Of a stretch of DNA of 64,000 bases, positions 1 to 64,000 are shown one piece after another. The stretch is from NCBI GenBank assembly GCA_964019135.1, contig OZ025265.1, forward strand, positions 19,753,143 through 19,817,142, given 5' to 3'. Made by a program: the position numbers and the translations under genes. Under the pieces are notes generated by a model. That model saw only the letters and a list, made by a program, of their open reading frames with translations, was not told the DNA's origin and searched no databases. Every line of letters begins with the position of its first letter. Within the stretch, counting starts at the first letter, position 1. Source of the DNA: Arenicola marina. Lineage: Eukaryota; Annelida; Polychaeta; Arenicolidae.

Positions 1-1433
1 CTTTAAATACAGCCAGACTTTCACTCATTTAAACTTACACCTTTTGCTCCGATAAATGTAACAAAACTCAGGAATCGAATGGAATACAGTTGCCTCACAT
101 GGGTCTTCAACATTAATTGTGATTTGACTGAAATAGCTTCAACCTCGGTCTCGCGACAATGGTAAGGGACACCTAAAGAGAATCCACGTCTCTGAGAGTA
201 TCTCCGTACGGTTTCCGACGAAACACGTGGGGGATTTTGTATCATGCACAAACAGTTGCACAAGTGCGACTCGATCCACGCAACGACAGCTTTGGCTGGC
301 TTAACACAACACACTAAACAATAGCCGAACGCGCTACCTAGACCACGAGCTTGCCCTTGCTGGACACATTCCACAAAACATGCACAAGAGTGTCTGTAAC
401 ATGCTTTTTGGTAACACCCTATTTTTTTTTATAATTAGGCAATCAGGACATAATTAGATACTATTCATTACAAGAATTATTTGTTTATCAGAAGTGAGTG
501 GAGCACTTATGACCAGCTTTAAGCATCTTGGAATCTTACAATTTACAAGGTTACTAAACATTTTTTTTTTACTTTTTTTTTTTAGAACTTGCTCATTTGA
601 ACACCTTTTCATGGTTTCTTAAAAAAAGACACGCACATCCATCTAGCAACAAAAATCGAGTACTGGCAACCACTATTACCGATAAATGTTAAGCATCGCG
701 AAGTGAACACTTTCTGGGATGAATTTGATTGATGTAACACAGTAACAAAGTTTAAAAATGCAAAAGTAGCTAAAAATGCATAGGTTTGTCCAGGCGCAAT
801 AAAATTTAATAAGAAACAAGGACAGATGCAAATTAGTACTTTCTGTCCAAACATGGTAAAACGTCCCAATTGATAAATGCGGAATAAAATACTTGACATG
901 CAACGATAAGATCTGCCCCGAACGAAAACTGCATAGTTAAAAAAAATATATACCATACTTCAAAGTATAAAATACAGTCGCCAAATCAAAAAAGCGACTG
1001 AAGCTATTTCGTGTTTAAAAATCATTGTACACAAATCTGTAAATGCCTTTAAAATGTTACGTAATAACATAAACCCAGCGTCACGGAAGCAACCGTTTCG
1101 TCGTTGCATACTAAAAAATACTTCTCTAAAAACAGGTAATTTGACGGTTCGTATTTCGTTAATGCGCAGTAGGATAACTGATAGTTTGGGCTTGTCAGTT
1201 GGTATAACAATAACAACGGATATTTAAGCAATGAGCTGGTCGTTAAAACACAGGCAGTCAATCAGCAATAGTTCAAGCTGCTCTTGAACCGAGTAGAGCA
1301 TGATGGTTGGGCTGCAAGTAATCACCACGGAGATCTTTCGTTAATTGGGATTCCTTTTGTCCGCGATGGTGTGATGGTTGTCTCTGGAGACCACATTTTG
1401 ATGTCCTGAACCGGGTATATACACTGAGCATGG
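1..1433. other. CDC6 3' flank and 3' UTR, no recognised gene
   Basis: The proximal part (roughly 800-1433) is probably CDC6 3' UTR, because it directly follows the CDC6 stop on the minus strand. No canonical AATAAA is seen on that strand; an ATTAAA (plus strand TTTAAT at 805-810) is the best candidate poly(A) signal. A 117-codon open frame on the minus strand (21-374) contains a helix-turn-helix-like stretch (SSETVRRYSQRRG), but I cannot assign it to a family. Runs of T near 421-432 and 561-583 are simple sequence. Confidence 0.4.
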
Positions 1434-4400
1434 CTAGGGTAACCCCTGCGCCAGTATCGTGGACATCAGTGTTTTGTCTTGTAGCGTGGCTTCCAACTCC
1501 TGCTCATCCATCTTCAGTGACACCTGGTGAGCAAAAAGAAACGCTCATATCTATTAATAACCACAAGTAAAGCTTTCATTTAAGCGCTCAGACATTGCTC
1601 AGTTAAGCTCTCAGACATTGTTCAGTTAAGCTCTCAGACATTGTTCAGTTAAGCCCTCAGACATTGTTCAGTTAAGCTCTCAGACATTGTTCAGTTAAGC
1701 TCTCAAGACATCAATTAATTTTTTTTTTTTATTAATGTTGCCGGGTAGGCAATGTGTTTTCGGTGTTTAGGGAAGTAATAATGTTATTTGAAGGTTGACT
1801 CCCATGAGCCTTTGCGCGGGGATTCGCGGACTCGCTCCCCCCGCGCGTTCCCGCGCCACTTACTCCAGAGGAACTAAAGAGAACAGACACACCGTTTGAA
1901 TACTGAAATTGCTTTCGGTTTATCCCCGGTCACGACACTCCCGGTGGGCATTTTAAACTGGTTTATATTAACGCTAACGTCTTTTGGTTTATGAATTATA
2001 GATGGATGTGAATCGCTGGTGCATTTGGTGTTTAAGGGACTTGTAATTATAAGGGTATCTATAGGCTATCTGTTAGAGGTTGGAAACCGTTACCAGTTTT
2101 AATTTGTTAACTCTGGCCAGTTGGTATGCCGCGGCACACAGGGAGCAGAGTCCTGTAGTCACGCCTCAGAGTTTATAGCTTTAGGATCATTGGTTACTGC
2201 GATTTAACGAAAACTTTCTTTTTAAATGTCCTTCGTGATGTTCATACGAGGACTGTCTGGTACATACATATTCTGCAGCACTGAAAAAACTTTCTAAATA
2301 AAATGTTCAGTCATCAGGTAACATATAACCACCATAAATCGAATATACTTTTGTCACAGATTAGGTACTGAAATAAACCGAATATATATTTAAAACGTAT
2401 CGTACTTCGCTGTCAGGTAACACCTTGAGTTCCTGGTTAATTGCCCTTAAGTTTGATTATTCTCTTGTCACTTAATCCATCCCACTGAAAACAATTATCA
2501 AAAAGGCTTCAATGTCCAATTCTCACCTTCGCCATTCGTGCGTCCTTGGCTCTGTCTATGCCTAGGATGCCACGTGCTTCGACCAAGCCGCACATGGATA
2601 CGAACTCTGATTGGTCGACGCCTGCCATGTTCTGACGCTGACAGACCTTCTTGTAGGTCTCGTGCAACTGTAAAGAACAATTAATGACAGACATTAACGC
2701 AAAAATTGATAACGATTTGGAAGATCTAAGTCCTCGCCATAAATTTTCACTGCAAAAAAAAAATCCTTTTTATTGATATAAGTTTCACAATTTAATTTGA
2801 CAAACACAATGTTTGAGGTCTCTTTTATGCACATTAAGGCTAAATTGGGCCATGAAATGGTTGAAACATGCGCCAAATGCCGGTGCCAGGGCGCGAACCC
2901 ACGACCGGTTGATCTGCTGCTCCGCCTGCTTATTAATTGAGCCAGGGGGGCTCCTGTGATTAATACACGGGATGACGGTGATGATTTACGCACTCCACAC
3001 ACCCACGCGACGCAACAATTCCAAACATGGACAGCGACTACGCGCCATGACGTCACACGACGTAACTTAAAAATGCACGAGGACGTCACTCGCTTTATTT
3101 GTCCTCATCTCATCATGACGTCGCGCATAAGCTGCTCGCACGCACTGACCTTGCCGACGGTCGTGTGCTTGACCTTGCCGTGTTTGCGGAGCAGCAGCAG
3201 CGAGCAGACGGCTAGCTTCTGTTGCAGTGGAATGTTCTGCTGCTGTCCGGGCTGGACGGCCACGCGTGCCCCGTACACCTCGTTAACAATCTTCAGGATG
3301 TGAGGGACGCTGATCTTCTTGGGAACGCCCGGCGCCTTGGTCGGACTGGCAGCGCCACCTGATGAACAAAATTATCATTGATATATATGATTTTGCGTCA
3401 CGTGCGTCACGTGGGTCCTGTGTCCTCGCCACCCCACCCACCCCCCCCCCTGGTAGATAGTTGGGGGTCACAGGTTTTGGCTGTTACTCCCCGCAAAGGC
3501 AGAGTGGGTGTCTTGGGGTCTAAGCAAGGATGCTCCTGGTCAATGGTAACCATATGCCAGCTAAGATGTGAACGCCACACCCGCCTTTTCGTACTGGACT
3601 CCGATATTATTAGGTGGGCTGCCTCGCGCGGCAGTCATCAAGGACTTAGTAACAATGCCCCATGAAATGTAACACTTCACAACGAGGGCCAACGTTGATG
3701 CTCCACGTCAAAAGGCTATTTCGATGAAAACAACTGGTGAATAATTCTCTATTTCAGCGTACAATTTATTGCGGGCATATCCACTTAACTATTAACCCTA
3801 ATTTGGAAATATGGATAAATAAAGGATTATTATTACCGGTATACATGGATATTTATTAGTTCATGATGCGGAACTGCTTTAGCTACGGCACTATCCGTCT
3901 TATGCAAAGGACCATTTCAGATCCCCCCCACCCTTAGCAGGACCGTCAGGAGTCGACCCCGCCTCACCTGCGGCTTGGAAGACCTGTTGTTTGCGGACGT
4001 CGGCCTCCACGACCTCCACCGCCCGCCGGCAAACATCCAGCGCTTTCCGCATGTCACCGGCCACTGCTGCCACCTTGCGGGCACAAAACTGAATGGCGCT
4101 TGGATCCATCACTTTGGCTCCGTTCACCTCCACCTATGGGGAAAAGAGGACAACCCATCAGTGTTTCAGGCCGCTTTTGTACACATATGGGCATAAATCA
4201 TATAATACATGGATCCATTCCATAGTAATTTAAGGCCGCTGTTGGGTGCTGCAGTGTATTTACAAACTCCATCGGCCCCTTTTATCAAATGTTTTTGTCG
4301 GCAGAGAATGACTCATTGTGGTCTCTGCGTTAAAAAAAATGGTCCCTACTTCATCCAAGGCACAAAAAATTGGGCACAAATTAGAACACGCAACCAAAGA

Positions 4401-7400
4401 TCCATCGAACACAACAAACATTTCACTTCCAGACGACTTTTAAACAGGCCGGCACTGGCTCCCAATGCTTCTAGTGGCGTACCTGCTGCAATCTGTCTTG
4501 TAATACTTTGACGATCTGGTCCTTGGAATAAGGTGGGAAGTTCATGAGCTTGGGCCGACACTTAGGTCGAGCCTGTAGCCTGGGCAGGATTCGATCAGTG
4601 AGATCCAAGGCGTTGGCGATACCTTAATGCGCCATATAAAGAGAAAATATTCAAATTACGGACAAAATATTAAATGTACAGACAAAATGTTAAATTTACA
4701 CACAATGATAATGTCCCCAATAAAAAGTAAGCCACACAATTGGTAAAATCAAATGCAGAAACAAGATTTTGGACATAAGCTTCACATCCCAAAGGAACAA
4801 ATAAGGATCAGTCAGATGCATACCAGGCAAGTGCCAGCTTTGAATACATCTAGCCTGTCTGCCAAAATGCACATCACCAAAATACCTCTAATAGATATCT
4901 AATAGATCAGAGAAGGATTGGCTGGTGTTCGGGACCACGTTTGGGCACAAATGATATATAAAGGGCTGATGACCCCCTGGAACAACTGGATGATTGAGGA
5001 GAAAATATCCCCAGACACAACCAGGATTAAAACTTGCAACCGCTTCTAATACGGGGGCTACCTCTAATTGGTGTGATAAGAAGTTGGTGCTTAAGGACAA
5101 TTTTGGGTACACAAGGCTAAATTTGGCCATTCATCAACCTCCTGGGATGCAATGCAATGGGTGAGAGGAAACTTGCTTCAGATGCAGGTGCCAGTTAGAG
5201 TTCGAAATCACAATGTGTTGGTTTGTAGCTCAGCCTGCTTAGCATGTGAGCCCCTCTTACTTGATCAAGAGAAGATACATAAGACACAACCCAGTAAACT
5301 TACCGATGAGGACGAGTCTGGACTTAGGCAGTGACGGCCACTCAAACATGGTGTAAAGGATCTCCTGGTTCTTGCTATCCAACTGGTCAATCTCATCCAG
5401 GATCATAATGCTGCAACGTACGATAAGAAATTAAGCTCAGCAAGAAGCTTACACAATCCTGCGTGAGGGAAGACCCTTCATGCATTGCATTAGAATATCG
5501 CATTCTATCACATTTATCGGCCCAAATTATTATAAATATGAGAAAATATCTTATAACTTACATCATTTTTTTATGGCTACAGAAGCATCTTTCTAGTTCT
5601 TGCATGGCCTGTTTGCTGGAGAGACTGAAGTCCCTGCCCTTCAGCTGGCTCAGGATCTTGTTGTATACGGCTTGGGAGTTTCTCATGCTCATACAGTTGA
5701 TGTAGACAACAGGGTTAGAGGCCTCCTCCTAAAACGAAAATAACATTTGTACATTAGCATCAGCATCATTCAGCACGTAAATTTAAACTTGCAGCACATT
5801 ACAGAACATGATTTCATCAACTAGGTACAGAGACAAGACAATTAATATAATGCATATGAAACTTCTCACGTGTTTCATGTACCTAGGTTTTAACCATTAT
5901 TCCGGGAAAATGTTCAGGGTTGGCATGTTTACCTGGGAATGGGGGAACTGCTTAGGGCAAACGGTCGTTCTTCCATCTGAGCAGATACCATTGTATCTGT
6001 ATAGTTCATTTATAACCCACGCCCATGCTTTACAACAATAATCGATTCTGTCGAGGTAGTAAAGCGGGTATATAACGAGGCAACAGATTCTCAGCACATT
6101 GTACCTTGAGTTTCTTCATGGTGTATGACAGGACTGCAGTCTTCCCGGTTCCCGGCGCGCCAGATATGTACAGACTACCAGGTACTTGTCTGGAGACATG
6201 GTTCTCCAGAAACTCAGCCACCTCTTTCATCTCCTTCTCCCGACACACAAGTCGCTCCGGGAGAGCTGTGTGCAGCGCCTGTTTAGCCCTCTGGTAACAC
6301 AACCCTGTCGTCAGAAAGAAATATAAATTGATGGTCCTTGAATTAGGATCCTAGTCATGGCTAGACTAATTGCTAATAGTCCATTGGAAACAAATATCAC
6401 ATATTTGAATGGAATACTGTACAGAACGGAAATTTATCTCCAAAGCTTTTAAACAGAAGAACACTACACATTTAACTGTCCTGCTAAAAGTTGAATAAAT
6501 GGTGTATTTGTACCTCTTAAGGCTCCCAATATATAACTAGAAATTCATTTAAGAGCATTACATACCGGTAATATCATATAACAAGCCTGTTGACCAATAA
6601 AGATGGGAACACACAGCTGATTACATAGTTTGTAATTAAATCACCAGGCCAAGGACATTTGCTGTGAAGTCCTACCTTCTTGCCGAGCGAGTCGGAGTGG
6701 CGATAAAATTGGTTTGATCTTCAGTGGTCGCGGGGTTCCAGGAGAATTCTTGGGCTCAGCATTCTCGTTAGCAGGCTCATTGAATGTTAGGGCTCTCCCT
6801 TTGGTTATGGTATTCCTATCAGGCGTTCGAACCAGAGAGGGGCTCTTTGCTGGAGATCCAAACGTTAGGACCCTCACTCTTGCAGGGCTTGCGTACAAGG
6901 CTTTACTAGGTGTGGAGAGATTTGCTCGCAGAGGTGAACCAAGAGGCAACGCCAATGGCGAGTTTAGTAGGTCTTGCCTGGGTGAGTTAAGCAAGTCTTT
7001 CCTTGGTGATAATGGGATTCTCTCTATCCTTAATGCCTTGATCGGCGAGTCCATGCATGCTAAAGGCCTAACTCCAGCATTTTCTTTGCCCTCCGTTATA
7101 GCAACGGTTGTAGATTTGTCTCGTGACCGCTTTGGTGGTGAACATGGTGGGACTTGCTCTTTAGTAGATGCTGAAATTAAGCACAAACACATACCATTAA
7201 GGTTTTGCATGTTGTATTTCAAAGACAATAGGTATTGTGATACCTATGTATAATGAATGTTTTTTATTCTTTTGCCACAAACATATACTAGTCAAATAAA
7301 TATGAATAAACTTAAAGACACATTACCTTTTTTTGCTGATCTCTTCCTGGGTGATGTTCCTGTCGGTGTGTTCTCATCTTGCACTACTTTGACTCTTGAC

Positions 7401-7471
7401 CTTGTCGCCCGACCTCCCTTTTTAACAGGGAAGGGGATAACAGCATGGTTCTGACCACGTGTTGCTGGCAT
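1434..7471 (-). CDS. CDC6: CDC6, replication licensing AAA+ ATPase (complete, 10 coding exons)
   Basis: CDC6 binds ORC at origins in the nucleus and, with CDT1, loads the MCM2-7 helicase in G1. Coding exons in transcript order are 7471-7327, 7170-6676, 6304-6105, 5728-5562, 5410-5304, 4622-4483, 4133-3968, 3358-3150, 2667-2527 and 1523-1434. All have GT-AG borders and matching phases and sum to 1,860 nt (619 residues plus stop; human CDC6 has 560). The start gives MPATRGQNHAVIPFPVKK, resembling human MPQTRSQAQATISFPKRK. Exon 2 encodes a disordered regulatory region with SPPKR, SPRK and SPAK CDK sites and a KEN box. Exon 3 holds Walker A (GAPGTGKT), exon 5 Walker B (MILDEIDQLD), exon 6 the sensor 1 region (ANALDLTDRILPRL) and exon 7 sensor 2 (GDMRKALDVCRRA). 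Exons 8-10 encode the winged helix, ending in LAQGLP (human LATGLP). It is transcribed divergently from CWC22. No damage is seen. The exon 3 acceptor at 6304/6305 was chosen because it alone keeps phase and gives QEG-LCYQRAKQAL. Confidence 0.96.
1579..1708. repeat. 23-bp minisatellite, about 6 copies, in last CDC6 intron
   Basis: Near-identical units built on TTAAGCTCTCAGACATTG repeat head to tail, with single-base variants (CGCTC, CCCTC). They lie in the intron just upstream of the terminal CDC6 exon on the minus strand, about 56 bp from the acceptor. They end in a poly(T) run at about 1719-1730. Confidence 0.85.
1731..2526. other. Intron between CDC6 coding exons 9 and 10
   Basis: This is AT-rich intronic sequence with one GC-rich patch at about 1811-1862 (CGCGGGGA, CCCCGCGCG). 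I saw no coding exon, RNA gene or complete mobile element in it. Confidence 0.5.
2822..2965 (-). mobile_element. tRNA-derived SINE, minus orientation, CDC6 intron
   Basis: Read on the minus strand, the sequence starts with a tRNA-like head (GAGCCCCCCTGGCTCAATTA), a weak A box. A B-box-like GTGGGTTCGCGCCC follows, then a body and a tail containing TTTAGCCTTAATGTGCATAA. The tail resembles that of other SINEs in this window (5.1, 30.3 and 39.6 kb). It lies in the intron between CDC6 exons 8 and 9. No target-site duplication was made out. Confidence 0.6.
5085..5270 (-). mobile_element. tRNA-derived SINE with conserved central domain, CDC6 intron
   Basis: On the minus strand a tRNA-like head contains GGCTCACATGCTAAGCAGG (A box) and GATTTCGAACTC (B box). 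Next comes a central block with CCTGCATCTGAAGCAAGTTT, then a tail containing TTTAGCCTTGTGTACCC. The central block is also found, on the minus strand, in the element at 39603-39745 (GCATCTGGGGCAAGTTTC). A central domain kept while heads differ is typical of SINE superfamilies; which superfamily this is cannot be said from here. Confidence 0.6.
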
Positions 7472-7486
7472 GATTGAAGCCAATTC

Positions 7487-9546
7487 TAAAGAAGAAAGGA
7501 ATATAATTCTCATATTAATACCAGTAACTAACAATAGTAAATTTAAAAAGTCTTTTGTCTCTGCCAGATAAATGAGAAGTAGAACATCCTTTATTAAGCA
7601 GCTTGTTATGGATCTTCTACAATCCAGGAGCAGGGGAGGGGTCACATTAATTATTAATGAGTAACTGTAGTTTTCGACCTCATGGCTATTAACGCTGAAG
7701 CGTCAAGCATATATTATAGTTTTTATGAGTAAAAATAGGGATGTGGCAACACAGCAAGGGTGTGGATAACTGCAAGCTGCTTTGGCATCTTGATTCCATA
7801 CCCAACTTGCTCATTAGCAGTGTAAAGCTAAAACTAAAAGAGTTCATAATAAAAATAAGAATCAGTCCTTGAATCTTTCAAGATTTCTTTTGTGTATACT
7901 TCACCTATGCCAGACAGCCAAACAATCTCTTAGCCTTGATTGTGATATAAATTTACAAGTTTTCAACTTAGTGCTAAACTTAGTTTGTGTGCTTCTGCGA
8001 TGCTTTGGCATAAGTAGCAGCACCGTGCCAGCTAGAGTTCTGTGATGTCACAGGATAGACACATTTGCTACAACACAGATAAAATGGCAATGTCTATGAG
8101 GTTTCTGAATTTATAGAATGTAACAATCAAATTTTCTGCAAACTTTGATATAAACTTCGCTTAGGTTTAGTTTGAGCGGAAAAGACCTTGAAATGCAACT
8201 TTAATATTCCATTATTGTGTGGATACTCAATAATTTAAAGAAAATTTGGGACACTGGGACCCACACACTGGCCTACCTATCAGAATCACTGCAGGTCTAT
8301 AAAATATCCTGTTGAAAAATCCTTAGTCTTTTTCAGGTCAAGTTGTAGTCAAAGAATACCAATTAATCCATTTTTACACCAGACCCTAGTGTGAGCCTCC
8401 CCTGACTCCACCCCAGGCTGCCCAGTATGCACATATGGCCAGCCAATCAATCCGTCTGCTAGCTTCAGGCACCCCTCTTCCCTCCTCCCCACCCCACCCA
8501 CCCTAATCCATATGGCCATTTTGGTAATGGTCTGCGCCATGGCGTGGCCATATTGGAATCGTGTGAAGGAATTCAATCTTTCTGCATTTTAATAGTAATA
8601 ATAATAATTGGATTTATTCTTACACGGTTCTCGCACAATTAAATAAAACATCTACAATAGAATAACTGGCTCAGTTGAAATAATTCTGATATGGTTCTGG
8701 CCTAAATAGAAATTCCAAATGATTCAGGCCATGTCTGCTTCTGGCGAATTAAAACCCATTTACCTGCTCAGCATTTTTAATAATATTTAGCATCACAATA
8801 AATCTTTCCCGCCAATCAATGTTTTTTTGGTCTTCAGTATAACAGGGTTAGATGGTCCAAAGCAAGCCTTAATTGCCGCTTATAATTTATTATTGGCTGC
8901 CAAAGGAAAGGTTGACTAAGGTCTGATGCCTTTAATCGCATTGAGCTTCAATCAGTAATGGTTGGGGCCGTAGCAGCAAAGAGAGTGGCTAAATATATGC
9001 TGTGTTTCCAATCTTCCAGGTCAACTGACTGTTTGGTTGGTGGAGATTTTTTAAATATACCGGGATCGCGCAGTTGCCGGTTGCGCTGAATGGGAATTCC
9101 GACAAGCGCAGCGCCAATTCCGAATCAGCGCAGATTCCATTTTGCGCGTAACAGTAAGTCTTAATAAGCTTACGGCCGTCCTGTCTATACACTGTCACTG
9201 ATAGTGATACATAATTGACAACCACACACGTACATCATCAAATCAGGAATGCAATAGACCAATACTGTAACTTGAACACTGCCCCAGTTTCTTTATAAGC
9301 TCTAGTCTGTCGATGCTCGGCTGAAAACGGACATTTTCAATTCAATATGTGCTGGAGATCAGATTCAGAGACGAGTCATGAGAGTCCAAAACAAAGTCAA
9401 CTGTGGCTGTACCTGCAAACCGCCTTGCCCTTGAGAAGGTGTGACGCCATCATATTTTTTCTCATAACACATATCAAGCTTGCTTTTAAGTGAATTAAAG
9501 TACACAATCATGAGCGAAATTACTTAGTCTAGCCATAAATTCTCAC
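7487..9546 (-). other. First intron of CDC6
   Basis: A 2.06-kb intron separates the non-coding first exon (donor GAAG|gtgaga at 9547/9546) from the exon bearing the ATG (acceptor ctttag at about 7487). It is AT-rich. A GCGC-rich patch lies at about 9065-9150, with repeated GCGCAG/CTGCGC motifs. No other coding potential was recognised; the short frame at 8349-8576 lacks family features. Confidence 0.6.
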
Positions 9547-9625
9547 CTTCAAGCTTTATTTTCGTTAATCGTGCTTTTGATAAGTATTTTGTCTTTCAGC
9601 TCTTTAAATGCCACATCCGACCGCC
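9547..9625 (-). other. CDC6: CDC6 non-coding first exon (5' UTR)
   Basis: A consensus donor on the minus strand (GAAG|gtgaga) ends a short segment lying just downstream of the E2F and CCAAT elements. The second 5' UTR segment is 7486-7472, immediately before the ATG at 7471-7469. The 5' limit near 9625 is inferred from the promoter position and is not visible as a signal. Confidence 0.5.
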
Positions 9626-9630
9626 TTCAG

Positions 9631-9677
9631 TTTCCCGCGAAATACGAAGCTTTGCCAGCGAAGATGATTCTGATTGG
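9631..9677 (-). promoter_or_regulatory. CDC6 promoter: E2F site and CCAAT box
   Basis: TTTCCCGCGAAA at 9631-9642 fits the E2F consensus (TTTSSCGC) and is nearly palindromic. ATTGG at 9673-9677 is a CCAAT box for minus-strand transcription, 30 bp upstream of it. CDC6 is a classic E2F target expressed at G1/S in animals, so the pairing fits the neighbouring gene. Binding itself is inferred. Confidence 0.7.
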
Positions 9678-10199
9678 CTCATTCCTCCTCCAAACCGCCA
9701 GAGCTGATTACCGAACTTCCGTTATATCAAGCAAGTATTGAGTTTGTGGCTGTCAGGTGGACATGATTCGTCTTCACGACCATCAGAGATATTTTTACTG
9801 ATATCATACTGATTTGTTACCTTTGTTTGATGAACCCGTGTACACTACTTTGTGGGCTTACGTCTTTGCTATGCTAGCCTAAGGGGGGATATCGCAAACT
9901 ATAACATTATTTTATTTACTTTGGTTATGTCATCTTGTTTAATGCAATTCATTTTGCCGATCAAATATCAGACAAAATTACGTAGTGCAATGCACTATGT
10001 TAATTAACAGAGAAAATAACCTTCATTTTCAGATAACTTCCAGTTCTCCATACAACGTCTTCCCGTCAAGGCCATCTTAGGATTTAACTTTGTAACATTT
10101 TATGGCTTGATTAGTAAAGACTATAATCTAACCTTGTCAGCCAAATTCATCGTCTAAGTTAGCTACATACGCGTATAACTGGTACGTACACACGACCTT

Positions 10200-10790
10200 A
10201 ACTTGCTATAAATTGACCTCAGCATACGCAATTTTATTACCCTGAAGCCCGCTTGGTGTAGGCGATACCAGAGGTAATCATATGGCACACTGTCGAAGGC
10301 TTTTTTGAAGTACAAACGCACAATATAATTTTCTACCTTTCTTACTCAGATATTTCCGAACCATCGCCTGTAAAACAAATATTTGGTCAATCGTGCTGCG
10401 GCCCTTTCGGAAACCGGCTTGTTCCTCATAAAAAATATTCTAATATTTAATATTAATATTAAAATGTTCTTCTGCCCATTGCGTGCATCTTCTTGATATA
10501 ACCCTTGTAAAAAGCTTGTCGACGTCTGAAATCTACGATATGCCACGATAGTTGTTTGGGTTATGTACAGAGCCTTTAATTCTTATGCACAGGCAATACA
10601 ATTGCACCAGACAACGCTTTCGGAAAGATTCCCGCTGTCATTATCGTATTAAATAAGGTTTTCAGGATTGGTTCTAATACTTTATCATTTCATTCAATAT
10701 ACCGTCCGTACCAGGCCCTTTGGAATTGGCTAGACTATATATTCATTGCTTTTCGTATTTCTGCTGTCGTTATTTTGTTGTTGACGTCAA
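10200..10790 (-). mobile_element. LINE reverse-transcriptase fragment, decayed
   Basis: On the minus strand about 10240-10430 encodes EEQAGFRKGRSTIDQIF, then VLQAMVRKYLSKKGRKLYCA. After a frame change it reads FKKAFDSVPYDYLWYRLHQ. These are the standard motifs of the non-LTR reverse transcriptase core (QAGFRxGRST and FKKAFDSV). Upstream, 10560-10790 carries weaker RT-like sequence (TINNKITTAEIRKAMN) with stops. It is a dead LINE fragment; the clade (CR1/L2/RTE range) cannot be fixed from this piece. Confidence 0.8.
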
Positions 10791-10799
10791 CAGGTAGGT

Positions 10800-12700
10800 T
10801 TTAATCACATATAGTTCACAGTATTCGTCATGCTTATAATTAGATCAAGTTGGAGGAGATCTTTAAAAAACAAATCTACTTTGGGTTCCAAAAGTGTAAT
10901 TAATCACTGGTCTACACACAAATCTGCGAAATGCAGATTCCAACTTACGATTAGTTGTCAATTAAGCAATATAGAATGTTGTTACCATATTTATCCATAA
11001 AACCAAAATTACGGTTCTTTTCAATGGCAATTCTTTTAGTTTACAGTGTGCTACATGCGGAATATCTCTGATCAAATAGTACAGGCATGCACAGGTTAGA
11101 ATGAGGCATATTTAGTCAGTGCTCCGTTACTGTAATAATAGAGAAATGAACGCCATCAACATATATATCTTTTTAATATCGCAACTGGTTCAAAATCAAT
11201 TAATATATAGGGCCAAATTAACGTCGGTATATTCGAATAACGAAATGAATAATACAATCCCTAATTTCATTCTTGATCACTATTAGTGTTAACCTATTGC
11301 CTCGAACAATTAAAACCACATTCGTTTAGGCATGCATAATCCTACAAATGAACAGTTGCATGGATATATATATACCCCAAAACGGCAATATCTTTTGCCA
11401 GTTTCAAGTTCCAGAAATTCTAAGAAGAGCACCAGGTGACATTCAAATGTCACATGTCAAATGTCACAAAGATGAAGGTGCCAATCATGGACTCAAAACT
11501 CCTATTTGGCATGGTCAATGTGAACCCATATTTGAGATGAAACAGACGAATGGGTAGTTTTGAGTTAATTACTATTTTTGCACCCGATTATCTTTATATC
11601 TCTAAAATTTAACGTGTAGCTGATCATTCGTCTCTTAATCTTAGTTATAATGATCGAATCTTAGACCAATCGATATCCTTAATTATTGATTATTGATTGG
11701 AAGAATGAAAAAAAAACAAACATGGAATTTGACCTTAGATGGCTTTGAAGGCCGGTGTCAACATTCAGAAAATATTCATCATCTTACGAAATATATCTCA
11801 TTCCTTACAATTGGTTTCACGCCCATATTAATATTATGCCAAAGAGTGATTATACTATATATACTTATATAAGAGTGATTATACTATAAATACTTATACT
11901 GATATATTTCTCGTTCGTAACACAAAATGCCGTGAACAGTTTTTTGGAGGCCGGCGGCATCCTAACACTTTTCGGTTTAATCGCATGATTTTAGTACTTG
12001 CTGCAGGCAGCATGCATTGACTTCCGGTTCGTCAGGAGGCGCAAGCATTTTGTGGGGAAACATTTGTATTTTGATCTCCTGAACAGCTGAAGTCACACGA
12101 CAATATGTCGGAAAGGTAACGATACCAGAACTGTGTTGATGAGATAGTCTGTGTGAAGGTGTGTCGTACACATCAACATCGCCGTCGAAACTCAACATCG
12201 CCGTCGAAACTCAAAATCACGAGATGACAAAATACGGACTTAGCCGATTCGTCGCCACCACGAGCACTCGAATCAGTATATATATATATCTATATATCTA
12301 TATATATTTATATATTATGTATATAATAACAGAGTATGCAACATCTCAGAGAGGCCTGACAAACATCGGATATTTAAAAATATACCATTGTTGTCAGGCA
12401 TTTAAAAATAACATCAAACAAAGCATTAGCGCTAAGTCTTACCTTTGATACAGATTAAACTAAGAAATGGGGTAAAAACATCAAAATTGACAAACCTACA
12501 CAACCTCAGTCGCCATTTGCACCTCGTCACGCATGCGCATTAGCTAACGCTGGGGAAGTCAATCTTCATTGGCCCATTGACATATCTTGACGCATCTGAG
12601 GAAGTCTTGGGATCTTTATTTTTTCATGCACCTATGGGTGGCGGTTAAAATGATTATTACAATTTATTCCATACTATTCATCACGCCAAGGTACCCTGCT
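10800..12700. other. Divergent intergenic DNA between CDC6 and CWC22
   Basis: AT-rich sequence with no supported exon. A short duplicated segment (AAGAGTGATTATACTATA) occurs twice at 11843-11888, a direct repeat of AACATCGCCGTCGAAACTCA lies at 12174-12212, and a TA-rich microsatellite lies at 12276-12318. The short open frames at 11348-11557 and 11977-12448 have no recognisable motif. Confidence 0.5.
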
Positions 12701-12778
12701 AGTCTGTTTCAGTGACGGTAAGCACATAATTTGTATGTTAGTGCGTACTGTTTCTCATCAGGAAGTGCAACTGCAAAC

Positions 12779-12901
12779 ATGGCGGAGATTCATTTGGGTT
12801 GTTACTGGTGCAAAGTTGTTGTTTCTCGCGCTCCAAAACGTCTGACAACCATTCTACTGTGCAAAATTAAATGCTAATACCTTTTCCTGCAAGTTATATT
12901 G
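12779..12901 (+). promoter_or_regulatory. CWC22: Probable CWC22 transcription start region and non-coding exon
   Basis: ATGGCGG at 12779-12785 in the context AAACATGGCGGAG matches the YY1 element found at many housekeeping promoters. A good donor, ATATTG|gtaaga, ends the segment at 12901. The ATG at 12779 opens a frame that stops after 32 codons, before the donor, so this exon is read as 5' UTR. The next exon is 13023-13054 after a 121-bp intron. Confidence 0.5.
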
Positions 12902-13034
12902 GTAAGAGAGCGTTGTATAACGTGTAGATTCACTTAAGCTATGTAAAACGTCCCGGGTGTTGTCATCGCTTCGCTTTGCTAAAGTAATAAGGCATTACAA
13001 TATCAGTTACCTGATAGCCCAGGGGGAGTGAAAG

Positions 13035-16000
13035 ATGGATCAGAAGAAGGGAATGTAGTAGAGCATTTCACTTGTCAGATCGGATAAGCACTTTCTGTTA
13101 AGTTAATATTCTTTCATCTTTTTAAAGAAAACAATAATGTCTCAGTATTGCTATTTGGCTAAAACATGTTCAAATGACAAATCCGACATCACAACCTCCC
13201 TGCAAAGCAAATATACTTTTGGTCAAGGCAATTAACATGTCTTCCACTTGCCAGATAGGGCAAATTAGCTCAGAAATTAAGGTAATGCCTTTGGTAACTA
13301 TATATAACCATTACAAAAAATAAGTAGTGTAAAGTCATATCAGTCAAGCTGTGTAAAATAGCCAGTCACAGCCCCCCACACACATAGACTAAATGACAAA
13401 CCTTGTGATTGGTTGACTAAAACTATGTGACACTAAGATCACAAAATACTATGCAAAATGTATGCTAATATTTGAATTCATTCTGGCAACTGACAAATAT
13501 AATGGCTGCTATGCAGGTGGTGAAGGCAATAAATTACTTGCAGTTTAAACATTTATTGATCATTATTTTATCTCTAATAATAGTGACAATGATGATTTAA
13601 TGAATGATTTAGTCTGTTGCTTCGACTTTCACGCTGTGCGCAATGATAATCAAATAGGGCAGTGACTGTTTAGCGCATATGCGCCTCAGTGCTCATTTCT
13701 TTTGAATGCTTATTCGATACGGCATCTGGGCTCACGCTAGGATATGTTTTTCATTAGCCAATTTGGCTAATTCTGTGGAAAAACATTAGCCAAAATTAGC
13801 CAAATATTTGTTCGGGGATTTTCTGGTTCCATTTGTTGAAAAAAACATGAATAAAAATGTGTTTCTAGTTGACATTTTTTATTCGCCATTTTGGTGAGTG
13901 TCCAGGAAGTCCTTTTTGCCAAATCCCGAATTTTCTCGCCAAATGGCTATTGGCGAATGCTAACGCGAGCCCAGGGCATGATGAGCAAATCTAAATATAC
14001 TTGAAAATTACATCAAAATACTGATTGTTTGACAATCGGTACATCTCAGACTTGGAAACATATTTGAGGGGGTAAACTATTGTCAGACTTTGTAGTAGTT
14101 CCTTGTTATTCATCCTCTTCAACTCGCAAACTTCTGTCGGCGAAGTTGTATTTTATGAGAGGATTCACAAAGCTTGTTGACAAAGCTCTTGAGATCTTGA
14201 TTAATGTTAATGTTTGATATGAAATAAATGATAAACTTGCAATGCTTTGTTTGTAGTGAAGAGGGAGCACTGTCATATGACAGTGACTCTTCTAATAGCA
14301 GTGAAGACAGCGCTTCTGGGAAACAGGCAATAAGGAGTACTATATCAGCAGTCCAGGTAGGTTGTTAGCTACCAGTACATGATTTGAAAAATTGAACTAA
14401 ATCTAGAACATTTGATCATGATGTTTAAATATAAATTCATCTTTGTTTGGTGAAGACTTTGCTTGTGTGAAAAATGTGATCTCTTATCGGGGATATCAAC
14501 ATGTTGCAACTTAAGAACCTTTCTATGTCTGCTTCATCCTGTCATATCATTGTCCAAGGAGGTCCCTCGGCCCAGGTTTACTCTATGCTTACACAAAGGC
14601 GGCCTAAATCACCCATCCATCCATCCAGCATCTGTTACAATTTATAAATACCTGTAACTATAACAATAGAATATTTATATGATATATCTAAGGCAGCATT
14701 CTGGCTCTAAGCTACATAAAAATTCCATGTAAGTTTTTTTTAAACAGCATCTTCGAACCTTATTTGTATCATCAGCTTTATTTTTTCAGCAGCATGCAAC
14801 AACTGACATACATCCTTCAAGTTCACCAAGCAAGGGCAATAGGTAAGTAGGTAAACAACATAGGAATTTATGACCTGAAGAAAATTAATTTTAATATCCT
14901 CAGAGCTTTAATTGTTATATTGCCTTACAGTGCTGTTCAATACAGTGTTCCATACTTGGAGCTAAGCCCCGCCCATGCTTGAGTCCTTTTTAATTTTGAG
15001 TATGAAAATTAAAATGTCTAAACACTGAAATTGACTTGCTGCTTTGTTAGTGGGACATAACGCATGTGGAAGGCTTTTGTTGGCCACATGATTAGATAAA
15101 ACCTGTGAGATTTTTCTCATGTTCTCTATATACAGTAAAAGCAATCTCAAAGCCGTTGTGCATCAATATCAGTAAACGAACTGCACCTTTATATCATACA
15201 GATCCAAGTCGCCGTCCAAGAGAGCACTGACGCCCGAGTCGGGGGAACATCTGGATTCATCGGAACACAGCTCGGGGGATGAGTCTGAGAGCAGCCAGTC
15301 GCCCGGGAGACGCCGGAAAGACTTCCGAGAGAGTGAGCGAAACATCTCCCAGAACCGGCTGGTGTCTGATGCGGGTGAGGCTGGAGGTCCCAGCATCGAG
15401 CATGGGCAGAAAGCCGACCGCGACTCCAGGAGGAAACGGCGGAAATATGGCAATGAAGACGCGGGGGAGGGGTCCAAGGAGAGAGGGGTGGATAGCGGGG
15501 GGGACCGGGGGCGAGCGAGGACAGACGGCGATAGAGAGAGGGACCGATCTGGCCGCCGCGGCAGGAGAGGGAAGGATGGCGAGAGGCCAAGAGACAGATT
15601 CAGGGACGATTACCGGGAGAGGGATCGAGACGCGGATGATAATAACAGGGTCGGGGACAGATCTCGGGAGGATGCTCGGGAAAAGGATAAATCTCGCGAC
15701 GGCGAGAGAATGCGAGAACGATACAGGGGCGACGAGAGATTTCAGGATCGCGCGACCGAGCGTTACTCGCGGCGACCGCGGGATTTCCCGCGCAAGGTCG
15801 ACCGGGATGACGGGTTGAGGGACCGGGTGTCGGAACGCTACTCCAGACGCGGGGACGACATGGACCGCCGAGATAACTGGCGGGATCGGGACCGGGAGCC
15901 CCCCAGAGAGGGACGCCGGGACCGCCGAGACCAGGAAGACAAGGAAAACATGGACTCGTCCGACCCGTGAGTAAACAGACACGTGTTTTTTGTTTTGCGA

Positions 16001-19000
16001 CACCAGAATGTAGTAGATAAGTGACGTCAGAGCTGTGACGTCAGAGCTGTTATATCAGAGATTAGTGACGTCAGAGCTGTGATGTCAGAGATTAGTGACG
16101 TCAGAGCTGTGACGTCAGAGATGAGTGTGTGAATCATGTGATCGTGGGACGTGATTTGCTTTAAGGATTGCATTCTTTTGGAGCAGCGATCCTGCTGGGG
16201 GTGTACTGAACAACTGTATCTGACGGTATATCTACCGTAAATATCGATTGAACGATGAAAGGGGGATCCAGACTTAAGCAACATGGTTATATGGTTGTTC
16301 CGACAGACTTTTAACAGTTACATGTACAAAGCGAGATCGTAGTGGGATATGTGCTTGAAGTGGGATGAGAAATTTAATTTTACATGTAGTTTATAGTTAG
16401 GTTCGTTATTCGAATGATGTCATCATCTATTTGTTTAACGAGGGCGCGTGTACAATGTAGACCTGGGTGAACGGTTTTACGAACAATTCTTTCCGCATCT
16501 TGCACTTACTATGCTGAATTGTTATCTGTAATTTTGACATAATGACGTCAACAGTACATGTACAAGATGTAGTACCTACTGCTTGTCCTGATATTGTTTT
16601 TTTTCTAAATTGGAAATAAACAATGACGCTAGAGATTGACGTGCGTCCTGGCCACGTCACAATCAGCAGGTTCCGTGCTACGTCACAATCAGCATCATCC
16701 TTGCTACGTCACAATCAGCATCATCCTTGCTACGTCACAATCAGCATCATCCTTGCTACGTCACAATCAGCATCATCCTTGCTACGTCACAATCAGCATC
16801 ATCCTTGCTACGTCACAATTAGCATCATCCTTGCTACGTCACAATTAGCAGACTCGTTGCCACGTCACAATCAGCAGAATCCTTGCTTCATCACACTCGG
16901 ATCCCGCATCTAGGAAATCTCCATCCCCATTATCATTATCTCGGACAGGTTTCATGACCGATTTTACCCTTCATGTGCACACAAGTGGCCTAAAACATAA
17001 CGCATGAATGACTGTCTTGAATCGCTAATCTCGTTAATTGCTTGGGTGCGTGCGTTCACAGTGCTGCCCGAAAACGCAAAGCAGACGACACGAAGGACGC
17101 TGAAGGCGGGAAGAAAGCGCAGTCGGAAGGGGGCGCTGTGGACGACACGGACTACTTGAAGACAAAGCGCGCCAAGGCGGGGGGAGACGACTCCCTAACC
17201 ACCAAGACGGGGGGTGCCTACATCCCCCCGGCGAGACTGCGTATGATGCAGGCGCAAATCACGGACAAGGCCAGCCCCCAGTACCAGCGGCTGGCGTGGG
17301 AAGCCCTCAAGAAAAGCCTCATCGGTCTCATCAACAAGGTCAACGTCTCCAATATTAAGCTCATCGTGTTTGAGCTCTTCGCGGAGAACGTCGTTCGCGG
17401 ACGGTGAGATTTAGATTTTAAAATATTTTTTAATTTTTTTTCAAAACCGATAATACATTGAGAAATATCTTAAGTCGTCTCAATGAAAATAACATACATA
17501 TTAACTTTTTTATTTTGCTTATACGAATATATAGTGTATTTACAATAAAAAGGGCATCCGTTAAAACAATTTTTTTGACATATTGGTGCATCTCGTGTGG
17601 AAAAGAGGCTTTCTTGCGTACTTTCTTGTGAAATAAATACTATCAATGCGGCTTGCATGTTCTCCATGAATAATAGGGGCCGCCTCGATAGCTAAGTGGG
17701 CTAGAGCGCTCGCATTGATTCCTCCGGTCGCGTGAGAGCCTAACGGCACGTGGATCGGTGGTTCGAGCCTCGCTGTGGCCATGTCTGTGTGGTCGCAGGA
17801 TAAAGATCCCAGGTCTTTCTTCGTAAAGAGTAGGGGGTTACCCCCGGGTACGTGGCTCCACTCTCCCTTCTCCCGTTGACGCGATATGATCAAAAGTCTG
17901 TTAAAGCGTCCTGAATATGCAACCAACCATGAATACGATTAGTTTCGTCCTCTGCCGCCAGGGGTATCTTGGTGAGATCGATCATCCAGGCTCAGTCCGC
18001 CTCTCCGACCTTCACCCACGTCTACGCCGCCCTCGTCTCCATCATCAACTCTAAGGTTCGTTGCTCAAGGCCACGTCCCGGCAGCGCTTTAGTTTCGCAT
18101 TTTACAAGGTAATTCCGTGGTATAGTTTAAGGGTGGGAACTGTAAATAACGACGACTGGAATGAGAACGTCAAGCTGTCCAGGCGTAAATTCATTAGATA
18201 TGTCAATGTAATTTATGACGTAACTCGATATTGAACAAGTCATTAAATATGTGAATGTAATTAAGTTAAACACTTGACGAACAACTTTGTCTGCAAAAGC
18301 CACGCGTAAGTTAATTATTATTAATCGGATATATCTTTTGTATTTATTCAATAATTTAATATCTTATCTGCATCTGCATACCCTGCATCGGGTTCTCGCC
18401 TGTTGTAAGTTTAATACTGTAATCGGTGTTACAGTCTTCTATTTATTAACATGTGCTGGTTTTGTGCCTGGCAATAATATTTGTTTCGGGTTTCAGTTCC
18501 CACAGATTGGCGAATTGCTCCTCAAGAGATTGACGCTTCAGTTCAAGAAAGGATTCCGGCGCAATGACAAGGCGCTTTGTCTGTCCTCTTGTCGCTTCAT
18601 AGCCCATCTCGTCAACCAACAAGTGGTGAGTAGATTGTGACAACCTGTCTGTCCTCTTGTCGCTTCATAGCCCATCTCGTCAACCAACAAGTGGTGAGTA
18701 GAGTGTGACAACCTGTCTGTCCTCTTGTCGCTTCATAGCCCATCTCGTCAACCAACAATTTGTAAGTAAACAAAGCCGTTGGGAGTTCGCACCGCGCCTC
18801 TGCTGGAGGGATTTCATCATTATTTCATCTCAATTTTTCCATGCACAAATTAGCCTTACTATACAAAACAGTGGCCATAACACCTGGACCATCCACCCGA
18901 TTTGACATACTTTCAATATGTCATTTATACTTTGTATAGTTGCACTGTACTTTTCTACTCGATATATCAATCATTAATTAGGGCCGCATTACAATTAGGA

Positions 19001-22000
19001 CTTTAATGTGTTTTAGATGCCGCTTCAACTCGTCATATATATTATTACTATTATTAATAATTGCTCGCCAAATGTTGACCTAATTTTGGTCACGTGACCT
19101 TGCCTCCGTCCAGGCCCACGAGATTTTGTCCCTGGAGATCCTGACGCTGCTGCTGGAGACCCCGACGGACGACTCTGTGGAGGTGGCCGTGGGCTTCCTG
19201 AAGGAATGTGGCGCCAAGCTAAGCGAGGTCTCCCCGCGGGGAATCACAGGTAAGCCACGCATTCTCCGCCCTCACGGTGGCGCTCCGCTACACACAGGGC
19301 TAACGAGTATGGTCAGTGGCTGCCCGCTGGTGTTTATCAGAAAACTCTTATTCGCTCCTTACCCATACCTGATATGTAACTAGCCATCACAATATAATCA
19401 TATCTGTTAATGAGTTAATAGAAAGAAAGAACTATTATAGCGCAATGATGATTATTATTATACCTATGCAGATATTTCCCGCTAGTTGACATTAACATCC
19501 TCATTATATGCTGCTATGAAATAGTAGCATTCTCATATAATTTCACTCTAACAGTTGTAACAGCTTCCAATGTTGTGGTATATCGTACAGTTGTATATGT
19601 AACTGATTGAGAAAACAACTATGTTGTGCTTCTACGCAAAGAGTAGGGGTTTACCCCGGGGACATGGCTCCGCCCTTGCCTTCTTTCTCCCATTGAGCGG
19701 CCGCCCCGGTAGCTCAGTGGGTTAGAGAGCTCGCATTCAGCGCTCTGGCCACCTGGGAGTCTGACGCACGTGGATCGGTGGTTCGAGCCCCGCTGTGGTC
19801 ATGTCTGTCTGGTCGCAGGATAAAGATGTCCTTTTTCGCAAAGAGTAGGGGGTTACCCCCGGGGATATAGCTCCACTCTTCCTTCCTTCTCCCATTGACG
19901 CGATATGACCAAAAGTAGTTAAAGCGTCCTGAATATACAACCAACTGCAACCAATCCTTTACGGCCAGTTCATGCTCGTATTTGTGGCTCAGTCCAATTT
20001 AGCCTTCATACGCCAAAGTGGCCTTAAACAACAATTTCAGTTTCATTTGTGGCTCCACTGGTTCAGTTTACTAATTAATGATTTTTAATTTATTAATTTT
20101 GTACTGATTAGTTGTCTGACTCTCTGTTTGGCAGCCATCTTTGATCGGCTGCGGTCGACTCTTCACGAGGCCCTTATTGACAACAGGGTGCAGTACATGA
20201 TCGAGGTCGTGTTTCAAGTACGGCGCGACGGGTTCAAGGTGAGGTCAAGGTCACATAGCGGTATTTCCTCCTTATTTTAGTAGGTACGTTAAAAATTGAT
20301 TTTTTTCTTCGATGGAAGAAATTGATTAAATTGAAGTATTGGCTACTAAATCAACACCCGTCACGGTTGTTATATGACTATGAATAATATGAATGTTGCT
20401 TAGGTAACTTGCATAACGGGATTTTGGACTTCACGATATTTGGGTGTATTCTTTATTATAGGATCATCCGGCTGTGATGGAAGACCTTGACCTTGTGGAG
20501 GAGGAGCATCAGTTCACACACATGTTGACTCTGGAGGACGCTGTGAATGCAGAGGAAATGCTGAGTAAGTGCCCTTAGTTCCCCAAGTTCGTAAAGCGGA
20601 CACTGGGGCCAAGCCGTGGCTCAGTGGGTGGCGCGTTCGGCTACTGTCCAGTGTCCTCTGCAAGATCAGTTCAAGCGGTCGGTACCTGGTTCAACTATCT
20701 ACGTGTTTGTGCAGGATGAAGATCCCATGTCTCTCTTCGCAAGGGGTTTACTACTCCCAGAGATGTGGCTCATTTCTTTCTTGACCCGTACCAGTGTGGC
20801 GCTATGACTCGAGGCTATGATTGAGGCTCACCTACTACACCATTCACGTTCCTACTTTGATGCCTTGCTAAATGTGGCTTGGTAGAGTATTATGAATACA
20901 GTACATTGTCCACTGCCACAGTATATTTCCCCTCAAAAAGACCTTCTCTATTCACAGAGTACTCCACAAGCCCCAGCGGCCGGCGATAACGCCGGCTACT
21001 CGTATAACTTGCGCCGCCTACTTTTTTAATATTAAATATGTTAAAAGGTAAAAAAAAAAAGACAATGTGCCGGCTACTCCAAATGCTTTGTCTGTCTACT
21101 CTGTAAAGTGTGGAGCACCCTGTCTATTCTATACTATAGGTATTGGCTAGGTGCCCACACTTATATATAAGATGGATTCTCCACGACCCCGGTACATTGA
21201 AGTGATAAAATCTGTGATCTGCCGATGGAAGTTGCCCTGTTCAAAATGTTCACATGAAATACTGAGGCACTGACCCACACATGACTGAACAAGGTGTGGG
21301 GACCCTTGGCATTCTGCCCTCGCCTCGCGAAAAAGATCTTGTCAAAATCGGGACAAAACATTATTTATCGCCCCCTTTCGAATAAGCGCCCTTTTGAAAC
21401 GGCCCCCGGGCAATTCTATACTAGAAAAAAATAACCGCCCGGGCGCTTATTCGAGCAACTAAAGTATAAGTTACTAGGATAATTGCCCCTGCCCTGACAT
21501 CTTTCCCCGATAGCAGGCCTCACCCCCACCTCTAGTGCTTGAACATTGGGGCCGAATCATTTTTTTAACGCACATATTATTAGTTTCCCCGTGCTACCTG
21601 TGATAATTGATTCGTTATTAGAAGGCTACTGCCAGTCTATGCACAAACGCGCCCTAAAACACCAATCTCTCTAAACTAGCTTAGGATTTATAATGTGTAA
21701 TAGTGGTGGCCAATTAATTCCTTGCGACCTCAATATTTACTATTTGTTCTTCCAGATGTCTTCAAATTGGATCCTGATTATCTGGAGACTGAAGAAAAAT
21801 ACAAAGCTATAAAGAAAGGTGGGTTTCGTATCGTTGGTGACAAGATGATGAAACGTTAAGCTGTTAAGCACGAGACAAGTGAGGCATGATTATACACTGT
21901 GTTGTAACGACATCTCAACAAACATCCTTACGTTTTATGGATATCCCATACAGCAATAACATCACAACGCATTCGTTAAATTTTACGATAATATAATTAA

Positions 22001-25000
22001 CTTTGGACAGTGCCTACTGTGCATTAATGGGAAATGACATTTTGTCATGTTATAGTAGCAATCCTTGCCTTTCAATATGTTAGTAGCAAGTAGGTTGTTG
22101 ATCTGTATGGTCTATATTTGCATCTAAGCTACATTCGCTATGCTCTACCTTTGAATATGTTCGCATTAAGTGGGCTTTTGATATATTTGGCGATATATAT
22201 TTAAATTGCAATCGCCGTTAATGTTTCTGACATACTTTGTACTGTACTTTTGCTGCACACCCGGCCCAATAACTAAAGTACGCTCTCCTTTTCTTTGACT
22301 TTTCATCTTTTGTTAGTTTCTGGCTTGATTTGGGGGAGATATTCATATTAAATGGACGTCTGGGGAACTTTTTCTTTATCCAGATATCCTGGAGGAGGAC
22401 AGCTCTGATGGGTCTGGCTCTGGATCGGGTTCCGGGTCTGGATCTGACAGCAGTGACGAGGAGAGTGGAGGTAAGGTCAAGGACGACGTGGCGTCTTGCT
22501 CAGTCAACCCTGGAGTCACCTTCAGTATAGTCAGGGAGAGGGTCACTTACGGCTAAGTATAGTCAGGGAGGGGGTCACCCTGTGGCCTAGTGGGTGATTG
22601 TAGTCAGGGAGGGGGTCACCATGTGGCCTAGTGGGTGATTATAGTCAGGGAGGGGGTCACCCTGTGGCCTAGTGGGTGATTGTAGTCAGGGAGGGGGTCA
22701 CCATGTGGCCTACTGGGTGATTATAATCAGGGAGGGGGTCACCATGTGGCCTAGTGGGTGATTATAATCAGGGAGGGGGTCACCATGTGGCCTAGTTGGT
22801 GATTATGGTCAGGGAGGGGGTCACCATGTGGCCTAGTGGGTGATTGTAGTCATGGAGGGGGTCACCATGTGGACTACTGGGTGGATGGTGAGCTCCCCTT
22901 GTGTGGTCAATGAATAAGGTGAACTAGGAGGCTGCGTAGCTTGTTCTTATCAAACGGTAAATTATAATTCCAATGGAAACACCATTTTAATTCATGATTT
23001 ATTTCTTATATCGGGACGTAATACCCGGAATTTTTGTTACTCTAATAGCAATTTTCTCTCCGGTTTAATGAAATAAACCCGGAAATAATCATAATGGTAT
23101 ATTGTACAATGAATTTTTCGCAGAAAATAGCTGGATACATTTTTCGATATTTTTCTGTGAGAAATTTCTGTATGAGCAGCTTTAATCTTTCTGCTGCAAC
23201 TGTAAATATATACCGTAATTTTGCTGTGCAACTCTGCGCAACTCTTTAACTTTCCCCAAACCCCCGTCTTACCACTGCCACTCTCCCAGAAGAGGGCGCT
23301 GCCGCCGCGAAGACTACCATCATCGACCAGACGGAGACGAACATGGTGGCGTTCCGCCGCATCGTCTACCTGACCATCCAGTCGAGCCTGGACTTCGAGG
23401 AGTGCGCCCACAAGCTGCTCAAGATGGAGATCAAGCCCGGACAGGAGGAGGAGCTCGGCAACATGATCCTCGACTGCTGCGCCCAGCAGCGGACATACGA
23501 GAAGTTCTTTGGCCTTCTGGCGCAGGTGAGAGCTCACCCCCCCCCCCCTCCCCCCAACACACACACACACACATACACACAGACAGACAGACCCCGCGCC
23601 GCACACAGACATAGGCCCGCCAGACCCCACTCCACACATACAGACATTCCGCACCCCACACACAGACGCCCCACGCCCCAACCCTCACACACAGACACAA
23701 ACCCCGCACCCCCACCCCCCCCCCCCCCCCCACACACACACACATATTGACCGCACCCCACCGCACCCTATACACACAGACTGACCCCACCACCCCACCC
23801 CCCCCCCCCCACCACGCTTCACCGTATCTCACACCGTGACCGTTCGTTGCCGTTTCAGCGGTTCTGCATGCTGGAGAAGCGCTACGTGCTACCCTTCCAG
23901 AGGATCTACGAGGAGCAGTACACGACCTGCCACCGGCTGGAGACCAACAAACTCCGCAACGTCGCCAAGTTTTTCGCCCACCTGCTGCACACCGACGCCA
24001 TCTCCTGGGAGGTGAGAGGGCCGCCCCGATAGCTCAGTGCGTTACAGCGCTCGCACTGATCGCCCTGGCCACCTGACAGCCTAAACGGCACCTGGTTCGG
24101 TGGTTCGAGTCCCGCTGTGGTCAGGTCTGTCTGGTTGCAGGGTAAAGATCCCACACCCTATTTTGCCGACCGTTTCTCAATCAATGCAATGACCCGGCAT
24201 TGAAATCTGCCGGTAAAATAGCTCCGAACGGTCCATGGCCGGCAATACAGTGACGTCATGAACAACAGCCAATGAGCCACGAGAGCCGGCAAAATAGCCC
24301 CACACAATCGGTAGCCGGTCACGATCAAATATCCACTGCCTAAATTTCGTGGTTGAGTGTTAGTGCGCTCAACTCGGGTGTGACCGGTGACGCTGGGCTT
24401 CAGAGTACCAGGTAACAGGTTCGGTGCGTATATTCGAAAGCTCAACATATTTTCATTTGTTAATTAATTGTCCTCCTTAATTCATTGTGTGACAGCAGAA
24501 ATTTAGTCCACGTTAGATGAGTGACGATGAAAGTCGATATCGCCATGGGGACAATAGTGAAGCCAGCTGAAAATCGGTTTCTGTACTATTCTCCGTCCGC
24601 CAGGTGGTGCAAATTATCCACCTGAATGAAGACGAAACCACGTCGTCAAGTCGTATCTTCATCAAGATCCTCTTCCAAGAGCTGTCGGAGTACATGGGTC
24701 TGCCAAAGCTACATGACAGACTCCTCGACCCGTAAGTACAAGATCTTTCACATGTGTATTCGTTGTTGATAACTTCGCAAAATAAACTTCTACAAAGAAA
24801 GAAACATATATACTATTCAATAAATCGTTGAACGGTTCACTTATATAAAATGATGAACACTGAAATATTAGATATATAGCGGGTCACGTGCTTGGTTTTC
24901 AGGACGCTGCAGATGCATTTTGGTGGTCTCTTCCCGCGTGATAACCCCAAGAACACGAGATTCGCCATCAACTTCTTCACGTCTATCGGACTGGGCGGCC

Positions 25001-28000
25001 TGACGTGAGTACACCTGTCTGACCACCCTCTGGGGTTCTCACGTCTATCGGGCTGGGCGGCCTGACGTGAGTACACCTGTCTGACCACCCCCTGGGGTTC
25101 TCACGTCTATCGGACTGGGCGGCCTGACGTGAGTACACCTGTCTGACCACCCCCTGGGGTTCTCACGTCTATCGGACTGGGCGGCCTGACGTGAGTACAC
25201 CTGTCTGACCACCCCCTGGGGTTCTCACGTCTATCGGACTGGGCGGCCTGACGTGAGTACACCTGTCTGACCAACCCCTGGGGTTCTCACGTCTATCGGA
25301 CTGGGCGGCCTGACGTGAGTACACCTGTCTGACCGTCCCCTGGGGTTCTCACGTCTATCGGACTGGGCGGCCTGACGTGAGTACACCTGTCTGACCACCC
25401 CTGGGGTTCTCACGTCTATCGGACTGGGCGGCCTGACGTGAGTACACCTGTCTGACCACCCCCTGGGGTTCTCACGTCTATCGGACTGGGCGGCCTGACG
25501 TGAGTACACCTGTCTCACCACCCCCTGGGGGTCTCACGTCTATCGGACTGGGCCGCCTGACGTGAGTACACCTGTCTGACCACCCCCTGGGGTTCTCACG
25601 TCTATCGGACTGGGCGGCCTGACGTGAGTACACCTGTCTGACCACCCCCTGGGGTTCTCACGTCTATCGGACTGGGCGGCCTGACGTGAGTACACCTGTC
25701 TGACCACCCTCTGGGGTTCTCACGTCTATTGGACTGGGCGGCCTGACGTGAGTACACCAGTCTGACCACCCCCTGGGGTTCTCACGTCTATCGGACTGGG
25801 CGGCCTGACGTGAGTACACCTGTCTGACCACCCCCTGGGGTTCTCACGTCTATCGGACTGGGCGGCCTGACGTGAGTACACCTGTCTGACCACCCCCTGG
25901 GGTTCTCACGTCTATCGGACTGGGCGGCCTGACGTGAGTACACCTGTCTGACCACCCCCTGGGGTTCTCACGTCTATCGGACTGGGCGGCCTGACGTGAG
26001 TGCACCTGTCTGACCACCCCCTGGGGTTCTCACGTCTATCGGACTGGGCGGCCTGACGTGAGTGCACCTGTCTGACCACCCCCTGGGGTTCTCACGTCTA
26101 TCGGACTGGGCGGCCTGACGTGAGTGCACCTGTCTGATCACCCCCTGGGGTTCTCACGTCTATCGGACTGGGCGGCCTGACGTGAGTACACCTGTCTGAC
26201 CACCCCCTGGGGTTCTCACGTCTATCGGACTGGGCGGCCTGACGTGAGTACACCTGTCTGACCACCCCCTGGGGTTCTCACGTCTATCGGACTGGGCGGC
26301 CTGACGTGAGTACACCTGTCTGACCACCCCCTGGGGTTCTCACGTCTATCGGGCTGGGCGGCCTGACGTGAGTACACCTGTCTGACCACCCCCTGGGGTT
26401 CTCACGTCTATCGGGCTGGGCGGCCTGACGTGAGCACACCTGTCTCACCACCCTCTGGGGTTCTCACGTCTATCGGACTGGGCGGCCTGACGTGAGTACA
26501 CCTGTCTGACCACCCCCTGGGGTTCTCACGTCTATCGGGCTGGGCGGCCTGACGTGAGCACACCTGTCTCACCACCCTCTGGGGTTCTCACGTCTATCGG
26601 ACTGGGCGGCCTGACGTGAGTACACCTGTCTGACCACCCCCTGGGGTTCTCACGTCTATCGGACTGGGCGGCCTGACGTGAGTACACCTGTCTGACCACC
26701 CCCTGGGGTTCTCACGTCTATCGGACTGAGCGGCCTGACGTGAGTACACCTGTCTGACCACCCCTGGGGTTCTCACGTCTATCGGACTGGGCGGCCTGAC
26801 GTGAGCACACCTGTCTGACCACCCCCTGGGGTTCTCACGTCTATCGGACTGGGCGGCCTGACGTGAGTACACCTGTCTGACCACCCCCTGGGGTTCTCAC
26901 GTCTATCGGACTGGGCGGCCTGACGTGAGTACACCTGTCTGACCACCCCTGGGGTTCTCACGTCTATCGGACTGGGCGGCCTGACGTGAGTACACCTGTC
27001 TGACCACCCCCTGGGGTTCTCACGTCTATCGGACTGGGCGGCCTGACGTGAGCACACCTGTCTGACCACCCCCTGGTGTTCTCACGTCTATCGGACTGGG
27101 CGGCCTGACGTGAGCACACCTGTCTGACCACCCCCTGGGGTTCTCACGTCTATCGGACTGGGCGGCCTGACGTGAGCACTCCTGTCTGACCACCCCCTGG
27201 GGTTCTCACGTCTATCGGACTGGGCGGCCTGACGTGAGTACACCTGTCTGACCACCCCCTGGGGTTCTCACGTCTATCGGACTGGGCGGCCTGACGTGAG
27301 CACACCTGTCTGACCACCCTCTGGGGTTCTCACGTCTATCGGACTGGGCGGCCTGACGTGAGTACACCTGTCTGATCACCCCCTGGGGTTCTCACGTCTA
27401 TCGGACTGGGCGGCCTGACGTGAGTACACCTGTCTGACCACCCCTGGGGTTCTCACGTCTATCGGACTGGGCGGCCTGACGTGAGTACACCTGTCTGACC
27501 ACCCCTGGGGTTCTCACGTCTATCGGACTGGGCGGCCTGACGTGAGCACACCTGTCTCACCACCCTCTGGGGTTCTCACGTCTATCGGACTGGGCGGCCT
27601 GACGTGAGTACACCTGTCTGACCACCCCCTGGGGTTCTCACGTCTATCGGACTGGGCGGCCTGACGTGAGTACACCTGTCTGACCACCCCCTGGTGTTCT
27701 CACGTCTATCGGACTGGGCGGCCTGACGTGAGTACACCTGTCTGACCACCCCCTGGGGTTCTCACGTCTATCGGACTGGGCGGCCTGACGTGAGTACACC
27801 TGTCTGACCACCCCCTGGGGTTCTCACGTCTATCGGACTGGGCGGCCTGACGTGAGTACACCTGTCTGACCACCCCTGGGGTTCTCACGTCTATCGGACT
27901 GGGCGGCCTGACGTGAGTACACCTGTCTGACCACCCCCTGGGGTTCTCACGTCTATCGGACTGGGCGGCCTGACGTGAGCACACCTGTCTGACCACCCCC

Positions 28001-31000
28001 TGGGGTTCTCACGTCTATCGGACTGGGCGGCCTGACGTGAGTACACCTGTCTGATCACCCCCTGGGGTTCTCACGTCTATCGGACTGGGCGGCCTGACGT
28101 GAGTACACCTGTCTGACCACCCCTGGGGTTCTCACGTCTATCGGACTGGGCGGCCTGACGTGAGTACACCTGTCTGACCACCCCTGGGGTTCTCACGTCT
28201 ATCGGACTGGGCGGCCTGACGTGAGCACACCTGTCTCACCACCCTCTGGGGTTCTCACGTCTATCGGACTGGGCGGCCTGACGTGAGTACACCTGTCTGA
28301 CCACCCCCTGGGGTTCTCACGTCTATCGGACTGGGCGGCCTGACGTGAGTACACCTGTCTGACCACCCCCTGGGGTTCTCACGTCTATCGGACTGGGCGG
28401 CCTGACGTGAGTACACCTGTCTGACCACCCCCTGGGGTTCTCACGTCTATCGGACTGGGCGGCCTGACGTGAGCACACCTGTCTCACCACCCTCTGGGGT
28501 TCTCACGTCTATCGGACTGGGCGGCCTGACGTGAGTACACCTGTCTGACCACCCCCTGGGGTTCTCACGTCTATCGGACTGGGCGGCCTGACGTGAGCAC
28601 ACCTGTCTCACCACCCTCTGGGGTTCTCACGTCTATCGGACTGGGCGGCCTGACGTGAGTACACCTGTCTGACCACCCCCTGGGGTTCTCACGTCTATCG
28701 GACTGGGCGGCCTGACGTGAGCACACCTGTCTCACCACCCTCTGGGGTTCTCACGTCTATCGGACTGGGCGGCCTGACGTGAGTACACCTGTCTGACCAC
28801 CCTCTGGGGTTCTCACGTCTATCGGACTGGGCGGCCTGACGTGAGCACACCTGTCTCACCACCCTCTGGGGTTCTCACGTCTATCGAACTGGGCGGCCTG
28901 ACGTGAGTACACCTGTCTGACCACCCCCTGGGGTTCTCACGTCTATCGGACTGGGCGGCCTGACGTGAGCACACCTGTCTCACCACCCTCTGGGGTTCTC
29001 ACGTCTATCGGGCTGGGCGGCCTGACGTGAGTACACCTGTCTGACCACCCTCTGGGGTTCTCACGTCTATCGGACTGGGCGGCCTGACGTGAGTACACCT
29101 GTCTGACCACCCTCTGGGGTTCTCACGTCTATCGGACTGGGCGGCCTGACGTGAGCACACCTGTCTCACCACCCTCTGGGGTTCTCACGTCTATCGGGCT
29201 GGGCGGCCTGACGTGAGTACACCTGTCTGACCACCCTCTGGGGTTCTCACGTCTATCGGACTGGGCGGCCTGACGTGAGTACACCTGTCTGACCACCCTC
29301 TGGGGTTCTCACGTCTATCGGACTGGGCGGCCATGCATTATTCGATCAATTGTCATTACCTTTGTAACATACATTACTCGATCAATTGTCATTACCTTTG
29401 TAACATACATTACTCGATCAATTGTCATTACCTTTGTAACATACATTACTCGATCAATTGTCATTACCTTTGTAACATACATTGCTCGATCAATTGTCAT
29501 TACATGTGTAACATACATTACCCCTTCTGTGTTTTCAGGGACGAGCTGCGCGCCTTCTTGAAGACGATGCCGAAACCGGCGCCCATCATCCCCCTCGCCT
29601 CCTCCTCGTCCTCCTCCTCCTCCTCCTCCTCCTCTTCGTCATCCAGTGGCTCCTCCTCCGACTCTTCCTCCAGCTCCAGTGGCAGCGGCTCCTCCTCGTC
29701 ATCCTCCTCATCCAGCAGCAGCTCAGGTGAGAACGACCGCTTGGCGGCGCTGTTCAGTGCAGTCCCTACCATGGTTGACCCCAGGTTAATAAAGGCAGTA
29801 CAATGTGGGGATCAGGTTGATAACTACTGTCACTCCACTCTAATACTGTACGGGGCCGCCCCGATAGCTCAATGGGTTAGAGCGCTCGCAGTGAGCGCTC
29901 TGGCCATCTGAGAGCCTAACGGCACGTGGGACGGTGGTTCGAGCCCCGCTGTGGTCATGTCTGTGTGGTCGCAGAATAAAGATCCCATGTCCTTCTTCGC
30001 AAAGAGTAGGGGGTTACCCCGGGGGATATGGCTCCGCTCTTCTCTTCCTTCTTCCATTGACGTGATGTTACCAGAATTGGTTAAAGCGTCCTGAATACAG
30101 CCTACAACCAACCAAAGTCCTACCAAAGTCTACTTGTCCTCGTCTTTGCCGACCAATTCCGGCGATGTCGCTGGTGTAGTGACGCACTAGACCGTAGAGC
30201 AATAAGTCCCGGGTTCGAATCCGGGCCCGGGCCTGCGTCCGTCAGCGTCCCGGAAGGTTCTTTGGCTCACTGTAGCCCTTGTGTGCATAAAGCGGCCTAA
30301 ATACAAACTCCTACCATGTCACACCTCGGTCTGACGTCCCGAGGAGTATCCCGAGGCAATGACTGCTGGGGACGTGCCACTGGAAAACGGTGTCATTTTT
30401 GTGCATTATGGTACGCCAATGAGTCCTAACTTATGCACTTTTGGTACATGCATGGGTCTACTTTGGGGGTGGGGGGGGCAGATGGTACGCCAATAGGTCC
30501 GCTCTATTTTTAAGTTGGAGAGGGGCCGATCTAAGAATTTCGTCGTAGTAGTATTTACCAAAGACATGCAATTTTCTCAGCTTGGTACGTGGAAGGGCCT
30601 GAACTTTACACAGTTCTTGGTACTTGGATGGGTAAGATCTTGAGGCTCCCAGAGGCACCTTCTTATAATTTGTTGCTTCTAGTTATATATATATAGCTTC
30701 AAAGGTTTATTAATGTCGAACATACGCCTTACATCTTGCGTGGATGATTTATAGCAAGACCGCATGACTTAATTTCACTTCTGCGTCTTATATAACGCGC
30801 GTGCACGTCAGCACAATCAGCTGATATCGTAGTTTCATATGAAGGGAGCAGTAAAACCTTACCACCCTTTCACAATTCATTTTGCTTGGCCGCATATCGG
30901 GCCTTGATTACCGTGTGTATTCGCGTCGTTCCAGATTCCTCGTCCGACTCCGACGGCGGTCCGCGACGGAAGAAGAAGACGAAGACCAAGGTCAAGGCCA

Positions 31001-32766
31001 AGGTCAAGACTGAAGGTCGCCCCCACCAGATGGCGCCGGGGGGCCCGAGACGGACTGAGGGTGAGGGTGACACGGACCCGCGTCGTCGTGGGAGAGATGC
31101 CGACGATCGCGCGGAGGTCCGAACCGGCGGACGGGACAGGAGCGCCCCGCCGCGGTCAGGACGCCGCGAGAGGGACGCGCGCTATAACGGAGACGCCACG
31201 GAGGAGCACGTGGCTAGTGACGTCACAAATGGACGCCAGTCGCGGCGCCGGGACGAGCGTCGGGGGGACGCGGCCCCCGTCGCACGTGCCCCGGAAGGCC
31301 GGGTCCCTGGCAAACGGGGAACGAGTCGCCGCGATGCCGCCGATAGCAGTTACGACTCCGGCCGCCAGAACGCCGATAGCAGTTTCGACGCCGACCGCCA
31401 GAGGGCGGGTCGCAAGACGTCGTCGGATCGAAGTCCGGACGCCGCCGCCGCCGCCGCCGCCGAGGCGACTCGGCGTCGCCGGAAGCAGCGCGATGACGTC
31501 ACGGGTGGGAGTAGTGACAAGAGCCGCGACGCTAGGAATGGTCGCGATCGTGAAGGTCACGATACTGAAGGTCGTGGTGGTGGGGAGCACGGCCAGAGCG
31601 CTCGTGGTCGTGACGCCGTGGCCGAACGCGGTCGCGGGAGGGAGGGAAGGGATGAGGGTGAGGGGGAAGACTCTTCTGGCCGAGAAAGGCAGGGGAAGAA
31701 AAACCGTCCAGAATTCGACAGGGACAGGGAGAGGGAGAGGGACCGGGAGCGGAAGGACAACCGTCCAGACCGACAGAGGGAAGAGAGGGGTGATCGCCCG
31801 GTAGGCGACAAATACAGGGAGAGAAACGACAATGATAGGGGCAGGGAGGGGAGGGACGGGAGGGAGGTGAGGAGGGAACGCCCCGAAAACGACCGGGCGG
31901 ACGAGAGGACCGAAAGGAGAGACGGGTCAGGGAGGGGAGGGGGAGGGGGAGCGGGGAGGGGAGACCCCGACCGCGGCAACAGAGATCGGAACAATAGTTA
32001 CAACAACCGAGGTCGTGAGGATAGGGATCGGAGAAAAGACCTGTCCGATGACTATGGTGATGATGATGATGACCTTGACGATGAACGCCGCCTGGACCTT
32101 GACCTCGAGTCCGGCCACCCACGCAGCCGGCTGGAGGCGATCCAGCAGGAGTTAAACAAAGTGCAGGAGCTGATTAACAAGCGCCAACAGATGAAGGAAG
32201 GAGGCGACAAGCGTAAGAAGAACAAGAAGAAGAAATCTCGACGAGGCGAGCCGGAGCGCGACACGGACGGCGAGGACGCTGCCTATGTCGACAGGGAGAG
32301 GGGGAGGGGGAGGGAGAGGGATCGAGGCGGGCCGCGGGGTGAGCCCCAGACCCGCAGCCGTGCCCCCGAGAATCACTCTCAGGAGTCGGACGACAACCCG
32401 GACGCCGATAGAAGAAAACGAGAGGAGCCGAGAAAGAAGAAGAAAAGCGGTAAAGACAAAAGGGTCAAGGCGCACGTCGACAGCTCCAGTGAGAGCGATG
32501 GCGAGGAGGGAAGGGAGAGTCGCAAGGCGGCGGAGAAGGGAGGACGTGGGCGGCGAGGGGAGGAGCTGAATGGTGACGTCAGAGCGGGCGTCCGCGGCGC
32601 GCCGAGGGACGCCGCTTTGTCATCGGATGACGTCACTGTCAGCCCCAGGAAGGAGAAAATCCGGCAGAGGACAAGGCGGTCCTCCGGGGAGAGGGAAATA
32701 GAAGTGGAGAGAAGAGAGAAAGACAAGAGGGACCGGCAGCGAAGGAGAAGTCGCGACAGGCGATGA
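13035..32766 (+). CDS. CWC22: CWC22, spliceosome-associated MIF4G/MA3 protein (18 coding exons)
   Basis: CWC22 binds eIF4A3 and brings it to the spliceosome, so it is needed for pre-mRNA splicing and exon junction complex assembly in the nucleus. Exons: 13035-13054, 14257-14356, 14790-14842, 15202-15966, 17062-17403, 17962-18055, 18497-18625, 19114-19249, 20135-20238, 20462-20564, 21756-21818, 22384-22470, 23290-23525, 23859-24011, 24604-24731, 24903-25004, 29539-29726 and 30935-32766. All phases agree and the total is 4,635 nt (1,544 residues; human has about 900). Exons 2-4 encode a disordered, charged N-terminus. Exons 5-11 encode MIF4G ([45 protein letters not shown]). Exons 13-16 encode MA3 ([50 protein letters not shown]). 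Exon 17 is poly-Ser and exon 18 encodes 610 residues rich in R, D, E and K, longer than the human tail. The first exon is the weak point: its donor (AT|gtagta) is poor, but it gives ATG and the right phase. Confidence 0.94.
13726..13974. mobile_element. 249-bp MITE with 5-bp target duplication, CWC22 intron
   Basis: The ends are inverted copies: CTGGGCTCACGCTAGGAT on the left against CTGGGCTCGCGTTAGCAT read inward from the right. GGCAT flanks both sides (13721-13725 and 13975-13979). The interior has smaller inverted pieces around ATTAGCCAA and CGCCAAAT and no open frame. It is a non-autonomous DNA transposon; the superfamily is not determined. Confidence 0.75.
14575..14625 (+). repeat. SINE 3' tail relic in CWC22 intron
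   Basis: CTTACACAAAGGCGGCCTAA is followed by ATCC units (CATCCATCCATCC). It matches the tail of the SINE at 30163-30312 (GTGCATAAAGCGGCCTAAAT), so this is a 5'-truncated or decayed copy ending in a short simple repeat. Confidence 0.5.
16021..16125 (+). repeat. Minisatellite of GTGACGTCAGAG units, CWC22 intron
   Basis: Several head-to-tail units alternate GTGACGTCAGAGCTGT with GTCAGAGATTA. Five of the seven repeat boxes contain TGACGTCA, the full CRE palindrome; one has GATGTCAG and one TATATCAG. It starts about 55 bp after the donor of exon 4 (15966). Confidence 0.85.
16660..16905 (+). repeat. 26-bp minisatellite with TACGTCACAAT core, CWC22 intron
   Basis: About nine tandem units share GCTACGTCACAATCAGCA. 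Six units in the centre are nearly identical and the edges are degenerate. Each carries ACGTCA, a CRE half-site. It lies in the same intron as the array at 16021-16125. Confidence 0.9.
17676..17928 (+). mobile_element. tRNA-derived SINE (family 1, copy A) with target duplication
   Basis: The head GATAGCTAAGTGGGCTAGAG is tRNA-like (A box) and GGTTCGAGCC is the B box. The body includes AGAGTAGGGGGTTACCCCCG and the end is CAACCAACC. A 9-bp direct repeat, CCATGAATA, flanks it (17664-17672 and 17927-17935), overlapping the tail by two bases. Open frames across it are spurious. Confidence 0.88.
18578..18770 (+). repeat. 68-bp triplication of the end of CWC22 exon 7 with its donor site
   Basis: The last 45-50 bp of exon 7 plus the first part of the intron are present three times in tandem. 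Donor sites fall at 18626, 18694 and 18762, exactly 68 bp apart. The first two are GTG|gtgagtag and the third TTT|gtaagtaa. Only the first donor keeps the reading frame into exon 8 (NQQV-AHEIL, human NQNVAHEVL); reading past it meets TGA within six codons. Confidence 0.93.
19629..19948 (+). mobile_element. tRNA-derived SINE (family 1, copy B) preceded by a partial copy
   Basis: A full copy runs from about 19698 (GGCCGCCCCGGTAGCTCAGT) to about 19948 (CAACCAACTGCAACC), with the B box GGTTCGAGCCCC. Directly before it, 19629-19697 is the 3' half of another copy (CGCAAAGAGTAGGGG to CTCCCATTGA). The two are therefore joined head to tail as a partial dimer. Confidence 0.82.
20605..20825 (+). mobile_element. 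tRNA-derived SINE of a second family, CWC22 intron
   Basis: The head CCGTGGCTCAGTGGGTGGCG is an A-box-like tRNA start and GGTTCAACTA a decayed B box. Its 3' half (CAGGATGAAGATCCCATGTC, CTCTTCGCAAGGGGTTTACT) matches the 3' body of family 1, so two tRNA heads share one body. It begins about 40 bp after the exon 10 donor. Confidence 0.65.
21376..21454. repeat. Short inverted repeat, CWC22 intron
   Basis: TCGAATAAGCGCCC at 21379-21392 is mirrored by GGGCGCTTATTCGA at 21441-21454, with a further CCCCGGG/CCCGGG pair between. It looks like the end of a foldback element or a small MITE. No target duplication was made out. Confidence 0.6.
22540..22890 (+). repeat. 41-bp minisatellite, about 8 copies, CWC22 intron
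   Basis: Units contain TCAGGGAGGGGGTCACCATG followed by GGCCTAGTGGGTGATT. Variation is limited to a few bases (CCCTG/CCATG, TGTAG/TATAG/TATAA). It starts about 70 bp after the exon 12 donor (22470). Confidence 0.92.
22891..23289 (+). other. Rest of CWC22 intron 12
   Basis: AT-rich intron sequence ending in a pyrimidine-rich acceptor (CACTCTCCCAG). It includes TGTATGAGCAGCTTTAA (23171-23187), a short motif that recurs at about 44780 and, weakly, near 500 and 45130, suggesting a degenerate dispersed repeat. No exon is seen. Confidence 0.45.
23526..23830 (+). repeat. C-rich and CA-rich low-complexity intron
   Basis: The intron between CWC22 exons 13 and 14 consists of C runs, (CA)n runs and degenerate CACACAGAC units. 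A run of C followed by (CA)n lies at about 23711-23743. Open frames on both strands here (proline/threonine/histidine on plus, glycine/valine/cysteine on minus) are composition artefacts. Confidence 0.9.
24018..24152 (+). mobile_element. tRNA-derived SINE (family 1, copy C), 3'-truncated, 6 bp from a splice donor
   Basis: GGGCCGCCCCGATAGCTCAG begins six bases after the exon 14 boundary at 24011 (GGGAG|gtgaga). The B box GGTTCGAGTCCC is intact. Similarity stops after GGTAAAGATCCCA. What follows (24153-24430) is unrelated sequence with GCCGGCAAAATAG-type repeats. Confidence 0.82.
25005..29332 (+). repeat. 62-bp minisatellite, about 70 copies, each with the exon 16 end and 5' splice site
   Basis: The unit begins with the intron start (GTGAGTACACCTGTCTGACC), continues through CACCCCCTGGGGTTCTCACG and ends with the last bases of exon 16 (TCTATCGGACTGGGCGGCCT, then GAC). 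Length is 62 bp, with some 61-bp units. Exon 16 ends at 25004 and the next GGCCTGAC|gtgag junctions follow every 62 bp to about 29270. About 4,328 bp gives some 70 copies. Variants include gtgagc for gtgagt and CTCACC for CTGACC. Blocks are nearly identical at long range (26594-26884, 26779-27069 and 27706-27996), pointing to recent unequal exchange. It fills almost the whole of intron 16. Confidence 0.97.
29333..29520 (+). repeat. 36-bp minisatellite, 5 copies, just before CWC22 exon 17
   Basis: Units contain TCGATCAATTGTCATTACCT followed by TTGTAACATACATTAC. The array abuts the 62-bp array on the left and stops about 18 bp before the acceptor of exon 17 (gttttcag at 29538), so intron 16 is almost entirely tandem repeat. 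Confidence 0.93.
29852..30113 (+). mobile_element. tRNA-derived SINE (family 1, copy D), CWC22 intron
   Basis: Head GGGGCCGCCCCGATAGCTCA, B box GGTTCGAGCCCC, body AAAGAGTAGGGGGTTACCCC, and end TACAACCAACCAAAG. It is close to full length and in sense with the host gene. Confidence 0.85.
30163..30312 (+). mobile_element. tRNA-derived SINE of a third type, CWC22 intron
   Basis: The B box CGGGTTCGAATCCGGGCCCG is perfect. The A box region (GTAGTGACGCACTAGACC) is weaker. The tail GTGCATAAAGCGGCCTAAAT recurs at 14575, 39603 and about 4168 with different bodies, so the tail is shared between SINE types, as expected when one LINE mobilises several SINEs. Confidence 0.7.
30313..30934 (+). other. Rest of CWC22 intron 17
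   Basis: Degenerate units around CTTGGTACATGCATGGGTC and GGTACGCCAATGAGTCC repeat loosely between 30408 and 30640. The remainder is AT-rich up to the acceptor CGTTCCAG at 30934. No exon is seen. Confidence 0.5.
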
Positions 32767-33390
32767 ATTGAGCGGCGAGACTGGCGTGAACCAGATCACG
32801 GCGTGAACCTCTCATCATTGGTGAGGTCAATCCACCACGGATTCTTATCTCCCCCATTGAACTCCGGTCAATCTCTGAAGACTGCGGGGGCGCTGCTGAT
32901 TGCGGACAGACTTGCGGCCTTCATGAATACCTCAGCGCCTGCTCCCGGGCTGCCCAATCTCTTTGAAGTAGAGGGCGCCTCCAATGTGGTTAATCTGTGC
33001 GCCAATCTGAAGGTGTCACCACGTTCGGCGCTATAATCTCACGATAGAGGGCGCTGGCGAACGAGAGCTTTGGGGTCATATAAACAAACACTTTGCCGGC
33101 CACGAATGATTGAGCTATCCAAGACGGAATTAAGCTGTGTGAAATGTTTGTGAGTTAGGGAGACGGGAATCCCAGCTGCCGTACTCCCGCGGGGAATGAC
33201 CGTCCTGCAAGGCCTACTTCAAAAGCCTTCCGTCTTCATCAGAGATGGCGTAATATTTGATCAACTGTAAGTTATTTGAATTTCAGTTTGCCATAGTGCC
33301 GTGCTCTTGTAGCTGAAGGTCCTCTGATCCAGCCATTGAATTTTCACTGTATATACATACAAAAAAACGAAATAAAAGTGATACTATATC
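32767..33390 (+). other. CWC22: CWC22 3' UTR with poly(A) signal
   Basis: After the TGA at 32764-32766 comes a roughly 600-nt untranslated region that ends at AATAAA (33371-33376), the canonical signal. The open frame at 32803-33036 lies in this UTR and shows no family motif. Confidence 0.7.
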
Positions 33391-33399
33391 TTATTGTCG

Positions 33400-36300
33400 G
33401 TCGACGTTTCGTGCAATTTTTTTTTTTTTTTTTTCAAGTTTCATGGCTTTTTATAAGGGTGTTGTGGTCACTGCCGGAGTGAATCTTTGTCCTATATCAG
33501 TGTCGAATTTGTGTTTGTTAGCATCCAATATTATTCTCACGCCGCATACCGTACCATGAAACGCAACACAATAGGAATTTGTCGAACATTCGAAAGGTCA
33601 TTATTTTCACCATAAGGATTGTTAAACAATGGAAAGGGACTTTAATATTTCGTCACAATCAGGATCTGTAAACAATGGAATTGAGTTCTTTATTCTTCAT
33701 TGACAATAAGTATTTGTCACACAATGGAAATTAGTCCTTGATTACTAGCTCACAAAAAGGATCTGTTAAACACTGGAACGAAGTAGTGGGGTGTTCATTA
33801 AAATGTTGCGATAAGACAAACAACCAAATTCACGACTGATTAATCAACGTTGATTTATTCTGATTCACATCCTTCGCAAGTGAAATTATCAGATAAAATG
33901 ATCACAGTGTATTCAAGTACCGATTAATATGTACAAATTCAACAGATCATTTTGCATTTCACGCGAGTGTTTATGGCTTTCTCTCCCAGTGTTCAGCAGG
34001 AATAATCAGTTTGGCCGTTTATTTCATGTCAACCATTCCCGGGTCCTCAAGGTATCCGCTGTAGGTCAATTGGCTAGTATGAAAACATATTGTTCATAGA
34101 TACATAGACAGATATAAACATTTGGCCAGCTGGGGGCGAGTCATAAGCTTTGTCGTTTTGATTAAGAAACGGAACCGCGTGATGACGCACTACCCATTAG
34201 GCCACCGGGGCCGTCCGAATGGTTATTTGAACGCGCTTAATTGATATGTCAGAGGTAGCATGCCTTAATTCCCGTGTATGAGAACTTCTAGCCTTGCCTA
34301 TCTTCTATCATACTGGTTGGCGTCCTGGGCCCGTAAGTTCGAGACGGTCTGGCCCGAATATTTCACCCTCGAATAGGATATTAGCATGGAGTTGAGCGAA
34401 ATATTCCGTCCCGGCGTTTCGAGTTTATACGGGTCCTGGTTTCATCTCGAGCTCGTTTCACGGCAATCGGATGGCTCAAATATGACGTTTCGGTCTCAGA
34501 GTGTGTTACCTCTCTTCCACCCTCCCCCCGCCCCCCCCCCCCGCCCCCCCCAATAATAATAAAATTTGGTTATGTCCTATCATCCGTAAACACATTTTGC
34601 ACAGTTGGGGTTCGAAACCCGCCACCGGATGCTGGCTGACCGAATGGAGCGCAGACAACAGGAGCAGTACGCACTGACAACACGACAACTGGATCATCCC
34701 TAAATCCTTTCATCAGACACGGACAACAAGATATCGGGGGTTAATTAGAACATTTCGTCAGGGGAATTAGATCGATACAAACCAAGTTGGCCGACAGCAA
34801 ATAAATAATTGAGATATAATTGTTTTGTTTTCAACTATTTCTTCTTAGAGTACCAACGTTATAAGTTGCAGTTCATACACTCCTATGCACTTATAATAAA
34901 ACTATTGAAGAACAAAAGGTTCGATACACGAGAAAGGTTTTCTTGGTAGGCATGTCTACCGGTAATTCACTTAGGTAATAAGCAAAAACCAGAATCAAAT
35001 TCTGGGGTCGCGTTAAACTCCAGCTCGCTAAATCTCTATATGTTCAAATAATTAAGGTGCAGAATGTGAAATATGAAAATAGCAACATAATTACGAAATG
35101 GCAATAAATGGGTTACACTAGTGACGCAAGGCCCATAAAATAAAATATGTTCAGCAGAAAATTAACTGTAAAAACCATATACTCCGAAAAATAATGCGGC
35201 AGATAATATTCTCCTCGCTGTTCGTGTTCTGTGTATTATACGCGCGCTATAAATTACACATAAATCATTATTACATACGCAGTGGGCAGATCTATACATA
35301 CATGGTGTTCGTAGTGTTAAGTATATTCACTGCAATTGTTTTATCTTGAATAATTACTTACAACAGTAAACTGGACCGATTGTTCGAGATATATTTAAGT
35401 TGAGCTCCTGGACCTTTCTTTGACATAAGATTATGAGTAACAAGGCTGTCACACTGCTTTGGCAAATAACCGATAAAGAGTATTTTCTGACACACCAGTC
35501 ACATGCGAAACCTGATTGAATGACTGATTGATTGATTTGATTAATTAATGGACTATGACGTTTTAACGTCAAAGCGCGACAATGGGAAGGGTCGAGAAAG
35601 GGAAACCATGTTGCCAAGAGTGACCCCTTTGCGGAGAAAGACATGGGCTTTTTACCCCAGCACCCAAATATAGACATTTGGGGGTTCGCACCACGCACCG
35701 GCCGCTTGGGCTGGCCTAGCCCAAGCAATAGCCCAACGCGCAACCCACGGAGTGACCCCCCTAAGGCAGACAACACACGTGACATGCATAGCGTTGTGCG
35801 GACGCCGCACTGCCAGGTCATTGGACGCCCACAACATTGAAACGTCCCCATGTTGAACAGACCACCAATTTCCATAAGACTCCATAAGCAGGAGGATTTC
35901 AAACCACGACATATTGAGCGTCAGCGAGAGGCTAATAATTAATTATTGCCATGAAGACTTTCTGCCTGTTTAATCTCCCCGCAATAAATAATTCAGATCT
36001 AGGTGGCAACGTACATTTTATAAATGCCAACAAAAGTCGAGAAGCGTTGAGTATTTCTTACTAGTATACAATAAACACAATGCCCACCTTCGCCACAAGA
36101 CTGAAACAATTCGTTTGGTCACCAAAGGGCAATATAAGGCCTTGTTCATCAAATTCGAGATTTGAGATCGCAGAGAGGAGTAAGATCGGTTTAGCAAATA
36201 TCACTCACCGACATATAATTCAGCAGCAAACAAAAACGTTCGTACGACAAAAGTCGACACCGTGTCACCATCTCATAGTAATCTCTATGTTGTTTTTAGT

Positions 36301-36850
36301 GCAGAACTTGCATCAGAAGAAAGTAACGCTATGATTCCAGCGATCGAGCAGAGGTTTATAACCACAGCCATCTAATCCAATTCGAGTCGCACTTTTCATA
36401 TAACATTGGCGTGAGTATTACGTGAGCTATATGGACACAATGGTTCGCGCCAACATATAGGAACGCTTCCCAATGCATCTGACTTGTCCATCGGAGGCGG
36501 AATAAATAAATGTAAAGCAAGTGCACGTGTTTTGATAACCACGTTTGTTTGACATAAACCTGTGATTGGAAGACCCGTTAATAGGCTAATTTGCCCTCTT
36601 ACCACCCCCCTCCCTCCCCCCACCCCCAACATCAGTCAGATCCTGTCGAATACCAAGGATATATTACTCCTCGGTCCGACATAAATTACACCCGATAAAA
36701 TTAATTTAAAATTATGATTTTTAAAACAAAGCCTTCAAGCTGTAAAATTACGTATTAATAAACTTTGATGATGATGTCGATGACGAATAAAAGCGACGGA
36801 TGCACTGCATATGGCACAGAACTCTCACTCCTTGTTAGCAATTGTAATGA
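33400..36850. other. Intergenic DNA between CWC22 and the aminotransferase
   Basis: No exon supported. Features seen: a poly(T) run at about 33418-33434; a loose tandem of units with TTGTTAAACAATGGAA at about 33590-33790; a C-rich patch at 34520-34550; and a SINE-like body on the minus strand at about 35520-35830. The SINE-like body carries CTTTGCGGAGAAAGACATGG and a B-box-like GTGCGTGGTGCGAACCCC when read inward. Open frames on the minus strand at 35354-35912 run across that element and are not genes. Confidence 0.5.
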
Positions 36851-37019
36851 ACCGGCGCGAAGCACTTTCAAGGTCAAAGCAAGGTCTTCGATTCAAACCG
36901 CCAGTATTCAACAGCAGATACCACGAACCCAGCGTAAGCGCAACCCATGATCAACATTTGGCCTTGACCTTGAAATTCTTTCTGTTCGAAACTCTCTATT
37001 CAGCATGAAAGCGCACCCG

Positions 37020-37345
37020 GTGGAAACAGCCCAACCCAAAGTCTGGCCATGAACTTGACACATTTCAACATTTCAAGATCGAACTATCACATTCAACAGC
37101 AGCTAAAACAAACGCCCACAAGGCGTCAAAAGCACAACCCAAGGTCAAAGTGTGGCCATGACCTTGATCCTTTCAACTCGGAACGAACCATCATATTGAA
37201 CAGCAGCTAACGCGATGGCCCACCAGCACAATCCAAGGTCAAAGTCTGGCTATGACCTTGACCTCCTTTCAACTCGGAACGAACCATTATATTCAACAGC
37301 AGCTATCGCGATGGCCCACCAGCACAACCCAAGGTCAAAGTTTGG
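37020..37345. repeat. About 90-bp tandem repeat running into the aminotransferase stop codon
   Basis: Copies carry CCCAAGGTCAAAGTNTGGCC with a following TTGAC and, between them, CTCGGAACGAACCAT and CAACAGCAGCTA. Copies of the core lie at about 37030, 37138, 37228 and 37328. The last overlaps the final codons of the aminotransferase (VKAKL-stop on the minus strand). Weaker copies extend left to about 36860. Confidence 0.75.
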
Positions 37346-39444
37346 CCTTGACCCTGACGTCCCACGATTTTCCATGGAGCGGCAGCAGGCTGGCTTCACT
37401 ACAGCTGCGCACGGCCACCTCCACGGCGCGACAGACACGGTCCAACTCCTGGAAGGGCACCGTCTTGTTGACCGGCAGGTAGATCACGTGGTCGATGAGG
37501 AACTTGGCCTCGTGCGGGTAGCGGATCACGAAGCTGTGGAGGGGGTGGGCCAGGTGCTTGTGCCCGTTGTCCGGCTCCACTATACTCAGCTGGGTGGCCC
37601 CGCGGTAGGCGTCCACCCCCAGGCCGTTCAGCACCTTCACCATCTCATCCGGGTTCTCCTGCAAAGGAACGACAAAACTAAAGTGTAAATAATGATTGAT
37701 TGATTGTATATTCGGGACGCTTTAACCACTTTTGGTCATATCGCGTCAAAGGGAGAGTGGAGCCATGTCCCCGGGGTAACGCCCTACTCTTTGCGAAAAA
37801 GGACATGGGATCTTTACCTTGCGACCACACAGATATGGCCACAGCGGGGCTCGAACCATCGATCCATGCGCCGTTAAGCTCTCAGGTGGCCAGAGCACTG
37901 AATGAGACGCTGAATGCGAGCGCTCTAACCCACTGAGCTACCGGGCCGGCCCCAGTTTAAATGATAAAAAGGAAGTGTTTTTTTTTTAACCATGTTTTTT
38001 ATAAGATAAAAATGAGGTTGGAAGACCTGACGACAGACTAGAAAACTCCCCTCCTATTTCATCGCTCCAACAAAAGAAAATGCAAAAGAATGTAAAGTAA
38101 TATTTGAAACAGAAACTGCAAATGAATGCAAAATGACATAAAACGCATGGGTTTTAGGCCATCTTTATGTACACATGAGCTACACCGCCGGCAAAAACCA
38201 ATAAAAGAATTGGTGTCCACATTTGAGCATACAAGGGCTGCAATTAACGCGCGACGAAATAAATAAATGGATGTGTTAGGTAAACTTTGTGCACACATAG
38301 GTTACACCGGGTGAAGGAAGAAATAAAGTGGTATGTCAGGCCACCTGATAAGCACTTATAAGCTACAGGAGACGTAGAAATAAATGAATATACATTTCAG
38401 ACCGCCTTTGCGTACGCTTAGCTGCTGCTGTTAAGTATTACATACATAGCTATATATATATCGGCTCCGGTCTACTTACCACCACAATGGGGAAGAGCCA
38501 GTAGTTATTGACCTCGGCACCCGTGCCGACCTGCACGACGTTCTCGGGAAGTCTCTGGCTGACGTACTCCGCCTTGGCGTTCCCGAGGTTAAAGTCCGAA
38601 GCCTGGAATTCCGAAAATCTCCTCAGCATAGTGCTGAGCAGCGCCGCCGAAGGCTGGTGCCGTATCCCCTCCAGGAGGCCGTCGGGGAACCCTCTGAGCA
38701 TTTTGACGGCGTATTTCTTGTGGTCGATGTTGAGAGAGCGCGTCACATACATGCCGGGCTTGATGAAGCGCGGGCAATTCAGGGCGATGTATACCATGGA
38801 ATATTTCAGGAGCTTGAAGAGGTAGCCGCTTTGAGACTGAACGGGGTACGTCCGATACAAGGCGAGCATTTTCCGGTGGAGTTCGGGATTTTTTATTTTC
38901 GCCACTGCGCCCCCGAAGGCTGTGCAGTACTTGATCACGCCGAAGCTGAAGAGAGATAAGTCAGCCTCGGGGTGGCCCAGTCGGTCGAATCCACTGAAGC
39001 CCTCGGCGCAGTCCTCGACCACCGGAAGTCCGTGCCTCCGTGCAATCTCCAACAAGGGGGCGACGTCGAACCACTTGCCGTACACGTGGGCCACGACAAT
39101 GGCGACCGTCCGCTCGGTGACCATCCCCTCCACCCACTCCACCCGCGGGGCCGTCGTCTCGATGCTGATGTCGACGGGCACGACCTTCAACTCGTGGTGG
39201 TGCAGCACATAGATCATGTCCGGAATGTTGATGGCCGACACGATGACCTCTGACCCCGGCGGGAAGTTCATGACCCTGAGGTAGAGGTCGAATGCGGTGC
39301 GGACGGCGTGCGCGGGGAGCGCGGGTCTGGGGTCCGCGGGGGTGGTCCACAGCGACTCCAGGCGGCCCAGCAGGGAGGGACGGTCGCTGTCCCGTGCCGT
39401 GGCGCATTGGACGGCGGTCCGGTAGAAGTCCCGCCAACTGCAAT
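37335..39444 (-). CDS. DegT/DnrJ/EryC1-family PLP aminotransferase, N-terminus not found
   Basis: Two exons are certain: 39444-38480 (acceptor tattacag, donor GTGGTG|gtaagt) and 37658-37335 (acceptor tttgcag, stop TGA at 37337-37335). Together they encode 428 residues. The family uses pyridoxal phosphate to aminate keto-sugars or similar substrates. Motifs: SEVIVSAINIPDMIYVLHHH (fold region, like GDEVIVP), VVEDCAEGF (PLP aspartate), and LFSFGVIKYCTAFGGAV at about residues 165-181, whose lysine is the expected Schiff-base residue. The usual histidine of SFHxxK is glycine here. HVYGKWFDVAPLLEIARRHG and a C-terminal PHEAKFLIDHVIYLPVN also fit. The first visible codon is completed across a splice site, so an upstream exon of perhaps 20-40 residues is missing. 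Such genes are mainly bacterial and patchy in animals. The substrate is unknown. A SINE sits in its intron. Confidence 0.86.
37707..37953 (-). mobile_element. tRNA-derived SINE (family 1, copy E), minus strand, in aminotransferase intron
   Basis: Read on the minus strand it starts GGCCGGCCCGGTAGCTCAGT, has the B box GGTTCGAGCCCCGCTG and ends in GGTTAAAGCGTCCCGAATAT. It is in sense with the aminotransferase and lies about 50 bp upstream of the terminal exon's acceptor. Confidence 0.87.
38150..38430. repeat. Tandem array of SINE-tail-like units, aminotransferase intron
   Basis: Four loose units of about 75-90 bp each contain a core like TTTATGTACACATGAGCTAC or TTTGTGCACACATAGGTTAC, often followed by GAAATAAATAAATGG. 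The cores resemble the inverted tail of the SINE types at 4168 and 39603, so this looks like a tandemly amplified SINE tail. Confidence 0.5.
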
Positions 39445-39602
39445 CTGTAATATATACACGGTGCATAGTAATCGTTGGTCTGTTAAGCCATGAAGGATCT
39501 GTAATATCACCCCTGGGCGTCAAAATGCGTTACGAAATATCCCTTTTAGAATCCAAGATGGCCGTCTTCAGGGGAACAAAGGGGGGAAATAAAAATGAAA
39601 TA

Positions 39603-39745
39603 TTTAGGCCGCTTTTGAGCACATATGAGGGTTACATGGGGTCCAGGAAACCTCCCGGGACAATGAATTGAAGTTGAATGAAACTTGCCCCAGATGCATG
39701 TACCCTGGTCATACCCACGACATGTTGATCAGCTACGGCAAGTAT
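39603..39745 (-). mobile_element. SINE relic with conserved central domain, minus strand
   Basis: On the minus strand it carries GCATCTGGGGCAAGTTTC (central block shared with 5085-5270), then CATATGTGCTCAAAAGCGGC and CTAAAT (tail shared with 30163-30312). The tRNA head is decayed. It is just upstream of the visible 5' exon of the aminotransferase. Confidence 0.6.
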
Positions 39746-39759
39746 ACAAAGCTATATGA

Positions 39760-41040
39760 GGTAACGTGTACCATCATGGAAATCATAGGAATTGTTTATT
39801 TTGTTCAAATCCTTTTGACTTGAGTTGATCCAACAACACAGGAGGAGAGAGTTACTGGTGAGGCCTTGACATTGACTACCATAAAATAAAGCGCTGCGGT
39901 GTCATGCACTTTTTCGACGTATTTTAATTCCAGTAGTAACACATTGTAATGTTCTTGTGGGACCGCATCGTCTGTCACAGAGAACGTTGTTCACCGGAAA
40001 CAAAAGATAAAATGTCGCTGGTGGTCATTTGTCATGAGCAGGGTTCCCACACAAATCTGGTGACACAGTTTCAGGACTATTCCATGACCTTTCCATGGCA
40101 AATTCACCATTTTCCTTTTACTCGGTCCGTGTCATGAATACATGGATTAGTGATCCTACTGATAAAGGCAACTTACAGCTACATATGTATCCCCTCATAG
40201 CCATCCAATTCTTAAATTCATTCGTTTATTATACATAGATGTCATATATAAACTTAAATACCACACATACAGAAGTGTCGTTAGGAAAACTAACGTATTC
40301 GTAATAAGTAAGAACGGGAACATTTACTTTATAAAGTGATTTTCGTTTGGAGAGGGCTAGACGAAAGTTTATACGGATTTTGTCTAAGGACAGGCTTTGC
40401 CGAAACGTCTGTTAGAACTCAAAACGTCATAGTGACGAAAACGTCAGACCACACGGGCCTCCACCATGTAGGAGCAAACGTTCAGTTTCACGCTGTGCCT
40501 TGATCGCCATGTCATGATCGCCGATGGATCGAGCAGAAAATTAGTCTTTGTTGCATATATGAGGAAGTAACAATTCAGTTTAGATACAAGTGCTTTCATA
40601 AGCGATGGAATATGGTGTATTCCCTAATATTGCCCTGGTTCTATCCCTTGACACCTTCTACGCCTAGACAGAAACCTTCGATTTCCTTAGTTTCTTTTGG
40701 CCTAATTCGTAGGTCTAATTCAGTCGACCAGTCAAACTATTAGTTTTGGGTGTAGTGACCAAACCGTCATACCTTGTTAGAATGAATACACAGTTTTAAG
40801 TTTGACTTCAACCATCGCGGTTATCGCTCACACAACCCTGCGTGGCGTTTCTGAGGGAGACGGGGTGGGGCCACTCGGGGCTAAAAAGTATGATTGATTG
40901 ACAATAAGAGACATATTGGAGACCGAAATTCGCGAATTAAGGCGCAGGAAAATAAGGAAGTCTAATGTTTCTAGGAGTAGAAAGTTCCAAGGGTTAGACC
41001 CGGGAGGGGGGGTTACTGCCTCATATATTGATAGCCCCCA
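39760..41040. other. Intergenic DNA, nothing recognised
   Basis: Sequence of average composition with scattered short frames and no recognisable motif. A first exon of the aminotransferase could lie here, but no segment combines a start codon, the required phase (one leftover base) and a consensus donor convincingly. Confidence 0.4.
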
Positions 41041-41053
41041 TCAGACACGGCGA

Positions 41054-41320
41054 GGGGCGGGCGCGATAGCTCAGTGGGCTAGAGTGCTCGCATTGATTGC
41101 TCTGGCCACCTGAGAGCCTAACGGCACGTGGGTCGGTGGTCCGAGCCCTGCTGTGGCCATGTCTGTGTGGTCGCAGGATAAACATCCAATGCCTTTCTTT
41201 GTAGAGAGTAAGGGGTTACCCCCGGGGACATGGCCCCACTCTCCCCTCCTTCTTCCATTGATGCGATATGACCAAAAGTGGTTAAAGCGTCCTAAATAAC
41301 CAACCAACCAACCAACCAAC
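41054..41320 (+). mobile_element. tRNA-derived SINE (family 1, copy F), full length with 12-bp target duplication
   Basis: The element is 267 bp. It starts GGGCGGGCGCGATAGCTCAG, has a slightly changed B box (GGTGGTCCGAGCCC) and ends in (CCAA)n. CAGACACGGCGA is present perfectly on both sides (41042-41053 and 41321-41332). This defines both ends and shows LINE-type target-primed insertion. It serves as the reference copy for the family. Confidence 0.93.
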
Positions 41321-41829
41321 CAGACACGGCGATCGAGGCACAGTGTGAAACGGTACATTTGCTCCTATATGGCTCAGACCGTGTGGTCTGACGTTTTGGG
41401 CCCACACGTCTTGTCGACAGCATTACATGCAGTATCTTCCTATTGACGCGTCAGAAATGATAAACATCGATAAGCATCGTTGTTATGCACCCCACGACGG
41501 TTCGCCCTCAAGGCTCATGAACACTTGGGTCGCTTTGCCAGACATGAATTAGAAAGTCAATGTCATTGACGACACGCAGACCATGTGTTAAAGTGAGCGA
41601 CCACGTTCCATGGGTCCCCGCCCACACAACATGTAAGAGCTCTAATACATGCAGGTCCTACAGCTCCAAGGACTAACGTAGCAGCTTGGGCAAACGCCGC
41701 ACAAGAGCGACAAGGTCACATCAGGCAAACCCTTCTCGGTATTCAAGCCAATGAATTCATAGAGCATTCCATCAATATTTACAAAGTAGCCATAAAGCCG
41801 CTGCCGCTCTGCGCGTAACCACGACCCTT

Positions 41830-44215
41830 ATCCTTACCACTCCATACCCTTGGCTATAAGAGGGGGGTCACTAGCCATACCTTATCCTTACCACTCCATA
41901 CCCTTGGCTATAAGAGGGGGTCACTAGCCATACCTTATCCTTACCACTCCATACCCTTGGCTGTAAGAGGGGTCACTAGCCATACCTTATCCTTACCACT
42001 CCATACCTTTGGCTATAAGAGGGGGTCACTAGCCATACCTTATCCTCACCACTCTATACTCTTGGCTGTAAGAGGGGTCACTAGCCATACCTTATCCTTA
42101 CCACTCCATACCCTTGGCTGTAAGAGGGGGTCACTAGCCATACCTTATCCTTACCACTCCATACCCTTGGCTATAAGAGGGGGTCACTAGCCATACCTTA
42201 TCCTTACAACTCCATACCCTTGGCTGTAAGAGGGGGTCACTAGCCATACCTTATCCTTACCAATCCATACCCTTGGCTGTAAGAGGGTGGTCACTAGCCA
42301 TACCTTATCCTTACAACTATATACCCTTGGTTATAAGAGGGGGTCACTAGCCATATCTTATCCTTACCACTCCATACCCTTGGCTATAAGAGGGGGTCAC
42401 TAGCCATACCTTATCCTTACCACTCCATACCCTTGGCTGTAAGAGGGGGGTCACTAGCCATACCTTATCCTTACCACTCCATACCCTTGGCTGTAAGAGG
42501 GGGATCACTAGCCATACCTTATCCTTACCACTCCATACCCTTGGCCATAAGAGGGGGTCACTAGCCATACCTTATCCTTACCATTCTATACCCTAGGCAG
42601 TAAGAGGGGGTCACTAGCCATACCTTATCCTTACCACTCCATACCCTTGGCTGTAAGAGGAGGTCACTAGCCATACCTTATCCTTACCACTCCATACCCT
42701 TGGCTGTAAGAGGGGGGTCACTAGCCATACCTTATCCTTACCACTCCATACCCTTGGCTGTAAGAGGGGGATCACTAGCCATACCTTATCCTTACCACTC
42801 CATACCCTTGGCTATAAGAGGGGGTCACTAGCCATACCTTATCCTTACCACTCCATACCCTTGGCTGTAAGAGGGAGTCACTAGCCATACCTTATCCTTA
42901 CCACTCCATACCCTTGGCTGTAAGAGGAGGTCACTAGCCATACCTTATCCTTACCACTCCATACCCTTGGCTGTAAGAGGGGGTCACTAGCCATACCTTA
43001 TCCTTATCACTCCATACCCTTGGCTGTAAGAGGGGTCACTAGCCATACCTTATCCTTACCACTCCATACCCTTGGCTGTAAGAGGGGTCACTAGCCATAC
43101 CTTATCCTTACCACTCCATACCCTTGGCTGTAAGAGGGGTCACTAGCCATACCTTATCCTTATCACTCCATACCCTTGGCTGTAAGAGGAGGTCACTAGC
43201 CATACCTTATCCTTACCACTCCATACCCTTGGCTGTAAGAGGGGGGTCACTAGTCATACTTTTATCCTTACCACTCCATACCCTTGGCTATAAGAGGGGG
43301 TCACTAGCCATACTGTATCCTTACCACTCCATACCCTTGGCTGTAAGAGGGGGGTCACTAGCCATACCTTATCCTTACCACTCCATACCCTTGGCTGTAA
43401 GAGGGGGTCACTAGCCATACCTTATCCTTACCACTCCATACCCTTGGCTGTAAGAGGGGGATCACTAGCCATACCTTATCCTTACCACTCCATACCCTTG
43501 GCCATAAGAGGGGGTCACTAGCCATACCTTATCCTTACCATTCTATACCCTTGTCTGTAAGAGGGGGTCACTAGCCATACCTTATCCTTACCATTCTATA
43601 CCCTTGGCTGTAAGAGGGGTCACTAGCCATACCTTATCCTTACCACTCCATACCCTTGGCTGTAAGAGGGAGTCACTAGCCATACCTTATCCTTACCACT
43701 CCATACCCTTGGCTGTAAGAGGGGGTCACTAGCCATACCTTATCCTTACCACTCCATACCCTTGGCTATAAGAGGGGGTCACTAGCCATACCTTATCCTT
43801 ACCACTCCATACCCTTGGCAGTAAGAGGGAGTCACTAGCCATACCTTATCCTTACCACTCCATACCCTTGGCTGTAAGAGGGGGTCACTAGCCATACCTT
43901 ATCCTTACCACTCCATACCCTTGGCTGTAAGAGGTCACTAGCCATACCTTATCCTTACTACTCCATACCCTTGGCCATAAGAGGGGATCAGATATAGTTA
44001 AGATATTCTGCCCATGTACCCAACTATATACAGCATAACATAGTTATATAACAGATAGTTATTGGCCGTATGAGATAGTTATTAGCTGCAAGGAGGTCAC
44101 TAGCCATACCTTTACCACTCCATACCCTTGGCTGTGAGAGGGGGTCACTAGCCATACCTTATCCTTACTACTCCATACCCTTGGCTGTAAAAGGGGGTCA
44201 CTATATATAGCCATA
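41830..44215. repeat. 53-54 bp minisatellite, about 40 copies
   Basis: Units contain CCATACCTTATCCTTACCAC, TCCATACCCTTGGCTGTAAG and AGGGGGTCACTAG. Variation sits mainly in the G run (4-6 G) and in CTGTAAG/CTATAAG/CCATAAG. The main array runs to about 43990. A 100-bp interruption with ATAGTTAT motifs follows, then two or three more units to 44215. Open frames read through it on both strands and are artefacts. Confidence 0.95.
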
Positions 44216-45320
44216 AATTATGCTTACTGAGATGTTGAGACATTTGAAGCGAATACTTCAAGACTTAAATTAGTAGGGCAGTCAAGTAGACATCGTCTGG
44301 AAATGCTCCAAATGTCCTCCGATGCGATTGCAGAACAGAAAATTCTACTGTGAAAGGAGGGTTATGGAAGGGAAAAGTACAGCAAATCAAAGGATAGAGG
44401 TATGGTAGCATCAACTTGGAAAATACGGCTTAGACTTTTGGCTATATTTTTGGAAAGATCTGAGAAACTCTAGGCAATTTGAGCACAACATTTTTTAAGT
44501 TTACAAAAAGAAATATATTGCTGGCAACAAAAATTAACATGTGGTAAAGCCCTTTTTTTGGTCAAATTAGTGCATTTCATGTGGGAAAGTGTGACATTCT
44601 TGTGTACTACATCATCCCAAAATGCATACGTCAGGCTTAAATTATGGTAGTCTTCACCTTGTTGCATGTGATTACACATATATTTCTTATCAAGTTAGCA
44701 TTTGTATGGTGAGACAATGTGTCTGAAACGTTTTTTCCAATATATTTTGGAAATCATAATGTTACAGAAAAATTGCTGTATGAGCAGCTTTAAGAGACAC
44801 TTAGGCCTACCCCATGTGGCTGCTGCTCTATCGCTATTAGGAATTCCACATCTTCATTGTGAAGTGGGAAGTGAGAAGTCGGAAAAAAGAAGAGGGAAGT
44901 TGGAACTGAGAAGTGGCAATAAGTCAAAAGTCAGAAGATTCCTCGAGAGTTTCGTTTGTTAAGCCACTTTAAATTATTGCATCTCATCTTGGAAAGTATA
45001 ACTTTCTTATGTATTAAGTCATTAAACTTTGCACATCAGGGCAGTTTTTTTACCTCTTAACTCCAGACCGTTTACCAAAATATTTCAAAAATTGCAATGT
45101 AGGTGACAAATATTGCTGTACTGTTTGAGTAGCTTTACAATATAACTTTATAAGATCTGAAATTATAACTTCTGAACTCCAGAACACTGATACAGTGGAA
45201 ATCAGTGGAGGGAGAGGAGGGGGGTGGCCAGAAGATCTCCCCCCCTCTATACTAGTATACTGGTTGGATCACACTGTGGAGTGGGGGAGAGGGGCTACAC
45301 CTATATGTCATATATATATA
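44216..45320. other. Intergenic DNA with degenerate dispersed repeat
   Basis: Two or three divergent copies of one repeat are suggested. TCAAATTAGTGCATTTCATG with GGGAAAGTGTGACATTCTTG at 44563-44602 resembles TATTGCATCTCATCTTGGAA with AGTATAACTTTCTTATG near 44980. It also resembles TATTGGTGCATCTCGTGTGG at about 17581 and TATTGGGGCACTTTCTGTGA at about 52925. GCTGTATGAGCAGCTTTAA also recurs. No gene was recognised. Confidence 0.4.
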
Positions 45321-45324
45321 TATA

Positions 45325-45809
45325 TAGTGGTCCCTAAGTTATACAAATTCTGTTCTGCCAGCCCGTACATCAGCAATCAGCAACCGTCTTTGGGTTAACT
45401 TCAGTTGACTATCCACTCAGCACTGATGCCTTTGGTTTCTTCAGCTCTGTGTCGTTAAGTTGCATCAACAATCTGACCCTAAGATCAGCATTTTGATTGC
45501 ATCTTCTAGCCATTGTCTGCATGTACACAAAAGGTGTGAACAACAATGATGCGCTCTTAGACGTCTGCTCATTAACAACCAGTCAGATTAGCGCAATGTG
45601 TTGTTTCTTCAGAGCCAATTGAGTCGAGTGCCACACCGTGCCGCCACACAGTGAGTTAACAAAGGGATTAAATTGTGTGCCGGTCACGTTAGCGAAGGGA
45701 GTCGCATAATAAAGGGTCTTTAACATGTAAAAGTGTTCTGTGCACAGAGAAAAGCCTGGATAACGGAGGGAGTTGTATAATAGAGGGATGTATAATGCAG
45801 GGACCACTG
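45325..45809. mobile_element. 485-bp pogo/Tigger-like MITE with TA duplication
   Basis: The left end TAGTGGTCCCTAAGTTATAC mirrors the right end, which read inward is CAGTGGTCCCTGCATTATAC. TA flanks both ends. CAGTGGTCCCT with TTATA is typical of the pogo/Tigger group of Tc1/mariner elements. No transposase frame is present, so it is non-autonomous. Confidence 0.7.
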
Positions 45810-46457
45810 TATGACATGAGTGTAGTAGCCCCCACGCTCACAGGCGCCGTAAATCAGCGGGGTGGGGGTACCCTCATAAGCCCCCCCCACCCCCCCAGGT
45901 GAGTGCATGCTTATTCAACTTTCAGTTTCAGCAGTGTTTGACTTACCCAAGAAGACACAGGTATATGGAATTATGTCCGAGAAAGCCATATCGCCGTTTA
46001 CCTCTGACGCCACTCTGCTACCCTACCAACCACACGATCACTGTACAAAAACATCAAGTAGATCAACTTCGCCACATGCCACACCTCACATCAGTGTGCA
46101 TGTCTCGCAGTCTCGAGCGTATCCAACACAAGCAAGTGCCCGGCCCACTTTCCAAAAACGCTCGGGCTGAGCCTAGTGCTAGGTGGTGCGTTTTACTTCC
46201 TGGCTGGTGAGACACCGCTTTGGCAGTTTGGCCCCATGTATCGTACTAGAGCCGCCTGCCCCCCGAGAAGGGGGGGGGGGGGCGGGGGGGAACTACATAT
46301 GTAGTTAGTATAGACATATGTGCTGCCAAAATTACCCTTTCTTCGCTTTTTCTCTCCATCCCCGAAGCAGAAAACTGATTTATAATTGACTATATATAGT
46401 TCAGTTGATATCGAAAGTGTTCAAATAAGTAACCTCCATGCACACACTTTGTCATGA

Positions 46458-46580
46458 ATGTCAGTGTCTATTTTAGATGCCTTTTTCAGCTACAAATTTC
46501 TGTCAGTGTCTATTTTACATGCCTTTTTAACCAAAAACTTCTGTCTGTTCATTTTAGATGCCTTTTTTAACCAACAAATT
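46458..46580. repeat. Imperfect tandem repeat, 3 copies of about 50 bp
   Basis: Three units share TCAGTGTCTATTTTAGATGC (third copy CTGTTCATTTTAGATGC) followed by CTTTTT and an A-rich stretch. They lie in intergenic DNA. Confidence 0.7.
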
Positions 46581-47482
46581 CTCTCTCAAAGACCACAAAA
46601 TCGGGCACTTTTCTCTCGCTCTCCAAATGCCCTCTATGGCATAGGCGGCGCAGCCCCACCACCGTAGTAATTATGTAGTGCCCCCCTCCCCCCCCCACAG
46701 GTCGCGTTTGCGTTCAACGCTGTGTGTGAAGATTATAGCTATATACGACTTCGCTTTCTGTCAAAATTTACTCAACCTATTATCGAGGTTAACTAAAATG
46801 AATATTTTTAAATAAAACTTTGATATTATATCGAAAGATGTGGGGGTGGTGCAAGGCGGAAGAGTACGTGTACGTAACCGAAATAGGACGAGGTCCACGA
46901 AATATATGGGGTCCTAGCTAGCTATACAAAATAAAGTGGGGGGGCGGCACCGTTAATTAACTTGATATCCAGCCGTATTCTCTGACCGATATCGAGACCA
47001 TGATGTTAAAAGGCACGGATAAGCTGTATATATATATAGCCTTGGCGTAGCTTTGCCCAGTTTCAGATAGTATGCAGAACTGCCATGGCACAAACTCGGC
47101 GCCGACTTAATTCACATCGACTATATATTTCAAGAGAACGGCTCAGATTTAAGGCCCAAACGAGAAGCTGGGGACGTATAATATAGCATATTGTGGTATT
47201 TCTCTAGTACACACGAGAGAAAATACTATCGTACTTTTCGTTGCTTTCCCAGGTAATCACTCGATCGGTTGCGTGGGGGGACACAGATCGAGATGCCAAC
47301 AACGGGATTACCAGTTCAGTGGTTTATTTACGTGTTCTCTAACCGGTTACATGATCATACATATAGACCAGTCATCTACAGCAGAATTCTAAAGACAACT
47401 GTTTAAACCAGGAGTATAGGGCCTGGGTATTCCCAGACCCCGTGACTCGACTTCACCTAATCAAAGTGATGTCTGCACTTAC

Positions 47483-47680
47483 TTTCTGGCAGTTGCTCCA
47501 GATTGAGATCCACGGATCACCCATCCTTTGAGTCCGGGGTCTCCGGCTGCCTTCCTGGATCTGACGGCCCCCGGCCAGCCAGATCCCGAACCCTTTGTCG
47601 CCCCGGGCGATGCCCGGGGCGACGCCAAGCGGTTCCTCCCGATAAGGGGCGTCAGCTGTTCCAGGAACTACTGACACCCC
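47483..47680 (-). other. GC-rich segment ending in a strong donor, possible exon
   Basis: On the minus strand an open frame of about 70 codons contains GDKGFGIWLAGGRQ and ends TGCCAGAAA|gtaagtgc, a very good donor. GFGIWLAGG loosely recalls the start of a PDZ domain, but that is not enough for a call. It could be an upstream exon of the aminotransferase. However, the open frame ends in phase 0, whereas 39444 needs one leftover base, and the phase-1 frame is stopped by TGA about 30 bp upstream of the donor. Its GC content is far above its surroundings. Confidence 0.3.
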
Positions 47681-47984
47681 TATGGGGAACCGAAGGCGTT
47701 ATGATCTGGCCGTTATGGTAGTCTAAATCCCCCAAATACTACAGGCTCACACTGATCATGCATGCTCTTTGTTGTGAACCAGTCAAAATGGCATTCACGC
47801 GCACGTTTCGACAACCGTTTTTAAACTGTGCGATTTGCGCTAGGCTATCCAGCTGGTCCCGCTCCGTGTTGGGTATAGTTCCAACAAAGGTATATGATGT
47901 TAGTAATTAAGCAGATATCGATACATATAAGCTACTAACGTATTTATGGCCCCAGGCCCGAGATTTTTAAAATCGCCAACGCGA

Positions 47985-48135
47985 CAGTGAGGCTGCCGAC
48001 ATGCGACACAATAAGACTTATCGATATCGACACAAGACATAGACCACTTTTTAAAGTCGACACGAGACATGGACCTTTTCAAAAAATGAACACTCGACAT
48101 GGACCTCTTCTTAAAATCGACATGCGACATGGCTA
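47985..48135. repeat. Loose tandem repeat, about 32-bp units
   Basis: Units such as TCGACACGAGACATGGACC, ACACTCGACATGGACCTC and TCGACATGCGACATGG follow each other at about 32-bp intervals with T/A-rich spacers. Confidence 0.65.
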
Positions 48136-48137
48136 CC

Positions 48138-48166
48138 CCCGTCAGAACATAACCTGTTCTGACGGG
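48138..48166. repeat. Perfect 12-bp stem hairpin
   Basis: CCCGTCAGAACA at 48138-48149 is exactly complementary in reverse to TGTTCTGACGGG at 48155-48166, with a 5-base loop (TAACC). It follows the tandem repeat at 47985-48135. Function unknown. Confidence 0.8.
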
Positions 48167-49087
48167 ATTCGAACCGACGAAAACTCAGTATGTCGTTAAT
48201 AATCCGTCTTAAGAGGTATCCAATTAAGGTACGTTGACGGACTTACGTGTCGATCAAATTAAGAGGCAATTAAGCAGTGTTTTCCGAGAAACATATATCA
48301 AACGAGTGTGTTAGTTTGATACCGATAAACCCTGCTTATAGCGTTAAACAGAGTGTTCCCATCAATAAGACATTTTCGATTCATAAACTGAGTTTATCGT
48401 TGAAAAACACAGTTTATATAGGGTTAATAAATTTACTGCATAAACGGCTCGCCGTAGCCTCATATCTGCAACAGTGCAACATACCGTGTAAGCGGATCGA
48501 CTTTTATAAAAATGATTATTGTAGGGTCGACCTAGTAGTCTTCAAATTAATAATTCAAATAGAATTAAGTTTTTTTCTAAAATTCTTATTGATAACATAA
48601 CTAAATTAATTCAGATACCATGCAACTTTATACAACCCTAGCAAGAAAGGATGTCAAATCGACCGTTGTGAAAGCATATGTGGGGCAAGATTGCATTTTT
48701 TTTAATAAATTAAATTTAATTGGTCCATTTCTAAAAGCCATTTTAAAGCTCATTGATTTCTGCCTGCATCGGTAATTTTTTCGTCTCAGTATTAAAATCA
48801 TGGCGAGTTATATTATCATTAGCGTCTAGTCACACACATGCTGATGTTCAGCATGTCTAAACATAACTTTTATTTGTACATGGTACACATTCATATTTTC
48901 TGGTAAACTTCATCCTTACTCAGAACTATCGCAATTAGGTATAGCATCGTTATAAATGCCTTTTCATACCCTAACTTTCTGAAGGATTTTCGAAGATAAA
49001 AGTAAAAGTGAGCGTGTGTACTATCCGCTCGGTGCTGGTCCGGTGCGACATAAATAGACCCAAAACTACTTGTTTGTATAGTTACCG

Positions 49088-49160
49088 ATATCACCTTTAC
49101 TATCGATATCACGATACCGAAATCACGATACCGATATCACGATACCGCGATATCACGATC
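49088..49160. repeat. Short tandem repeat with CACGATACCGATAT units
   Basis: Four to five copies of ATATCACGATACCG-like units, with one GATATC/GAAATC variant each. Intergenic. Confidence 0.8.
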
Positions 49161-50343
49161 TTATAACTCACAACATTGCATGCTGCTGGACAGAATATAT
49201 ACGTTTTTTAATTATGTAAGGTATAGGTATGTAACGGTCTGAAAATAAGATTATTTGCCCTTTTTCGATACTACGTGCTCTATTGCACAGACGCGTCAAT
49301 ATAGAAATTAAGTTTATCAAGTGACCAAGCTAGAAATGAAGGCTTTTTGAGGGCTATATAGGCCTGTGTGACGGCGGGGGCCGGCTTGGTCTACCAATTC
49401 GGTCAAAATGGTGATCCATCTAGCCGAGGCCATTAGGTATGGTTTGACTCACTGCTGCATGTATTAGTCAAATTAATTAATAGCGAGCTCTAGCGAGCTA
49501 TTATGGTAACGTATACGAAGGGAAAAAAAAATAAATAAAAAAATAAATAAAAAATAAATTAATTAATTAATTAAAAAAATAAAAAATAAAAAATTGGCTT
49601 GCCATACATTGCCATACTATACGATTCAAAAAACGTCGGCCGCGCGTCATGGCCGAGAATGAAGGCGATAATAGGAGCCATTTCAGAAAGTTCCAGACTA
49701 TATAACAGAATATACGCCTAAAATTATTATTTTATTGCTTTATTTGTCTGAATAATGAAGGATTATGATTATGAAAACTATAAAACATTGATTACATTTT
49801 TATTCACCATTTCTCCCGGCTACTAGCGGAACGCCCTCTGTTGGGACATTGATGCTAACATCCGGAAAATGCAAACCCTGGCGAACGCGTTCGAAACTCG
49901 ACTCAAACTTTTGTTTGTTTTTGCTGTTTGGCATAGATCTAAGTGATAAGAAATTTAGACAAGGTGTGTATTATTTTTGAAAGTCATCTGTTCATTTCAA
50001 CTGATTGCTATGACAGTTTTCATGAATATTTCAGCCCCTGGTTGTCAATTTTTTAATTCAGACAAGTGACCAAGTCGAGTGTCGTCTTCGCGTCGGTCTG
50101 TCAACAGGTCAAACTGTCGTGTCACTGTCAACCCTGGTCAAATTAGACAAGTAACTGACTTAGTCGTTGATTTGTTGACGTCTACTTGTCAGTACGTTTT
50201 GTTGAGATTGAAGGTTGGTATTTTGATATAAAACCATCTAACTTGACAGCTCTGGCTAATTTTGATCTTGAACTAAAGTTTTAGTCCAAGCTAAAACAAG
50301 TCAGATAAAGTCTGCATGTTTACCTGTCAGCCTGTTTTAGGCA

Positions 50344-50562
50344 TAAAGTCAGTCATAAATGCCGTAGACACACGTTTCGGCCCATATTTTCCGCGAATTT
50401 ACCTCGATCACTCTCAAAATCCCTGACGTGAGAAAGCAACACTAGACCATTTTAATGATACTAAACTTACGTTTGTACTGCAATGTTATCTTTTTTTAAG
50501 ACACAAACAATATTTCTCCATGGGCGAAACGTGTGTCTACGGCATTTATGACTTTGACTTTA
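50344..50562. mobile_element. 219-bp MITE in copy 1 only
   Basis: Ends are inverted: GTCATAAATGCCGTAGACAC with ACGTTTCGGCCCAT on the left mirrors ATGGGCGAAACGTGTG with TCTACGGCATTTATGAC on the right; outermost bases are TAAAGTCA and TGACTTTA. At the matching place in copy 2 (around 57115) the sequence is absent. Confidence 0.78.
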
Positions 50563-50572
50563 GTGCATAGAT

Positions 50573-50677
50573 TAGCCTGAATGTTCAGACGGTACAGTCT
50601 TGACACTTGTTCTTGTGACTGTAAGTGTAACAGTAAGCATCAGACTGTCAAACTGTAACGTCTGAACATTCAGGCTA
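50573..50677. mobile_element. 105-bp foldback MITE, in both copies
   Basis: TAGCCTGAATGTTCAGACG at the left mirrors CGTCTGAACATTCAGGCTA at the right. Flanks TGCATAGAT and GCCATAGAT may be a decayed 9-bp target duplication. The counterpart in copy 2 is 57123-57221, so insertion preceded the duplication. Confidence 0.75.
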
Positions 50678-51904
50678 GCCATAGATATCATATGGATATG
50701 GTCAGGGAGACAGGAATGAAATCAATCTGGACTGGTTGAAAGAACAAGCATAGCTGGGGTCAACACCAGTGTCAGTGACCCTGACAGAAGTAGGCCTATT
50801 GCTATTTGGAATGCAGGTTTTGCTTTGATGAGTTGGAATCATGTTTAGACAGAGTTATTTTGGGCCAATTGGGGCCTTTGGCTTTAAACTGCAGTTTTTG
50901 CCTTTTTAAATATAACAATTTAATTCTGGTCTCTATTATGATTCCAAACCTATATTTTAGATGCCTCCACCCATGACATATATATAGCTCTAATTTGAAA
51001 ATTTTAGACAAATTAAATAGGATTTTAAACAAAAACTGTAAATATTTTATTACCGGTATATATTGTTCATAGATCTATAAAATTTCCTAACATTTGACAC
51101 CTTTTGCCTAATTCTGACACATATCTCTAGGACATCAAAATTTCAGCTACAGTGTTTGCCTTTTTAAATATAACAATTTAATTCTGGTTTCTAGATTCAA
51201 AACCTATATTTCAAATGCCTCCACCCCTGAAATATATAATTTGAAGAGTTTAATTGAGAAAAATTAAACAGGAGTTTCAACCAAAACTGTAAATATTTTA
51301 GGAATGATTTATTATATATTGTTCGCATGACTTACTATTTCCTATTTTTGACACATTTTGCCTACTTTTGACACCCCAGGATAATTCAGATTTATTCACA
51401 ACCATATCACTCATCTATGATTTGAAAAAATAGCTGTTTTTCAGTGCTATTTCTGTTAATTTTCAAATGATTTGAATCTATATAACTTATTTAAATTAAT
51501 GCCATTATTATGATTTTTAATCAAATGCAGAATGTATATATTTTATTCCTCTTGAAGCAACATTTTAAGTTTAAAATTGTCCCAATACAATAATTTTCAA
51601 TGTCAAATGTCAAAAACTGGTTTCCCTGCCAGACAAATATAGATCTAGATTACCATCACAAAACAATACAGGGCATACAAATATTTTCATATCCAGTCTA
51701 TTTGGGCATGAAAATTAAACATATCACTGGCTACTTTATGACAAAAATAGCTAGGATATCAACAGTTTAACAAATACTGAATGAAATCCCTTTTCCCGAA
51801 ACTAAACAGCCCCTCTTAAAATGTCAAGCTTTGAGTATATTCACACAAAAATGGTTGTACTTTGTATTGTCAACATCCCCTTGCTGACAAATAATTAAAG
51901 TATT

Positions 51905-52105
51905 AATCAAAAAGGCAACAATTATTCAATAAAAAGTTTTAATTCGATAATTGTTGCCTTTTTTAGTAAACTTTTAATTCAATAATTGTTGCCTTTTTTA
52001 TTAAAGTTTAATAAAAAAGAGGGAAAAATTATTGGATTTAAAGTTTAATAGAAAAAAGCAACAATTATTGAATTAAAAGTTTAATAAAAAAAGGCAACAA
52101 TTACT
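51905..52105. repeat. AT-rich tandem units, two of them inverted, copy 1
   Basis: Units of about 35 bp contain AAAAGGCAACAATTATTGAA with TTAAAAGTTTAATAA. In this copy a central stretch (about 51937-52010) is in the opposite orientation (AATAATTGTTGCCTTTTTT), giving potential long hairpins. In copy 2 (58672-58830) all units point the same way. Confidence 0.8.
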
Positions 52106-54207
52106 GAAACAACGGTTTTAGTAGCTCATATTGATAAGCAAACACAAATGTGTACCATTTTGAGGATCAGAAAACTGTCTGGACTACTCCTACTCAAGCA
52201 GTATTACTTTCAAATAGAGATACCAAGTATACATAATAAACAGGGTTTAGCATGTAAAAGTGTCTACCGGTAAATAGGCAACTAACATATGGTCAGTTTA
52301 CTTCATTTTACTTATACACTGGTGCGACTTATCTATGGCTCAAGTCTATTAATTTCTCAAAATCGGTGGGTGTGACTTATACACTGGAAATTTGGTAACA
52401 TATATGCCCAGTTTACTTATCTTTTTTGATCTTTACTTCCTAAAAACATTTTTTGTGAGAGATACCAGTATTACATTGGTAGCAAATTGTATAGATCTAG
52501 GATGATAGAAGAAGATAGATGATGATAAAACATACATTGTACTTCTGACATGTGGTGAGTGTTCAAGAAACTTACTCGTGGTGTATTTAGCAACGGTTCA
52601 GTATATGTTCTCATGGACAGGTCACAACCGCATAAAGCATGCTATAAAACATGTTATAGATTGCTAGAATGGTAGAAGAAGAAGGATGATGATAAAACAT
52701 ACTTCTGCCATGGTGTGAGTGTTCAAGAAGCTTACTCATGGTGTATTTAGCAATTGTTCAGTATCTGTTCTCATGGATAGGTCACAACAGGCAATGAAAA
52801 TATGTTTTTCATGAAGGAGTTACCTCAGAAAATAGTTTTAATAGAAATGATATAGATCTACTAAAGTCCTTCTAATATAAATAGAAATATTTATGGACAT
52901 GTTGTCATCAATTTTTTTTTGCCATATTGGGGCACTTTCTGTGAAAGGGTGTAGCTTTGTTATGAACATATACCTGGTACATAGATAGATATAGATTGCT
53001 ATAAATCTATGACCAGCTTTAAACTTGATTTAAAAATATCTCATCAACCTAAATATAATTTTAGCAAAAGGAAAAAAGGGTCAGAAAATTAAAAATGAAT
53101 AAGATATTAATTATCATAAAATAGATCTAATATGATTAATTATAGACTCAAGCAACTACTTATTTTTGTATTTCTCTGCATATATGACTTTAAGCCCAAA
53201 TATTACCGTTAAACAACTAAGCCATCCATCTTATTTTTAATTAAAAGAAATAGATAAAAACATCATCACCCATCACCTACTCAACCCCAAGCCAACTCGA
53301 CCCCAAGCTAACTCAACCTCAAACCAACTATACCCGTATTGGTTTTGGGTCTAGTTGTCTAGAAACCTATAAGATTAGGACAGCTGGCTGCTGCGGTTGA
53401 TACAGCAGCTTTAAGAGCTAGGCCTTCATTATTTTTTAATTTTGGTGAGCTCGCAACTTAGGCAATGCCTATTCATAGCGAGCGTAGTGAGCTCTTTAGA
53501 TAACACACACGTAAAAAACTGACAAAATCTGTATCTCAATCCCATGCTGTAAAGCGCGAAAAAAAATCAACCGGTAGTCGACCCCCAGTGGTGTGACATG
53601 CGCATGCGTTTAAATGCATTCCGGGAAATTTCATGTTTATTTTTTTGTCAAAAACTTATATGCAGCCCAAACCCGCACATTCACTAAAGAATATACATAA
53701 TTGGTAGATAATTCACATACAAAAACATAATTCCAACTGATGAAACGCTGATCATAGCGACAACATGCATGTTTCCTCCTCTCTCCTGACAGAGGGCGCT
53801 CAACGCGCGCGCGGGCTGCATTCGCTTGGTGGCAGCACAAGTCGAACGCGCAGACGACAGTTTCAGATTTGTCAGCAGTTTACCAGGCTTCGTTGATGTT
53901 ACAACATTTTCACGTCTAGTCTAGCTTTTGTCAATTTATATCAAGGTTGGTGATACATTAAAGTGCTAAGGTAACTTATTTGTGTAATATTTAGATCTAG
54001 CCTAGGAGTTAGATCTATTTGACAGTTCATCAGGCGCCAGTGTAGAATCCATAGTCGGGCATAGAACAGTTTTGACACTGACCAGGGGACCATTTGACTC
54101 TTTTAGCTAATGTTTACTGAGCCTTTCAGTAACATAGACTTCTAATTGACTAATATAGATCTAGCTGGAAGTTAAGTTAATGTAAGTTCCCTAGATCTAG
54201 TTTAAGT

Positions 54208-55300
54208 TGGATCTAAGCTTTAAACAATTTGAGGCAAAAATTGCTTCGTTAACGCATTACATGTTCTAGATCTAAGCTTAGGCCTAGATCCAGATCTAAA
54301 TTTAGATCCGCTACTGGCGTTAGGCCTACAATCTAGTTCAGCTTTTGAAAATATAGATCAAGGTTGGTGATCCAAAAGGTGCTAGATCTAACGTCACATT
54401 TAGGCTATAATCATATGACTTTCACCACTTATTTATTTACTTATTTGAACCATTTGATTGGGACAACCGTCTTTTAGCCTTTCATTAAAATAGACTTCTA
54501 ATGCAGATCTAACTGGAAATTAATGTAAGACTTACTAAGCTTAAAGTTACACGTGGAGCTGGCCGTTGCAACGGCTGTACCAAAATAAACATAAACAGGA
54601 AATGTTACCTTTGACCACAAGCAGTGTCAACGGCCACCGCCAAAGAAAAAGTGGCGCTCCGGACGCTTCTATTGTCTCATATAATTTAGCGCTTGGGCCC
54701 CCTGTCGGTGGCACCGGTAAACGACATGCTTACACACGTTTATGACGTTTCAAATCAGCACAAGTTTTCATTTTTGTGGCGGACAATTCATGAATTTGAA
54801 ATGTTTTGCTCATTGCCATTGGCAGATAATTGGTGAGCGATATGGAAGGTGTTTATTGTCTGTTATGAACCTTAAGGCCTTAGGTTTGTGTTCTTATACG
54901 CAAATTTGGCATTCAAAAACAGCGAAACAACTCCACATGCAACTTTAAGTTGGATCAAAGCTTGAAACAAAATTGAGGCAAAAATTGCTGTTGTTCGGCA
55001 GATTTTTAACAAAAAATGTAATTAAGCTTAGTCTACATCTAGAGATAAGTTGGATCTATTAAGATCTTCGAACATCTATCCATTGGCATTCTTTAATACA
55101 AGCTTACTTTAAAAAGTAACCTTACTCTAATTATCGAATCAAAGCAACATCTGTGTTCATTCAAACGGGTTGTTTGAAAGTTCATTAGGCGTCCGTGTAG
55201 GATCCGTCAAATAACTAATTTCTAATATAGATTAGCTAGAAGGTAATATACAAAGCTGGATCCAAGCTTTAAACAATTTGGCGCAAAAATTTTTTTTTTT
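54208..55300. repeat. Diverged internal repeats of about 300-750 bp spacing
   Basis: Three copies of a segment with TTGGATCTAAGCTTTAAACA followed by ATTTGAGGCAAAAATTGC lie at about 54208, 54950 and 55258. Paired pieces TCAAGGTTGGTGAT (53941 and 54359) and CATTAGGCGTCCGTGTAGGA / CATCAGGCGCCAGTGTAGAA (54028 and 55182) show the same duplication history. Confidence 0.6.
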
Positions 55301-55586
55301 TGGTTTATAACAAACCCTTCAGTTAAGATTAGCCTACATCTGGAGATAATTAAGTTATAAAGATCTTCGAACATCTATCCATTAGCATTCTTCATTATAT
55401 TTAAAAAGTAGTAAGTTCTTGCAGTAGTCCAATTATCAAATCAAAACAAGTTGTGCTCCCCTTCTTTAGCACATCTACTTCAAAAGTAAAAGCTTCTAGA
55501 TCTATCACAGCTGCTTGTCATTTGGGATCTTGTAGACTATCGTAGTCGTAGTCTATCGTAGACTACTTCTTGCTGGGTTTGCTGCG

Positions 55587-56022
55587 TTGAATAATGGCGG
55601 ACCACCCTTACATAAAAAAATATTCACAGTACTTTGCTTCACACTGGGTAACCGTAACACAATCCAGTCAACCAGTCGTCCAGTTTCAAATTCTAGAGAT
55701 CTTGAGCATAATTTTTACTCAAGCTCATTACATGAGCTGAGTCGTGAAGTTACAAATCCAAATCAGGGAGCAGGAAGGCAGGAACATAACTATTGCCGGC
55801 CACATCTATCTGACCATGGCACTCCACCTACACCATGCAATGATCCCTCCCCACAAAATACGGCACTTTTAAACTTTGAGAACAAACATTTTCGGTCAGT
55901 CAATGTACCAGGGGATGGAAATTGATTTTTTCATTGCCTTAGCCTATTTTTAGATGGCAATTTCTCTCGAACGAAACTTTACAGATCACAAATAAAGCAA
56001 CCTAGGGTAATAGGAACCTAAA
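55587..56022 (+). pseudogene. OTU-cysteine-protease-like fragment with TGA at the catalytic cysteine
   Basis: The frame reads ENKHFRSVNVPGDGN, then TGA, then FFHCLSLFLDGNFSRTKLY, and stops about 17 residues later. OTU deubiquitinases and OTU domains of some transposons share VPGDGNCFFRCLS at the active site, so the TGA sits exactly at the catalytic cysteine. Upstream residues are S/N/P-rich without motifs. An ATG at 55593 opens an overlapping frame (MADHPYIKKYSQYFASHW). The catalytic histidine region is not visible. A degenerate gene or transposon-borne OTU domain is most likely; selenocysteine is formally possible but needs a SECIS element. It sits just before the second 4-kb repeat. Confidence 0.6.
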
Positions 56023-57122
56023 TCATGACAGATTCGGTCAGGGGCAGGTCACTTGACTACAAATCAAATGTACTACTAAACTACTAGATTTACTTTTTCA
56101 GTACCGAAACTTTGATATTAAATATACAAAATAGCATAATATGTAAAACCCCACCTTTAAAAAGAACAAGTCATAACTAAGGTTATGAGAAACAGTTTAG
56201 CCCAGTTATCATCAGTGGGGGTCCAAAAAATTGCTTCACAACAAAGTCAAAGTCTACGCTCGCCTTCTAGGTTTTACCTACAACATATTATTAGCGAGCT
56301 CTAGCGAGCTATTATGGTAACGTATACGAAGAGAAAAAATAAATAAATAAATAAATACAAAAATAAATAAATAAATAAAAAATAAATAAATAAATAATTA
56401 TTTTTTTTTGGCTTGCCATACATTGCCATACTATGCGATTCAAAAAACGTCGGCCGCGCGTCATGGCCGAGAATGAAGGCGATAATAGGAGCCATTTCAG
56501 AAAGTTCCAGACTATATAACAGAATATACGCCTAAAATTATAATTTTATTGCTTTATTTGTCTGAATATTGAAGGATTATGATTATGAAAACTATAAAAC
56601 ATTGATTACATTTTTATTCACCATTTCTCCCGGCTACTAGCGGAACGCCCTCTGTTGGGACATTGATGCTAACATCCGGCAAATGCGAACCCTGGCGAAC
56701 GCGTTCGAAAATCGACTCAAAGTTTTGTTTGTTTTTGCTGTTTGGCATAGATCTAAGTGATAAGAAATTTAGACGAGGTGTGTATTATTTTTGATAGTCA
56801 TCTGTTTATTTCAACTGATTGCTATGACAGTTTTCATGAATATTTCAGCCCCTGGTTGTCAATTTTTTAAGTCAGATAAGTGACCAAGTCGAGTGTCGTC
56901 TTCGCGTCGGTCTGTCAAACTGTCGTGTCACTGTCAACCCTGGTCAAATTAGACAAATAACTGACTCAGTCGTTGATTTGTTGACGTCTACTTGTCAGTA
57001 CGTTTTGTTGAGATTGAAGGTTGGTATTTTGATATAAAACCATCTAACTTGACAGCTTTGGCTAATTTTGATCTTGAACTAAAGTTTTAGTCCAAGCTAA
57101 AACAAGTCAGATAGTCATCGAT

Positions 57123-57221
57123 TAGCCTGAATGTTCAGACGGTACAGTCTTGACACTTGTTCTTGTGACTGTAACAATAAGCATCAGACTGTCAAACTGT
57201 AACGTCTGAACATTCAGGCTA
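57123..57221. mobile_element. 99-bp foldback MITE, copy 2 counterpart
   Basis: Same terminal inverted repeats as 50573-50677 (TAGCCTGAATGTTCAGACG) and the same position within the repeat. It differs by a small internal deletion (GTGTAA missing after ACTGTAA). Confidence 0.75.
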
Positions 57222-57338
57222 GCCATAGATATCATATGGATATGGTCAGGGAGACAGGAATGTCTGATGAAATCAATCTGGACTGGTTGAAAGAACAAGC
57301 ATAGCTGTGGTTTACACCAGTGTCAGTGACCCTGACAG

Positions 57339-57471
57339 TAGCCTGAAAGTTCAGACGCTAGGGCAGTCCTGACACTTGTTCTTGGTGACTGCGCTACAGT
57401 CCTGACACTTGTTTTTGGTGACAGTCACCAAGAACAAGTGTCAGGACTGTAGCGTCTGAACTTTCAGGCTA
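57339..57471. mobile_element. 133-bp foldback MITE with 9-bp target duplication, copy 2 only
   Basis: TAGCCTGAAAGTTCAGACGC at the left mirrors GCGTCTGAACTTTCAGGCTA at the right. CCCTGACAG flanks both sides (57330-57338 and 57472-57480). Copy 1 shows the empty site, CCCTGACAG once, at about 50780. A 9-bp duplication with long inverted ends suits a Mutator-like element. Confidence 0.88.
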
Positions 57472-58671
57472 CCCTGACAGAAGTAGGCCTATTGCTATTT
57501 GGAATGCAGATTTTACTTTTATGTTTTTGGAATCATGTTTATACCGAGTTATTTTGGGCCAATTGGGGCCTTTGGCTTTAAACCACTGTCTGTGACTGTA
57601 AAACTAGAAAGTAGGTAGGGTAAACACTAAATTTTCCATATGACATCAAATTTCAGCTGCAGTTTTTGCCTTTTTAAATATAACAATTTAATTCTGGTCT
57701 TTATTATGATTCCAAACCTATATTTTAGATGCCTCCACCCATGAAATATATATAGCTCTAATTTGAAGAGTTTATTTGAGACAGATTAAATAGGATTTTA
57801 AACAAAAACTGTAAATATTTTATTACCGGTATATATTGTTCATAGATCTATACTATTTCCTAACATTTGACACCTTTTGCCTAATTCTGACACATATATC
57901 TAGGACATCAAAATTTCAGCTGCAGTTTTTGTCTTTTTAAATATAACAATTTAATTCTGGTTTCTAGACTCCAAACCTATATTTCAAATGCCTCCACCCC
58001 TGAAATATATAATTTGAAGAGTTTAATTGAGAAAAATTAAACAGGAGTTAAAACCAAAACTGTAAATATTTTAAGAATATTTTATTATATATCGTTCACA
58101 TGACTTACTATTTCCTTTTTTTGACACATTTTGCCTACTTTTGACACCCCAGGATAATTCAGATTTATTCACAACCATATCACTCATCTCTGATTTGAAA
58201 AAATAGCTGTTTTTCGGGGCTATTTTTGTTAATTTTCAAATGATTTTAATCTATTTACCTTATTAAAATAATGCCATTATTACGATTTTTAATCAAATGC
58301 AGAATTATATATTTTATTCCTCTTAAAGCAACATTTTAAGTTTAAAATTGTCCCAATACAATCATTTTCCATGTCAAATGTCAAAAACTGGTTTCCCTGC
58401 CAGACACATATAGATCTAGATAACCATCACAAAACAATATAGGACATACAAATATTTTCACTTCCAGTCTATTTGGGCATGAAATTTAAACATATCACTG
58501 GCAAAAATATAGCTAGGATATCAACAGTTTAACAAATATTGAATGAAATCCTTTTTCCCGAAACTAAACAGCCCCTCTTAAAATGTCAAGCTTTGAGTAT
58601 ATTCACACAAAAAATGGTTGTACTTTGTATTGTCAACATCCCCTTGCTGACAAATAATTAAAATATTAATC

Positions 58672-58830
58672 AAAAAGGCAACAATTATTTAATAAAAAGT
58701 TTAATAAAAAAGGCAACAATTATTGAATTAAAAGTTTAATAAAAAAGGAAACAATTATTGGATTTAAAGTTTAATAGAAAAAAACAACAATTATTGAATT
58801 AAAAGTTTAATAAAAAAGGCAACAATTACT
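58672..58830. repeat. AT-rich tandem units, all one orientation, copy 2
   Basis: Four to five units containing AAAAGGCAACAATTATTGAA and TTAAAAGTTTAATAA. This is the counterpart of 51905-52105. Confidence 0.8.
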
Positions 58831-60286
58831 GAAACAACGGTTTTAGTAGTTCATATTGATAAGCAACACAAATGTGTACCATTTTGAGGATCAGAAAACT
58901 GTCTGGACTACTCCTACTCAAGCAGTATTACTTTCAAATAGAGATACCAAGTATACATAATAAACAGGGTTTAGCATGTAAAAGTGTCTACCGGTAAATA
59001 GGCAATAGGCAACATATGGTCAGTTTACTTCATTTTACTTATACACTGGTGCGACTTATCTATGGCTCAAGTCTAATAATTTCTCAAAATCCGTGGGTGT
59101 GACTTATACACTGGAAATTTGGTAACATATGCCCAGTTTACTTATCTTTTTTTATGTTTACTTTCTAAAAACATTTTTTGTGACAGATACCAATATTACA
59201 TTGGTAGCAAATTGTATAGATCTAGGATGATAGAAGAAGACGGATGATGATAAAACATACATTGTACTTCTGACATGTGGTGAGTGTTCAAGAAACTTAC
59301 TCGTGGTGTATTTAGCAACAGTTTAGTATATGTTCTCATGGACAGGTCACAACCGCATAAAGCCTGCTATAAAACATGTTATAGATTGCTAGAATGGTAG
59401 AAGAAGAAGGATGATGATAAAACATACTTCTGACATGGTGTGAGTGTTCAAGAAGCTTACTCATGGTGTATTTAGCAATTGTTCAGTATCTGTTCTCATG
59501 GATAGGTCACAACAGGCAATGAAAATATGTTTTTCATGAAGGAGTTACCTTCGAAAATAGTTTTAATAGAAATGATATAGATCTATTAAAGTCCTTCTAA
59601 TATAAATAGAAATATTTATGAACATGTTGTCATCAATTTTTGTTGGCCATATTGGGGCATATTTAGCTTTTTTATGAACATATACCTGGTACATAGATAG
59701 GTATAGATTGCTATAAATCTATGACCAGGTATAAACTTGATTTAAAAATATCTCATCAACCTATATATAATTTTAGCAAAAGGAAAAAAAATGAATAAGA
59801 TATTAATTATCATAAAATAGATCTAATATGATTAATTATAGACTCAAGCAACTACTTATTTTTGTATTTCTCTGCATATATGACTTTAAGCCCAAATATT
59901 ACCGTTAAACAACTAAGCCATCCATCTTATTTTTAATTAAAAGAAATAGATAAAAATATCAGTTCTATAACTTAAATAAGATATTTCAGTACAGGTAGTT
60001 TTAAGAATATAAACTACTTCAGCTAATACAGCAGATATAAGACAGCATCTAGTCAACTCGACCCACGACATGCCCGACCCATCACCTACTCAACCCCAAG
60101 CCAACTCGACCCCAAGCTAACTCAACCTCAAACCAACTATACCTGTGTTGGTTTTGAGTCTAGTTGTCTAGAAACCTATAAGATTAGGACAGCTGGCTGC
60201 TGCCGTTGATACAGCAGCTTTAAGAGCTAGGCCTTTATTTTTTTTTTATTTGGGTGAGCTCGCAACTTAGGCAATGCCTATTCATA

Positions 60287-60780
60287 TTATGAACGAGTTG
60301 ACCTTATATATGCACTTAATTAGGAGCGGGTGGGGGGGGTTATACCCCCCTAATTAATTACCCCACCGTTTTCTGTACAAGTATAAACTAAACTGAACTA
60401 ATCTTAACACACGATAAAATATTGATATTTATATAAATATTATGAACCCTATCAAACAAAGGATGTTGGACATGTCTAGACGGGCCATTGTTCATGGTGA
60501 CAAGACAGTCCAGTTGCACATACATTTATCCCTGAGTCAACGTCACGTGAGGCATCAAAACTGTATTTATTTGCGAACTAGCGAACAAACCAAGATGCGC
60601 ATTACTGCACTCTCAACTACCAGAGAGTTTAAGAACACATTCATACTATATTTGCCAACTTTTATGCATTGTATGATTATTGATACTTATAATTATATAT
60701 TAATTAGTGTAAAACTAAAAACAAATTGCGAATAAAGTCGGAGAGCTATGCGTCTTGTTTTGTGAGTTCGAGAGTATTTA
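60287..60780. other. Intergenic DNA upstream of PTPN23
   Basis: AT-rich, with a G run at 60331-60340. The 97-codon frame at 60442-60735 has no recognisable motif and is probably chance. Confidence 0.4.
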
Positions 60781-60786
60781 GTGTCA

Positions 60787-60794
60787 TGACGTCA
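60787..60794 (+). promoter_or_regulatory. Full CRE palindrome in PTPN23 promoter or 5' UTR
   Basis: TGACGTCA lies 20 bp upstream of the PTPN23 start codon at 60814. It matches the CREB/ATF consensus exactly. Its use as a promoter element is inferred from position. Confidence 0.5.
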
Positions 60795-60813
60795 TTTTCG
60801 TGAAGCCAGCAAG

Positions 60814-63768
60814 ATGGAGGCGGTGCCTCGAATGCCGATGTTGGCATTCGATTTAAAGAATTGCTCTGAAATAATCGAGTTTACGCCCGATTTGAAGACT
60901 GTGAGTACATGATCATGAACAGTTTATTTGTTTGGCGTCGCAGCGAGGAATGTAATACCAGAATAGTGAAGACATCCTTGGTAATGTAACTGTCACATCG
61001 CACGGGCAGTTTGTTTACAAATTTTATTGTTTTGTGTCAGCAGTGAGTGCATAGATCTAAGTCTTACATGCCTACTCCTGTTGTGTGCATTATCATTTGC
61101 ACAGTTTAATATCACAGCACATTTAAAAATCTTGCTATTCAGGCACTTAGCGATGGGTACTTTACCACCCTGGCAGGCCCCATATTTGTTTTGTATGGTG
61201 TATGGACGTAACAGCCGTACTACCACAACGGCCGTGTGAGTTAGGGTGGGTGGGGTGGCGGTCTATAGGGGTGGGGGGGGGAATGTGGTGGGGGCGCGTG
61301 AAGCACACAGCCGGCTTGATTAGGTTGGAGGCAGGGGTGCGTGAAGCGATTAGCAGGCCGTGGGCTAGCCCTGTTGCATGCCCCTCCCTGGCTTATCCGC
61401 TCTGGGGAGCGGGCCGGAGGGCCATGAAGCCAGTGTCGGTTGTGATTGTTGATTTAAAAATCAGTGCCCTTCGGCCGTCGATTGCAGAAAGTACAGAAAT
61501 AAACGGTCCTTATCAATTTGTCAGGTTGTTCTTCATACCTTTATAGTTCCAAGGGCAATGAGATTGAAAACAAACAAAATCCACCACTTTTTGTACTGGT
61601 GAAAGTTTTCAACAACAATTTTCAACAACTCTCCCCGCCGCCATGTCGCTGTTACGTCACAGTTCTCGTCGATCTCTCGGCAGAGGGCGTTACGCTTACG
61701 CCATAGTCCCAGGAAAAATTGTGATGCGAGGAACGAGCTCCGTCTGCCAGGAGACCGACGAGAACTGTGACGTAACCCATGCTAGGGGGCGGGGAGACCA
61801 TACGGCCGTTGTGGTAGTACGGCCGTTCCGTCTATAGACCGTTTTGTATAAGGCGCTGAGGACCGTGTCAGTAGCTGAGTGGGGTTGACGCAATTGCAAG
61901 TTAAAACTGCAACATTTTAACACTGACTCTGTTGTGCCCCTGGAAAAGTGGGCTTGCCTGGGGGCAGGTAGTCTTGTCAGTCTACAGGAACCATGGCCAC
62001 ATGTCTGCCTGGTCGCTGATCAATGTGGCTGAGTTAATGGTCTAGAGAATTAAGGGGTAGCTAAGATTGAGCTTTAAGGGTGGGGGTCTAGGGATTAGCA
62101 GGATGTGATGCGTCCATCTAATTACCGAAGGGGGCTAAAGGAGGCTTCAAATTTATTGAAGGGGGCTGGAAGGGGCCTGAATTCACTGAAGGGGGCTAGA
62201 TGAAAGGAATTGATGATTAAATTAGTCGATAGTGCTGCATGTCAGGTGCCAAAATAGGTCTAATAAGGGCTCTGTCAATATCCTTTTCCTGAGTGGCGAT
62301 GACATTCTCGAGTTTCACGATGTGATCAGGTAGTGAGAGTGTCTCCCAGTCCATGACAGCTTTCAAATTTGCTGATTTATTATTATTATTTGTACCGTGA
62401 AGAAGCATACGGGTCCGAACATTATGGGGTTTTGGTTGCTGTCTTTGCGTAGTAAACCTTTGTGTTTGTATGATGTACCAGTCACAAAACCTTTCTCAAG
62501 TTAAATGTTCTATCGGTTTGATGTTAAAATCGATAACAATCAAGATCTGTACTTTATTTGGTATCCCCTAACAGTACAGATCTGAGAGATGTTTGATCTT
62601 AATTAGAAATTAGAATTATAATATATATTTTTATAAATTGGATATATAATTTCTTCACCAGGCCCATTCCATCGAGCCCCTTTCGGTAAATCCCAGCCCC
62701 TTTCAGCCTCCTTCAGTAAATTGAAAGAACATATAAATGAATGATTTGCCATTTATTTTTATTTTATTTTTAATCTAAGCTGCAAACCCTTCAGTAAATC
62801 CTGGCCCCCTCCAGCCCCCTTTGGTAAATTAAAGGAATAAATAAAGGAATTATTTATCTTTTATCTTCGTTGGATTGATGCTAACGATGGCAGCTTGTCA
62901 TCAACACCCAACCCTTAAATAGATGATATCGGGCTATGGCTGGTGAAAATAAATGTATGGATATATTGGAAATGTGAAGGGAAGTACAAGGTCATGCACA
63001 CCCTAAAAAAAGAGAAATGTTGAGAAATTACACACCGTGAGCTCTACCCTTCTCAGCTTGGGGTATGTCATATACCAATCCATTTTGGCTTAGAGTATAT
63101 CACATGTTAAATTTTAACCCCAATCTACAGCACTACAGTACTTGTTCATGTTATAGGGGCCAATGACAGCACTACATGTTGCACCATACTGCATCCAGCC
63201 CTGTAACCATTTTGTCGTAACATATATATTTACAGTGAGATAAAAAGGGAACCATTATATATCAGGTATTTCTTTTATCTGTAAAATAAAATAATGGTGC
63301 AATTCTTAATTTTAGATCTATTTTTTTCACAGTACATTTCAGATTTCTACCATGAGAATGCTGATAGCTACAGCAAAGAATGTGCAGAATTGGATTCTCT
63401 CAGACAGGTATTGTAATATAACTGTATATATTGTAACACTGTAGTAAGACTCCAGTTTGCCTGCAAATATACATTACCATAGAAGTTGTCACTGATATAG
63501 CAGCAAGCACTTTCTTTGCAGGTGCAGGTTCTGGGATAAATAGTATGGGAATTATTGGTAACTCCACCACCATGTCCCAAACTCTGAAGTAGTCTCCTTT
63601 TGATCCATATTGACCTTATACCTTGTGATTATTGTTTCAGAATGCTGTACGAGCTTCCAGAGATTTCATGGGATGTGGCACATTGAAGAAGTATTTCTCC
63701 CAGCTACAGTTTCTTCAGAGCAGGTTCCCTATGACCGATGGAGGGGCCTTGGCCCTTCCTTTTACATG
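60814..63768 (+). CDS. PTPN23: PTPN23 / HD-PTP, first three coding exons (runs off the window)
   Basis: HD-PTP is an endosomal BRO1-domain protein that works with ESCRT complexes to sort ubiquitinated receptors; it carries a tyrosine phosphatase-like domain further downstream. Exons: 60814-60900 (donor GACT|gtgagt), 63333-63407 (acceptor tttcacag) and 63641-63768 (acceptor tgtttcag, donor ACATG|gtcagt). They encode 96 complete residues plus two bases. MEAVPRMPMLAFDLKNCSE matches human MEAVPRMPMIWLDLKEAGD. SLRQNAVRASRDFMGC, LKKYFSQLQFLQSRFPM and ALPFTW match LLRQNAVRVPRDFEGC, LRKYLGQLHYLQSRVPM and AVPVTW. This is the start of the BRO1 domain. The ATG is the first in the exon and agrees with the human start. 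The rest of the gene lies beyond base 64000; 63769-64000 is intron. Confidence 0.93.
61202..61836. mobile_element. 635-bp inverted-repeat element in PTPN23 intron 1
   Basis: The left end TGGACGTAACAGCCGTACTA, continuing CCACAACGGCCGT, mirrors the right end, which read inward is TAGACGGAACGGCCGTACTA and CCACAACGGCCGT. TA flanks both sides. The interior has a G-rich stretch and a second inverted repeat (61631-61796). No transposase frame; a non-autonomous element, probably with TA targets. Confidence 0.75.
61631..61796. repeat. Long inner hairpin inside the 61.2-kb element
   Basis: GTTACGTCACAGTTCTCGTC with G at 61651-61671 is exactly mirrored by CGACGAGAACTGTGACGTAA with C at 61756-61776. The arms extend with mismatches on both sides (CTCCCCGCC ... 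GGCGGGGAG), giving a stem of about 70 bp. Confidence 0.85.
61840..63332 (+). other. Remainder of PTPN23 intron 1
   Basis: Loose tandem stretches of GAAGGGGGCTGGAAGGGGCC and similar at 62125-62200. The inverse wording CCCCTTTCAGCCTCCTTCAG occurs near 62696-62715, with CCCTCCAGCCCCCTTTGG near 62806. The pair could form another inverted element spanning 62120-62830, with TTACCGAAGG / CTTTGGTAAA as possible ends. No exon is seen. Confidence 0.4.
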
Positions 63769-64000
63769 GTCAGTAGGATAAGATGTATACCACTTAACTC
63801 ACTTGTAAGACAAGGTTTTAATGACTTAAAAACGTGGAGGAGATGTCTTATAACCCAAGTCCAGAATGCTGGGTATCCAAGCTCCGGGCTATTGCCTGGA
63901 ACCATTCTGACATATTATTGGAGCTTTAGAAATATTGATGTTCTGGTACTTTAAACTGAAGCCTATCTGCATAAGGTACATATAGCTGTGCTAACTGGTT

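What the first reader, a model, noticed from the sequence alone, without database searches (positions are those of the whole stretch)
25005..29332. Seventy tandem copies of a 5' splice site: exon 16 end amplified into a 4.3-kb intron minisatellite
Seen: the 62-bp unit contains the last 29-33 bases of CWC22 exon 16, the donor GAC|gtgagt and 29 bp of intron. It repeats about 70 times directly after the real exon end. Known: 5' splice sites compete, and U1 binding also suppresses premature polyadenylation. Inferred: the intron presents about 70 near-identical donors plus partial exon context to the spliceosome, in a gene whose own product is a splicing factor. The true exon needs upstream sequence absent from the copies, so copies lack an acceptor. 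They could still act as decoy or alternative donors that add about 62 bases (frame-breaking) per unit. Auto-regulation is an attractive but untested idea.
Basis: partly seen in the sequence, partly recalled or inferred. Interest (0 to 1): 0.9.

Follow-up and report, generated by a model that had tools for sequence, protein, structure and literature searches.

The report
Splice-donor minisatellite in CWC22 intron
The end of one protein-coding exon, together with its splice signal, has been copied about seventy times into the intron that follows it; this is an extreme case of a repeat type already described in lancelets, and it gives a natural test of how cells choose among identical splice sites.

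Summary
A 62-bp unit (28 nt of exon end, GAC|GTGAG, 34 nt of intron) repeats head to tail from 24977 to 29332. It carries 70 intact donors: one authentic (25005) and 69 copies, 54 GTGAGT and 16 GTGAGC. The gene is CWC22: 17 modelled exons, 14257-32766, one open frame; the core matches human CWC22.

The same gene has a second, smaller donor-spanning array (68 bp x 2.7, 18578-18758). A 36-bp array fills the rest of the big intron up to the polypyrimidine tract.

The architecture is known: amphioxus 'mirage' minisatellites span exon-intron boundaries, reportedly without disturbing splicing (PMC3087553, PMC3902484). In human IFI6 downstream repeat donors are used. The host here is probably a cephalochordate; no call tested that.

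Any copy-donor product, or a retained intron, meets an in-frame TGA one nucleotide past the exon, whatever the number of units; none of 12 poly(A) hexamers lies in the intron. A donor-hiding hairpin failed its shuffle control.

Best reading: an unstable mirage minisatellite, spliced out from the first donor and mostly tolerated. Autoregulation has no evidence. Seventy copies in a splicing-factor gene remain notable.

The parts
14257..32766 (+). CWC22 coding region as modelled: 17 exons, stop at 32764-32766; the 5' end (start codon) was not sought and may lie upstream
   Evidence: Spliced exons give one open frame of 1537 aa from exon 1 to the stop; a 538-aa core aligns to human CWC22 5mqf_T, E 5.9e-252; MIF4G and MA3 domains. 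No RNA seen
24903..25004 (+).
   Evidence: Encodes ..[18 protein letters not shown], identical to human CWC22 over those residues
24977..29332 (+). 62-bp minisatellite, 70 units with a donor plus a 24-nt partial unit; unit = 28 nt exon end + 34 nt intron start
25005..25010 (+). Authentic 5' splice site GTGAGT (donor 1 of 70)
29275..29280 (+). Last donor copy (donor 70); would make a 264-nt intron
29332..29521 (+). 36-bp minisatellite, 5.3 copies, filling the intron up to the polypyrimidine tract; holds four TTGTAAC branch-point-like words (one mismatch to TNCTRAC, a recalled consensus), 2.25 expected per 207 nt, so not clearly above chance
29537..29538 (+). AG acceptor of the big intron (intron 15, 25005-29538, 4,534 nt)
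29539..29726 (+). Exon 16 of this model, begins GGACGAGCTG (..T|DELRAFLK)
18578..18758 (+). Second donor-spanning array: 68-bp unit (48 nt exon end + 20 nt intron), two full copies and a third with a diverged tail that still has GTAAGT
18497..18625 (+). Exon 6 of this model, source of the second array; the first copy ends in the GTG (Val) that human CWC22 also has at this place

Best explanation
It is a boundary-spanning ('mirage'-type) minisatellite. A short tandem duplication of the exon-15 end with its donor arose in the germ line (inferred), then grew to 70 units by unequal exchange or slippage (inferred from near-identical units and a recurring block). All growth lies on the intron side, since copies inside the reading frame would be lost (inferred). 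In the pre-mRNA the upstream exon is recognised as a unit from its acceptor at 24902 to the nearest donor at 25005, so donor 1 is joined to the acceptor at 29538 and all 69 copies leave as intron (inferred from exon definition, recalled, and from published reports on other mirages). A small leak to donors 2-4 is likely; those transcripts stop at once (shown by sequence) and should be cleared by NMD (inferred). The array has no dedicated function; it is a tolerated, unstable passenger.
For: Unit and copy count. The exon end is deeply conserved (human identical), so the exon is the source and the intron copies are derived. Mean pairwise unit difference is 3.0%, with 22 unit types; one 5-unit block (ICCBA) recurs at units 39 and 50 (2.7% of 5,000 shuffles of unit order have such a 5-unit repeat; for 4 units 12%, so weak). 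A second donor-spanning array lies in the same gene. Published mirages in amphioxus have the same anatomy: Adh3 data and globin RT-PCR suggest no interference with regular splicing, and the PGBD5 authors infer the same for theirs. Exon length would be 102 nt with donor 1, 164/226/288 with donors 2-4, 4,372 with donor 70. Donor intactness needs no selection: variable columns are 5 of 28 exonic against 11 of 34 intronic, p 0.25.
Against: No RNA data were seen. Donors 2-4 would give exons of ordinary size, so complete silence is not expected. In human IFI6 two downstream repeat units are used as donors. By cells rather than columns the exon part varies much less than the intron part (10 of 1960 v 67 of 2380); copies are related, so this is no test, but it leans towards constraint. 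The host was not identified by any search. Boundary-spanning is not enriched in this gene: 2 of 9 arrays, 0.79 expected, P 0.18.
Confidence: 0.7

Rival explanations
1. The copies are used at a real rate as alternative donors, as in human IFI6, making a ladder of mRNAs that all carry the same early stop and are degraded; the array is a splicing load rather than a regulator.
For: All 70 donors are intact, 54 with the authentic hexamer; donors 2-4 give exons of 164-288 nt; IFI6 uses two downstream repeat donors. The globin mirage paper itself says that signals in the copies could be used as cryptic sites.
Against: Mirage reports in amphioxus see or infer no interference with splicing. 16 of 70 donors have +6 C, which should pair less well with U1 (recalled rule). 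No transcript data here.
Confidence: 0.15
2. Autoregulatory sink: high CWC22 changes donor choice so that copy donors are used, giving stop-codon transcripts that need the exon junction complex (which CWC22 helps to load) for decay; copy number tunes the loop.
For: Every copy-donor product and the retained intron stop one nt after the exon, after the MIF4G and MA3 domains and before the SR-rich tail. CWC22 is listed as EJC-associated and is among known pathway components with Z above 1 in an NMD RNAi screen; that paper's reference list holds a title saying that CWC22 escorts eIF4AIII to spliceosomes.
Against: An immediate stop follows from any phase-2 GTGA/GTAA donor: 5 of the 16 introns of this gene (2, 3, 4, 14, 15) have it. 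No conservation could be tested. Minisatellites of this kind sit in unrelated amphioxus genes.
Confidence: 0.06
3. Array length is inflated by the assembly; the genome holds far fewer units.
For: PGBD5 boundary repeats in lancelet differ between two assemblies (2 v 7 and 3 v 6 copies), and the BflGb6 mirage appeared aberrantly assembled in the draft genome.
Against: 22 unit types in a non-periodic order, with one-base deletions in 8 units, do not look like looped copies of one read; the second array suggests the process is real in this gene.
Confidence: 0.09

Closest known systems
Amphioxus 'mirage' minisatellites (Adh3, globins BflGb6/BflGb9, PGBD5, others)
   Different: 70 units here against 6 and 3 (two BflGb6 haplotypes) and 2-7 (PGBD5) in the passages I read; Adh3 copy numbers were not seen. 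Gene is a splicing factor; two such arrays in one gene.
IFI6 (6-16) minisatellite with multiple splice donors, human
   Same: Minisatellite in which repeat units supply donors downstream (PMC4526556, passages; Turri et al. 1995 seen only as a title in reference lists).
   Different: In IFI6 downstream donors give mRNAs for different isoforms; here 62 is no multiple of 3 and any use ends in the same immediate stop. The IFI6 unit size (12 bp) is recalled, not read.
TERT intron 6 VNTR (38-bp repeats that alter splicing by RNA pairing)
   Same: Intronic tandem array whose copy number can change splicing (PMC3948165, abstract and outline seen).
   [quoted passage not shown] here the units hold the junction itself. 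Pairing of these units with distant pre-mRNA was not tested; pairing that closes the donors is not above shuffled units.
Intron gain by duplication of proto-splice sites (Rogers model, as described in PMC3087553)
   Same: Duplication of a piece that holds a splice signal.
   Different: Here only the donor side is duplicated; no AGGT occurs in the array, so no new exon or intron is expected from it as it stands.

Membership tests
Mirage minisatellite | Repeat unit spans an exon-intron boundary | tested here: met
   28 nt of exon + 34 nt of intron per unit
Mirage minisatellite | First copy is the authentic gene boundary | tested here: met
   Frame and human homology run through donor 1 to exon 16; no RNA seen
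Mirage minisatellite | Units homogenised inside, edge units apart | tested here: inconclusive
   Units 1 and 70 are type D, the commonest type is A (25 of 70), but D also occurs at units 12, 62 and 67
Mirage minisatellite | Length instability between alleles or cells | not testable with these tools
   Needs reads from several individuals
Mirage minisatellite | Regular splicing is kept | not testable with these tools
   Needs RNA
Mirage minisatellite | Host is a cephalochordate | not testable with these tools
   No genome held for the window; the tools describe no collection of animal genomes
IFI6-type donor minisatellite | Repeat units carry splice donors | tested here: met
   70 of 70 full units
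IFI6-type donor minisatellite | Downstream donors give mRNAs that encode different protein isoforms | tested here: not met
   All copy-donor products share the in-frame TGA one nt past the exon, so they could give at most one truncated protein; use in RNA is not testable
Poison-exon / NMD autoregulation | Alternative use brings a premature stop | tested here: met
   TGA one nt past the donor, but 5 of 16 introns of this gene share an immediate stop
Poison-exon / NMD autoregulation | Alternative use responds to the gene's product | not testable with these tools
   Needs an experiment
TERT-type VNTR acting by RNA pairing | Repeats pair with distant pre-mRNA and shift splicing | not tested
   Only local pairing within and next to the array was computed
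Donor-hiding hairpin in each unit (own hypothesis) | Donors less accessible than in shuffled units | tested here: not met
   187 of 300 shuffled units are as closed or more so

The most novel reading that the evidence does not exclude
A copy-number-tunable brake on a splicing factor: the 69 decoy donors compete with the authentic one, every loss makes the same truncated, NMD-marked message, and because CWC22 itself helps to mark such messages the array length sets CWC22 output. Since mirages are unstable, cells or individuals would differ in this setting.
Probability: 0.05. Interest if true: 0.85.

Novelty: new member of a known kind. Interest (0 to 1): 0.45.

Why it matters
How the spliceosome picks one of several equal 5' splice sites has been studied with engineered duplicates (recalled). 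Here nature offers 70 in a row, with 43 of 70 donors marked by a unique upstream 150-mer (14 of 70 by a unique 62-mer), so long cDNA can often tell which donor was used. Exon definition predicts donor 1 (102-nt exon, 4,534-nt intron); intron definition, which favours short introns, predicts donor 70 (264-nt intron). The two predictions lie at opposite ends of one array. It would also show how large a mirage can grow inside a gene for a core splicing factor, if the array length holds.

Tried and rejected
Hairpin hypothesis: each unit has an 8-nt inverted repeat (CTCACGTC / GACGTGAG) whose 3' arm covers the donor, and in the minimum-energy RNA folds of the three single-unit stretches tried the donor is paired. 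Both arms are invariant: 0 of 16 columns vary against 16 of 46 others, p 0.006, columns chosen after the fact. In favour too: 9-nt openness of copies (median 6.7e-4) and of the authentic donor (3.8e-4) is below the median of the gene's 15 other donors (2.7e-3), and for the 6-nt intron side of the donor the authentic site (9.8e-3) is more open than the copies (median 1.8e-3); these two had no shuffle control. Against: RNA folding energy is mostly no better than shuffles (z 0.20 authentic end, 0.53 one unit, 0.34 two units; one unit with a G variant -1.80; 0.63 for exon 15 plus following units), and shuffled units kept around the same donor are mostly as closed or more (187 of 300). As single-stranded DNA four units fold better than shuffles (z -2.22, 4 of 200), which might help expansion but proves nothing.

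Selection on copies: variable columns 5 of 28 exonic v 11 of 34 intronic, p 0.25; variant cells 10 of 1960 v 67 of 2380, not independent; no claim made.

Enrichment of arrays at junctions: nine arrays were picked by hand from the TRF rows in the gene (period 20 or more; rows with shorter periods and overlapping rows dropped); 2 of 9 span a junction, 0.79 expected, P 0.18. A cruder test within 5 kb found a close copy (28 of 40 or more) for 2 of 16 donors and 0 of 16 acceptors, but 28 of 120 random 40-mers of the window also have one, so it is uninformative.

U1 protection from premature polyadenylation: none of 12 hexamers in the intron. Branch-point array at the 3' end: 4 hits v 2.25 expected, not pursued. 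The donor scan of other units printed empty strings through a script fault and is not used. Rfam and tRNA scans: nothing. A search for papers on competing donors found none with 4 of 5 terms; 'mirage minisatellite' as a phrase found none; 'LanceleTn' none.
Full report
What is there. The window holds a CWC22 gene on the + strand. I joined 17 exons by their splice signals (14257-32766); they give one open frame of 1537 residues ending at 32766. A 538-aa core aligns to human CWC22 (5mqf_T, residues 123-652, E 5.9e-252) and has MIF4G and MA3 domains. No start codon was sought and no RNA was seen.

The array. TRF reports 24977-29332, period 62, 70.4 copies, 97% matches. Counting donors directly gives 70: one authentic at 25005 and 69 copies, the last at 29275, with spacings 61 x 62 bp and 8 x 61 bp; 54 are GACGTGAGT and 16 GACGTGAGC. 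After the last full unit comes a partial unit of 24 nt, then a 36-bp array (29332-29521, 5.3 copies), then 17 nt up to and including the acceptor AG at 29538. So the 4,534-nt intron is almost wholly tandem repeat. The exon part encodes residues identical to human CWC22, so the exon is the source and the intron copies are derived.

How the array grew. There are 22 distinct units among 70, mean pairwise difference 3.0%. The commonest type (A) makes 25 of 70; the 8 units of type B, with three linked changes, all lie between units 42 and 68; units 1 and 70 are both type D, which is also found at units 12, 62 and 67. One block of five units recurs 11 units apart; 2.7% of 5,000 shuffles of unit order show such a five-unit repeat, and 12% a four-unit one. 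This fits growth by unequal exchange or slippage with copying of blocks, but weakly. No reads or alleles were available.

A second array in the same gene. At the end of exon 6, a 68-bp unit (48 nt exon end, GTG|GTGAGT, 20 nt intron) is present in two full copies and a third with a changed tail that still has GTAAGT (18578-18758). The first copy keeps the Val that human CWC22 has at that place. Of 16 donors and 16 acceptors in the gene, 2 donors and 0 acceptors have a close copy within 5 kb. Against random placing of nine hand-picked arrays in the gene this is not a significant excess: 2 observed, 0.79 expected, P(>=2) 0.18.

What use of a copy would do. Intron 15 is phase 2, and the exon frame reads CTG ACG TGA, so the first stop comes one nt after the exon end. 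Any product that uses donor 2 to 70, or keeps the intron, stops at the same codon, after the MA3 domain and before the SR-rich tail. This is not special: 5 of the 16 introns of the gene have a stop one nt past the donor. The array offers no obvious acceptor: no AGGT, 2 of 72 AG outside GTGAG, at most 65% pyrimidine before an AG. None of 12 poly(A) hexamers occurs in the intron, so the idea that U1 sites guard against early polyadenylation has little to act on here.

Why the first donor should win. With donor 1 the exon is 102 nt; with donors 2, 3 and 4 it is 164, 226 and 288; with donor 70 it is 4,372 and the intron only 264 nt. If exons are recognised as units, donor 1 is favoured and the first few copies may leak. 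If introns are recognised as units, donor 70 is favoured. The other 15 introns of this gene are 171-1208 nt, which does not settle the matter. Published work on boundary-spanning repeats in amphioxus reports (Adh3 data, globin RT-PCR) or infers (PGBD5) that regular splicing is kept, while noting that the copies could serve as cryptic sites.

What is known. 'Mirages' are minisatellite-like tandem duplications of exon-intron boundaries in amphioxus: Adh3 (10-72-bp units), globins BflGb6 and BflGb9, and other loci; they show length instability, somatic in Adh3 (PMC3087553, passages). Lancelet PGBD5 has 60-bp and 108-bp imperfect repeats that include splice sites, with 2 or 7 and 3 or 6 copies in two assemblies, and the authors name Adh and TnC as other cases (PMC3902484, passages). 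The original Adh paper and the IFI6 minisatellite paper are not held; I saw only their titles in reference lists. In IFI6 two downstream repeat units serve as donors (PMC4526556, passages). So the kind is known. I saw no published case of this size, but the Adh3 copy numbers were out of reach and only nine paper searches were made.

The host. No call names it. The CWC22 core is close to human (840 bits), the window is rich in tandem repeats (48 TRF rows) and holds a tRNA-like dispersed element, and the boundary arrays match what is described in lancelets; I think a cephalochordate likely (about 0.75), by inference only.

Function. The autoregulation idea is attractive because CWC22 is listed as EJC-associated and scored in an NMD screen (PMC5896957, passages). 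But nothing in the sequence asks for it: the stop is a by-product of phase and donor, and such repeats occur in unrelated genes. Donor copies need no selection to be intact at 3% divergence (5 of 28 exonic v 11 of 34 intronic columns vary, p 0.25), though by cells the exon part varies less (10 of 1960 v 67 of 2380; copies are not independent). A hairpin that would hide the donors failed its shuffle control (187 of 300 as closed or more), though its arms are invariant (chosen after the fact) and the array donors are predicted less open than the median of the gene's other donors.

Verdict. A real, large, boundary-spanning minisatellite of a known kind, most likely a tolerated passenger. Its size, its place in a splicing-factor gene and a second such array in the same gene make it a good natural test of donor choice.

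Noticed in passing
41826-43990: A second large minisatellite, 53-bp unit x 41 (also a 267-bp higher-order period); many units contain the word GTAAGA (read). No gene was placed on it.
   Followed up: no
49476-53477 and 56287-60286: A direct duplication of about 4 kb in several blocks, the larger ones 91-96% identical, copies about 6.7-6.8 kb apart.
   Followed up: partly
38453-39529 (-): An open frame of 359 aa with a DegT/DnrJ/EryC1/StrS aminotransferase domain (E 2.7e-25); from recall an unusual family for an animal gene, origin not examined.
   Followed up: no
6033-6350 (-): A frame with an AAA_16 P-loop ATPase match (E 5e-10).
   Followed up: no
17675, 19695, 24020, 29852, 37700-37951 (-), 41052: Six copies of a tRNA-like dispersed element, head GATAGCTCAGTGGG and box GGTGGTTCGAGCC (motif hits; five of them align to each other by BLAST at about 81-87%). 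Four lie in CWC22 introns 4, 7, 13 and 16. ARAGORN calls no tRNA.
   Followed up: partly
29332-29521: The 36-bp array reaches the polypyrimidine tract, so the branch-point region of the same intron may also have been amplified; four TTGTAAC words, 2.25 expected.
   Followed up: partly
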